64,000 nt of DNA from Liolophura sinensis (lineage: Eukaryota; Mollusca; Polyplacophora; Chitonida; Chitonidae): assembly GCF_032854445.1 (NCBI RefSeq), contig NC_088298.1:9597504-9661503 (forward strand), given 5' to 3'. The position numbers and the translations under genes are program-made. Each line of letters opens with the position of its first letter. Position 1 is the stretch's first letter. The notes beneath the pieces were generated by a model that saw only the letters and a list, made by a program, of their open reading frames with translations, had not been told where the DNA came from and searched no databases. Positions 1-64,000 of the stretch are shown piece after piece.

Positions 1-878
1 AAAATAAGGAATTTCTTAGGAGTTATTTATTAATTATAAGGAGGTTTTGTTTTCCGAAGTGACACTATTTGTATACCACTCACAAGTTTCAAGTAATACA
101 CGTGTAGTGTAACTCAGAGAAACATGTTGACGATGTTTCTCGGAGTGAATTCATAAAAATTGACTGTTTATTGTACTGTTCGGGGTGTGATCCAGATTAT
201 GAAAAACAGATCATGTGTTTACAACAGAGAGGGACATAAAACGGAAAAATACAGTTGCAACACTTCATCGTGCATATCAGAACATTGTTCCCAAAGCAGT
301 GCCCTCTATACTCACCTCCCCACCCCGCTCTTCTACCCCCACATAGGCGTGCCCCTTCCTGAGGCACCTAGTCTTCACCAGACCAAATAAGACACCAATC
401 CCAAGCATGTAGGCCTTTATTTCAAAGCTGTCCATCTAAACATGCCAGGGTTATAAAGAGAGATTATATCTCTTATCAAATCAGTCACGACAGACTCGTG
501 GGTAATCTTCAGTTCGTAAACCCGTACGTGAAGGCTCATAACAGTGAGACTGTAACGAGATAACGGTCCGTGAAATATGCGGGTGTAATGCATCGCTGAA
601 TAAAGCCATTTTATGCTGGCAATTATCTTCATACCAGATAAAAGCCCGGTTCATCCTAATTGGTTCAAGTCGAAAACGTATAGACTCAGGGCTGAGAAAC
701 GAGCTTAAAAAGAGCAGATCGTCTACCTTTAAAGGCCAAGAACGATTTTTATGAATTTTATTAAGATTTTTGCACAGTGAACAAAATGCAAATAAAGAGT
801 GAGGCTATATAGGCTACGTTGTGGAGCGTTTGGACCGTATTCAAGCGGAAGATAGGTAACGTGCTTCTTTGGCTATTA
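1..878. other. Non-coding, no feature recognised
   Basis: Only short chance open frames; no splice-flanked coding stretch seen on either strand. Confidence 0.5.
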
Positions 879-1092
879 GGGGGTCCCCGTGGCCTGGTTA
901 ATACTGGTGCAGCAGAATGACCCAGGAGCCTCACACCAAAACACGGTCGCTGTGAGTTCAAGTCCAGCATGGATGATCGTTGGCTCTCTCCAGTCTTTGC
1001 CTGGTTTCCTTCATAATACTGAACGCTGTCGTACAAATAATATTCTTGACTACGGCGTAAAACACCCATCAAATAAATAAATAAACAAACGT
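879..1092 (+). mobile_element. SINE type A, diverged and internally shortened
   Basis: tRNA-like head GTCCCCGTGGCC...GTGAGTTCAAGTCCAGC (B-box-like), tail TACGGCGTAAAACACCCATC plus AAATA repeats. Confidence 0.85.
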
Positions 1093-2640
1093 TTAGCTAT
1101 GGCTTCCACATTCTAAACAGATATAGCGGTAACACTGCGAGCATATTAATCATAGATGAAGAAATGTATCCCCTAGAGCCTATTTAGCACCTAAAAAGAA
1201 TCTGTGACTTCACTCAGCTTCAGGCTGTTCAATATGGCGCATATAGTCCACCGTACAGAATCTGAGTTTTCATTTTCATTTTATTCACTCTATAGAAAAA
1301 AATCGGGGAATCCATATTTGGATTCATCTCAATGCTGCATTGAGAGGTGTCATGGTGTGACGAAGGTGTCACACTGACTGATGACTCTCATAAAGAAAAG
1401 CTCCTACTTCGGTACACTTGTACCGAATTTGAGAGATCTGTTTTCAGTACATCTGCACAATTATTTTTGTGTCTTTATAGTTCTTGTTAAAACATACAGA
1501 TTATGTTTTAGAGGTACCGACGTCATACACTGCAGACGGGTTAACTTATATGTATGTTTAAACATAAAATGTTGTTAACGTATTAAAGGTATTATTAAAA
1601 TAATTTTTCCTCGTAGTCAAAGTTGATTGGCTAGTCTAGGCAGTCTAGGCTCGACACCATGTTGGGAGTCCCTATAAGCTGAAATGATGACATTTCAGCT
1701 TATTGAAACGTGTTATTGAAATGTGTCAATGCCTTTCTGAAGTTCGCCCGTTGACTGTGTTAAACCTTTATTGTATAACGTGTATAAGATGACACTGCCA
1801 TGCATGAAGCCTTGTACAAAGCTATTAAATGCATTTACAGGCATTCACGAATTCGTGTGCGTAAGTTACTATCGAAATGCATATATAGAACAATTCATTG
1901 TCTTTTCCTTGACACAACAGTATCATTTCAAATTTCCTTCCTGTCCAACCATACGCAGTTGGAGAATCTCGAGAAGATCCGTTGAGCACAAATGTTGACA
2001 ATGTCATTCTAACTTTCCACACTTAACCAACCGACCACTTCATCCTCATGATCAAACTGACACTGTTTACACAGCTGATGTTCGATCGATTGAAAATACG
2101 TGGACCTGATATAGAACAGCAACGTGTAATCGCCTCTATTAAATTATCTGCATCCCTCGGAGCTAGTTGAAGAAGATGTGTGCCTATTGTAGCCCTATCA
2201 ACCCTCGCACTCCGTCATTAGGCTTAAGTGCAACTGTACCCGACGGGAACTAAAGGCTGCTTGTCGCTATTGTATAGGAGGCTTATACAAACTCCCCTAC
2301 GCCAAGCAGATTTCAAGCCCTCAACAATATTGTACAATTTTCAATTTTCTCACTTCTTTTTGCAAAATAATAGGATTTGTCCCCAATAAGATTTTCTCCT
2401 CTGTGATAATCATCCCCACCAATACTGTGCAGCTGTTTTGCATGGCGTGCACGTGAAATGCACTTGCGGAAATTTACACTCAAACTTCTCAGTCATTTTC
2501 CATACAGAATCATTTTATCACGACGAAAACACGTTCTTATATACAAAGTCATTATATCAAGACGAAAACACGTTCCTATATATCATTTCCTTACTCGGAT
2601 GTCTCAGTATTATTAGCAAACTCTTTTACCTAACTTTATG
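1093..2640. other. Non-coding
   Basis: Holds the 1674 hairpin and a two-copy duplication of about 34 bp (ACGACGAAAACACGTTC and AAGACGAAAACACGTTC, 2510-2580). Nothing else supported. Confidence 0.5.
1674..1703. repeat. Perfect 13-bp hairpin
   Basis: ATAAGCTGAAATG, 4-bp loop, then its exact complement. No gene nearby. Confidence 0.8.
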
Positions 2641-2958
2641 ATTTATTTATTTGATTAATGTTTTATACCTCAGGTAATAATATTCCATTTATTCTTTACT
2701 GCGGCCAGCATTGTGGTGGGAGGAAACAGGGCAGAGCCAGGGGAAACCCACGACCATCCGCTAGCAGACCTTCCTACGTACGGCTGGGGAGGAATCCGGC
2801 CAGAGCCGGGGGAAATCCACGACCCTCCACTAGCAGACCTTCCTACGTACAGCTGGGAAGGAATCCGGCCAGAACCCGGGGAAACCCACGACCATCCGCT
2901 AGCAGACCTTCCTACGAAAGGCTGTAGAGGAATCCAGCATGAGCTGGACTTGATTTTA
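2641..2958 (-). mobile_element. SINE type A with internal triplication
   Basis: Inverted copy: AAATA-type tail, GCGGCCAGCATTGTGGTGGG, then the 68-69-bp middle segment (CCACGACC...CTTCCTACG) present three times in tandem before the AGCATGAGCTGGACTTGA end. Confidence 0.88.
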
Positions 2959-4199
2959 TCTAATTAAATAGCTACGTGAACAGCTGTGCCTAGTTTATAT
3001 ATAGAATAACCTCTAATGTTCAACAAAAGTATATATTAAAATAGAAAGGTATAAAAACAGGTAAAACAATTTTCCTGTGGAGGTGGCTAATTTGGACTGA
3101 TTTTTGTTTTGTCCGATTAACATATACATATTCGATGTCTTGTAGCCCCGAGCTCTGTTGTTTGAGTGATGCTATGTTGTATTCTGGTATTGCAGAAGAT
3201 GTTCAATATAACAGACACAGTCGTTTAATTCAACATGAAGGTTTTATTATACTAACGGGATATTATGTTGAATATGACAAAGAATTACGTTAAAATACAT
3301 GTAAAAGAATACACTCTAGCATCACTCAGACAACAGACTGTCTGTTAAAATTAACAGATTAATTTTTTGACGGAATGCAGCTTGTACTTTTGCCTAAAGC
3401 CTAAAGCTCGCTTACGGGAAACTGAAGGAAACAAAATTCACATCACAAAACAACTTGGTACATAAACAAGTCCTTTCAGATACTTCACCTGCTTCAATAT
3501 GGAAGAAAATACGTCAGTTATTTGTCAAGCGTCGGTGGTTTACCGAACCCACAAAACTTACCGCCGCCGTATAATTTGTAAACGTTGTAGAGAGCGGTGG
3601 CAGAAACAAGTCATATGAATAAAAAAAAAATAAAAATTAAGTGTGGCCCAGTATTGAGAAATAAAAGTTATATGGTATTGAAAACACTAAAACTGAACAA
3701 ATTCGCATTTTCAACGGCGAGGTAAAACGTGTTTGGTGTTAATTTCAAAGCGATCAAATCTGAGCAACTATATACGACGGCACCCAAATATGTGTTCTCC
3801 TGGTGAAACCCGGTCCACGGTATAATACCACCTAGTCAGCAGCAATGTACCAAATCAACCATATCAAACCAACTTGTGCATGCCAGCTATTTTTTTCTTT
3901 TTTAGTAAACTGGTTTTTATTGAGCAAAATACAATCTAATTAAAACGGCAAAATAGAGCATTGAGTCTTGTCATTTTTTGTATCTCGGTGAAATCGGAAT
4001 GACGGATGGTAGTAAATGTCTCGTGAAATCTGATAGATCATATGGGCGGGGGTGTTGGCTTAGGCGGAGCGTGGCGGTGGGGGGGAAGCAAGATTGAAGT
4101 TCCGGGCGCACAACACAATGGTCGCACGGCAATGGATTCCTCAAGCAGACCCGGCAACAATCCTGTTAGACTGGGACGCGCTGCTTTACAAGTGATCTG

Positions 4200-4237
4200 G
4201 GGTCAGCAATGAGGTCATGTGAAGGTCAGCGTGACCC
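4200..4237 (+). promoter_or_regulatory. Nuclear-receptor half-site cluster (DR6 + DR5 + IR3)
   Basis: GGGTCA (4200-4205), 6-bp gap, AGGTCA (4212-4217), 5-bp gap, AGGTCA (4223-4228), 3-bp gap, TGACCC (4232-4237). The middle pair is a DR5, as bound by RAR/RXR. The last pair is an IR3, one base off an estrogen-response palindrome. It lies 7.2 kb before the receptor start in a GC-rich stretch. Confidence 0.45.
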
Positions 4238-4359
4238 GGGCTCTGCTTTCGCCGAGGTCCGCCCTCGTTGTCTGTGTGAGTTGCCTTGATGGATAGCAAG
4301 TCCGCCGCCTGAGATAAAAACCAACACGCCCGGCCAGCCACCCAGGATGTCGAACATTA

Positions 4360-4367
4360 TGACGTCA
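4360..4367 (+). promoter_or_regulatory. CRE palindrome TGACGTCA
   Basis: Perfect cAMP-response element, 123 bp from the half-site cluster in the same GC-rich block (4050-4640). The block may be an enhancer or distal promoter; no exon was found in it. Confidence 0.4.
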
Positions 4368-5428
4368 CGGAACCCATCCAGCACTGCGGACAATCATTTG
4401 ATATATGCGGATGTCCTCCGCCCCGCTTAATGCTGTTCGGTATTATTCGTCCAAAAAATCAATTTTCAGGCTGTAAACTGAGAAAAGGGACTGCCGTGGA
4501 CTGAGATGTCAATTTCCCCCATGGCCTGTGGTCAGAAAGCGAAGAGTGAATGAAAAACACGTAGCACATGGCTGCCTCTAATGCAAATACGCCGAGAGGC
4601 TCAACGAGGGTTGAAGCCATGTACCGTGTGTTTAGAGCGGTCGGGTTTACAGAGCTGTTATAGGACGGTAAACTATACCGAATTTTGATGATAGAGTATA
4701 GGCAAGGTCAGCCTGAGGCCTCATTCAACACCCCCACCCCTTTTCACGCCGGTGAAGGGTGCTAAATTATTAAGCCAAAGTTAGAGAATAGGTATAATAA
4801 TGAATCCATGACAAAAATGTTCTACACTCTTATGGAATGATTAAGATGAATTCCATCAATATATTTCTTTGAAAGAATATATTTTTCTCTCAGACGGTCA
4901 ATACACAAAAAAACACAAAATAAAGAAAACCGATTTGCTTCCAGTAATGCCAATTTTAAATAAGTCTAATATGTTATCCTGGAGACTATGCGGATGGTAA
5001 ATGCATATCTTATATTTATTCACAGCAACGTAAAATACTAGGACCATTTTCAAAAAGGGTATATATATAACAATATGTATACGCATACTACAATTACATA
5101 TACCACCATGTATACGTTTGACTGCGCACTTCATAAATGTCAGAAAAAATGTACGGAAAATCAGCACAGCGTGCCTGTCACAATGATTTATTGGTTCGAT
5201 GACTGATCAGTGTTTATAGCACTGTAATTCAGAATATTTCACCCAGGCACGCGTATGGACGCCATGGTAGAAGTGAAACATTCTTGAGAATAGGGCTGGG
5301 CACTAAAAACAATCGAATAAAGAAATGAACGATTCCACTATATGGGTTGGACAAAATACAAGAATATGTATCTTTGGTACTAAATGTCATAAGCGGGTAT
5401 TTGCAGGACGGGGTGTAAACTGAGATTT

Positions 5429-5562
5429 ATCTCACGACTGCGGATGCTCGTGGGTTTCCCCCGGGTTCTTCCCGGTTTCCTCCCACCATAATGCTGGTCG
5501 CAGTGGTATAAGTGAAATATTACTGAGTACTGCGTTGAACACCAATCACTTAAGAAATAGAA
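5429..5562 (+). mobile_element. SINE type A, 3' part
   Basis: Carries GGATGCTCGTGGGTTTCCCC, CCACCATAATGCTGGTCGC and the ACACCAATCA tail; head missing. Confidence 0.8.
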
Positions 5563-6127
5563 GTGGAACGGCATGCGTCACATTGAATGCAGTATTACAA
5601 TCATGCCTGCATATCAATAAAAGCAGTAGCTGTCGGCTCAACGCTTATCATAATTTCTAGTATTGGTGATGATATTTTTTCATTTATGTATCAATCATTA
5701 TTTATTCACATGCATTTTTTTCCTTATTCCTTCCTCATAGTGTTTAGCAATATTCATTACGGTGCATAGTTTGTATGAAACCCTGGCAGCAAATTGTAGT
5801 GTACAGATGTCAGAACCATCCTTTCTATGCATTATCCTGAACCCATGCAGTTTTTGTTCAGGTGCAGCTTGAGGAAGTCCTATATACAAACGCTTTTATA
5901 TAGTTTTTATACGATCAATATTGCACCCGTGAATGTCACAAACCTTAGCTGACACATTTCCCGACTCCTAAAGGGAACAAAGGTGTTGGAGCCGTGGGTC
6001 AGTTTATTTACACAGTTCACTTGACCACAACGTATAAACATTTTTCCCAGAAGAAGTTTAAAATAAACGCGGCCAGAGGAGTTCACGCTAGGTTGGTTTT
6101 CGAGTGGACTATCACTGAAGCTGCAAG

Positions 6128-6200
6128 GGGTCAAAGTTTAAAGGTGAACAGAATTGACCCCACTATGGTCCTCGTGCAACCTTTGAAAGGTCAAAGGTCG
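6128..6200 (+). promoter_or_regulatory. Second nuclear-receptor half-site cluster with DR1
   Basis: GGGTCA 6128-6133, AGGTGA 6142-6147, TGACCC 6155-6160, and AGGTCA-A-AGGTCG 6188-6200, the last a DR1 with one mismatch (HNF4/RXR type). Confidence 0.3.
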
Positions 6201-6941
6201 TCGCCCTGGCCGATTGCGAGTGTAATTTGTCCACAAACCATTTGGAACATTGTCACCAAATGTGCTGCGGCCAAAACGATTGATCTCTCGAGTACTTTAT
6301 AGCTGATTATTTTCAGAAGACGTCTTTCTCTTTTTTTGTTCGTTGGCGGAAAGGGATGTAATGAAATAGGAATTCCCTGCAGTCAAAGCAATGAAAATGT
6401 TTCAAAACAACATTTCACCTGCGAAATGTGTCACGAAAGGTGTCATTGATGTTTTCTCTTCTTATTTACACTAATTCTGATGTTTATGCAGAAAATTCCA
6501 AAGGACGACAATATCCAGGGATTATTCATGGTTTCATCTCGTCTAAAAATGGCTAATCCGACATTTTACAACTCTTAAATGTTCTTGCAAAGTGTTTTCG
6601 TATACCTATAATGTTATTAATATTTGGCGAAAAATCGAATTATTTTCAAGCTGCATTGATTTTTTTCTCTTTCTAAGATTTCTTTTATGTCATCTTGATA
6701 ACGATGACAAAATGATTAGTTCTCGGATGCGTTTCCTGTTTTCCTGTCGAGGTAAACAATAGGTTTGGTGCATTTGGTTCGAATGTTTTGTCAGTCAGGT
6801 TGGCTTGGTAACACGGCGATTTATCTCCAGCTGTCGGGCCTAATCTCCAAAACATGAGCAAATCTGACCGTATCTGGCGTATAACTGTCATGGCAACACG
6901 CGTTCAAGTGATACGTTGCCAGTTTTCTTAATCTAACCGCC

Positions 6942-7072
6942 ATTACCTGCGGATGGTCGTGGGTTTCCGCTGGGCTATGCTCGGTTTCCTCCCACCATAA
7001 TGCTGGCCGCCGTCGTATAGGTGAAATATTCTAAGGCGTAATGCACCAATCAAATAAATAAATAAATAAACC
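6942..7072 (+). mobile_element. SINE type A, 3' part
   Basis: Starts at ACCTGCGGATGGTCGTGGG and ends in CACCAATCAAATAAATAAAT; head missing. Confidence 0.85.
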
Positions 7073-7814
7073 GTCATTGTTACAAGTGAAATATTAATTC
7101 TGCAGTATGGTGTTTTTAGAATACAATTAAAGACGTACAGCATAGAGAGAAAAACCATAGCAGCGACGACAGTGTGGTAGCTGACAAATGGTCACACGAT
7201 AAAGGCGAAATACGGCCTCAATTTACCTGAGTCAGGATTTTATTCTAACTGTTCATGTAAATGCATAAATACTAGCAAATTCCACGTCCTCTACCACCAT
7301 GACTTAAGCAGAATTAGGTTAAAAAATGCAGTGATGTTAATTGCAATTTATTAGATATCACTTGTCTAGAAATACTGAAAATGATACATATTCTAAAATT
7401 TCAGGAGTCCATCACAGTCATCAAGAATAAATAATCCAAAATAAAAATTGAATTGATGTGAGGAAACAAGATTAACATAGGAAAATTCGTCTTTAACGCA
7501 TAATTATCTCAAGTTCACCGTGTGATGCTATCACATGTAGCTCATTTACAAACTGAGATTCTTTATATGATACTGTATTTTTTTTAAGCGTAGTAATTTT
7601 TCAAAAAAGACAATTGTATATAAACTAGGTCCTGAATTTTTGCCGTATCGCAGAATATCACCAAATGTCATAATGAATTTCGCTCTGAGGGTCTAATATA
7701 AGGGGTGTTATTAATTCGATAGATATGAAAATTTACTGTTTCTACATTCCCGACAATCATGCAGAAAATATATATCCAATCGTAACATAAAATAATAATA
7801 CATAGTACTAAGTT

Positions 7815-8056
7815 GGAGCCTCCGTGACCGAGGTCTTTAGCGTGCCAGCGCGGCGCAATGACTCAGTAGCCTCTTACCAATGCGGTTGCTGTGAGTTCAA
7901 GTACAGCTCATGCTGACTTCCTCTCCGGCCGTGTCATCAACCTATGAATCGTCGTCGGTTTCTCCCGGGCTGTGCCCGGTTTTCTCCCGACATAATGTTA
8001 GCCGCCGTCGTATAAGTAAAATATTTGTATGTAAATCCGTTACAATAAATTTTTTT
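7815..8056 (+). mobile_element. SINE type A, near full length
   Basis: Head GGAGCCTCCGTGACCGAGG, B-box-like GTGAGTTCAAG, body CATAATGTTAGCCGCCGTCG, eroded tail. Confidence 0.85.
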
Positions 8057-8154
8057 TTAATTAATAGGTCAGGTAAAAGGTTGGGAGCTGTTTTTATTTA
8101 CTGTCTTATTTGCTGGGTGGCTTACAAATTTGCACGGCGTTGGTCAGGTTTAAT

Positions 8155-8275
8155 GTATGGACGTAAACCCTTTACAGCGAGACCTGGATTCGAACACGCG
8201 ACCTAACTGGTGAATGGCACTCTTTTTACAACGTGGCCGACGCTTTAGATGACTGAGCCAGAGCCAGCGAAGACT
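8155..8275 (-). mobile_element. tRNA-like SINE head of another type
   Basis: Minus strand reads TGGCTCAGTCATCTAAAGC (A-box-like) and GTGTTCGAATCC (perfect B box) 60-70 bp apart, like a tRNA, but with no foldable acceptor stem. Probably the head of a different SINE. Confidence 0.5.
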
Positions 8276-8621
8276 CGGTGGGTGTGTGAAGTGATCAGTG
8301 TTATTATAGTCTGGTAGCTGTAAGTTACACATGCCGGCACCTCGTGAAGAAGCGATGCTGACCTGCACACGGGAGGACAGACGGTAAGCCCCGCCCCCAA
8401 CCCGACAACCAGCAACCCCCAACAGAACCCTGGATCTTATTGATTGATGTACTGACACCGTGCCAGCCAATGTCACGACTGAGCAGCATTCGGGTGGTTT
8501 CGGGAATGTCCGATGAAATACCCTCGGCTGCCGTATAAGGTCATCATGTTGAGATTCAACTAAAATGGCATTTCTCACTAATGCAATATATTAAATGATT
8601 TGATAAAAAATATGCTGTGTG

Positions 8622-8629
8622 TATAAAAG
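8622..8629 (+). promoter_or_regulatory. TATA box candidate
   Basis: TATAAAAG, a consensus TATA box, 75-82 bp before an ATG in strong context at 8704. The initiation site would fall near 8652. Confidence 0.4.
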
Positions 8630-8703
8630 CCGACGTTGTGTGATGACTGTCAGTGCTGCGTTGTGTTAAAGTAAGCAAACGCAGGGACTAAGTCGACATA
8701 ATA

Positions 8704-8808
8704 ATGGCGGATCTCGCGGCAGAGTATACGTTACCTGTAGCACAATCGGTGTGTTTCACGAATGCAGGTGTACTATCAACACTCGGATACATCAGTTTTC
8801 GGGATGAA
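8704..8808 (+). CDS. Small ORF or possible alternative first exon of the receptor gene
   Basis: ATG at 8704 with A at -3 and G at +4, behind the TATA box at 8622. It reads 34 codons, beginning MADLAAEYTLPVAQS, to a stop at 8806-8808. A GT after GCAG at 8767 could be a weak donor; from the ATG it leaves phase 1, the same phase that receptor exon 2 (16089) needs, which would give ...[13 protein letters not shown] recognise no family, and chance is quite possible. Confidence 0.22.
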
Positions 8809-9267
8809 TAGAACGCTTTGTACATGTATAATCCACTGGGGCATCTTGTCTTTACAGAAAACACACATGGAACAAACTGAGAGAAAGGAGCATGCATAGT
8901 CTACAACTAACGATACGTGTATTACACAAACAATTGTAAACATATAGCAGATACTTCATCGAAGAAAACAAAATATGTGACGCTGAAATGCACGAGATCT
9001 GTCTCATTCATTTCTTGCCCAGGTTGTTACCTGGTACGGTCAAGCTTTCCCTCCCCTACCCCTATAACCCGCCCCACACACCGCAGATCCTTTAACATGT
9101 GGTAACAGCAATCTGTCAGGCTCCGGGGAAGTTGACGCCATCACCCAGGAAAGCTTGAAGTTGAACTCGCAAACAAGGTTTTGCGCGAAACAGAAAATTC
9201 GTTTCAATATATAAACCCAGAGAACGAAATTGCACGCCCTTTATGTTACTCACGTATTATTTCATCC

Positions 9268-9362
9268 CAGGGCTCTGGCCGGTTTCCTCCCACCATAATG
9301 CTGGCCGCCGTCCTCTAAGTGAAATATTCATGAGTAGGATATCAAACACCAATCAAAAACAT
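9268..9362 (+). mobile_element. SINE type A, 3' end
   Basis: GGCTCTGGCCGGTTTCCTCC, CATAATGCTGGCCGCCGTC and tail ACACCAATCAAAAAC. Confidence 0.8.
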
Positions 9363-11425
9363 TTCAGATCGAACTGCCATGGTTAATTTGAAGCCCGTGA
9401 GACTACTTACCGTCTAAATTTGCAAAAGAGTGCCTCACATCAGGGATGTAATAGGCCCATGTCAAATAGCGTCCCAGCTTACACATTTACGGCTCATGGA
9501 GAACGAAATCTCGGCAAAACGTTACATATTTCAAAGAAATTATTCACTAGCGATGTCCTGTCATAAGAAACTTTATTTTAATGAAAATATTCATGTTGTA
9601 TTTGGGATGTCACAAATTTACAAGCTTAAATATGATATTTGTGCTATACAGTCAAACGTTTCTTCAAGCTTTGCTAATGAGGTGATAATCAGTTTGACCT
9701 AGTATGTTGGCCAAAGCGGAGTAAAATGATGTGTTCACGATTGATTGAAAGTCAGTTCATTAATCAATGAGTTCAGCAATGAGACTAAGCAATAATTCAC
9801 TTTAAAACCAACCAGTCAATCAGTCCGTAAGTCAGACAAGAAACACTGTAGTATTTTTCGGTTGTTGTCCTGCATTTCTGTAACTGATTTACTGCAGCTG
9901 CTGTAAAATATTGCAAAGCTGATTCGCTTGCAATAGTGTGAGTTTTTGTTATTTTTTTTTATTTTGATCTGCTTGACCTTGATTTGGAGAAACAAAATTC
10001 ACAGCCAACAACAAAACTGGTGAAGCGTGAAGTGGATCTGAGTGGAAACGGGCCTACTGTTTCTGGATGTGTGTGTCGGGCTCGCCTTTGTCCATGCAGG
10101 CAGTCCCCAGACGTGGCTGGTGATGAAAGCGCCAGGCCGTGGACTCAGAGTTACATCACATTATGTAATTTCTTCAGCTGTCAGTCACACGCACAGTAGC
10201 ACCGCCCCCTTGACCCTAAAACACTGACGGCCAATTATCGGGCTTGAGGTCATCGTATTATGCTAATGTGTCGCGCACTGCCAGAGTGCCCGGATCTAGA
10301 ACCTTGTCCTGAGTAGCAAATGAACTGGTCCGAGTTCAAAGGGGGTATAGGTGGTGCGTGCAGAATATTTATATCTTTTAACAATATTTTCAAACAAATC
10401 TGCCGAAAGCAGAGAACCTAAGCATCAGTTATCAGTACTGCACATGGTACTGAGATTTCTGACAAAAAATAAAGAAGTTGCTTTCGTTTGGGCCCACGAA
10501 CGAATGTGGACTTGTCAAACTAAGTCTTCGGGTGGCAAATACAATTCGTTGACGAACTTTGTGTAATTTTCACGGATTAACGTCTTTCTTTATCTCATCA
10601 TTTTTTGAAGTATTAAAGTACAGATTCATTTAGGCAACGAAAAAAAATAATACCGTCAACATTTTTCAACAATTTTTGAAAATTTCGTTAATCTGGTAAT
10701 TACGGGTGTCAGCCTGAGAATTTCCCGTTTGGTGAATACATGCATGGCCGAAATGGTCAGAATCGGTGTTAGATTTGAAATAACTGCACACAGGGATTGG
10801 CGTTCTTGCAAAGCCATTGGTCACTGCGATTGACCCCCGTTGTAAGGCAGTGAGGTCATCCGTGGATTGGCTGCGATCTTACATCATTGTCCGAGCGTAA
10901 GCTGGTGAGAGCAGTGTGGACTGCACGGCAGCGGTCAAGCCAGGCTTAGTCATATCGCGGACCTGAGAGAAGGCAGGACACAGAGGTACTGGCCAGTGAC
11001 GAGTGTTCCACTGGGGCGGATGAGGTGGGAGAATTTGGGTAGTTCATTCTCGTTTCTCACATGGTAGTAGATGGATGACAACAAGACGTTTCCCATGTTG
11101 TAGACATATCAAAACAAAACAAGCGACGAATGGTAAACTTCCAAGCAGAGTTGGTGAACTGATGAGATATATCAAGGGCAATTTTGAAGAACATTTCAAC
11201 GAAACTGAAGTAGAAGATTTTCCCATACCGGCTGTTTACCTTCCTTGATCACTGGCTACAGAAACAGATCGCTCTTGTTTCTCCTTGAGAGATGCGTACA
11301 AGCGCTTTCTAGACTTGTTCGCTAGCTTCTGATCGCTACCATTCATCTGAATGCGAGATTTCATTTTTTACGGGGCCGAGCAGGGGAGTGCGTTCGATCA
11401 ACAGACGAGTTGTGTGGACAACAAC
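9363..11425. other. Upstream region and probable 5' UTR/promoter of the receptor gene
   Basis: AGGTCA half-sites occur near 10243 and 10853. CCAAT-type ATTGG motifs occur at 10817-10870. No TATA box is evident near the start codon. Confidence 0.35.
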
Positions 11426-14400
11426 ATGGCGTCTTCTTCTCCCCGCAACGGCAACATGGGTCCCCATTCCCCCGAGGATACATCCGGGAAGCCCGAGCAG
11501 ATCAACGGACGCAGGAAAAGTAAGTGTATAACACTGAATATTTTGAATAAAATATACATGTAAAGATTCACTGAATAAAACGCATTCTTTAGATAGTAAA
11601 TATATATAACTATTTTTTAATTTGAATACAAGGCTTAAAGTAAAAGTATATGAACAGAAAGGAGTGGAATAGTACGTTTAAGGAGACAAATACATGTATT
11701 ACATTAGAATTCGAACAATTGTAACAGCCAAAGTTAATATGTTCGTTTATACTAAGAAGGGTTCAGATATTTACGCTATGCAAGAAATGGTTTTATACTG
11801 GTTTTTTTTTAACATTACTTCACAATTTGTAGTCTTAAACCTTGAAACATATTATTATCTCAATCACATTACATGTACTCTTTTATCATTTTGTGTTAAT
11901 TGCAAGAAAGTACTAAGCGTCTTAATTGTAATCGATGGATGTTGTATAAACTTGATTTCGATCACAAAATTACCACACGATGTAAAGCAATTTATTGCTT
12001 ACCATCCTTTTAGAAACAGTTATGTATTGCAAAACGAAACATGTACGTATCTCATCTGTGCAAAGGGTGCTAGTCGGTACGCTTGACTTGTGGTGTGCCC
12101 GTACAGCCTTGCAAAGAGAGTGGGGATATACAACTCATGGAGAATTCTTTGTCACCAGAATGTCTACCCACCATACTAATGACCTGACAAGGTCGATGGC
12201 CGTCTAGAGGCTTCAGCCCCACGTAAATGTTATGTAATTCCGCACTAATTGTGGTGACGGTATGTGTGAATAGAATCGGAGACAGCGGGGAACCTTGCGT
12301 AACGCCTACGCTGGTTTTCAATGAACAGCCGGTGTTGATCGGCTAACTCTGGTGGCACACTTACAGTGTGTTTAGGCAAGCAAAGCCCGTCAAAGCATAG
12401 CAGGGCAGGTGAAAACGGAATAGTAAAACTATGGATGTCCGATTGAACCAAAATTACAATGAAAAATGGTTAAATCTTGGTATTTCTAGACTTAAATACC
12501 AGAAAATATAAAACGTCAACTAAACCAAATCTAAACGAATGTAGTCAGCTATCGTTTTCAAGTGTGCTCCCTGTTGTTGAGTATAAATGTCTCTAACTTT
12601 CGGATTGACGTTCTAAAGCGCGTGGAGTACAGATAAAAATATTTTTTCGATACAAGAAGGGCACTGGATTAAATAATGTCTTCCAGATCATCATAGAGAC
12701 TTGAAGGTATTTCGATTTGCTGCTGTATTTGTGAGAAAGTTAAAGTTGTATGGACATATCATTTTTGTCTTTATGAGAAAGAAAGCTTTATTTCACAATG
12801 GATACGTAGTATTGTCTTTGTAATATCTATGCTTTTCTTAGTCTTTTTTGAAGAACGGCTGCGTCTAAAATCTAATTGGTAGTGAACGCGTTCGAGCTTC
12901 ACGAACATTGAAACAAATTGCATATTTCTCCAGGTCCTCTTAAGTTTATTTATTTATTTCTTTATTTGATTGTTGTTTTACGTCGTACTCAAGAATATTT
13001 CACTTATACGATGGTGGCCAGCATTATGGTGGGAGGAAACCGGACAGAGCCCGGGGGAAACCCACGACCATCCGCAGATTGCTGCAAGATCGTCCCTCTT
13101 ACGGCGACCGCATTGGTGAGAGACTCCTGGGTCATTACGCTTTGCTAGCGCGCTAATCAACTGAGCCACGGAGGCCCCTTCTTAAGTTTATGTCGGATTT
13201 GTAAATATATTCGGATAAATCACTAAGGATCCAGCAGCCAATATAAACTCTCCTGACATAAATTTCCTACTTCTATTTTGTGTGTGGATAAGACAAGGTA
13301 GCGTTCTCCAAAACAATCTTCCCGTCACAAGAACAAACCCAATCTTGGCCAATATTTTTTCTTTTCACCCCAGTGGTCAGTCTGGTTTTTAAAGTTTTGT
13401 TATGGGTGGCATTAAAATACACTCAAGATCAATTCAGATCAGATTAAGCAATATAAATTTAATTTTATGAAAGCACGTACTTAATACCTGGGTATCCATA
13501 TCAGATTTAAGTGGGGACAAATCTTTTTCTCCTTGCTGCTATGCTAGTTATTATGAGGTTGAATCTCGCAGGTCATCTTTAGTTTTACAACTATTGGACC
13601 AGATCTGTGTATTATTCTATCATTATTTTGTGGGCCATGTCCAATCTTTGAGCCTGTTAAATCCCTATCTGGCCAGATCCCTGTTCTGGTCAAATCGCTG
13701 TTCTGAACAGACTCCTATGCTTGAATTAGAGGTCTTCAGCCTAAGATACCACTTACCTTTCACCAGTATGACATATATCACATCTGGACAATTAGCCAAT
13801 AACTCACCAAAGGTCAGTGGTTAACTCCTCTTGCTAGCGACATTCAGCCACAATATTCCGACCGCCAGTATATTTCTGAAATAAAAATATAATTGAATAT
13901 TGCGTTAAACAGAAATGGAAAAATTTAATAAACTAAAGATACCCCGGTGTTCCATGTTGCAGGCTTGCATGACAGATGTCACAAAATGATAGCTTCTACT
14001 TCCTTGTTTTTTGCATTCTGTGCCCTTTATTGTGGCCTGCCTTTTGTATGTGCACTTTTACAAAAACCAGCCTGCGTGAGGGGTGGGCTGTTGCAGCAGG
14101 TTTTATTTGAGTATACCTGGCCTTTGCAACTATGCAGGTTGATCAGGTTAGTCGACGTGGACAGATACGATTCCTATTTAGCATATGCAAAATAGATTCT
14201 TAGCAAGCGGATTACAGCGATATCACCATAGTTACCAAATTGTGAGTGCCTACCAATGTAGGACATGATGACGTCACAAGGTGAAGGTCGAACACCCTTT
14301 TTATTTTTTGCGTGGTGCTGGACTGTTCAAGTCACCCGCTGGTCTGTGAAAACGCACTGACCACTGCGGGCACTCCGGCCATATAGCTGGTTGACCTTGG

Positions 14401-17400
14401 CTGAGGACTGTCTAACTCTTAACCACCGGTAACCATGACAACACTCCCTGGCACTGCCTGTGCTCGCTGGGCTGCGGTCACTATAGAGAAAGGGTTAACA
14501 CAGCCGGACTGCTGTACATGCTGTGGTATAGGCAATGTATATGCAGAGACTGCCTAAGGGTGAAGGCTTATGCAAATGATGTAGGAGCATCAACAAAGAA
14601 TAGCTTAAGAACACCTTGGTCTTGATATTGTTACCTTCTCTTGAAAATAAATTGCAAATTATTTTGTTGGTTCCCGAAAAAATATTGAGTAAAATACAGA
14701 AGAACTATACCGGTTGGATATTCGTACATTTGTGTTATTTTTCTGTTGAGTAACTTAATTGCGAGGTAAAAACCTTTGCAATCAAGACGTCAGATATATC
14801 ATTGTAGAGATTTGCATTTCACGGACTTGTTAACGATTGAACATTAGTACATATGTGATATAAATCCTGTCAACCATTCGTCGATTGGTGAATGAGTTTA
14901 CCTCCCGAAACACTATAGTTTGACAAAAGTAGTGCCAATCTAACATATTTATTACCATGTATCGGTAAGATTTGCAGTTGGACGCCATATTTGTGTGTAG
15001 CTACAAGTCATGCGTAAATCGCCAGAACGTTTTGAGTTAGCGGTCTTTATGCCCATGGGCATCTGGGCAAGTTTTTTGGAGCAAAAGTCAAGCAAGGCTT
15101 TTATGTTCAAACCTTGAATTGGACACGCTGTCGGGGCACTTGGGTAATTTTAATGCCAGCTCCCATCCCGGATTCCTAGGGGTCAATAGAAGAAGGTCAG
15201 GGGTGAAAGGTTATGCAATAATTTGACCTTATGCGAAACAGCTGTACTTGCTGTCAGGCTGCGAAGCATGGTCACGTGACACGGCTATCTGGTCGTGCTG
15301 AATGGCCCTGTTGGTCACGTGATCAACAGGCTTTCGGGGCGTTACTGAAATTGGGACGAGCCATGCCATGTGATCCTATTGGAGTATAACGTTGGCTCAA
15401 TCCGGCTTTGCTAAGCATTGAGCATGCTGGTAAAGTTGCTTATTTTACTGGTACTGGGATTGGGTTTTATTTTGTGGGTGTGGGAGGGGGGGGGGGGGCG
15501 CTCTTTGACTTCAAAGAAAAACAAGTAACAACATGTTTCTTTCCTCACTGATCACAGCAAAATTATCCCACGGTACCTCGTTGCCATAGCGATTTAGCAA
15601 GAACCAGGATTCTTGTGTTGCGAATCTATTTCTAGATTGAATAACTGACAAAAAAAAAAGAAAGAAAAAAAAAACATTTATGCAGTTTCCGGACAGGAGA
15701 ATACAAGCAATGTTAACAAGCAGTCACAATGACTTACTAACAATATCAGATAAACTATACTTTACAGATGAATATATTGAAGAATTCTTATAAATACCGT
15801 TGTATTGTAACAAAATATTCAGTACTCCGTACCGAGATATTTGCCAAGATCCCAGTAGGGTGAAATATTCTCTGAGCTGCGTTAAACACCAACAATCAGT
15901 CATTTCACTTACGCTTTCATACACGCATCAATTATTTACTTTTGAGAAAGCATTTCAAGCATGTATAGCAAAAGTAAACTTGAACAACTCGTGTTGTATG
16001 TGTGATCAATAATCAATTTTAGTGAATCAATAATTAATTTGGAGAGTCCCACAGTGAATCAATATAGCTGTTTTTGTATATTCAACAGGCGTGCCCTATA
16101 TCCCCAGTTACATGGACTTGACCAATGGACCCGAGCCGTGTGTCGTATGCGGGGACGCGGCCACGGGGTACCACTACAGATGTATGACCTGTGAGGGCTG
16201 TAAGGTAAGACGTCAACATCAGTCACCAGTCGTCTGTTGTGTAGGGAAAATAATGTAGATTTTGCGCAGGCTTTCCACCTTTGGTTGGACAAATGATTCA
16301 TAGACTTGCTGGTATACACATACTTGAACTACGTTGCGTTTTGGACGAAGTCCGTAGTATAAATCTAGAATATGACTTATAACAGTATTAGATAATTATC
16401 CTATTGTGAACAGTGTTTCAAATAAATCTTAGAAAGAGGTCAATAATTTGTCATATGATCTCAACTAAGAGTGACTTTTTCCCTATATTACACACATGCG
16501 ATAAAGCAATTGCTCTCAGTTTGCAGTAAATGATATATCTTCCAAAGAATAGAACGAAGTTTCTGAGACAGAATTTCTTGGATAAACTTAAAAAAACTTA
16601 ATAAAACCTGAAGGAAAGAAACCTAAATATGTTGTCCTTTGTACCTATTAGTCTATATAGAATGTCATTTCTTTCTTGTCTTCAGGGTTTTTTCCGAAGA
16701 ACGATACAAAAGAATTTACGGTACCATTGCAAATGGAACAAGAACTGCGTCATTGACAAGACAACACGGAACCAGTGTCAGGAATGTCGCTTCCACAAGT
16801 GTATAGCCGTTGGCATGGCAACAGACTGTAAGTGTAACAATATGGACATGCATTTCTAAGGCTGAAATATTGCAGATGTGTCGTTGAACCAAAATAAAAT
16901 TCGTTTTATTTATTCATTCATTTCAAGGGCGAAATACAACTGTCAAAAAGTGAGTTTCTTCCAAATTTAGGTACCTGTAATTCTCAATTACAACTGAAAT
17001 TAACCACGAATGTTGTTTCACTGTAGTGGTACTGAATGAAAAGCAGCGCGTTGCCAAACGGAAACTGATAGAAGAAAACCGAGCCAGGCGCAGAAGCGAG
17101 CACGTCGAAATTCCGGAGGAGTCTCCGGAAAAAACCGACAACAATGTTCCCGTACCGGAAGGGATGACTGACAACGACCGGCAGTTGATCAGCAATATAA
17201 TCACCGCCTATGAATACACAAGTGCAAAGATCACAAACAACTATTCCATTGTAAGTTCTTTAATTTAATTTAATGCTTTATTTATTTACAGAGGACTGCC
17301 CCGGTCAGTCGCCACGAGGGGTTTTCCTCAATACGTTTATTTACATTTAATTACAACATTTGAAAAATGGTATTTTGAAAATAATATTTGCTAACTAACA

Positions 17401-20011
17401 AGTGTATAGTAAAAAAATAAAATGAAGTAAAATTAGCCCAAGAATTAAACCTTACAGATATGCACAAAAAAATATGATAGATTGCATATTAAATGGTTAA
17501 ACCTTACAAGTATATTAAGAAAAAGATGTAATACCAATAGCGAACATCATTTCTATTAATGGCTGAATCTGTCGGTAGTCCGGGTGTAATTGTGGTTTGA
17601 AATAATTTAATATTATCCAAGAGAACCAAATCTTTAGATCCCAAAAGTAACACTTTACATAGGTATTTGGAAATGAGTGAACCAGCCAAAAGGAAAGACT
17701 GTTGAACTCCTGGACACATGATTAATCTTTGCCAGTATATAAGTGCGAAAATATATTTTACTGTTCATAGGGATTTGTCAGTTCAAGAGAAAACAAAGAA
17801 GTCAGTGTCCTCAGACTATATTAAAGGTCTGTAAATGACCTAAAACTTGACCTTGAAAGGGGTAATCTAGGGACACGTAAATGTCATGAAATGTCACAGG
17901 GTACTGAAACTCATATTTTGCTATAGTGTTATAGCTATATTCTATAGCTATATAGAATGTAGGTTCATTCTACCTTTCAAATAAACCTACAAACTCATGT
18001 CCCAGGTCCGCAGAACTCTCAGAATCAGAGAGAATCAAAGAGTAACTTTCTCTTCGACGAGAAATTTTAAGTTATTTACAATAAGTCATTCATTCAGTCT
18101 TTAGATAAATGGTTGATTGAAAATATGTAGGTTATTAAGAGAGTCATTACTCACCGTTTGATAATTACAGCCTGTCTGTGACACAAGTGATGAAAAGCTG
18201 AGACAAGCCGATCCCGAGCTCTGGCATCAGTTAGCGGAAGTCATGACGCCCTCTATCGTCAAAGTCGTGGAGTTTGCCAAAGGTGTTCCGGGATTTACTG
18301 AGGTGAGCAAAAGTTTGGAATATCCATAAAGTGGTGTCCTGGACTGCAATTTTGATATATGATAAAGAGCGTGAAATTCCAGTAAACCTAAATTCCTCTC
18401 TGAAGCAAGTTTTGAGTGTTATAGGCAACATTTATGTGTACATCCTGTCAATTTGAACGACGAAATTGGCATTACATGAGCCATTTGTATGTCCCTTTTA
18501 AATCAATACATTCCTCACACTATAATCCTGGTCATCGTCATGTAACTGACATTTTTTTGTACGGCGTAAAACTCCAATCAAATAAATAAATAAATAAAGC
18601 CACGCATGAGCTCTATTAAAGGTATCTCGTATGTGAATGGTGGATGCATCGAACTAAGGGGGATAACCGATTGACCATTGCGAATAAAGTAACAAATCTG
18701 CTTGTCAACGGATGTCTGTGCCTTAACGGACGCCTACGAGTCAAAACCAGAATATGATATAGGTTTATTGTATAAATTAAGACGACGTCATATATTTGTT
18801 GAAATCAGAAAAACAAAAGTCAAGTATACTGGAACTGATTATGGTATACCCATCGAATTAAGAATTAAAAGTTTTAAATGCATGGTTAACAGTTTAGATA
18901 TAATTTTGTAAAAGAAATCAAAATCATTAAATCCAGCAATTCATCGGTCAAGCGATCTCTCAGTTAATGAATCGATCTATCAGTCAGTGAAGCGATCTAT
19001 CAGTCGGTCGATCTCTCGATCAATCAATCTATCTATCAATCAACTAACCAACAAATCAATCAGTCAATACATATAATCAGTCAGTTCAATTAATCAATCA
19101 ACTTTTTCTGCCTACAGCTGAACGTCGACGACCAGATCCTGTTATTGAAATCGTGTTGTATGGAGATTATGTGCCTTCGCGCCGCCTGTCGTTACGACCC
19201 CTTTAACCAGATGCTGACACTACATAACGGGATGACCCTCCACAGGTCACAGCTCTCTCGGGGCAGTCTTGGGGTGCTGGTGGAGCCCATCTTCGAGTTC
19301 GCCGTGGGGCTGTCAAAACTACAGCTGGACAGCACGGAACTGGCTTTACTTGCAGCCGTCCTTCTGATGCAGTCTGGTGAGTTGTTTGACCCTCTTGCCT
19401 TGTTTTATTGTTATGATACGTTAAATGAGATGACAACACGTCATTTTGAAATCTAGACCAATGATGTCTGATGTATTGCAATCAACTTCACTGACTTTTT
19501 TTTTACATACTTCTGCTAAAGCCGTGGTGCTTGGGGCGTGTGCAATTTGCTGTATTTAAGCATTTATAAGAACAGTTAGAATAAAACCCTAACTCCCCAG
19601 TCCCCCCCCCCCCACCTTAATGATGGCTGTCGTCGTAAGTGAAATATTCTTGAGTACCGGTAAGGCGTAAAACACCAATCAATCAAATATATAAATAAAT
19701 ATAATTTCTTCTTTTGTTTTCCAGATCGATCAGGTTTGCAGGAACCAGGAGCCGTGGAGAAAATCCAGGACGCCATATTGGGTGCATACAAAAGATACAT
19801 CGCGGAGAAGCGCCCATTACAGCCTGTTCATTGGGCGAAAATCCTCATGAAAGTGACGGACCTGCGCACTATCAGCACGCGCTATGCTGAGAGAGTTCTC
19901 TGTATCCGGTTAGACTCTTCAGGGGAAATTCCGCCTCTTTTCCTCGAAATGTTCAACGAAAACTCAGACCAGAGTGAAATAGGGCAAGCGGAAGATATGG
20001 CTATTGAATGA
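11426..20011 (+). CDS. THR: Thyroid hormone receptor (NR1A nuclear receptor), 7 coding exons
   Basis: Ligand-regulated nuclear transcription factor. Coding exons: 11426-11519, 16089-16204, 16686-16827, 17027-17250, 18171-18302, 19118-19376, 19725-20011. All junctions are GT-AG and the phases match, giving 417 aa. The start at 11426 (MASSSPRNG) has A at -3 and G at +4; the in-frame ATG at 11351 has a poor context. The zinc-finger domain is residues 49-114, with cysteines 49/52/66/69 and 85/91/101/104 and P-box CEGCKG. It is split by the classical intron after GCK. The hinge [11 protein letters not shown] and the helix-12 motif PPLFLEMF (392-399) are typical of THR. The ligand domain is about 195-400. 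Oddities: the linker between the fingers (NLRYHC) is two residues shorter than the NLHPxYSC I recall for vertebrates, and three ligand-contact positions differ (see findings). Subfamily assignment is firm; hormone binding is uncertain. Confidence 0.95.
12240..12330 (-). pseudogene. Short reverse-transcriptase-like fragment
   Basis: On the minus strand a block reads [15 protein letters not shown], like the conserved QG-x-PLSP-x-LF block of reverse transcriptases, most like non-LTR elements. No flanking catalytic block is recognisable, so it is a broken fossil fragment at best. It lies in receptor intron 1. Confidence 0.35.
12947..13178 (-). mobile_element. SINE type A in receptor intron 1
   Basis: Inverted, almost complete: AAATA tail, GTACTCAAGAATATTTCAC, and tRNA-like head ending CTGAGCCACGGAGGCCCC. 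A small internal deletion removes part of the middle. Confidence 0.9.
15271..15323 (+). promoter_or_regulatory. Paired CLEAR-type E-boxes in receptor intron 1
   Basis: GTCACGTGAC at 15271-15280 is a perfect palindromic CLEAR/TFEB-type E-box. GTCACGTGAT at 15314-15323 repeats nine of its ten bases 43 bp on. Confidence 0.35.
18515..18598 (+). mobile_element. SINE type A tail in receptor intron 5
   Basis: Diverged 3' end: TACGGCGTAAAACTCCAATC followed by AAATA repeats. Confidence 0.7.
18945..19105 (+). repeat. ATCAATC/ATCTATCAGTC microsatellite in receptor intron 5
   Basis: Degenerate 4- to 11-bp repeats ending 12 bp before the exon 6 acceptor, so the acceptor region is embedded in simple sequence. 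Confidence 0.85.
19606..19702 (+). mobile_element. SINE type A tail in receptor intron 6
   Basis: 3' end with GTGAAATATTCTTGAGTACC and AAACACCAATCAATCAAATA, 22 bp before the last exon. Confidence 0.75.
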
Positions 20012-20287
20012 GGATGCCTTCTGGATATAACGAAGAATAGCGTCAGGAGTCCTATCATAAGAGATCTTTATCTTGAAGATCCTTCGAAAGTTGGAGGTAC
20101 AGAGAGACTGATCTTTAGTGTTGTTGTTGTTGTTGTTATTATTGATCCATGTACTGAGTTGTAGATGGTTTGTACGTTCGGACGATTTTGTACCAAAGGG
20201 GTATCGGAGAAAGAGCTGAGAGGAAAATTCCTCTCTCCAGCCCATGCAAAGAACGAAAATCCAAAAAGCAAAAATCTCCTGAGGTTT

Positions 20288-20333
20288 GGTGGGGGGTGGG
20301 GGTGGGGGTGGGGGGGGGGGGGGTGGAGGGGGG
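20288..20333 (+). repeat. G-rich tract, potential G-quadruplex, in receptor 3' UTR
   Basis: Runs of five to about fourteen G separated by single T bases, on the sense strand of the likely 3' UTR. Confidence 0.8.
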
Positions 20334-20346
20334 AATCCAGCGATCT

Positions 20347-20352
20347 AATAAA
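20347..20352 (+). terminator. Candidate receptor-gene poly(A) signal AATAAA
   Basis: AATAAA 336 bp after the receptor stop codon. It would end a short 3' UTR that contains a TTG-triplet run (20118-20141) and a long G tract (20288-20333). Later AATAAA motifs, such as near 22705, cannot be excluded. Confidence 0.45.
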
Positions 20353-23300
20353 GGATAACAAAATATGATCAAACAGTTAAACATGGGAGCTCAAAAACGG
20401 TTAAGTTTCCGGTAAGCCCGGGGAAAGAAATCTGAGCTGAAGGAAATTAAAGACAGAGTTGATATGAGAAGGTTTGAGCAAGGTTGCTACTGTATAGATG
20501 TAAACTTATCGTTACGAGTTTGGGGCACTAAGTCAATCGTCTAAAGCTTTGATTGTCCGAAATGACCTTGTCAGGTTGATACCACAGTGTGCAATGCGTA
20601 TTTCACGCTGTGAAAAATGGTACCGGTGTGATGCCAAGTTCTTAAACGCTTTGCCTCTTTCTCACTATTGAATCCTGCATTGAAAAATACTTACGATTCA
20701 GATGCATTTAGGTAAGCCATTTAAAAATCATAATTTCACTCAGTGTTAGAGAAAGGAGAGTAATACTGTAATTTACCAAAAAAGGCCAAAATATCGTCAT
20801 TCAGGGTATAGAATAGAGAGACGAAGCATAAATATCAAAATGTGCCATCTTCAGGGAAAGATACTTTAGTGGACTAAACCCCTTATTGGAAATGGCCAAT
20901 ATTTGTAAATGCTCCAGACGTTTGGATGAATGGGATAATGATAACTAAGGGGATATCATCGAGTCAATCATACAGTTAGGGTAAGACTTGCTAGAGAGCG
21001 GTGAAGATCTTACACGTTTAGACAGGGTGTTTTGTGAGCAAAGGTTAAAAATTTGACCACAGTATCAGAAGTCTGTAGCCCAACAAAGAGTGCAAAAATT
21101 TGACGACAGTCATTGACGCCACTGCGCTTCTTTTTTGTTCTCTAAACGTACACTTTATTATCGTCTCTAACATATCTGAACTATTGTAACATGAGATTGT
21201 CCACCCCTACAACGTCATTATTGAAAGGACTACAAAGATTTACTGTCACATAAGTAGGCAATCGTCTATCTATTCATTCCTTTCTTTCAAGAGTCTTTCA
21301 GAATAGCACACTATCCATTTCACTGACATGGGGAGTAGTTTGTGCGTCATGATAGTGTCAGGTGTCGAGTCAAAGATTTGGCACACTGTGAACGATATTT
21401 CATGTAAGAAATGAAAGGGTTTATGTAAGTAGACATTATGTCCAGCGGAAAAAAAAAAAAGAGTATTAAAAAGGGAGATAACTAACTTCCGACACGCCGT
21501 GAACCTTCGAACTGTGGGGATATGTATACTGTTCGCATATATTTACTAAGATAACAAGGAGCGGAATTGCAATAGTGGTTGTGTTAGTCTGGTAATGCAT
21601 AATGTTATAATATATGTAAGTTATTTTAAGTAAATGCTCAGGTGTTAAAACATCATAAGACTTTGAAAGGCGGTAAGTCGTCTACATTTGTTTGTGACGT
21701 GATATCCATGCGCCGTTGTGCTTTCGATTTTCTCATACACATAGATGTTACGTATTTACTGGCATAAAAGACAACAGTAAGCTTATGCTGGAGTGGGTAG
21801 AATGTTAGCTTCGGTGCGGTTTTGTACTGGAGACTTGCTCAATGTGAAAGCATTACGAGTCGTTTTTCAATTTGACTGGATTATGAAAAAGCGCCAGCAT
21901 TTAACATAACAAACTGAACGTGTGTGTGATTCGGATTTTTGTTTCATTTTTTGTTTTTGAAACTTGTAGAGAAATGGGGATATGGGTGACTCAAATATTA
22001 GACTGTAACAGTAGATGTAGCGAAAACCTCAGTAGTGTTTCTAGCTGTTTCTTACAAGGTATACTCTTGTTACGTGTTCATGTTTGTTCAATTTTCTCAC
22101 CAACATGGTGAGAAAATATGCGTCCAGAGTGCTGTTAGCGTATGTGTGCTCTTTTTTTTTTTACTTCTTTTTTTTTCTACTTACAGGCATTCTGTTGTCG
22201 ATAAGTTAGAAAGTTGTGCTTGATCTTTGTTTGAATGGTTTGTATGACAGTACTGATTGGTTAATAGTACATTCTAAGGGACCTAACCGTGTAACCGTGA
22301 TCCATCACTTTTAATATGGCCTGATTTATCAGAAAAAACATGGATAACCATTTCCGGTTCGTGGAGTCTCCACACTCAAAACTGTTGCTCATTTGGATAG
22401 GATGATATTGTCCGTGTGTCTTCTTAAATACAATAATTAACATTTTTTTTTAACCGGTGACTTTCCTTCATCTGTGGTAGTTTAATTTTTTGCATTTATT
22501 TGACCTCTTTGTGGACCAACTTGATATAAATCAGTTGTACACATTAACTATACGTTGTCTACCTCAAACTGTACATAGTAAATTGTTATGTTATACGTTT
22601 GTATATTATTGAAAAGAAATGCCACGTGCTACTGAGTCAAAATGGGACTTCGTCATGTAACCTAAGTCAGGTATAACCATTGTCTTATTTTCCTTTAATG
22701 TTAAATAAATGAATATGTTAATGTCATTTCAATGCAATGATTAATCGGAGCACATTTACATACCGGACACATATTAATGTGTAGGCCTACCCAAGTGTTC
22801 ATATTGTTAGGCTAAAATGCTCAAGGATTAAATGTGTGAATTAAGTCCCATTTTGTATCCTCGATCCTGGGCCTCTTTGGTGGCGTCCTCCAATGGACAA
22901 CAGTCGTGTTACTTGAAGTGATGATAACCTTCGTGTCTGCGCTATTTTTTTCTCGCAAACAGTGGGCCTATAAAATCAACGAAAGCTTCTTCTTTGGTGA
23001 GGGTGTAACTCCATACACTATAAATTACTACTTATCAAGTTGAACTTTTGTACACCTAATGCGAAGTAAACATTAAGGTAACTATTTTACAAGCAGGATT
23101 TTGGACTGGCTCCGGTCTTAAAAGTCATGTGCTAAATGCCTTCTGTAGTGCTTCTCCTTGAAGGAATAGTTTGGTGTTTTCGTGTGAGTGGCGCCACCTA
23201 TGAGTTACTGTATGGATAATCTCCCTTCGTTTGTCCAAAGCCGCGTCCGTCTTAGTCGACATGAGTAGCTAGTTTCTATAAACGTACCGAGATTCGTAAC

Positions 23301-24087
23301 GGTGTAAGTTCGAGAAGTGATTTGTGTGTCTTTTTTTTTTGGTTGCTCTTAATAGTATATATAGGCTGTTATCCAGTTAGCCAAATGAAGTTTTGAATTA
23401 AAAGGCAATTTTGTTCATGAAATGCTGATCTTATATTGATTTTCATTAGCGATGAAACCTTGGAGAGAAGAGCATTTCGGGTAAACCGTAGTTACATTAG
23501 TGTTTTAGGTAGTCTTGTTTGTTTGCTTGTTTGTTTCTTACAATGTACCACCCTGCCATACATAGTCAAAACCTCCATCCAGTAATACGAGTGTGTATAC
23601 CTTGGTATGTAGCGCATTACAACTCTCTTGTATTGACAGTTAAACCCGGTTTGAACCCTTCTTGACTGGAAAGGCCATAGCGCATGCCAAGTCTAGTGTC
23701 TTGTCAATCCATGCTCAGCGTTACTCATTAGCATATTCATTAGCTAACCCGTGCACATAATATTTTACATTTTACCGCTGAAGTAATCCAGTAATGATCC
23801 GCAACCTTAGGTCATGTCTTCAAACATTGTCTTGCTATCGTTCAAAACGAGAAATGGCAAAACTTGCTGGCGCATGCGTTATGGTCATTCCTCAAGTGGA
23901 AATTGATGTGCAAAACTACACACATTTTTGAATGTACTTTACAACATCATTATAATAAAGCCATAGCTTTTACGATTGAACCAATTTGTTTGCTTTATAT
24001 CTGCATATGCATTGTATTTTCTGGGTACTGAGAAATGTAGATGGCATGTACATGGGAACAACTGAGTACATTTATTATAATATTGGG
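20353..24087. other. Intergenic, AT-rich
   Basis: 3.7 kb with no recognisable SINE, exon or conserved motif; could include a longer receptor 3' UTR. Confidence 0.45.
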
Positions 24088-24190
24088 CAGGTCCCGTGGC
24101 TGGCTTAGTGGACTGCTTGAGGAGCTCTTGCAAACCAACCATTAACAAGATCGCGAGTTAGAATCTATCTCCAGTTCTCGCTGGGTGTGG
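24088..24190 (+). mobile_element. tRNA-like SINE head fragment
   Basis: GTGGCTGGCTTAGTGGAC (A-box-like) and GCGAGTTAGAATCT (B-box-like). No matching SINE body follows directly. Confidence 0.4.
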
Positions 24191-24429
24191 ACCAGTGTAG
24201 GGTCTAGAACGCCAAGGGGCCTGGACCAGTGACCGATTTAGACCAGCAATTTTTAATGTGAAAAGCAGATCCTGTATCAAATCCTAAAGCTTCCTGAACC
24301 CTTGACTTACTGATATACACGATGACAACTTAATTTGACCTAATTTAGCTGATGGGTTAAAACTGCAGCATCTGCAAATATGATCACATATGGCGATGAA
24401 ACCTCCCTGAAGTGTTCTCGTCTTCCATT

Positions 24430-24724
24430 AGTGAGATCACACCTAAGACTTTAAAAGAGGAAGTTGTAACTTCCTCGCTTGGCGCACAGCATGAATGGGA
24501 GAGTGCAACGACTGGTTGACCCGTATCAGTATAAGGGTTCGGGCGGGGCGGCTTACTTGCCTTTGGTAAGTCGTCTGTGTGAAGCAGCACTAGATGAAAG
24601 AGCGGTGGGAATCCGTCCTGCAACAAGGAGGCACATTACATACGCCATAAGGACTCCTTCGTCGTCATATTACTGAAAAATTGTTGAGTGCGACGTTTAA
24701 CCCCAAGCACTCACTCACTCACTC
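24430..24724 (+). mobile_element. SINE type B, head missing
   Basis: Body from CCTAAGACTTTAAAAGAGG through GTGCAACGACTGGTTGACC to the CACTCACTC tail. Confidence 0.88.
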
Positions 24725-25069
24725 CATTAGTTAGACGTTCACGGGAGCAGGGAGTGATGAACTTGCTTTATGGGTAGAGTAATGAAACGCCTTCGTAGCT
24801 ATCCGGAAAAATCTCCTGTGACAATGTCGCTACTGATCGTGCCTTTATCTGGATTCGAACCTACTTCCTTAATGATCAACTTGCACGCGAGCAAATTTTG
24901 GTGTAAGTTTTACAGTGGTACCAAGTTCCTGTACATTTACGACGAAACCACGCTTTAGAGACAGACATCAGATGGGCAGGTGTTCACGTGGCAGTCCTAA
25001 CATTTTGAAGAAAATTCACGTTAAGACTTGGGATTTCGCGTTACAGGAACTGTACCCCTTTACAGTGTC

Positions 25070-25152
25070 AGCGGTTCGTTTTCGCTTCTCTAGAGATGAT
25101 CTCTTGACTGCGTCGCCATGTGGCGTTAAGCCATAACCATTCATTCATTCTT
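25070..25152 (+). mobile_element. SINE-like tail fragment (CATTC repeats)
   Basis: GATCTCTTGACTGCG...GTGGCGTTAAGCCATAACC followed by CATTC repeats, resembling the type B and C tails. Confidence 0.4.
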
Positions 25153-25659
25153 GACTGCAATCAATACTACCACTAGTTATACTAAGTCAAAAGGGTTACA
25201 CTAAGTCAAAAGGGTTATCCAATGAAATCTCACAGTGCACATTTTCTCTTCGAATGATGTATTTAAATCAATGTTGCTTGATCATGTGACCCCAATCTTT
25301 AGGCGCATACTTAGGACGGGTACTCTGATTGGTCACAACGGTTTCTTCGCTCTGGTACTTCATTGGTCGAAACGCGTTACATGTATTTGAACTGGAATTC
25401 CTCGACAAGCATGCCAGAGTGGAATTCCTCGACCTACAGAAATGCACTCAGTATTGATGGAAGAGAAGCCGTCACAAGAGGGGATACAGAGGTAACTCCA
25501 GGAAGTGAGGCGGCCACATGCGGTCCACTCACAGACAGAGTGTACTATAAAGGTCTGTGCGAGCTGACTGACCAGAAATGCGTTTAAGTAAAAATATTAC
25601 ATCGTTAACTGTAGATGGAAGATACTTGAGGAAAGGCATGTGGTTGCCTCATTTCCTCG

Positions 25660-25990
25660 CGGTGGACCGGCACAGGTAGCTCACTTGGTAGACCGTCAGC
25701 GTCGGAGAAAGTAGACCTAGGATCAATCCTAGGTTGGGCCACACCAAAGACCTTTAAAAGAGAAATTTGTAACTTCCTCGCTAGGCGTTTAGCATTAAGG
25801 GGGATAGTGCAACGAATGGTTGACCTGTATCGGTATAATGGCTCGGGCGGGGAAGCTTACTTTGCCTTCGGTTGATAAAAGAACGGTGGAAATCCGTCCT
25901 GCAACAAAGAGGCACATTACATGCACTCTAAGGACTCCTTCGAAAAATTGTACGATGCTGAACTCCAAGCACTCGCTAGCTTACTCCTCG
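25660..25990 (+). mobile_element. SINE type B, near full length, diverged
   Basis: Head GTAGCTCACTTGGTAGACC and GGATCAATCCTAGG, then the type B body with a deletion in the second half, and a CACTCG tail. Confidence 0.85.
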
Positions 25991-26928
25991 AGGTGGCGTG
26001 AGCGTCGTCGACTGCTTGCTGTCACCAAGCTCCACAAACAATAAGAGCAAAGGAATCTGAAATACTTCAGACCGGGTTTGAACCCGCACCTTGTGTGTGA
26101 GAACAACAAAAAACCATCAATCAATCAAAATATTGCTGACTACAGAAACCACAAGTCTGGAAACCATCGGATATTTATTACACCAACAACACACATGCAT
26201 GGACACATTGAACTGACGTAGACTTTGCAAAAGACATTTACATATTAAAATATAATATACATGACTTCTGTGCCTATTTTATATTTTTTAATTAATTTAA
26301 TATTAATTCAGCGAGAAACTAATTTCGCATAAAACAGAATGGTATAAACAAAAAAGTGACATGGCATTTTGGGTTATATAGGTCATGTGACAAAGACTGC
26401 TTTGCTATGCCCGATGACATTTGCACGGGACCATATCGCACAAGATTAGAGCCGTCATCTAGCGTGCCTCGTGGTTAGGAGTTGCACGCACTAAGCTTGG
26501 CATATACGAGAGTTTAAGACGAGTTGCGTCGGTTCTTAAATGCTCGAGTGGGCTTTAGCTGATGGCCAGATATAGTAAGATTCACAAGGCACACACGCAA
26601 CGACTGGAGTAAATTCACATTATTTCGCAATCGAGATGAGTCAAGTTGGGTCTTGAGCTCCCGTGTATGCCGGGTTTAAATGACGAAGCCAATCAACGGG
26701 AGTTGTACTTCAGTCGTTACGTGCATGCCGATTCAACAAAAAGCCATGTGTCGAAGTTTGACAAAATCTTGGGATCAGCAGCAACTGTGACCAATTGGGC
26801 ACAAGAGCACTTATATCGACATACTAGTAACTGAATATAACTGGATGCTTCGACTCATAGAAAAGTAGAACATGTTCAACTCCGAACAACTACTGAGTCA
26901 ATTCCGTAATCCCGCGTACATCGACGAT

Positions 26929-27152
26929 ATTTATTTATTTATTTATTTGCTTGGAGTTTTACGCGGTACTCAAGAATATTTCACTCATACGACGGGCTCA
27001 ACCATTATGGTGGGAGAAAACCGGGCAGAGCCCGGAAAACCTACGACCATCTGTTGGTTGCTGGACTTGAACTCACAGCGACTGCATTGGTCAGAGGCTC
27101 CTGGACATTACGCCGCGCTAGCGCGTTAACCAACTGGGCCATGGAGGCCCCG
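26929..27152 (-). mobile_element. SINE type A, full length
   Basis: Inverted, tail AAATA to head GGGCCATGGAGGCCCC. It lies 0.7 kb past the VPS25 stop. Confidence 0.9.
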
Positions 27153-27837
27153 TGTACATCGACTAACAACCAGTTACATCCATGTTATATATGGACTTTC
27201 CTCAATATGGTGAACTTATCGGTACACCACATGCGGAGAAAGTTCATCAGTAGCTTGTCTACTGCTTACTCTGGGCATTCTTGTTTCCTCCACCCACAAA
27301 ATTTGCCGTCATAGTAAAAAGAAACAGGGAAAAATTCGTAATTACGTAACACACATCCCGCTAATTATGCAGCACAGGACGTGGGCCTCTACCGGAACTA
27401 GCGCTACACACATGTATACAAATAAGATGACCATGTTAATGGTTTGGGTCTCCATCTACAACTTTGGTCGATCACACGTTACACCTGGCGTGCCCCGGAA
27501 TGTTTGTAATTGTGCCAAGGGAAGTCACTCTCAGGGAAATGCAGGATTTTGATACAAATATTTGAGTTCCTTCCCATGATCCCAATGTTCCAAAGCACAT
27601 CCTCGTAGGCCAGCAGGATTTCAGGCTTGGAAAAATAAAGGTTTCAAGCTTGTCCAGGATTTTTCCACCGAATGTGCAAAGAACCCTGCTTACTGTGACA
27701 CGCTGGATGAGGCTTTAGGGTTCTCACTCAAAGAACAGTTGTTCTAAACGCACACGATCGGAACTCACACGTGACATCTATCCGTCTTTCATTCTTATTG
27801 CATGTATGTTTCACGGCAAAGTCACCATATCTAATTT

Positions 27838-30800
27838 TCAGAAAAACTTCACCCCTTCATTACCCATAAGTTCAGCTTTCCTGTCAACCTCTAGCGTCTT
27901 CAATGCTCGCAACAATAACCATTCCTCCAAACCATGGAATTCTGAAAAAAAAAGACAGATACAAATTTTTTCAAATACATTGAAGAAAAAAGGCACTGCA
28001 TATCTCAGTAATGAATCTAAATATATTTATGTATTTATTTATTTAATTCGAGTTTTCCAACATGCTCAAGAATGCGTGCATTTAAATTATACGATGGCGG
28101 ACTCCATTAGGGTGGGAGGATACCAGGCTAAACCCACGATCACCCTCAGTTTGCTGACAGACCTGCCCACATACGATCGGAGAGGAAGCCAGCACGAACT
28201 GGACTTAAAATCACAGAGATCACTTTGGTGTTAAGGCTCCAGTAAGGAGTCTAAAAACATTTGAAAGATGTAAGGTTTATTTATTTATTTGATTGGTGTT
28301 TTACGCCGTACTCAAGAATATCTCATTTATACGACGGCGACCAGCATTATGGTGGGTGGAAACCGGGCACAGCCCGCGGGGAAACAGACGACCATCCGCA
28401 GGTTGCTGTCAGGTCTTCCCACGTACGGCTTGAGAGGAAGCCAGTTTGAGCTGGACTTGAACTCACAGCCTGGGTCAGACTCCTGGGTCATTAGGCTGCG
28501 CTAGCGCGCTAACCACCTGAGCCATGGAGGCCCCTGAAAGATGTAAGGTAGATGTACATCTAAGAAAGAGTCACATCAGAACAAAAATGCTTAGAAGGCC
28601 AGTCTATTTATGGATAATATTGAAGAAAACGGGAAGAGCTAAAGTATATTTGTGTTAAAAGCCGAACAGAAAGGACAAAATGAAGTTTTATCTGCACAGA
28701 TAGAATGAATGAATGGTTGATTAGTGGTTAATGTCACATTGGCAATATGTCTGCCATATTAAAGTGAGAACAATGTAGAACCAGGAAACTATTGTCTTGC
28801 AAAATTAGAACGATAAGACTCAAGATCAGAACAAACAGGACATAGACTACAACTCACTAACTAAATAAATAAAAACATATAAAGGTATTTTTAGAGACAG
28901 TTTTTAATAATCTTTCTCCTGATGCCCACTTTGTTCTTATGCAGTCTTTTCATTTATTGGTGTGTACAGTTACCTTGATTTGAGGAGTCTTCACCCTTTG
29001 TGATCTCAAACAGAGTACATACCGAGCCTGTCATGTTGTTGTCCGAGGCCTGAATACAGGAAAAACACCAGTAACATGTTTTACTAATGTCTTATAACAA
29101 TAAAGAGAACATGTTTGTAATTCTAATACAACCGTCACTGTTTGATTCATCAACCTTTCCCTTTAGCCCATACATTAAGAACTATTTATTTACTTGAAGG
29201 AGATCAGTTTTAACACTAAAAATAACTGGATTACCTGTATTACACCACCAACCTTTTGCAAGTTATGGACGAACTTTGTTCTTGTCATATTTACCCATTT
29301 GATTGTAAGGTTACCCCACTCCTCAGGGCTTCTGGTCCCTCGTTATATGTGTTCCTGTCATATTTACCATTTGTACATAAGGTTACCCCACTCCTCAGGG
29401 CTTCTGGTCCCTCGTTATATGTGTTCCTGTCATATTTACCATTTGTACATAAGGTTACCCCACTCCTCAGGGCTTCTGGTCCCTCGTTATATGTGTTCCT
29501 GTCATATTTACCCATTTGTATATAAGGTTACCTCACTCCTCAGGGCTTCTGGTCCCTCGTTATATGTGTTCCTGTCATATTTACCATTTGTACATAAGGT
29601 TACCCAACTCCTTAGGGGATCTGGTCCCTCGTTATATTCCTTCCTGTTATATTTACCATTTGTACATAAGGTTACCCAACTCCTTAGGGGTTCTGCTCCC
29701 TCGTTATATTTGTTCCTGTCATATTTACCCATTTGTATATAAGGTTACCTCACTCCTCAGGCGTTCTTGTCCCTTGTTATATTTGTCCACATCGTATTTA
29801 CCCATTTGTACATCAGGTTACACCACTCCTCGGGAGTTCTGGTTCGGTTATATTTGCCCACATCATATTTACCCATTTGTATATCAGTTTACCCCACTCC
29901 TCAGGGGTTCTGGTCACCTGTTATATTTGTTCCTGTCATATTTACCCATTTGTATATAAGGTTACCCCACTCCTCAGGGGTTCTGGTCCGGTTATATTTG
30001 CCCACATCATATTTACCCATTTGTATATCAGGTTACACCACTCCTCAGGGGTTCTGGTCAGGTTATATTTGCCCACATCATATTTACCCATTTGTATATC
30101 AGGCTACCCCACTCCTCAGGAGTCCTCCACATGATTAAGCACTTCTTCCGACTTTTGTCCTGCCATTCTAAATGACCTACAAAATGAAAGGCATGACATT
30201 AATGACATGAAACATGACCAGTAAATACTTTGTGGTCAAAGTGAAGAAAGAAGACATACTTTATAAACTAGAATTCCGTGTAAAATTCATTTAATTATGG
30301 AAAAAAAAGACAAAGAGAGTAGAAAAGGGGCATCTACATTTATTTACAACCATAACTTGTGTGGATTCCATAGGCCAGTATAGCTCTTGTTTCCTTCAGG
30401 GCACAGAAAAACAAACTGCTTGCAGTACTACAGGGCCCGTTTTTACAAAGCTACTTATGTTTAGCAGCTGCTGACATGGCATTTAGCGTCTTTGAACTCT
30501 TCAAGAGGAAATGGTGAGACAAAGTTTTATGAAGGCGGCCGAGTTTGTGAAGGTTTGAAAGTGACCCAGTTTATGAGGGTGGCTGAGCTTGTGAAGGTAG
30601 CCCAGCTGGTGAAGGTGGCCGAGTTTGTGAAGGTTTGAAAGTGGCCCAGTTTGTGAAGGTGGCCCAGCATGTGAAGGTTTGAAAGTGAACCAGTTTGTCG
30701 AGGTACACCAATTTGTGAAGACTGTCCATTTTTCCAGGTGGTTTGATATAATGATTGACAGACAGGTGTCTTATGCAATACTCAAGAATCTTTCACCCAT

Positions 30801-32679
30801 ACGATGGATTGTCCAGTTTGGGTCACGGAGACTGGTGTTCTCTTCACCATCTATCTAACAAACCTCCTGACTGAAAGCCACAGCCCAAGCACCAAGAGCT
30901 GGATTCGTGGAATCATTTTGTGAAGGTGTGTTCAGGTTGACCAGTTACCTGATTTGAGAAGTTCCTCCAGCACAATGTTAATACCGTCAGAAGACAACTT
31001 CCCTGAGAGGTAAATTAAGGATAATATTTCACTTAGATTTTAATTGATTCAAGTTCTATCACTGCTACTAAAGGACTGTTTATATCAAGGTATTTTTTCA
31101 TACTCATTTGCAACAGTTTTGGGGAAAGATCTGTCCGTGTGCCACACCAAAAAAACTGTTATAAAATTACACAAAAATTTTGAGAACAAACATATTCTAT
31201 TTCAAACAAAAAGTTGATTTTTAAAACAAAAATCAAATTTATTAAATATCCATGTATATCTCAAATGTATTTGAGAAATAAAAACAAGGCAAATGACCAA
31301 ATATGCTTGTGGCTTGTTAACTTTGTTTGGTGTTTTTTAACGTGTGAGTGTACCTCTAGTGTAATCCCTGGGAAAAGGGTATTATAATCAGGAAAAATAT
31401 TTTGTATGCTACAAGTTACAAGATGTGAACAAAATGTACAGTATTTCACCTAAAGATTAGCTTTATTTACCTGACTTGATTCTAATTGATTCAACAACCT
31501 AGTATGGTCAGCTAAAAGGTTTTTTTGTTAAGTTTTATTAATTTCTTATCAGCAAAAAACTCAAGTGTTTGCATTATAGGTATCATTTTAAGGCCTTTAT
31601 TTGCTTCTGAAAGCACATTTTCACAAACCAAACCTCAGGTGAAACACAGCATTTACATCCATCCACGTACATCCATTTAACTACATTTTAATATAACTGA
31701 AAAATGCCATTAATATTGCACCAATCTGAGCAGTTTTCTTTAATTACAAAACCTATAATGTTTTTTATAGTGCAGTTGACCTGAATGACAATGGAACGGA
31801 GAGACAACACTGTGACATTCATTTAGTTCATTGGTGTTTTACATTGTACAGTACTCAAGAATATTTCACTTATATGACAGCGGTCAGCATTATGATGGGA
31901 GGAAACCAGGAAAAACGCACAAACATTCACAGGTTGCTGAAACTATGGCAATATGAAGCCAACAAAAATTAAAAATTAGTTCTGGCCATGATAAAGGATA
32001 CTGCTGATTTTCTTATTGTGGAACAATGGTGAGTCTTGAGCTTCATTGACGTCCAGACTGTAGACTTTACGCTGCTTATGATAATTTAGAACTAGAGAAC
32101 ACCAGGCTTCTAACTGCTTCTTTCTTGTGTCGCTGTTTGGCTGGATCCTGCAGGAAGAGAATAAATAAAAATAAAAACCAAAAAATAAATAAATAATGAT
32201 CTGCAGACATTTACTTATTTATTTGCTTTGTGTTTTCCGCTGAATAGTCTTAATGTGAGGCTGTAAGCTTTACGGACGAAGAACACGGCCAGAGTTCAAG
32301 CTTACGTAAGCCACCACCCGTCGTCAAGAGCCTGGCAAAGCGCCAGACTACAAGCTGCAGTCAAACCGGCAAGTGCTGGCAAAGTTCATTGGCCTTTGTC
32401 ATGCGCGGAAGTGCGCTGAAGTAAATATAAATACAAGGTAGATATATAACAACTTTGCAATTCTACAGTTCTTGTGGGGCTATTCAGTGACCAATTTCCG
32501 CTACCATATTTGAAACCAATTTCCTATGTCACACTTTCACAGGCTGTGTAATGGACAAAGAATATAGGGCTTTGAAACAAGAAAACAGCTATTTTAAACT
32601 AGAACGGGATTTTTAAAAACTAATCTCACGTGAAAAATGGTGGGAAGTCATACTGCCATGGCCAAGTTATGTTCGCCAT
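27838..32679 (-). CDS. VPS25: ESCRT-II complex subunit VPS25, 6 exons
   Basis: Subunit of ESCRT-II, which sorts ubiquitinated cargo into multivesicular endosomes; VPS25 pairs with VPS22/VPS36 and recruits ESCRT-III. Exons in transcript order: 32630-32679, 32002-32147, 30949-31002, 30088-30176, 28974-29049, 27838-27941. All are GT-AG and phase-matched, giving 172 aa (human about 176). Segments matching the family as I recall it: WPWQYDFPPFF at the N-terminus (the PPFF contact motif), RKKQLEAWCSLVL, EAQDSPLFHN, INIVLEELL, HLEWQDKS, LIMWRTPEEWGSLIYKW, and C-terminal FHGLEE...GVKFF. Two winged-helix domains are expected, about 1-100 and 100-172. The exons are so short that no long ORF betrays the gene. 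Intron 4 carries a tandem array copied from the exon 4 donor junction; introns 2 and 5 carry SINEs and intron 3 an 18-bp repeat. Confidence 0.95.
28022..28236 (-). mobile_element. SINE type A, old, in VPS25 intron 5
   Basis: Inverted and eroded, but CATGCTCAAGAAT, TACGATGGCGGACTCCATTA and CAGCACGAACTGGACTTAAA are readable. Confidence 0.7.
28274..28534 (-). mobile_element. SINE type A, full length, in VPS25 intron 5
   Basis: Inverted, well preserved from TTTATTTATTTGATTGGTG to GAGCCATGGAGGCCCC. Short copies of AAAGATGTAAGGT flank both ends and look like the target duplication. Confidence 0.92.
29270..30126 (-). repeat. 72-bp splice-donor satellite in VPS25 intron 4
   Basis: About 12 tandem copies with a period of 70-73 bp, counting the true exon 4 end (30088-30126) as the first in transcript order. 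Each unit on the minus strand has about 36-39 nt matching the end of exon 4 (codons for TPEEWGSLIYKW), then the donor GGTAAATATG and about 25-30 nt of intron. The units are more diverged than the UBE2F array. Long open frames on both strands across 29194-30138 come from the repeat. Confidence 0.95.
30530..30725 (-). repeat. 18-bp-type minisatellite in VPS25 intron 3
   Basis: Repeated GTGAAGGTGGCCCAGTTT-like units (plus reading) with variable spacers including GTGAAGGTTTGAAAGTG. The sequence just inside the intron 3 donor (30915-30948) contains similar words. Confidence 0.85.
31810..31960 (-). mobile_element. SINE type A, 3' part, in VPS25 intron 2
   Basis: Inverted: ATTGGTGTTTTACATTGTAC, AATATTTCACTTATATGACA, GGGAGGAAACCAGG; head missing. 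Confidence 0.75.
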
Positions 32680-32892
32680 GTTCCTCAGAAAGGTACGAGT
32701 CTACATGACCTGTCACATTCCAGTGGATGACAAGTAGAGCTGTTCAAAAGAAAAAAGGCAGAAACCCATCTTGACTAAGAAATTAAAGCTCAACAACTTT
32801 AAATTTTAGCGGAACGTTCATTAGATAGTTAAGTCAGTAAATGAGCTTTAGCCAAGAGACTTGTCAATTTTCATAATCATAAATCCCGCTAT

Positions 32893-33150
32893 GTTTATTT
32901 ATTTATTTATTTATTTGATTGGTGTTTTACGCCGTACTCAAGAATATTTCACTTATATGACGGCGGTCAGCATTATGGTGGGAGGAAACCGGGCACAGCT
33001 GGTAGCATGTTGCTGGTAGACCTTCCCATGCACGGCCGGAGAGACTGCCAGCATGAGCTGGACTTGAACTCACAGCGACCGCATTGGTGAGAGGCTCCTG
33101 GGTCATTACGCTGCGCTAGCGCGCTAACCGACTGAGCCACAGAGGCCCAC
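32893..33150 (-). mobile_element. SINE type A, full length, just upstream of VPS25
   Basis: Inverted, same strand as VPS25, about 210 bp before its start codon. The middle segment is shortened. Copies of CATCCCGCTATGT / AATCCCGCTATGT flank it. Confidence 0.9.
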
Positions 33151-33651
33151 ATCCCGCTATGTAGACCTATCCGTGTGTGAAAGTTCATGTATTGGCCTGG
33201 GCATATCTGCCGGCCTGTGGCAAGTCGTTTTAGCGGGCTAATTCTAATTAATCATGTGTACGAAACAGTTGTAGATATATCCAATACTTTTTAGGCTTAC
33301 ATATGTTGAATATTTTGGTGTTTTTTGAGCATATACTGACTATGTGAATAAAAAGTTATTTTTTCAAAGTTATTATTCGTAGGCCTACCGGTAAGATTTT
33401 GCATACCGGTACCAGTAGGCCTGGATGGACGAGAGTAGACATGGGCCTAAACCGAACTTTGAATATGTACAGGCCAATTAATATTTGTACACACTGTATA
33501 TGTAAGGGCTAAGGACACCGGATTGGCCAATACGTTTAATTCTTATACACATGTGTGTACTATGGTTTAATCCGGCAATATAACGGCTTGCCATACTAGG
33601 CCTATAACCCTATTACACTACTTAGTAGATCCAGCTATCTTCATCCCAGGT

Positions 33652-33922
33652 GGGGCCTCCGTGCCTCAGTTGGTTAGCGCGCTAGCGCAGCGTAATGACC
33701 CAGGAGTCTCTCACCAATGTGGTCGATGTGAGTTCAAGTCCAGCTCATGCTGGCTTCCTCTCCGGCCGTATGTGGGAAGGTCTGACAGCAACCTGCGGAT
33801 GGTCGTGGGTTTCCCCCGGGCTCTGCCCGGTTTCCGCCCACCATAATGCTGGCCGCCGTCGTATAAGTGAAATATTCTTGAGTACGGCGTAAAACACCAA
33901 TCAATCAATCAATCAATCAATC
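33652..33922 (+). mobile_element. SINE type A, full length
   Basis: Complete copy, GGGGCCTCCGTGCCTCAGTT to an AATC-repeat tail. Copies of CATCCCAGGT flank both ends, the likely target duplication. Confidence 0.93.
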
Positions 33923-33989
33923 ATCCCAGGTAGCCCATATGCCGTGGTAAATATGGACTCTTCGCGTATCGCTCAGAAAAGGACTCCAG

Positions 33990-34142
33990 TAGATCAGTAC
34001 ACCCTGGGATTATCTTCATCCTCTGGCCAAACGTGGGAAAGTTTGCTAACAACCTACGTATGATCGCGGGTTTGCCACGTCATATAAGTGAAATATGCTT
34101 AAAATGAGTACGGCGTGTAACACCAATAAAATAAAAAATAAA
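33990..34142 (+). mobile_element. SINE type A, diverged
   Basis: GGAAAGTTTGCTAACAACC, ATATAAGTGAAATATG and GTACGGCGTGTAACACCAAT are recognisable. Confidence 0.65.
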
Positions 34143-34177
34143 TTACCTTCATCTATGTTAATCCCCGGTACACTTAT

Positions 34178-34215
34178 ACTGTGATTTAGTGGCTGTCACT
34201 CCACTAAATCACAGT
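34178..34215. repeat. Perfect 15-bp hairpin
   Basis: ACTGTGATTTAGTGG, 8-bp loop, exact complement. Sits between two SINE type A copies. Confidence 0.8.
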
Positions 34216-34234
34216 ACCGTTGTTAAAGTATTTT

Positions 34235-34519
34235 CGAGGGACCTCCGTGGGGCCTCCGTGGGTTCTCCGTGGCTCAGTTGTTTAGCGGGCTAGCGCAGCG
34301 TAATGACCCAGGAGCCTCTCACCAATGAGGTCTCTGTGAGTTCAAGTCCAGCCCATGCTGGCTTTCTCTCCAAGAAGGTCTGTCAGCAACCTGCGGATGG
34401 CCGTGAGTGTCCCCCGGTACTCTGCCCGGTTTCCACCTACCATAATGCTGGCCGCCGTCGTATAGGTGAAATATTCTTGAGTACGGCGTAAAACACCAAT
34501 CAAATAAATAAATGAATAA
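34235..34519 (+). mobile_element. SINE type A, full length
   Basis: Head CTCCGTGGCTCAGTTGTTT to tail CACCAATCAAATAAATAAAT. The start repeats CCTCCGTGGG several times. TATTTTCGAGG occurs at both ends and is the likely target duplication. Confidence 0.92.
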
Positions 34520-34572
34520 GTATTTTCGAGGCGGACACTCTAACCATTAGGCCACTGAAGCAGTCCGACCGG

Positions 34573-34908
34573 CCCCGATAGCACAGTTGGTAGAGTGCCC
34601 GCTTCGAGAGCGATAGATCCAGGATCAATCCCGGGCCGAGTCTGACCCAAGACCTTAAAAGAGGAAAACTTGGCGTTCAGCATGAAGGGGGATAGTGCAA
34701 CTGACGCGCATCAGTATAATGGGTCGGGCGGGGTAGCTTACTTGCCTTCGGTAAGGCATCTCAGTGAAGCAGCACGAGATAAAAGAGCGGTGGAAATCCG
34801 TCCTGCAACAAGGAGGCACAATACATGCACTCTAAGGAATGCTTCGTCGTCATATGACTGAAATATTGTTAAGTGCGACGTTAAGCCCAAAGCACTCACT
34901 CACTCAAC
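34573..34908 (+). mobile_element. SINE type B, full length
   Basis: Head CCCCGATAGCACAGTTGG, GGATCAATCCCGGG; ends in CACTCACTCA. A CCGAAGCAGTCCGA-like repeat flanks it. Confidence 0.9.
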
Positions 34909-35079
34909 CCGAAGCAGTCCGAGTAATTATATATGGTAACTATGTTATGGTAAATATTGGCGTCCAAACAGACATTCGTGTTCCAGTCGTCAACCAAATG
35001 GACGTTCTAGGTTAATAATCGCAAGACCAATTCCCAAAATAACCTTCAACTTAGAAAATGTATTCAGTACGGGATTAGG

Positions 35080-35290
35080 ACGGAATCATACAAAGAGAAG
35101 CAGTCAACAGTTTTCAATGATGTTGGAAGGCCGCAAGGAATGACAAATTAGGTGAATGAATTATTTGAAGTATCCAAATCGTGTACTGGTTTATAATTTA
35201 TCTTTAATCAAAATAGTCCTATGTGCCTTAGTTGCGCTTTAATTGCGACAGCTCATATACCCAACGTTGCGATATAATTCAAAACGACGA
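35080..35290. repeat. Possible old interspersed repeat (copy 1)
   Basis: Shares words with 60265-60460, for example ACGG-TTCAT--AAAGAGA and CAGTC--AGTTTT-AATGATG, in the same order. Too eroded to classify. Confidence 0.3.
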
Positions 35291-35479
35291 ATATACAGCT
35301 TTTTGCCCCACTTTATGCGGGGTTAGACATAGCTGGGAAGCAGAGTGACAGAGATTCTGGCCATTCTGTCTGTATAGCATTTTACAAGAGAACTGGACTT
35401 ACTGTAAAACTTAAGAAACATAGAGTACAGAGGTTTGATGGAATAACCTTGGCGCACCGGTAATATATAACATTGGTTA

Positions 35480-35736
35480 TTTATTTATTTGATTGGTGTT
35501 TTAGGCCGTACTCAAGAATATTTCACTTCTACGACGGCGGCCAGCATTATGGTGGGTGGAAACCGGGCAGAGCCCGGGGCGAAACCCACGAGCAGGTTGC
35601 TGTAAGACCTTCCCACTTACGGCCGGAGAGGAAGCCAGCATGAGCTGGACTTGAACTCACAGCGACCGCATTGGTGAGAGACTCCTGGTTCATTACACTG
35701 CGCTAGCGAGCTAACCAACTGAGCCACGGAGGCCCA
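35480..35736 (-). mobile_element. SINE type A, full length
   Basis: Inverted complete copy. ATAACATTGGTT occurs on both sides and is the likely target duplication. Confidence 0.92.
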
Positions 35737-35995
35737 TTATAACATTGGTTAAAATTGCCACATGATCTAAAGCTTACAAAAATCAATATCCAAAAACACA
35801 TTCACAAATACCAGTTTCACCATATAAACTAAGCGTCATTATCCCTTATAAAACATATAATTTTAGTGGGAGACATACAGGTTGTTGCTTGAAAGTTCCA
35901 AATCCTAATAATATCGGTTAGACATATGGAATGCAATGTCCGCTACATCAAACCTTGAAATGTTATATATTTGACACAAACACAGCAGTGATGTT

Positions 35996-36130
35996 ATTTA
36001 TTTATTGATTTATTTGATCCGGAGTTTTACGCCGCACTCAGAAATAATTCACTTATTCGACGGCGGGCAGCATTATGACGGAAGGAGACCGGACAGAACC
36101 CGTGGGAAACTCACGACCGAGTTGCGGCGA
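35996..36130 (-). mobile_element. SINE type A, 3' part, near the GPCR 3' end
   Basis: Inverted: TTTATTTGATCCGGAGTTTT, CGACGGCGGGCAGCATTATG; head missing. Confidence 0.78.
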
Positions 36131-36425
36131 TATTAAAACTTCGCTTTGTTTCCCATCATGTTCCCAGGACATAAAGGGTCGAGTGGACCTGCCTACAAAC
36201 ACACTCTAAAGATGCTTAGTTGAATTTTAAAAACTATTACTGAGTACCTTACTCTTACATAAAATGACTATTGCAATTAATGTAACGCTAAGGTTTGGCC
36301 ATGCAGACCAAGGACGGAGCATTTAATTCTGCATTCATGATCATTTGATTTGAATCAAATTTTGCAATAAACTATTTTCCTTCGCCCTTGTAAGTATTTC
36401 TGCGTTGTTGACGGTAAATAAACTG

Positions 36426-38756
36426 TTACACCGTCAGCTCGTTTTCCTGTTCCGGTCTGGTGTTCACCGTACTTGTCTGCACCCTGTTTTGGCGGATCCC
36501 TATCATCAACAGCAACTCTCTTCGAAACCTACTTCCGGTCAGGCAAAAGAGTACAAAGTTGATGGAGTGGTTTGTGTACATGAGTAAATTCCCGATGGTA
36601 AATGCGAGATTCCACGAAATTTGTTCGTTTTTGTGCTCTTTGTCGTATTCCTCAGCTATTTGAATAATTGTAATTGGAGCAGTGCACAAAAGCGTTACGG
36701 TGGAAACCACAATTAACGTTTTTGTCATTTTAAAAGTCTGACGTCGGAAATTTCTCGTTGCACAGTTGACCGCGTTTTTTCTTTTTAAAATAATGGAGCG
36801 TATTATTAGGAGATTGAAAATGAAAATCATTGAATCGGGTAATAATGAGTAGATCGTGAAATCAATCCATGGCCATATGGCGTGGAAAAAATGTGATGAT
36901 TTTGGTGTTGGAATACAATCCAAGCTGTCTGTTGTAGAATTGTCTTCTTTGCCAAACGTATAAAATATTGCCAGATGGGCGTTGACGAAAAGCATGATCC
37001 CAGAAACTGCGATGACCAATCGCTTGGCAACCTTTTTGCTACAAGTTTTAATTGACATGACTGGGTGACACGTGGAAATGTATCTGTCTATCGTCATGGT
37101 AACCACTATCCAAATAGAAATGTCTGTGCTTAGATAAGTTAAAAAATCCATTAGTTTACAATCCAACCATGCGCGCGCATTAATACCACCTGAAGTGACA
37201 GTCAGTAGAAAGATCGGAAACAAACCGAAGCACAAACAAAATAAATCCGCAACCGAAAGACACGACAGATAGAAACATGTGGTTAACTGGCGCAGGCTTC
37301 TCCTCTGCATCATCACCAAGGATACCGAGTTTCCGACCAATCCGACGAAGAGTAGCATGGGCGCGAAGATTGACTGAAATATGTCGGCTGCCCTCGTGCC
37401 GTTGAAACTAGTTGAAGGCTCGTCTCTGATTGGCTCAGTTCTTAGGAGTGACAGGTTCCAAAGCAAGATGTGGTCTACTTCAGGATCCTGGTCTGTCCCT
37501 GGCAGGCAATGCACACGGCCCCTGGCGACAAATACGAAAAATAATAAATCAGTTACTTAAATGTTGCCTTCTATACATTAGCGACAGTGCACATCCGGGC
37601 ACTTCACTCGCCTTCCGATATCTGCTAGCAGACGACAAGATGAAAATACCATTAGAAGGTATTGTAGTGAAATGAACATTGGAAAACATTCTGAGAACTA
37701 TAAGTGGAATAATAAGTGGAAATTGCAGGATGTTAGATAACAGAACATTCTGTACAACTACAGTCTGGCTAGTTTTTTTTTCTGTGCGAAGCAGTTTGTA
37801 TTAATTTCCAGGCTATTTAGTCATCATTTTCCTTGCTGTGTTTAAGTACTGCACTCTGTCAGACTAGGTTATGCCAGCTGGTCAGTTGCAACAGCATGTA
37901 TCCTAAAGAAGCTCGTAGAGCACAAAAGACTACAGCCTACAGAGTAAATCCAGAGCAGCGACGGCGGCGTGATATATAGTAGCTGGTAAAATGGTCACAA
38001 GTATATAAACACGTCAAACTTGCCCTATTATGTCTAGCCATACTCCTCATAGTGGATGGTCCGCCCTTTACGCTCTCTATACATCACTGCCAATACTAAC
38101 AAGCTGGACCTTTGGGGTCTGTAGGAAGCATCTAGGCTTGTTTAAGCTTAGCCTCACCAATTTCTGTGCAGATGTTGCTAGCGTTGTCAGTGATATTAAT
38201 CGAACGTGGAGAGCACTGCATGTGCTCTAAGGAGTATGATGTCTGTCCCGAAATGAGCACAATTTTTTCTGTTCCCAAGTTATCGGGGCCGATCTGGTGG
38301 CAAAGAAAACCACGCATCATATGAACTATAATAAATCTATAAGAATCCCTTGTTGGCTCAAGTAATTAAGGCCATTGACCTCTGAGGTCACATGTTCAAA
38401 TTGGTTGTGGCTTTGTGTCAGAAGATATGCCACGTGCTTGCCGAAAGGCGGTGGTTTATCTCTGATGTCCTTCCGGTCATGAGTCTAAAAAGTTATCGAG
38501 TTCCACGGGCGTGAAACACCAATCAAATAAATAAAAGGAACAGACTGAGATTAAGTGTTAAACAGTCTTAGATATGTCTTCTGGGCGCTTCTGCTGTGTA
38601 GATAAAGTTCACTTTTAATATTCTCAGTTCTAGAATAACGAAAAAAGATAATAAACAAATATGATATATAAAAGAGAGGGATTCCTTTTTTTTTTGGGCA
38701 TTCAAATGACGATGTGTTGAATAATCTTACCTTCCGAAATAAGACAATTGGTTCAT
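36426..38756 (-). CDS. Class A GPCR, peptide-receptor-like, 2 exons
   Basis: Seven-transmembrane receptor, probably for a neuropeptide; ligand unknown. Exon 2 (36426-37521) holds the whole membrane domain. Its open frame reaches only a GTG at 37514, so the ATG must be spliced on. Exon 1 (38731-38756 from its ATG) reads MNQLSYFG plus AG, and joins in phase to acceptor CAG at 37522-37524, giving 373 aa. Seen: N-glycosylation sites NLS and FNGT before TM1, TM1 GN (N73), TM2 SVAD (D101), cysteines 130 and 211 for the extracellular disulfide, DRY at 154-156, CTAP in TM6. TM7 reads NHSINFVLF in place of NPxxY, then helix 8 GSRFRREL. This TM7 form is common in FMRFamide/TRH-like invertebrate receptors. 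Exon 1 stays open upstream of the ATG, so a longer N-terminus is possible. Class A is firm; subfamily is a guess. Confidence 0.88.
38345..38537 (+). mobile_element. SINE of a further type (D) in GPCR intron
   Basis: Head TTGGCTCAAGTAATTAAGG and ACATGTTCAAATTGG (A/B-box-like), unrelated body, but the tail GTGAAACACCAATCAAATAA is shared with type A. GPCR intron 1 (37522-38730) holds otherwise nothing I recognise. Confidence 0.6.
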
Positions 38757-41188
38757 GATGCTAGGCACAACTCCTATACTCGACGACGTCTCTTTCAGAT
38801 GAAAGCAGTGATGGGAATACAATGTCAAACCCAGGAAGAGGAAAAAGAAAACATCTAGGAAGTTACAGAAGTTGTCATAAATAACTAAATGTATTTATGA
38901 ATTCGACAGCTTTGAATGCATTGGATATCACTTAACTTCAACAGTTTCGTTCGAAAATCCTGTTATTCCGGACGTGCCCACAAAGTTCGTGGCCCACAGA
39001 CGACACAGCATGCACGACCTATCGTTCATCATGAGATGACAAACGCGTACCTTGAATCTAGGATTTCACGCCATTCACTCACTCCGAGTGATTTCCACAG
39101 CTTGATATTCAGCGTAGATGTATACAAAGATGAAGAAGTTGATCACGTGATGAGACAATTCTAGAACGTTTGGTGCATATACTTAAAGGACTATGTATAC
39201 CTAATATTAGCAGATACCCGAACACTGGACGCAAATCATCCACCTGCATTGCTTTATATCCATTCTGTGCACATACAATAAGAATTAAAATTTATGAACA
39301 GAAACCATTAACTACTTGTACGGTAGCTATATAAAATCATGATACGCGTAAAGGTTGTTGGAGTAGGCGACACAATATTCTGCTGTGTGGATGCCTGTGA
39401 ATTATTTATACCAAATTGACGTAACCGACTTCCTGTGAGTCTCCTTATCTACATGACGACGCCTGCTTCAGATATGGCTGAAGCAAAAAGGCACACGGCG
39501 TATATTACCCAATAGGAACATCTGTTTTCATTCTCTGCTGGCCGCTTGCTGCAGGGGAATTCTTCAGCAAGCATTCATCGAGTACTTATCAGATATCTTA
39601 AGCCACCATAAATCAATCGTCTTGAAAACTGTAATTTTCACGCCATGATAGCTACTTCAGCAACGATTTTTACAGCCGATTAATACTGTGGCGGTAATAA
39701 AACTGTCTTAGCTATGAAGAACTATTGTTTCCTCCGTGAAATATAGGGGGTTGCACGAGATATCATCGCACTGACAGAACATTAGCCAGTCCGGCATATT
39801 GGAACAGCGATTTTTCTTTAAACAGAAAAAGGCACTTGGAAATAATTGTGTAATGTGGGTATTTGGGATCACCTCTTGGTATATAATGTCTTTGCGTAAT
39901 AATGTTATACATGAGGATGTAACACATGTTCATTAAATATATTTGCACGAGAATTTGTTCTTTCCATCTAACAAACGTTTTTTTAACGTGGATTTTGACA
40001 TATTTATTTTTAAGATATTCACAAGTATTATCATAATTCAGATTAAATGTATATGTTTGGGTACAATGCAATTAAGTTAACAGAAAGTTAATTAGACATG
40101 CATAACATTTTTATTTAGAATATTATAATACAAAGACGATACATGACCATAAATGCTCACTTTTCTCTTGGTAGCATACAGTTCTGATTTCGAAGTAGGC
40201 CTAACATGTTACATGGCCTTTTGGTGGCCTTTAGGGCTATGCTAGTGCAATTAAATAAACTGTTGAGGTCAGGTGGTAAATATCAGAAATTGTTGAAAAC
40301 AGACCCCAACGTTTAATGTAATTGAACAAGGGCTATAGGAATCCATGTGCTCGTGCACTGAGGAAGCCAATAGGCGGTCTGCTGCAGTCAATGTGGCGGG
40401 ATGTTTTCTGCTGGACAGACCGGAATAATTGCGCCGTAACATTTGTTTTTATTGACAAATTTGTTTCTTTTTCCCTTAATGAGCCCAGGGAAAATAACCT
40501 TGCTGCACAAGGGAATAAACAACTTGCTCTGGTTCACGCTGATCTAGTTAAAATCAGGTTGAAAACGCATAGCCATGGTGTCGTAGAGCATCATTAAAGC
40601 AAGGTACGAGTTTGTTATAACCCTTACATCAATAATAAAAAGAAATTTAAATTTCAGTGTAATTTATGGACCAACTGTGAATGATACAACTCAAGTTTAA
40701 AAGCTAAAACGTTCTTTTAAACCACTTTGTTGTCCATAACTCACGTGTGTAGGTGAGCGAATGTTGTTGCTATTGTTGGAAGCGGTATGTACGGTTACTG
40801 AATTCTACTTCCGGAAAAAGCCCAATGTTTTGTCGCGACACCCGATGACAGGTAAATTCTTATTACACTTATTTATCTCCCATAAATCAGTAATTCTAGT
40901 TTGACACAAACGCAAAAAGTCTGTTCGTTCTTCAAATCAAAACCGCTGGTGGCAGAGGCGAAATCACGACCGTAAACAAAACTTATTGCTTGATTCATGC
41001 TTGCCAGTTTTGTTCCAAACCGTTCAATACTCAGAGACTGAGTCTGAGTGAATGTGATGAAATAATCGTGTCTGCAGACTGGTCATGGGACTCTGGTTGA
41101 AGACAAAGCTGCGTATGACATTAAACGACTGAAAATATTGATCAAAGACAAAGAGAGGCAGCACCATAAACATTACAACTATAGATAT
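38757..41188. other. Intergenic between GPCR and UBE2F
   Basis: Short chance frames only, apart from the possible UBE2F first exon near 40851. The GPCR promoter must lie in its left part, but no core motif is clear. Confidence 0.4.
40780..40851 (+). promoter_or_regulatory. Possible UBE2F first (5' UTR) exon and ETS-like site
   Basis: ACTTCCGG (ETS-like, near 40808) is followed by a stretch ending GATGACAG with donor GTAAAT at 40852. UBE2F needs an upstream untranslated exon because its start codon sits just after an acceptor at 43414. This is the best candidate I see, but only by motif. Confidence 0.25.
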
Positions 41189-41488
41189 TTAAACTAAAAG
41201 AAACCTAAAATATGAAGTAAGGTTCATCATACAGACAACTTAAAGGTGTGCATAAACACACGTTCATTTATTTTTTTTTATAGATTTTTGTGAGGAGAGT
41301 TAAAACCATTTAAACCTTTGAATTCTAAGGGGTTCTTTATGGACCATACTGTCAGAGTTTAGAAACTCACCATAGAATTCAAATAGTTGAATGCCTTTAA
41401 ATAAAAATAAATGAATGTATTTTACACACAGTTTTCATTTGTGGGTATGATGAACCTCACTTCATATTTTGGCTTCCTTTTACTTTAA
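41189..41488. mobile_element. Palindromic MITE with TTAA ends
   Basis: The body 41193-41484 is one long imperfect inverted repeat. The left arm, containing AAATATGAAGTAAGGTTCATCATAC, is matched inverted by the right arm near 41440-41475, and the match continues inward to GAATTCTA pairs around 41319 and 41376. TTAA lies at both ends (41189-41192, 41485-41488), suggesting piggyBac-type mobilisation. No transposase gene lies within. Confidence 0.75.
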
Positions 41489-43420
41489 AGGAAACATAAA
41501 CCTACCTGTAGGTTAACCAGAAGTGTTACTGAACTAACATATGTACCATCGTCACAAATGCTTTCCAGTTCAAAAATGAGTCTGTCCTGGCAATGTTCAA
41601 GTTATCTGGAGCCTTGCTACAACTGCACTCCGCATGAAGCAGAAACGCTGGCAGCCCGCATCCTAATCATACTTTCCCCACATGACTGCTGTAACTCTCT
41701 AGGAACGAAATATTTCCCACTCACTCACCTGGAAGAAAAACAAACACTGGCTACCATGTTTTCACTTGCAGAAATGAACTTTCATTGACTGCACCTATTG
41801 TACCAGCAGCAGAGACGACAAGGTACTTGTCTACTATAACAAGGAATTTGGTGAATCATGAATTGTGAAAATGACAACATGGTGTCCATTTACCTGTTCA
41901 GATGAGCAGGTGGTCGTAGTGGATTACAGGGGTGATTGTAGAGCAGACATCCTCAGTGTTTCTGATTTACGCAGAGCGCAACTGTAGCAAGGCATGGACT
42001 AAATTGAAATGTGCATGTCATTGAACTGAAATCCACGCAGAAAATTTCTATGACCTTTACAGCTCATACCTGGCATTGTATTTGGTATGCACTGATTTCC
42101 TAAGTCGTCTTAAGTGTAGCCCTGTCTAAGTCTTCATTGTTGGACTATCTTTTAGCAGTTAATCCAATTGTTTAAACTTCGGAATTCAGTCCGGACCAAA
42201 TATAGTAATGGTTTCAAGTTGTAAGGAGCAGTCAAATTTTTCATGCAGAGTTTGACTTTACTAGCTTTGAACTCACATACCTGCAACTGCTACAATGGTA
42301 TATCTACTGTCTGTATGGACATTTTGTTTACAAGTACATTCCTGGAACCATATTAAGGTTGTCTTGAACTTCTCAGTTCCCTCTAATTCTTGTTGTTTAC
42401 TGCATCGCCCAAACACACATTTGAAGGTATATTGCAGTTGAAACTCTCACAAAAGACGAAGAGTACTTGGTGGGTAGACTGTTAGGCATTACAGCTTACT
42501 GTGCTGTCATGTTTGATATAACCTGACCATCTTTGGCAACATTTGGCATGGCGATGTTGCATAGGTTCACATTGACTCAGGTTTTGACAGAATAGATACA
42601 TGTAGGTTTGTGAACATTACAGCCCAGTAAAGATACTCTGATGGTTACTGAACTAACATTAGCCCCAAGATCTATTTCTGCTCCTGTCTTTATAATAGGC
42701 TGAAAGTGTATCACAGCAACTGTGGGAATTAATAGTAAACAGTACGCTGTTTCATGCTGAGTCCAATAAGATCTTTTTGAAATAATATCTGGGGTCCAAA
42801 ACACGTGTCAACTGTGGCTCTTACATGTACCTCTCACCTGGCCCTGACCTGAAATATCCCACATATATCCCACTTGACAATTGCAGGCCAACTCGAATTC
42901 ATGATATGGCAAACAAGGGATGCTTGTTTTTGGGTTTAAATTGAATGAGAACTATGTCATAACCCATAACTGTGTTTAACACCAAATGGCTGTGGCCTCA
43001 CCGATGGCTGACTGTGTTGTGAATTTGGGGATGCTGCAAGTTTGCATGATACTGAGTCCTCCCTCGGAATTAAAATACCTGTACATTATGACAGAACATG
43101 CTCACAGCCTCTAAGGCCGTAATAAAAAATGGTTCATTGATCGTAACCTGACCAGTCGCACGAAACATGGGCCGTGATCTAAAAGTTTTTATTGGGATTT
43201 TAATGGAAGTTTATTTATTTTTGTCTCAATGTTAGAATTTAAAAAAGGTAGTAAAACGTGTAGCATTCGTCTGACATCAGTGGGAGTCAGGTTGGATCTT
43301 AATGGAAGTCAGTGTGAGCTTAGATCTGAGGCAGCGTGAAACTGAATTGAATTCAGAGCAGTGCCCTTTACGTGATTATTTATGATGATTTATGGGGTCT
43401 CTTACCTTTTCCAGATCATA
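41489..43420. other. Probable UBE2F 5' intron, no features
   Basis: Would be intronic if the first exon is at or before 40851. Nothing else recognised. Confidence 0.4.
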
Positions 43421-46400
43421 ATGATATCCTTGCACAAAATGCTGAAACAGAAGGGCACTGGCCCACCAAAGAAAGAACCAGATGTGGAAATCAAGAGAAT
43501 GTCAATTCGGGATAAATTACTTGTAAAGGGTAAGTTACACTGTTACGCTTGTATAATTCTATGAACATAAAATATGAATATGTTTAAATGTTGAACGCTG
43601 GTATAATCATTATTTTATGAAGTTTGTGGTATTTATTTTTAATTGACAACAAAGTAACTCCCTAATTCCTGGTCATGTATTTATTTAATTGATTTTTTTG
43701 ATATATCACTCAAGAATTTCTCCCTTTAGTCATGGTGGCCAGCTTTATGAGTGCCCAGCATAAACCATCAACCTTTGGCAAGTTACTGAAAAACTTACCC
43801 GAGTGATATAATGTTTTCCACATCGTGTGGTTTTCAACAACCAATGTAGCCTATCTGTATTAGCGCTGACCTTTTTTCACCCCTTTCGCCTATAGGGCTA
43901 AACCTGTGAGAAATGTTTTAACCATTTTGACAATCATCTAGTCACAACAAAATTCACAAGTTGCCAACAGAAACTGAAAGCAAAGAATTGGATCAATCAA
44001 AAAGTAGCGTGTCACATGCGACTCAGGAGTCTCTTACCATTACAGTCACTGTGAGTTCCTCCAGCTCACACTGGCAGATGCCCGTGGATTCCCCTACCAT
44101 AATGCTGGCCGACATTGAGTAAATGAAATCTTCTTGAGTATGGCATAAAACACCATTCGAATGAATTAATAAGCAAATGTGAAGTTAACATTTACAGCCC
44201 GGGTCCCTTCCCCCAAAATAGGTTTGCTGATAGTAAAACCAGGACAACCAGGGCTAACTTTTCCCGCTCGTGAACTATGTGTGGTGTGGCATTTGAAAAG
44301 GGGAGCAACTGAGGACCCACATATATACATGTAAACACACACAGACATCATGCTTTCCCTAGGTTATTTCCCTTAGTTGGGAACCGCATGTGCACACAAG
44401 TACAGCACCGACACAATATTGTATAAAAGGGAAAATGCCCCTGAAAACTAATATTCTTTATGTATTAGGATGATATTGCTTCACCAAGATGATGACAATA
44501 AGGGAAAACAGTATCACAAAACTGAAATTATGTTCAAAAAATCTGAGAATGGAGGGCTGTAGAGCATGTGGACTGCTTTATTATACCCCGACCTCATATA
44601 GAACTGATTGGTTGGACTCACACTCTTTAATTGATCTACCTGGTCAGTGTATTTTGTTTGTTCAGTACATATCATTGTTATGTTTGTAAACAGAAGTACA
44701 AGAGATGGAAGACAACCTCCCACGGACGTGTCGGCTGAGTTTTGAAGACATCAATCAGCTGTCAAAGTTCCACTTGACAATAACACCTGAGGAAGGTTAC
44801 TGGGAAGGGGGCCGATTTAAATTTCTCATCGATGTTCCAGACGATTATAATATTGTGGTAAGTATGGAAAGCAGAACACTAGCGAGAGCTGTGACAGTTT
44901 GTACAAGTATGTAAATTGACACAGTGAATTGAGAATAATGTATGTTTTTATTTATTTATTTATTAATTTGACATGTTTCATGATTGTTTAGTGTCCTGCC
45001 GACATGACTGAAATCTTTTTTTAGTGATTAGGTGGTCATGTTTACTTATAGTGTGAATTGCAGTAGACCTGCTCATAGTAAATGACTGCCATTTAGGAGG
45101 TCCATTTATACATTCCAAATCCTCTGATTTGTTTTATATCAGTCATTGATATGTGTTTTATTTTCTGTTCAGCTGCCCAGAGTGTACTGTACCACAAGGA
45201 TAAGGCATGGCATATCAGTCATAGATGTGTGTTTTATTTTCTGTTCAGCTGCCCAGAGTGTACTGTACCACAAGGATATGGCATGGCATATCAGTCATAG
45301 ATATGTGTTTTATTTTCTGTTCAGCTGCCCAGAGTGTACTGTACCACAAGGATATGGCATGGCATATCAGTCATAGATATGTGTTTTATTTTCTGTTCAG
45401 CTGCCCAGGGTGTACTGTACCACAAGGATAAGGCATGGCATATCAATCATAGATGTGTGTTTTATTTTCTGTTCAGCTGCCCAGAGTGTACTGTAGCACA
45501 AGGATAAGGCATGGCATATCAGTCATTGATATGTGTTTTATTTTCTGTACAGCCTCCCAGAGTGTACTGTACCACAAGGATATGGCAGGGCATATAAGTC
45601 ATAGATATGTGTTTGATTTTCTGTTCAGCTGCCCAGAGTGTACTGTACCACAAGGATATGGCATGGCATATCAGTCGTTGATATGTGTTTGATTTTCTGT
45701 TCAGCCTCCCAGAGTGTACTGTACCACAAGGATATGGCATGGCATATCAGTCATAGATATGTGTTTGATTTTCTGTTCAGCCTCCCAGAGTGTACTGTGC
45801 CAGAAGGATAAGGCATGGCATATCAGTCATTGATATGTGTTTGATTTTCTGTTCAGCTGCCCAGAGTGTACTGTACCACAAGGATAAGGCATGGCATATC
45901 AGTCATAGATGTGTGTTTTATTTTCTGTTCAGCTGCCCAGAGTGTACTGTAGCACAAGGACATGGCATGGCATATCAGTCGTTGATATGTGTGTGATTTT
46001 CTGTTCAGCCTCCCAGAGTGTACTGTACCACAAGGATATGGCAGGGCATATAAGTCATAGATATGTGTTTGATTTTCTGTTCAGCCTCCCAGAGTGTACT
46101 GTACCACAAGGATAAGGCATGGCATATCAGTCATTGATATGTGTTTTATTTTCTGTTCAGCCTTCCAGAGTGTACTGTACCACAAGGATATGGCATGGCA
46201 TATCAGTCATAGATATGTGTTTTATTTTCTGTACAGCCTCCCAGGGTGTACTGTACCACAGGGATATGGCATGATATATCAGTCATAGATATGTGTTTTA
46301 TTTTCTGTACAGCCTTCCAGAGTGTACTGTACCACAAGGATATGGCATGGCATATCAGTCATTGATATGTGTTTTTTTTCTGTACAGCCTCCCAGAGTGT

Positions 46401-49400
46401 ACTGTAGCACAAGGATATGGTATAGCATATCAGTCATAGATATGTGTTTTATTTTCTGTTCAGCCTCCCAGAGTGTACTGTACCACAAGGATATGGCATG
46501 GCATATCAGTCATAGATATGTGTTTTATTTTCTGTACAGCCTCCCAGGGTGTACTGTACCACAGGGATATGGCATGATATATCAGTCATAGATATGTGTT
46601 TTATTTTCTGTACAGCCTTCCAGAGTGTACTGTACCACAAGGATATGGCATGGCATATCAGTCATTGATATGTGTTTTTTTTTCTGTACAGCCTCCCAGA
46701 GTGTACTGTAGCACAAGGATATGGTATAGCATATCAGTCATAGATATGTGTTTTATTTTCTGTACAGCCTCCCAGGGTGTACTGTACCACAAGGATATGG
46801 CATGGCATATCCGTCATTGATATGTGTTTGATTTTCTGTACAGCCTCCTAGGGTGTACTGTACCACAAGGATATGGCATGGCATATCAGTCATTGATATG
46901 TGTTTTATTTTCTGTACAGCCTCCCAGGGTGTGCTGTACCACAAGGATATGGCATGGCATATCAGTCATTGATATGTGTTTTATTTTCTGTACAGCCTCC
47001 CAGGGTGTACTGTACCACAAGGATATGGCATGGCATATCAGTCATTGATATGTGTTTTATTTTCTGTACAGCCTCCCAGGGTGTACTGTACCACAAGGAT
47101 ATGGCAGGGCATATCAGTCATAGATATGTGTGTTATTTTCTGTTCAGCCTCCCAGAGTGTACTGTACCACAAGGATATGGCATGGCATATCAGTCATTGA
47201 TATGTGTTTTATTTTCTGTACAGCCTCCTAGGGTGTACTGTACCACAAGGATATGGCATGGCATATCAGTCATTGATATGTGTTTTATTTTCTGTTAAGC
47301 CTCCCAGGGTGTACTGTACCACAAGGATATGGCAGGGCATATCAGTCATAGATATGTGTTTTATTTTTTTTTTCAGCCTCTCAGAGTGTACTGTACTGTA
47401 CCACAAGGATATGGCATAGCATATCAGTCATAGATATGTGTTTTATTTTCTGTTAAGCCTCCCAGGGTGTACTGTACCACAAGGATAAGGCATGGCATAT
47501 AAGTCATAGATATGTGTTTTATTTTCTGTTAAGCCTCCCAGAGTGTACTGTACCACAAGGATATGGCATGGCATATCAGTCATAGATATGTGTTTTATTT
47601 TCTGTTAAGCCTCCCAGAGTGTACTGTACCACAAGGATATGGCATAGCATATCAGTCATAGATATGTGTTTTATTTTCTGTACAGCCTCCCAGAGTGTAC
47701 TGTACCACAAGGATATGGCATGGCATATCAGTCATAGATATGTGTTTTATTTTCTGTACAGCCTCCCAGAGTGTACTGTACCACAAGGATATGGCATGGC
47801 ATATCAGTCATTGATATGTGTTTTATTTTCTGTACAGCCTCCCAGGGTGAGTGAGTGAGTGCTTGGGGTTTAACGTCGTACTCAACAATTTTTCAGTCAT
47901 ATGACGACGAAGGAATCATTAGGGTGCATGCACGTGTAATGTGCCTCCTTGTTGCAGGACGGATTTCCACCGCTCTTTTATTTAGTGCTGCATCACTGAG
48001 ACGACTTACCGAAGGCAAGTAAGCCGCCCCGCCCGAGCCATTATACTGATACGGGTCAACCAGTCGTTGCACTATCCCCTTCATGCTGAACGCCAAGCGA
48101 GGAAGTTACAACTTCCTCTTTTAAAGTCTTAGGTGTGACTCGAACAAGGATTGATCCTGGATCTACCGGTCCTGAAGCGGACGCTCTACCAACTGTGCTA
48201 TCCGGGCCGGTCGCCTCCCAGGGTGTACTGTACCACAAGGATATGGCAGGGCATATCAGTCATAGATATGTGTTTTATTTTCTGTTCAGCCTCCCAGAGT
48301 GTACTGTACCACAAGGATATGGCATGGCATATCCGTCATTGATATGTGTTTTATTTTCTGTACAGCCTCCCAGGGTGTACTGTACCACAAGGATATGGCA
48401 TGGCATATCAGTCATAGATATGTGTTTTATTTTCTGTTCAGCCTCCCAGGGTGTACTGTACCACAAGGATATGGCATGGCATATCCGTCATTGATATGTG
48501 TTTTATTTTCTGTACAGCCTCCCAGGGTGTACTGTACCACAAGGATATGGCATGGCATATCAGTCATTGATATGTGTTTTATTTTCTGTACAGCCTCCCA
48601 GGGTGTACTGTACCACAAGGATATGGCATGGCATATCCGTCATTGATATGTGTTTGATTTTCTGTACAGCCTCCTAGGGTGTACTGTACCACAAGGATAT
48701 GGCATGGCATATCAGTCATTGATATGTGTTTTATTTTCTGTACAGCCTCCCAGGGTGTACTGTACCACAAGGATATGGCATGGCATATCAGTCATTGATA
48801 TGTGTTTTATTTTCTGTACAGCCTCCCAGGGTGTACTGTACCACAAGGATATGGCATGGCATATCAGTCATTGATATGTGTTTTATTTTCTGTACAGCCT
48901 CCCAGGGTGTACTGTACCACAAGGATATGGCATGGCATATCTGTCATTGATATGTGTTTTATTTTCTGTACAGCCTCCCAGGGTGTACTGTACCACAAGG
49001 ATATGGCAGGGCATATCAGTCATTGATATGTGTTTTATTTTCTGTTCAGCCTCCCAGAGTGTACTGTACCACAAGGATATGGCATGGCATATCCGTCATT
49101 GATATGTGTTTTATTTTCTGTACAGCCTCCCAGGGTGTACTGTACCACAAGGATATGGCAGGGCATATCAGTCATTGATATGTGTTTTATTTTCTGTTCA
49201 GCCTCCCAGGGTGTACTGTACCACAAGGATATGGCATCCCAATATAGATGAGAATGGAGAAGTCTGTCTGAGCCTCTTGAGACAAAACTCATTAGATAGT
49301 ACGGGTAAGTATATTTTCAGAGATCTGAGAAGGATTCCACGTAGCTGATTGAAGTAAAAATTTGGTATATGATTTCAGAGCCTTTTAAGTATTTTGGGGC

Positions 49401-51572
49401 TTTAGAAGTTAAAACGTTGACCACCTCACCAATATTATCTTACAATGAATGGGTCAAAATATCAACTTTCCTTATCAGAAATTAAGCAATGTGACAAGAC
49501 TTGAAATTTTGACTTGTGGTTAATGACCTAAAGTTTCACATGTGAGTTTACTTACACGCAATCTGAGTTGATGGCAAAATGACAGAAGAGAGTGATTAGC
49601 CCTGTGCCAGTTTCATTACTGTGTGTGCACTTGGCAGCTCTGGCTGCTAATTATCGCCACGTGGGGTCAAGTCGCTGACAGTGAGGTGTGCCGGTCTCTC
49701 GACTAGTAGGCCTACATGTACATCTCTAAATATACATATATATATGAGTGAAATTAAAGAAAGTATCAAGTATCAGGCAATGTCTATTGCCAAGCTGTAA
49801 ATTTCAAATATTGTCTGAAAGCATGACCACGCCAAACAAGCGTAAAATGATGCCTGGCAGTCTAGGGTTCAAATCCAGTACATTCCTTTCCATTTCTTTT
49901 CATGCTTTTTCCAATTATCATGAACTATATAGACATCAGGCTAAGTTGTAAAAGACTAGTGACATGGACCCTGTCAACGCTGTTGGATAACAGCTTTAAT
50001 TATTATCACCATTATCATCATTATCATTGACCACACAGGAATATATGTTATATGTTTCTTGCATTTCAGGCTGGTTCCCAACAAGACAGCTGAAAGATGT
50101 GGTGTGGGGTTTAAATTCACTATTTACTGTAAGTATCGTAATTCTTTGCATGTTTACAAGGAATTTATTCAGACACATTCTTAAGGCTTCATTCTGCATA
50201 GATTATTAAGATTATACTTGTTATGAAGCCCTGAAATTGGCCAGTCCAACCTATGTAATTTTGTCTGAAAAATCTGAGTAAAAATGTGCATAAGTTGCAC
50301 TTTAAGTTGCTTTTTCGTAAGAGAAGGGGTTGAGGAATGAGGGTAAGAGTTTTGTCCACAAGAAAAATGTGATCAGATACAAGTAGTGCAAATCTGACAA
50401 ACAAAGACTTCATTTGTGACACAATATTTTGGCATTTTATAATATTTTGCCATCATAGAGTGCCAAAATAAAATGCTGATATACTGGGTCCCAATGAAAT
50501 CTTTGTTTTTAGAGTTACATGACTTGTGTATCTATGCCCACTGGGCAAAGAAGGTTTCTGTCTGTATTTATGTCTTTGTGTTGTGTGGATAGTTTTTGAA
50601 TTCGACAGTGTGGGAGGTCTCTCCTGTCTTCAAGCATGCACATGCACAAACAAGAGGTTATAGTTCAACTGAATCTTAGTTTATGCACACTGCGCTAAGT
50701 TAGAACTAATAGAAACTGAGAGCAAGCGGATCTGAGAGCAAGCAGGAGGGTGTTTTGCAGTTTAAGGCAGTTTCATAGATTCTGATTGGTTGTTGGTTTT
50801 CGTGCAACAACAGCTTTAAATATTGTCAGATTTTAATAAAATGTGGTGCATAGGTTCATATTGTGACTTCTAAAATCAGGTTTCCAAACATGCCTTGCTC
50901 CATGCTTTGGCATATTTAGTACAAGTGGTGGATTACCCTCGGGTTCTGCCCGGTTTCCTCCCATCACAATGCTGGAAATATTCTTGAGTACGGCATAAAA
51001 CATCAATCAGATACATAAATATTTAACATGAGATATAAATTCTGTGAAAATGATGTTTCAGGATCTATTAAACTTTGATGACCCTTTAAATGTAGAAGCA
51101 GCAGAGCATTACGAACGTGATAAGGTGAGTTCCAAAGTTTCAAATATTGTTTTTGATGTAAGAGCTAAATACATACCTTCTTTGTACTCTCTTGTAAGGG
51201 TTGAAATGAACGAATTAAAGGTAAAAACACTCTTCATCTGAACTTAGAGCATCTGTATTTAAACAGCTTGATAAGCAGACTTATAACCTTTTGAACTACA
51301 GTCCTCGCTGCAGTGGTCTGATCAGCCCTCAGTTGCTACTGCACATGAGGTGTGGGTTCAAAACCAGCCTTTGATAGAGAATTTGTAACTGTTTGGAGGG
51401 TTAGTGACATTATACAGTCTACCATTTATAAAAGGCCACTAGTCTTCCACCAGTATTGTGTGCATATCTGTACCTGATACATGGGTATTTGTGTAAACAT
51501 GTGTTTCTTTGTTTGCAGGATTCCTTTAGGTCAAGGGTGAAGGAATATATTCAGATGTATGCCAAAAGATAG
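43421..51572 (+). CDS. UBE2F: NEDD8-conjugating enzyme UBE2F, 6 coding exons
   Basis: E2 enzyme that takes NEDD8 from the E1 on its active cysteine and, with RBX2, neddylates cullin 5. Coding exons: 43421-43529, 44694-44857, 49202-49304, 50070-50128, 51062-51124, 51519-51572. All are GT-AG and phase-matched, giving 183 aa (human 185). Seen: N-terminal tail with [32 protein letters not shown] at 103-105, active-site Cys113 in GEVCLSLLR, and the family hallmark [23 protein letters not shown] split over two exons. The start ATG lies six bases after acceptor CCAG at 43411-43414, so a 5' UTR exon upstream is required. Intron 2 (44858-49201) is filled by 48 upstream copies of the next exon's acceptor junction; the copy read into the rest of the exon is the last. 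Confidence 0.96.
43680..43790 (-). mobile_element. SINE type A, old, in UBE2F intron 1
   Basis: Inverted and eroded: TTTATTTAATTGATT, CACTCAAGAATTTCTCCC, GTGGCCAGCTTTATG. Confidence 0.55.
44015..44172 (+). mobile_element. SINE type A, shortened, in UBE2F intron 1
   Basis: GCGACTCAGGAGTCTCTTACC, TAATGCTGGCCGACATTG, ACACCATTCGAATGAAT. Confidence 0.75.
45127..49237 (+). repeat. 76-bp splice-acceptor satellite in UBE2F intron 2
   Basis: 49 tandem copies of a 76-bp unit, counting the true exon start as the last. Each unit has about 36 nt identical or nearly identical to the first 36 nt of UBE2F exon 3 (codons for [12 protein letters not shown]), then 40 nt of intron: a branchpoint-like TTGAT or variant TAGAT, the pyrimidine stretch TTTTATTTTCTG and an acceptor ending TTCAG, TACAG or TTAAG. 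The array fills about 94% of the intron. A 363-bp SINE interrupts one unit at 47850-48212. The many open frames of 60-130 codons here are artefacts of the repeat. Confidence 0.97.
47850..48212 (-). mobile_element. SINE type B inserted in the UBE2F array
   Basis: Full-length tRNA-headed SINE on the minus strand. The head has the A-box-like TAGCACAGTTGGTAGAG, the B-box-like GATCAATCC, and the tail ends in CACTC repeats. It is flanked by a 13-bp target duplication GCCTCCCAGGGTG (47837-47849 and 48213-48225), which lies in the exon-like part of a decoy unit. The insertion is therefore younger than the array. Confidence 0.93.
50930..51022 (+). mobile_element. SINE type A, 3' end, in UBE2F intron 4
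   Basis: TCTGCCCGGTTTCCTCCC, TATTCTTGAGTACGGCAT, CATCAATCAGATACATAAAT. Confidence 0.78.
51315..51395 (+). mobile_element. tRNA-like SINE head fragment in UBE2F intron 5
   Basis: GCAGTGGTCTGATCAGCCC and GTGTGGGTTCAAAACCAG look like A and B boxes of an eroded SINE head. Confidence 0.35.
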
Positions 51573-51940
51573 CAGCTCTTTCACAGACAGTAGATTGTGT
51601 TTATTATTGTATTCGAGACATTTTAACTTGTATCATGTAGAAGGTTTAGCCAGCTTGATGGAGGAAACCTGTGTGTTGTGAAGATACGATAGAAAGACAC
51701 AGCAGTTTCTAAGTGGATGTGATATGTTACTTGTGGGATGATGGTTTATGTATGTACATTCTGCGACATGTGTGTGTGAGTGGCACTGTCTTCATTAGCT
51801 AGGAGGGTGTTCTCTAAAACGATGCTGTGCATCAGGTTTGTAGGATATATTCCACTTCTCATTGCTTCACCATTTGGGCTCAGAAAAGGGATATCAAGCC
51901 AGATGTAGTACTTGACAGGAACATGCATTTGATTGTCAAA

Positions 51941-52467
51941 GATGTTCTTGTGCTGAGGATGTGTCCATGCTTGACAAGTATGAGCTGTTTGAACATTACA
52001 TACCTGTGCTTGACAAGGATGTGTTCATGCTTCACCAGGACGTGCCTGTGCTTGACAAGGATGTATTCATGCTAGACAAGGATGTGTCCGTGCTTGACAT
52101 TGATGTGTCCATGCTTGACAAGGATGTGTCCGTGCTTGACAAGGATGTGTCCATGCTTGACCAGGATGTATTCATGCTTCAGCAGGACGTGCCTGTGCTT
52201 GACAAGGATGTATTCATGCTAGACAAGGATATATCCACGCTTGACATTGATGTGTCCATGCTTGACAAGGATGTGTCCATGCTTGACAAGGATGTGTCCG
52301 TGCTTGACAAGGATGTATTCATGCTTCACCAGGACGTGCTTGTGCTTGACAAGGATGTATTCTTGCTAGACAAGGATGTGTCCATGCTTGACATTGATGT
52401 GACAATGTTTGATGACAATTTACCTGCCTTTGACGTGGATTTGTCCATTCTTGACAAGGATGTCAGC
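51941..52467 (+). repeat. 21-bp minisatellite downstream of UBE2F stop (likely 3' UTR)
   Basis: About 25 copies of a 21-bp unit close to GATGTGTCCATGCTTGACAAG. It lies between the UBE2F stop (51572) and the AATAAA at 53015, so probably in the 3' UTR. The unit is a whole number of codons and stays open in one frame (ATG 51967 to 52569), coding seven-residue repeats of the form DVSMLDK with hydrophobic residues in a/d-like spacing. No family matches. Confidence 0.9.
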
Positions 52468-53014
52468 TATGTGTGTAAAGTCACAGCTCCGAAAAAAAAT
52501 GGACTGGTTGTGCAAGTTATTACTTACATGTACTTTTATGGCATTCATTGTGTCCACCAAGTGGAGTGAAATAGTCAGTGGAAATCTGTGAACGCTGTGG
52601 CATTGTTGATAAAGCATGATTTGTGACCTGTTAATTACTTTGTTGAGCACTTTGACTTCAGGAACTTTAACTCCACCCCGACCACCTCTTCCAGTGACAA
52701 GGGCACAGACTCAGTTATCTCCCCTGGAAGTCTCCATGACGTGGTCTGGAGAATGTGACATTGTTGTAAATACAGTACTCAGTCCTGCTGGACAGAAATA
52801 GTTGTGATGAGTTTTGATGAAATTAGGAAAGCACCACAGATGTCACTTTCAGTTTCAGTTGTTGTGAAAAGCATGCGACAAAATAGTTATAGTCCGAAGA
52901 ATCTTGAAATTTCCAAAATGTAAGTGTACTTTTTTTTTTTTTTTTGGGAATTGGAGAAGGGGGTTAAACTGTTAAGTACAGTATACAGCTCAATTGAATG
53001 TAATTGCAAATTTT

Positions 53015-53020
53015 AATAAA
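53015..53020 (+). terminator. Candidate UBE2F poly(A) signal AATAAA
   Basis: AATAAA followed by A-rich DNA, 1.44 kb after the UBE2F stop and the best candidate I noticed there. Using it would place the 21-bp minisatellite in the transcript. Confidence 0.4.
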
Positions 53021-53397
53021 AAATAACCCTGTGCATGGTCACAATTTCAAACGTAAGGAGATACGGGTTTGTTACCTACTGTAGCATCCAGCTATGTCCT
53101 TTCTAGAAACACTAGCACGCATACTAAAACTTTACTGAAACATTTGTAAGAGACGAACAGAAGTCAAACTCTTCGAATGCAGTGTGTTTGGTAAAGAGAG
53201 ATGACTGACAAGATGTGAGCAGTTGACAGAATGCCACTCTCCCATGTAGGCATTGCTCATAGAGAGGTATGTATATGGCTGTAAGTGAAGCATGGGGAGC
53301 ACTCTGTGGTCTAGTGACTAGAAGAGCACATCTTTCGGTTACTACGACGCAGGAGATGGGCTTTGATCCCCAGCTTTGGACAGGGAATTACTTCCAA

Positions 53398-53652
53398 GGT
53401 CGCCAAGGTGGTTAGCCTGCCAGCGTTGCGCAATGACCCAGGAACCTCTCACCAATGCAGTCGCTATGAGTTCAAGTCCAGCTCATACTGGCCTCCTCTC
53501 CGAAGGTAGGTGGGAAGATCTTCCAGCAACCTGCTGATGGTGATTGGTTATCCCCACATTATGCTTGGTTTCCTCCCACCATAATGCTGGCCGCTGTGTT
53601 ACAAAAGTATATATTCTTGAGTACAGATTAAACACCAATGAAATAAATAAAT
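53398..53652 (+). mobile_element. SINE type A, full length
   Basis: AGGTGGTTAGCCTGCCAGCG to CACCAATGAAATAAATAAAT. Just before it, 53290-53395 holds a second eroded tRNA-like head ending CTTTGATCCCCAGC. Confidence 0.87.
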
Positions 53653-54221
53653 TGTAAACTGGACAGGGAATTTGTATTTTGTCCTGCTGTCACTGCTTGT
53701 ACCTTGTAGTGTCTGGATGGACAATATAAAACGGTGGTGCACTCATGCGGCCGTTAGCACCATATAGTGATATTTTCAGACCTCTTGTTTTCCACCAGTA
53801 TGATAGTGCACATGTACCTGTACTTCACTTGTGGTTAAGTATTTCAGTAACTTGCCAAATGTAAGTGGTTTAAGCAAGGCACTCTGGTTTCCCCACCCAC
53901 AGTAATGGCCCCTACCATATAGGTGAACAATCCGTGTGTAAGGGATTGAGGAACAGTAAAATAAAATATGTATGTAAATGAAGGATTCATATTTCCAGAC
54001 TCACATATGAACATGCAACCTGATTACTGGGAATTGGGTAAATGACAAAGTTTCGCATTTTTCATGATTCTGACAGTTCTGTTGATCTTGGAAAGGTGTT
54101 TTACAGGATATTCTGCTGGAAAAATGTAAGCTCCATATGTAATATTCTATGATATTTATTTGCCTCTAATCATGCATGCCATACATTCATGTGTGGCCAG
54201 GCTTAACGCTACAAGTGTCCA

Positions 54222-54585
54222 CTTGGGCGGCCTGATGGTTAGAGTGCCCGCTTTCAAGTCGGGAGACCCGAGATTGGGACATACCAAAGGCTTTGGAAAT
54301 GGTACCTGCTGCTCTCTCGCGTGGTGATCAGCACAGAGATGCTGGAACAGCGGGAACAGGACTGGTTGGCCCGGTGTCAGTATAATGTGACTGGGTGCGG
54401 TGTGGTGTCTGGTGTCTTCGGCATTATACTTCGGTGGCAGCAGCACTTCGACAGCATGGACTCGCCCTGCCACAACAATTCATAGTATATGCACACATAC
54501 CTAACGATTTCTCGTCGTGATATGACTGAAAATTGTTAAGTACGGCGTTAAACCCCAATCATTCATTCCTTCATTCATTCATTCA
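54222..54585 (+). mobile_element. SINE type C, full length
   Basis: Own head (GGCGGCCTGATGGTTAGAG, perfect A-box spacing) and body, but the type B core words ACTGGTTGGCCCGGTGTCAG and tail GTACGGCGTTAAACCCCAAT with CATTC repeats. Confidence 0.8.
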
Positions 54586-54612
54586 ACGCTGCACATCTCT
54601 TAGTGAATGCAC

Positions 54613-54952
54613 TGGCCCCGCTAGCACAGTTGGTAGAGCTTCCGCTTCGGGAGCGGTAGATCTAGGGTCAGTCCTGGATCGAGTCACACCTAAGACTTTA
54701 AAAGAGGAAGTTGTAATTTCCTCGCTTGGCGTTCAGTGCATAGTGCAACGACTGGTTGACCCATATCAGTATAATGGTTCGGGTGGGGCGGCTTACTTGC
54801 CTCCGGTAAGGCGTCAAAGTGAAGCAGCACTAGATGAAAGAGCGGTGGAAATACGTCCTGCAACAAGGAGGCACATCACATACACTCATATATGATTGAA
54901 AAATTGTTAAGTACGACGTTAAACCCCAAGCACTCACTCACTCACTCACTGA
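54613..54952 (+). mobile_element. SINE type B, full length
   Basis: GCCCCGCTAGCACAGTTGG to CACTCACTCACTCACTGA. Lies directly behind the type C copy. ATGCACTG / AATGCA-like words flank it. Confidence 0.9.
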
Positions 54953-55532
54953 GTAATGCAAGAGATTTGTGCAAAATGAACATTCTAAGACCTTTTTTCC
55001 AACTCATTTGCACGTAATCTTGTTGGTGACTCCGGCTGAATCGTTTAAATATGAGATCACAGTTGCTACGACTTGACGCGTTCCATTTAAGCAAACCTGA
55101 TTGTTATAATGGCGGGGCATCCGGAGTTTAATACATGAAACGTTTGGTTGTTATATCTTAATATGCAGTGTCCTAACATATACAGGTGCAAACATGATTC
55201 TTCTTGGGCGAAAGAATGGCTTTAAACTACGGTTTTCCTAAGGCCCTGTTCTGTAAGACAGATCGGAAGCTAGAGACCACGTGATCTCCTTAGTAACAAA
55301 CGGCGTGGGCGAATAAAACAGTTCTCCCAACGTTATTGCACAGGAAAATGCCTATTGTTGAACCGCGCATTCAAAAGCTTTCCAGATAGTCTGAGTATTT
55401 CTGCAGAAAAGAGCAATAAGTTACCTTTTCCCCAATGCTTTAACACTGAGCTGCGATTTTGTTTGAGCCCCAACTTCCGACCCGTCTTACAGAATTACCT
55501 AGTCTGGAAATTAGGTAGCCTGTTGTGGTGAC

Positions 55533-55583
55533 GTCAACGGTGATAGCTGTGAAAATACCTTTGTGGGGAAGTTCACCGTTGAC
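55533..55583. repeat. 11-bp inverted repeat
   Basis: GTCAACGGTGA at 55533-55543 and TCACCGTTGAC at 55573-55583. Confidence 0.7.
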
Positions 55584-55689
55584 ATTTCTGAGAATGTCCT
55601 ACCCTTCGGATAAAACAGAGGTGCAAGTAACATATCTTCCTTCGTTTCCCTTAGGGCGATAATCTCTGTTCCTTTTCATGCATTCGGTT

Positions 55690-55770
55690 TGACCCGACCC
55701 GGGTTTGATCCTGGATCTCCCGTCTTCGAAGCGGACGCTCTCGCCATTAGTTCACCAAAGAGCTCCGGGG
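55690..55770 (-). mobile_element. tRNA-like SINE head fragment
   Basis: Minus strand reads ATGGCGAGAGCGTCCGCTTC and GGATCAAACCCGGGTC, like the type B head; body missing. Confidence 0.45.
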
Positions 55771-56627
55771 CATTATTTCAATCAACTGCATGGATGCAAA
55801 TTAATTTGAACTGTTTCCAAAAACCATGTAGAATCAAGGAAGAAATTACGAGTCAAAGAAAAGAATTCGTTTTTGTCTAGTAGTAATGATTGTTTATTGC
55901 GGTGGTAGATGGTATAAACAAAGGCAAACCTTTCAGCCAGTCTGCCCGCAAATGAGTTTAAATAACGCTCAATCAGGTGCCTTTTTATTGGTGCCCTCTG
56001 GACCTTGATGACAATATTCGCTTTTTATATTTGTTCTGGGGCTCACATAGACATGGGGGGGTGGGGGGGGGGGGGCTCTGTTCACACCTGCAGGATGCTT
56101 CGGAAAGATTCGGAAACCAGCCTATTACAAACCTCCCCAGCCTGTCCATGCAGTTGCTCATATACAATGCTTAGGATCCTACAGCACGAAACATAAAATC
56201 CCGAGTTGTCGATCGTCCCAGAGGTAAATATCCATCCATATTTCAGCAAGCTACGTAAATAAAGTTGAAAAAAAAGCTTCACAAAAACTAATACCCTTGA
56301 GAACTAACCACTCCATCGTAGCCTCTCGTCATAATAACAAAAACAATAATTGGTTTGTAACGGAAGATCACTTTTTGTTTTTATTTTAAGTGTACATTTC
56401 AATAATGGCGATATAGAAATCTGTCAAGTCTATAACCAGGCGAATATATATATTTATATATTATATATCGATTTTAATAAAAAAAAAGGTAACAGTGCCT
56501 CACATGTGGCTTAATTTAGTCACCTTCTGTAACATTTAACTCAAGTAATAGTTGTTGAAAAATTACCGGACCATATTCACTGCATAGCGGTACGGTAATG
56601 GTGTAATGTAAAGTGATGAAGCGGTGG

Positions 56628-56872
56628 ATAGCCTCTCAGCGCGGCTCAGTGACCCAGGAGCCTGTCACTATGCGCAATGCGGTGGATGTGAGTTCAAGTC
56701 CAGCTCATGCTGGCTTCCTGTCCGTTATGCGTAGGAAGGTCTGCCAATAATCTGCAGATGGTCGTAGTTTTCCCCCGGGCTATGTCTGGTTTTGTCCCAC
56801 CAAAATTCTGGCCGCAGTCGTGTATCTGAAATATTTTTCACTACGGCGTAAAACACCAATCAAAACAGAGTG
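56628..56872 (+). mobile_element. SINE type A, near full length
   Basis: GCGCGGCTCAGTGACCCAGG, GTGAGTTCAAGTCCAGCTCA, ACGGCGTAAAACACCAATCA. Confidence 0.88.
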
Positions 56873-56979
56873 ATGAAGTGAGAATGAAACATATTAAACC
56901 CACTGGACAAAATCACAGACTTTCGTTTGTCAAAACAATGAAACGCTCAACAACCAGATTTGTCAAAACCAAAGTATAA

Positions 56980-57226
56980 TTTATTTAGTTTTTTCATTAG
57001 TGTTTTACGCTGTACTCCAGAATATTTCACTTATACGAAGGCGGCCAGCATTATGGTGAGTGGAAACCGGGCAGAGAGCGGGGAGAACCCACGACCATCC
57101 GCAAGTTTTGCAAGACCTTTCCACGTACGGCCGAAGAGAAAGTCAGCATGTGCTGGACTCGAACTCACAGCGAACGCATTAGTAGGAGGCTTCTGGGTCA
57201 TTGTGCCGTGGCCATGGAGGCCCCAC
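56980..57226 (-). mobile_element. SINE type A, near full length
   Basis: Inverted. Head ends GGCCATGGAGGCCCCACC. With the preceding copy it forms a tail-to-tail inverted pair about 107 bp apart. Confidence 0.88.
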
Positions 57227-58041
57227 CAAAGGATTAGCTGTGAGTGGAAGAATATAATAATTAAGACGCACTTCATAATTGATTATCTACATAACACTAA
57301 TTAACAAATAATAATTTTATTTTGTATATATTGGTAGATATTATTAAATGTCTAAAAAAAAAAACATAAAAAGTGATGAATAACAACTGTTTTACATGGT
57401 ACAGGTTTTGTAGACGAGATTGTAGGGTTAACTTTATGTTTGCGATTAAGGGCGTAATGTAATCTGAATCAGACTCAGCACCTGTGCCTCTCTCTAAGCT
57501 GTCATTACATCATTGCCACCACAAAATAAGCTGGATCTTTGGAGCCTTGCAACACACGCAGACTTGCCTCGCCGCATATATCGCCGTGCGAAACTATTTG
57601 ATCAGCGTTGGTAAATAAAATTATTTCAAGTGTAGTTAGAATCATGTTCTACATAGTTTATATTAAGAGGATAAGTGTGTATAAAGTATTATTAGGAACA
57701 AAGATGGAGACGGGGTTTTTATGCTTTCTGATGTCACTTCCTACCTCATCTCTGTGACCTCGGTCGCCCCGTTGTTGTTAAAGGTTTTTGTACAAAATTT
57801 GTCAATTGTGACAGTGGTGTAAAGCGAACGTAGGGTGCGGCGCGTGCGCTGTAAGGAGTATGCTTCTACACAAATCCTGAGGAAATCTGTTTAAGAGAAA
57901 ATTAATGACTTCCTGGTGACTTCGTGGTATCCAGTTTAGTTCATAACGATACTAAGAAGCCATACTGCCAGCAACTGTACAAATGGCCCTTACGCGTCTA
58001 GAAAAGAATTTGGTTCGCTGATCAGATAATGCCGGTAATTA

Positions 58042-61000
58042 TCAAAGCCACGATGGTCTTTCGCAGATGAATTTCTTTGAAACAGAGCAAGGCAGGTCGT
58101 TCCAATACCAGCGTTCTTGCTTGTAGTAATATTTCAGTTCTACACAGCGTTCTTGACCAAACTGATTATTGGGCTCATCCGGTGCCCACTGGGCGAAGCG
58201 GAAGGGCCTCTTGTCTTGATCCCAGACGAACTTGAACTGGGTGTCAATGTCATTCCCTCCGATCAGAAAGTCGCTTTGGCCTGCGGAGAAAACCAAATAA
58301 AAAATTGGTAATAAGTTGAACTATAAGTATTGGGTTGATTCATTGACTAATTAAAATTACGCTGGCTTCAACACCCAACAACCTGGCTCCAGCACCCAAC
58401 AACCTGGCTCCAGCACCCAACAACCTGGTTCCAGCACCCAACAACCTGGTTCCAGCACCCAACAACCTGGCTCCAGCTCCTATAACGAAATTATAGGTCC
58501 TATTGCGTAAATCACCACACGAGTGTGGCCGACCGCTTGTTGCCCACGAAGGCGCCACAAATCACACGCAGTGAGAAGAGCAGGGGAAACTATAAATTGT
58601 CCCACAAGCAACTTGGGCTGGAGAATGTACAAACTCCCTGCCTAAGGCTGAGACTGAACCCTTACCTTGTATATGTGTTAACAAATAAACGCCTACACAC
58701 ATAGTTTACAGCGACTGAAACTAGAACAACAGTGTTCATACTTACGCTTCGCAACTTCCCTCAGCAGATAGTCATTTTCTTCTTTCGTCTCTATCGAGAC
58801 AAGGTAGGAGTTTCTCATCCAACATCTTTTCTTAGATTCGAACCAATCAGCTCTCACCGTGCTGAATAAGTAACACCGGTTCAGTTTTGAAATGAGTGTG
58901 AACCCTTGCGGACAGACTGAAAAACAATATTTAAGTAAATGCTGAATTCCAAAGATAAGGTTCAAAATACAAAGCATCTGTAAAGTAAATCCGATTTTTT
59001 TTTATCCGGTAGAAAATACAAGGATTCTTAGATTTAAATGCATCTTATGTACATGTATTTTAAACGTGATGACACAGAATTTGAGTTTTTTCTAGACCAT
59101 TAACGTCTAGTAAAATGCAACTACCATCACTGAATTTTACACCTAATTCTGCTTATCCATTGTGCCCCAGGGGGGTATAGGTAATTTTCGGTCATTTCAG
59201 TTTTAATTATTTAGTCATTATTGTCCTAAACGTGACGGTTAATGAACTAATTGCGTGAAATACGATAATTTTAATGCAATTTTTTATTACGCAAGAATTA
59301 ATTGCCAGACCACATCAAGAGATAGGATATACCTAATAGAGCATTTACAGCCCACCATTATGATGCTGGTTTATTGGCAACGTCAGCTCAGCGCTGACCG
59401 AATCAGACAAATTGTTTTGGTCTTATTGAAAACTGTGTATACTCGAGAGTGTGTAATTCGTGCTCATTTCCCCTCACTCCTGATAGCCTCGGTGATCCCC
59501 GACACGATTTCTATGCCCCACCCACATCTCCATCCGCAAACCCTACCTTAAGCGCGTAAACGCATAAACCTCACCGCTGTGATGCAATGTCTTTCAACAT
59601 GGTGTGATACAAACTTACCAGTGAAATAATTTGACAGATGTACCTACAGTCTAAAACCTGTTTTCTGTTAGTTAAGTTTTAAGAGTGAAGGAAACTTTAA
59701 GCATTGCAGTCGTTCTTCTCTCCTTCATACTGTAATGGCCAGAAACGTGGATGCCGTGATTACGGAAGTAATTCCCTACAGGCATGCGCGGATGTCGTTA
59801 CTGGATTCACAAATGTCATTCTGTACTTACCATCGTTGTCTACCTGAAAAGGAGAGACAGCAGAAACATCAGTCAATATTTACAACTCAATATGTCACAC
59901 AGTTCTCGATCTAAGACGATCCAATTGAGACACAATTATCTTGGCATAACATATATTATGTCCCCCCAATGTTAACTCTTGGGGACCAAAAACAAGTGTT
60001 TCGATTAAGTTTCAGATGATGGCAAGTCCAAACTGGGTTTGTTGAATCGAGCCCTACATGTGTACTATGTCAGGAGATAACAATATAACTTTCATCTTGC
60101 CTACGTGTAAGAAAGAGCTCAAAAGTCATTCCAACGGTTGTGTTGCATTTTCAGTTAATTTTATTAAAAGTTGATATAGCTCGTTTATGCGCATGAGTAC
60201 GTTCTCTACACGAACAGCCTATACACTTGACAAGAATTTCTAGAGGACAACCAAACAACTCAGAAAATTAGGACGGCTTCATGTAAAGAGAGACAGTCAG
60301 TAGTTTTAAATGATGACAGAAATGCGTAAGGTATAATGTATGCGGATAAGTTTAGTCGATACCGCAGAGGTGAGAGACAATAATTTATTAGTTGTCGCTA
60401 AATGAAGTATATATCTCAGGTTTCGCATAGCTGACACCCAACCGCAGCATAATACATAGTTCAGTAAACCCCGTATTTAACTGCATTTGCTTCACAAGAA
60501 AAAAAATTAAAAGATAAGTAACTATAGCTTCCAGTGACTTCTCCGGTAGCACTCGTTTTACTTATTACTTTAAGGCGTATGAAATCACATTCAATCTGCA
60601 AACAAAGCCTATACACTGTAAACAGCATGTGAGTTATTTATCAATTCTGTAAAAATTAATTTTATGTAGCAGCATATTTATATATATTTTTTCCCCTGAA
60701 TTCATCTCTTTGCAAACCTAAAATTTAATATAATTAAAATAATTTCATAAATTGCTCTTGTTTGCTTTTGCCAATTCCGCGTGAACTGGGGAAAAGGAAT
60801 AATAAATTAGGTACGGGTATTTAGAGTTTTGTTCTCCCTGTGTCTAAATGGAATAAAAATTTTAAATAAAAAAAACACAAATATAGAAGTTTGATATATA
60901 AGTTCAGACAGCTAAACCAATCCAGAAAATATCATGTCTTTAGTGAAACACGAACTCTCCACCTCGTAGTTATCGCAAAGACATTGCATTTCATGCAAGG

Positions 61001-61716
61001 AGATACAGCACAAAGAGAAAATTGCATTACTGAAATTTATTACAAAAAATTTACTTTTTGTGTATGATAAAGCGCCACGTATAAACTGGCAAAACTCTTT
61101 GGAAGGATATTCAAGGTCGTGAGTTGGAATCTCTCTAGATTGGAATCGTATCTATCCGTTGGATCTCTTTTTGGCTATGTGAAAACAGTGTAACAATTTT
61201 GGTTGTATTTCTGAGGAAATCATTGCCGAACAAACTCACCTCTCCGGATCCCAATTCACCGGATCCTTCTTCGTCATCTCCTGAACCAGATCCAGAACCG
61301 GATACGTCTTCCGATGTCGTTTCGGGCATTTCCGTAGGAGTTGTCCCAACAGTTTCGGGCATTTCCGTAGTGGTTTTGTTTTCAATTGTTTTGGAATTTT
61401 CCGTTGCTTGAGGTAAACAGCCAGGGTATACCGATGTGGTTTTAGGTATGTCCGTCGGCGTCGTCACGTTTTCGGGAGTTTCCCCCGGACTTGCCCCACC
61501 TTCGTTATTCTCCAGTGTGCCAGGGGTTGTTGTCTCGCCAAACTCGAGTATTTTTATGTTGGAACCCTCAGCCGGAACTTTGCTCTCGTTGTTGTTCAGA
61601 ATAAGACTGGATATATTTTCCAGCGATGGGAATGGGATGGCGGCTACGTCACGTCTCTCACAAGTCACAACTGCCGTGGCTGTCACCAGCACAAAAACGA
61701 ACGTCGCCATTTCCAT
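58042..61716 (-). CDS. Secreted C-type lectin with mucin/proteoglycan-like stalk, 4 exons
   Basis: Predicted secreted, calcium-dependent sugar-binding protein of 299 aa. Exons in transcript order: 61240-61716, 59831-59843 (13 nt), 58746-58916, 58042-58280; all phase-matched. Start at 61716 (MEMATFVFVL; A at -3, G at +4); the upstream open stretch begins with TTG and was not used. Signal peptide about 1-19. Residues 25-135 are Thr/Pro/Glu-rich with PETT-type motifs and N-glycosylation sites at N34, N43, N83, N113. Residues 139-159 hold six Ser-Gly pairs around DDEE, as in glycosaminoglycan attachment sites. The microexon codes VDND. The C-type lectin domain is residues 165-294 with six cysteines (long form), EPN at 256-258 and WND at 280-282, predicting mannose/glucose-type binding. 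WIGL is replaced by LIGG. Role (immunity, matrix or shell) cannot be told from sequence. Confidence 0.9.
58369..58480 (-). repeat. 21-bp minisatellite in lectin intron 3
   Basis: About five to six copies of CACCCAACAACCTGGCTCCAG (plus-strand reading, GGCTCC/GGTTCC variants) inside the intron between the two lectin-domain exons. Confidence 0.9.
60265..60460. repeat. Possible old interspersed repeat (copy 2), in lectin intron 1
   Basis: Partner of 35080-35290; same word order and direction. Confidence 0.3.
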
Positions 61717-63142
61717 TATCGCGGTATTAAACTTATAATAAATTGTCTCTAACAATTCAGACGCGTATTATTCGTCGTTCTATACAGAGCATACGCTACA
61801 CCTACAACCAGAAACAACTGACGAAATGACAGTGTTTCACAAGCCACGCCGTTTTTATCGGGCAATAACTGCTACCGCTATTAAAATTCTCTAACAAAAC
61901 GAACCAATGTATAGACCTGAATTTAAACGCTGTCACGTCGTTAGATAACGGTTAGTGAGATAATTTTCCTTCGTGTTTATTTCTGACGACGGTAAAGCAA
62001 TTCTTTACACATGTAATGGGTGGATGTATAGGTAATTTCGACGATAATTTAGTAATGGATTGTAATTGACAGTTGGTCCCTAATTGTAACCAGCATTTAT
62101 GTTGTCAGTTATGGTCGAGATAGATGGCGACTGGACGGCATCAGCTCGCATCATTTTGCTGTCACGACATGTACAAATACAGATGCTGAGCAACCCGTTA
62201 ACGATCTGGGAGATTGACGATCTGTGCGAAATCGAGTCGCTGTGACGAAAAATTGCTATGTTACATGAATTACACGACTATAACGCTTGTCAAGTTTGAC
62301 AAATTTCATATTTTCATGAAGTCACCAGTAGTCGAAATAAGGAATGACACATGCACAGCCTAATCCTGGTTACGTCAAAAACATATAGGGACGGAGGAGT
62401 GCCTCCGAACTTCCGAAAATTGAGAGGCCAATATGTGAAATCACAAACCACCCCCAGCGCCAACCCCAAGTACTTTTCAAGTCGACCATGTCCAAAAAAA
62501 AAGTTATATATACAATATAGGATATCCAATGTTCACTGCATTGTGGTGAATTTTATCAGAATCGACGGTTAAAACATTTTCTTTAAGTTGATCAAACATG
62601 CAGATCAACGAACTGTAATTGGTAATGTATTTTAAATTACGGTAAAAGCGGTAATGTCTTTAATTTTATAAGATTTGCAATCGGAAAATTTATTTTATCG
62701 TGCAGTGCGACTCAGCATTCAACCAGAGTGAAAAACATGCACGTCCGCATGAATACCTCTCTCCCAAAAGCCATTTATTGTTTGTTAAATGTGACGACAA
62801 CACAGCATCTTGAGTAATTCTGGACCAGTGACGTCTAATAACTTTCAGTCAACATCCCTGCACTTTTTTAACCTGATCCTGCTTAAGCCCTGGAACTAGG
62901 GGGGCGTCTAATTTGCTACTATTTATGCATTTACATGAACTGTAGGAATAAAACCGTGACTGAAGTAGATTCATAAGAGGCTGTATTTCACTATTTCACA
63001 TGTGACTATTTGCCAGTTATTCACTGTCGTCACGGTTCTGGTTTTACTCTATAGCTGTATTTTTTAAATTATATTCAAACGATCGTCGCCTAGGTCTATA
63101 CGCACAGCAATAATGATTCGCCAACACAGCACGTTTGCCCTG
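61717..63142. other. Upstream of the lectin gene, non-coding
   Basis: The lectin promoter is expected near 61750-61900 (a weak minus-strand GATAAAAA at 61851-61860). No further gene seen up to the 24-bp minisatellite. Confidence 0.35.
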
Positions 63143-63590
63143 TGCCATGACATGTCCGATGGCCTGTTCCATGACATGTCCGATGGCCTGTTCCATGACA
63201 TGTCCGATGGCCTGATCCATGACATGTCCGATGGCCTGTTCCATGACATGTCTGATGGCCTGTTCCATGACATGTCTGATGGCCTGATCCATGACACGTC
63301 CGATGGCCTGTTCCATGACACGTCCGATGGCCTGTTCCATGACATGTCCGATGGCCTGTGCCATGACACGTCCGATGGCCTGTTCCATGACATGTCTGAT
63401 GGCCTGTTCCATGACATGTCTGATGGCCTGATCCATGACACGTCCGATGGCCTGTTCCATGACACGTCCGATGGCCTGTTCCATGACATGTCCGATGGCC
63501 TGTTCCATGGCATGTCCGATGGCCTGTTCCATGGCATGTCCGATGGCCTGTTCCATGACATGTCCGATGGCCTGTTCCATGACATGTTCC
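63143..63590 (+). repeat. 24-bp minisatellite, open in several frames
   Basis: About 19 copies of a 24-bp unit close to CCATGACATGTCCGATGGCC plus TGTT, varying at a few sites (CATGT/CACGT, TGTTCC/TGATCC). Eight codons per unit leave it open on both strands. The plus frame (63113-63727, 204 codons) reads HDMSDGLF repeats. No splice signals or family support a gene. Confidence 0.93.
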
Positions 63591-63840
63591 CGGCAGATCG
63601 ATGTCACAACAAACGTACGTTCTTTGACGCCATGTTTTCTAGCACGAAAACGTTAAAATATCGTGACAACCTTGCTGAATATGAATTCCATTTCGCCATT
63701 TATGATTTGTACCTTATACGCACTTAAACTACATAAGGACTTTAATATACCGGTGTAGAAATGTTATTTATAAATTACAGGAAATCTATTTCATAAATCG
63801 AGCCAACGTCAGCGGGTACGGATAGAAGGGATTCTTAGTT

Positions 63841-63843
63841 ATA

Positions 63844-63874
<31 letters not shown>

Positions 63875-63942
63875 TTGTGTTTTACGCCGTACTCAAGTAT
63901 ATTTCACTTATACGACGGCGGCCAGTATTATGGTTCTCAGCT
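63841..63942 (-). mobile_element. SINE type A, 3' end only
   Basis: Inverted TTTATT-rich tail, TTTTACGCCGTACTCAAG, CGACGGCGGCCAGTATTATG; broken off after about 100 bp. Confidence 0.85.
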
Positions 63943-64000
63943 ATATAGAAAAGCCGTTAGCAAGATGGCATTTTTCTCTGAAGTAATGATTTCTAGTGAA

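Follow-up and report, generated by a model that had tools for sequence, protein, structure and literature searches.

A 49-unit minisatellite spanning a 3′ splice junction in the UBE2F gene of the chiton Liolophura sinensis

The UBE2F gene and its tandem array

The window analyzed here, a 64,000-nucleotide stretch of the Liolophura sinensis genome (NCBI RefSeq assembly GCF_032854445.1, contig NC_088298.1, positions 9,597,504 to 9,661,503 of the forward strand), contains a UBE2F gene in which coding exon 3 is preceded by a long array of its own 3′ splice junction. A tblastn search with a human UBE2F query sequence located six exons on the + strand that flank the array, and joining them at their GT/AG borders gives a single open frame of 552 nt including the stop codon, which encodes 183 residues. 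Coding exon 1 runs from the ATG to a GTAAGT donor (43421–43529) and coding exon 2 occupies 44694–44857; from the GTAAGT donor of the latter at 44858, intron 2 extends 4344 nt to the true acceptor (44858–49201) and 315 nt to the first decoy. The true coding exon 3 (49202–49304), of which the initial 36 nt are common to the array, ends at a GTAAGT donor at 49305 and carries the sequence GEVCLSLL, the cysteine of which is the putative catalytic residue of the E2 enzyme. Coding exons 4 (50070–50128), 5 (51062–51124) and 6 (51519–51572, with the stop codon TAG) complete the gene.

Judged by its predicted product, the gene is a UBE2F, that is, a NEDD8-conjugating E2, and is closer to UBE2F than to UBE2M or the ubiquitin E2s. 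Against solved structures in the PDB the 183-residue product matches UBE2F with an E value of 1.8e-75 and UBE2M with 1.1e-27, which places UBE2F far ahead, and a conserved segment of 17 residues with the HPN motif and the catalytic cysteine aligns to the solved UBE2F sequence. In the protein database the product is 100% identical to the annotated L. sinensis “NEDD8-conjugating enzyme UBE2F-like”, the one match named Liolophura among the best 120 of 863 protein matches. The gene identity given in the initial annotation is thereby confirmed, and the annotated protein, as a database gene model, corresponds to predicted use of the last acceptor.

Tandem Repeats Finder reports positions 45136–49237 of the + strand as a single tandem array with a period of 76 and a score of 5253. 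A scan for acceptors followed by the exon start finds 49 of them, with the first exon base at 45173 in the first unit and at 49202 in the last, so that the array consists of 49 units of 76 bp, namely 48 decoy acceptors followed by the true one; the 54 copies given by Tandem Repeats Finder result from dividing the whole length, with the insert, by 76. Each unit combines the last 40 nt of the intron with the first 36 nt of UBE2F coding exon 3, and its exon part encodes the same 12 residues or a close variant of them. The AG is retained in all 49 units, within the acceptor triplet CAG in 45 and AAG in four, and the final unit continues into the real exon 3 of the intact gene. All but a few units follow one another at 76 nt. 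The exceptions are one unit that is 1 nt short, another that is interrupted by an insert, and unit 30, which is 6 nt longer because its T run is extended and 5 nt are inserted. Forty distinct sequences are found among the 49 units.

Both the 49-copy array of a 3′ splice site and the nature of its unit, described initially as the intron–exon junction itself with 36 nt of exon, are thus borne out, and the continuity of the repeat unit with exon 3 is exact at the genome level; the designation “exon 3” is correct if it refers to the third coding exon. To regard the repeat as ordinary intron filler would be wrong, since the unit holds coding sequence continuous with the exon. On neither strand of the window does the 76-bp unit have a match outside the array, and in a search of the whole genome, which scores the best candidates only and skips common words, all 50 of the 50 matches listed fall within the UBE2F array.

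Signals, reading frame and variation of the decoy acceptors

The splice-site signals of the decoys and of the true acceptor are locally near-equal. Five decoys are identical to the true acceptor from −20 to +3, where local sequence is accordingly unable to separate them from it, and two match the true site across the entire 40-nt intron part. Over all 76 positions, seven decoys have a single mismatch to the true unit. Between −18 and −4 the true site has pyrimidines at 12 of 15 positions and the decoys at 10–14, and the other UBE2F acceptors have 8, 11, 6 and 11 of 15. The branchpoint-like site noted earlier in the unit is present in part: the true unit carries the motif TTGAT (column −26), as do 25 of the 48 decoys, among them the nine closest to the true site, and the other decoys lack it. 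With signals so alike, the spliceosome would often be unable to tell the decoys from the true acceptor by local sequence.

The consequences for the reading frame are uniform. When exon 2 is joined to each acceptor in turn, a premature stop is predicted for all 48 decoys and the full protein is obtained from the last acceptor only, as 76 is not divisible by three and every extra unit shifts the frame. The stop lies within the array for 47 of the decoys and downstream in exon 3 for the remaining one, and every such stop is at least 178 nt upstream of the last exon junction. Messages with premature stops of this kind would be unstable through nonsense-mediated decay. The initial description of 48 decoys in competition with the true acceptor is consistent with these data to the extent that the copies resemble acceptors and that each of the 48, if used, would ruin the protein.

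The variation among the units is equally even. Over 48 aligned units, the first being left out as its 5′ edge is not repeat, variable columns make up 16 of 40 in the intron half and 15 of 36 in the exon half (Fisher p = 1.0), with a mean diversity of 0.063 and 0.062, respectively; when unit 30 is also left out, the counts are 14 of 40 and 14 of 36 (p = 0.81). The invariance of the AG does not serve as proof of function, since it belongs to 24 of the 40 intron columns that are all equally invariant. In the exon part the third codon positions have a mean diversity of 0.093 and the other two positions 0.045 and 0.047, which, on few columns, hints weakly at coding constraint in the past. Selection on the exon part of the decoys was considered and rejected, given that the variable columns number 5, 6 and 4 of 12 at codon positions 1, 2 and 3, respectively, and that the exon is no different from the intron. 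The undecayed state of the decoys, with AG in 48 of 48, is as expected of a young array and equally of a used one.

Identity to the true unit increases toward the true unit (Spearman 0.64, 47 units), which suggests that the 3′ boundary has not been spared homogenization. Blocks three to four units long are repeated with at least 98.5% identity. Both the gradient and the recurring blocks are as expected of tandem turnover. A tree of the units, from an alignment in which the border of unit 30 was misplaced, shows little structure.

Known boundary repeats and the minisatellite background

Minisatellite duplications of intron–exon boundaries have been described in amphioxus genes under the name of “mirages” and are reported to leave splicing undisturbed (PMC3087553, PMC3902484). 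The genes concerned are Adh3, the globins BflGb6 and BflGb9, TnC and PGBD5, the last two from the second of these reports (PMC3087553, PMC3902484). The likeness to the chiton array is close, as the amphioxus mirages are likewise tandem copies of a boundary that adjoin the genuine junction and in many cases keep the AG or GT (PMC3087553, PMC3902484), and in BflGb6, as in the chiton, it is the 3′ end of the intron and the start of the exon that are repeated (PMC3087553). In the chiton array, too, the unit spans the intron end and the exon start, the genuine junction is found among the copies and the splice signals are kept. The differences lie mainly in scale and setting: BflGb6 is reported to have 6 and 3 units of 150–160 bp in its two haplotypes, whereas the chiton array, in a mollusc, comprises 49 units of 76 bp and harbors a SINE, and the splicing of the amphioxus mirages is backed by RT-PCR, whereas the chiton array is known here from the genome sequence (PMC3087553).

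Related phenomena have been reported in other animals. In human duplicated genes, 27 intron modifications by tandem repeats are described and read as new introns; for 66% of them there is also an alternative transcript in which the repeat is retained (PMC2812944). These internal tandem repeats in segmental duplications resemble the chiton case in that minisatellite expansion at a junction alters the structure of a gene, but they are found in recent paralogues and the repeats of that study have a mean unit of 30 bp and 4 copies, a figure for all of its gene-modifying repeats, in contrast to 76 bp and 49 copies in the chiton (PMC2812944). Tandem genomic duplication as a mechanism of intron gain also multiplies splice signals, but that mechanism gives rise to a new intron by duplicating an AGGT inside an exon, whereas in the chiton an existing intron has been lengthened (PMC3443670). 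In Caenorhabditis elegans, an intronic minisatellite has been linked to multiple splicing decisions (PMC4039745). In view of the published amphioxus mirages and human boundary repeats, the initial statement that no locus of this kind had been described does not hold: the class is known, and the chiton UBE2F array is a very large mollusc example of it. A literature search, with subscription journals mostly outside its reach, found no mollusc case and no 49-copy case. The array has at least eight times the copy number of the globin mirage (6 and 3) and extends mirages to a mollusc.

Minisatellites are abundant in the chiton genome. Across 200 kb, sampled as 20 stretches of 10 kb at set positions, Tandem Repeats Finder detects 31 arrays with a period of at least 30 and at least 2.5 copies, one of them with 53 copies of 49 bp, and three of the 20 stretches are without arrays; by the same criteria the window has five. 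If each of the 28,010 predicted genes in 609 Mb is assumed to have six introns, a 76-bp unit placed at random would, by estimate and not by count, include a splice junction about 4% of the time, hence some junction-spanning arrays are to be expected by chance. A scan with a strict signature for junction arrays finds UBE2F alone in 264 kb (the window and the 20 sampled loci), with none on the reverse strand and zero matches in reversed and complemented controls. The outcome speaks against the view that mirages are common, although the strict signature is blind to degenerate or donor-side cases and gives no frequency. Given the abundance of minisatellites and the equal variation of the two halves of the unit, we see no indication that the decoys are under selection, and there is no clear sign that they are either kept for use or purged.

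Splicing of the array and alternative readings

Taken together, the array is probably an exceptionally long minisatellite of the mirage type that is tolerated by the gene, with the last acceptor being the one used. It would have arisen by tandem expansion of a unit that happens to straddle the intron 2–exon 3 junction of UBE2F, which would have lengthened the intron from about 0.3 kb, the size we infer for the original, to 4.3 kb. Exon 2 is most likely joined to the last acceptor, the upstream copies then serving as intron filler. The last acceptor is the most likely choice because it lies 103 nt from the GTAAGT donor of exon 3 at 49305, in line with exon definition. Exon definition predicts use of the last acceptor, whereas a first-come intron definition predicts use of the first decoy with its 315-nt intron, and the fact that the gene is intact and annotated as such favors the former. 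Use of an upstream copy would lead to a premature stop and probably to decay of the message, on account of which the array would be tolerated and not selected.

The comparison with known boundary repeats bears on tolerance in both directions. The amphioxus mirages, which reportedly leave splicing intact, would count in its favor, whereas the alternative transcripts of the human repeats and the suggestion that copies within a mirage might serve as cryptic sites (PMC3087553) could count against it. Under the tolerance reading, the array suggests that a minisatellite-rich genome can accommodate an array of this kind within a conserved gene. Provided that the assembly is correct, a single transcript contains 49 similar in-line acceptors that differ mainly in position, and the acceptor used would separate, in an unmodified gene, first-come models, in which the site nearest the upstream donor is taken, from exon-definition models, in which the site nearest the downstream donor is taken. 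As 40 of the 49 units are distinct, the units themselves provide internal markers for acceptor use.

The best-surviving alternative, which we nevertheless regard as improbable, is that the decoys act as poison acceptors, with a regulated or constant share of the transcripts using them and ending in premature stops, so that UBE2F output is set by the share and tuned by the copy number. The unproductive outcome of all 48 decoys would suit such a role, as would the five decoys that equal the true site between −20 and +3, the two that do so across the whole 40-nt intron part, and the decoy pyrimidine tracts of 10–14 of 15 next to 12 at the true site and 8, 11, 6 and 11 at the other UBE2F acceptors. 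Published cases point the same way in that human exon–intron boundary repeats frequently have alternative transcripts (PMC2812944) and an intronic minisatellite of C. elegans is reported to be enriched close to multiply spliced regions (PMC4039745). The unit is, however, without sign of constraint, and the amphioxus mirages are reported not to disturb splicing (PMC3087553, PMC3902484). The regulatory role proposed in the initial annotation is not supported, as the intron and exon halves vary equally and the invariance of the AG is not unusual among the columns. The further step, in which the 48 decoys would form a length-tunable brake that captures some UBE2F transcripts upstream and destroys them, with array length setting the capacity for neddylation, is slightly less probable again; were it true, array length should vary between animals.

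That the real copy number is much smaller and the array was inflated by mis-assembly is very unlikely. The published assembly (609.5 Mb, 632 scaffolds, 28,010 predicted protein-coding genes), the species of which was subsequently corrected to L. sinensis (PMC12441733), is based on PacBio HiFi reads with a mean length of 8,347 bp at 14x coverage (PMC11068029). The coverage of just 14x and a mirage reported to have been aberrantly assembled in a genome draft (PMC3087553) would speak for an artefact, but the mean read is twice the length of the array, and the distinct units together with the non-repeat insert inside it allow read overlaps to be anchored.

The insert itself is a SINE-like element of 363 bp on the − strand (47850–48212) that splits decoy unit 36, the acceptor of which is retained at 47835–47837. 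It is flanked by a 13-bp target-site duplication read from the sequence, GCCTCCCAGGGTG, at 47837–47849 and 48213–48225, and has a tRNA-like head (48137–48207, − strand) that matches the Rfam tRNA family just above the gathering score of 29, at 29.8 bits (E = 0.036); ARAGORN predicts no tRNA. Relatives of the element are present elsewhere in the window. The junction with the SINE creates AGG/GTGAGT immediately after the intact unit 36 acceptor, and a pattern scan of the + strand marks a potential 9-nt microexon, CCTCCCAGG (47838–47846), followed by the donor-like GTGAGT at 47847. Stepwise or recursive splicing through this candidate, from the acceptor at 47837 to the donor at 47847, would add PPR in frame, as exon 2 ends in phase 0 and 9 nt preserve the frame, but nine-nucleotide exons are seldom recognized and PPR is absent from the annotated L. 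sinensis protein, which leaves its use, for so short an exon, highly unlikely.

Donor-like sequence at SINE-like copies

The SINE insertion within the UBE2F array, a run of repeated intron-exon junctions, creates the sequence AGG|GTGAGT directly after the intact acceptor of an array unit (47838-47855), and the same positions hold a potential 9-nt in-frame microexon. The donor-like GTGAGT is contained in the (GAGT)n end of the inserted SINE family, and therefore further copies of this family might seed donors. Members of the SINE-like family with the gagtgagtgagtg end are found at 24701, 34886 and 54924 on the minus strand and at 47868 on the plus strand. The 42-base core matches nine more places with at most 11 mismatches, where the flank differs from that of the gagtgagtgagtg copies in being attta/gatt-rich, which suggests two related families with a common core.

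Minisatellites in the window and the genome

The window also carries tandem arrays of 72/217 bp (29275-30120), of 21/147 bp (52007-52463) and of 24 bp (63139-63587). The 147-bp array falls within an open frame of 217 aa that lies downstream of UBE2F, and several frames remain open through the 24-bp array. The minisatellite density of the chiton genome is high: 20 stretches of 10 kb, 200 kb in total, contain 31 arrays with a period of at least 30, among them a 49-bp unit in 53 copies that is cut by the stretch edge (L012). In contrast, "other" repeats, including simple ones, amount to only 0.08% in the published chiton repeat table (PMC11068029).

Neighbouring genes

Ten open frames of the window were scanned against curated cut-offs, which five did not exceed with any match. 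The genes identified encode a nuclear hormone receptor with zf-C4 and ligand-binding domains (16605-20008, plus strand), a rhodopsin-family GPCR (36429-37556, minus strand) and a C-type lectin (58045-58320, minus strand).
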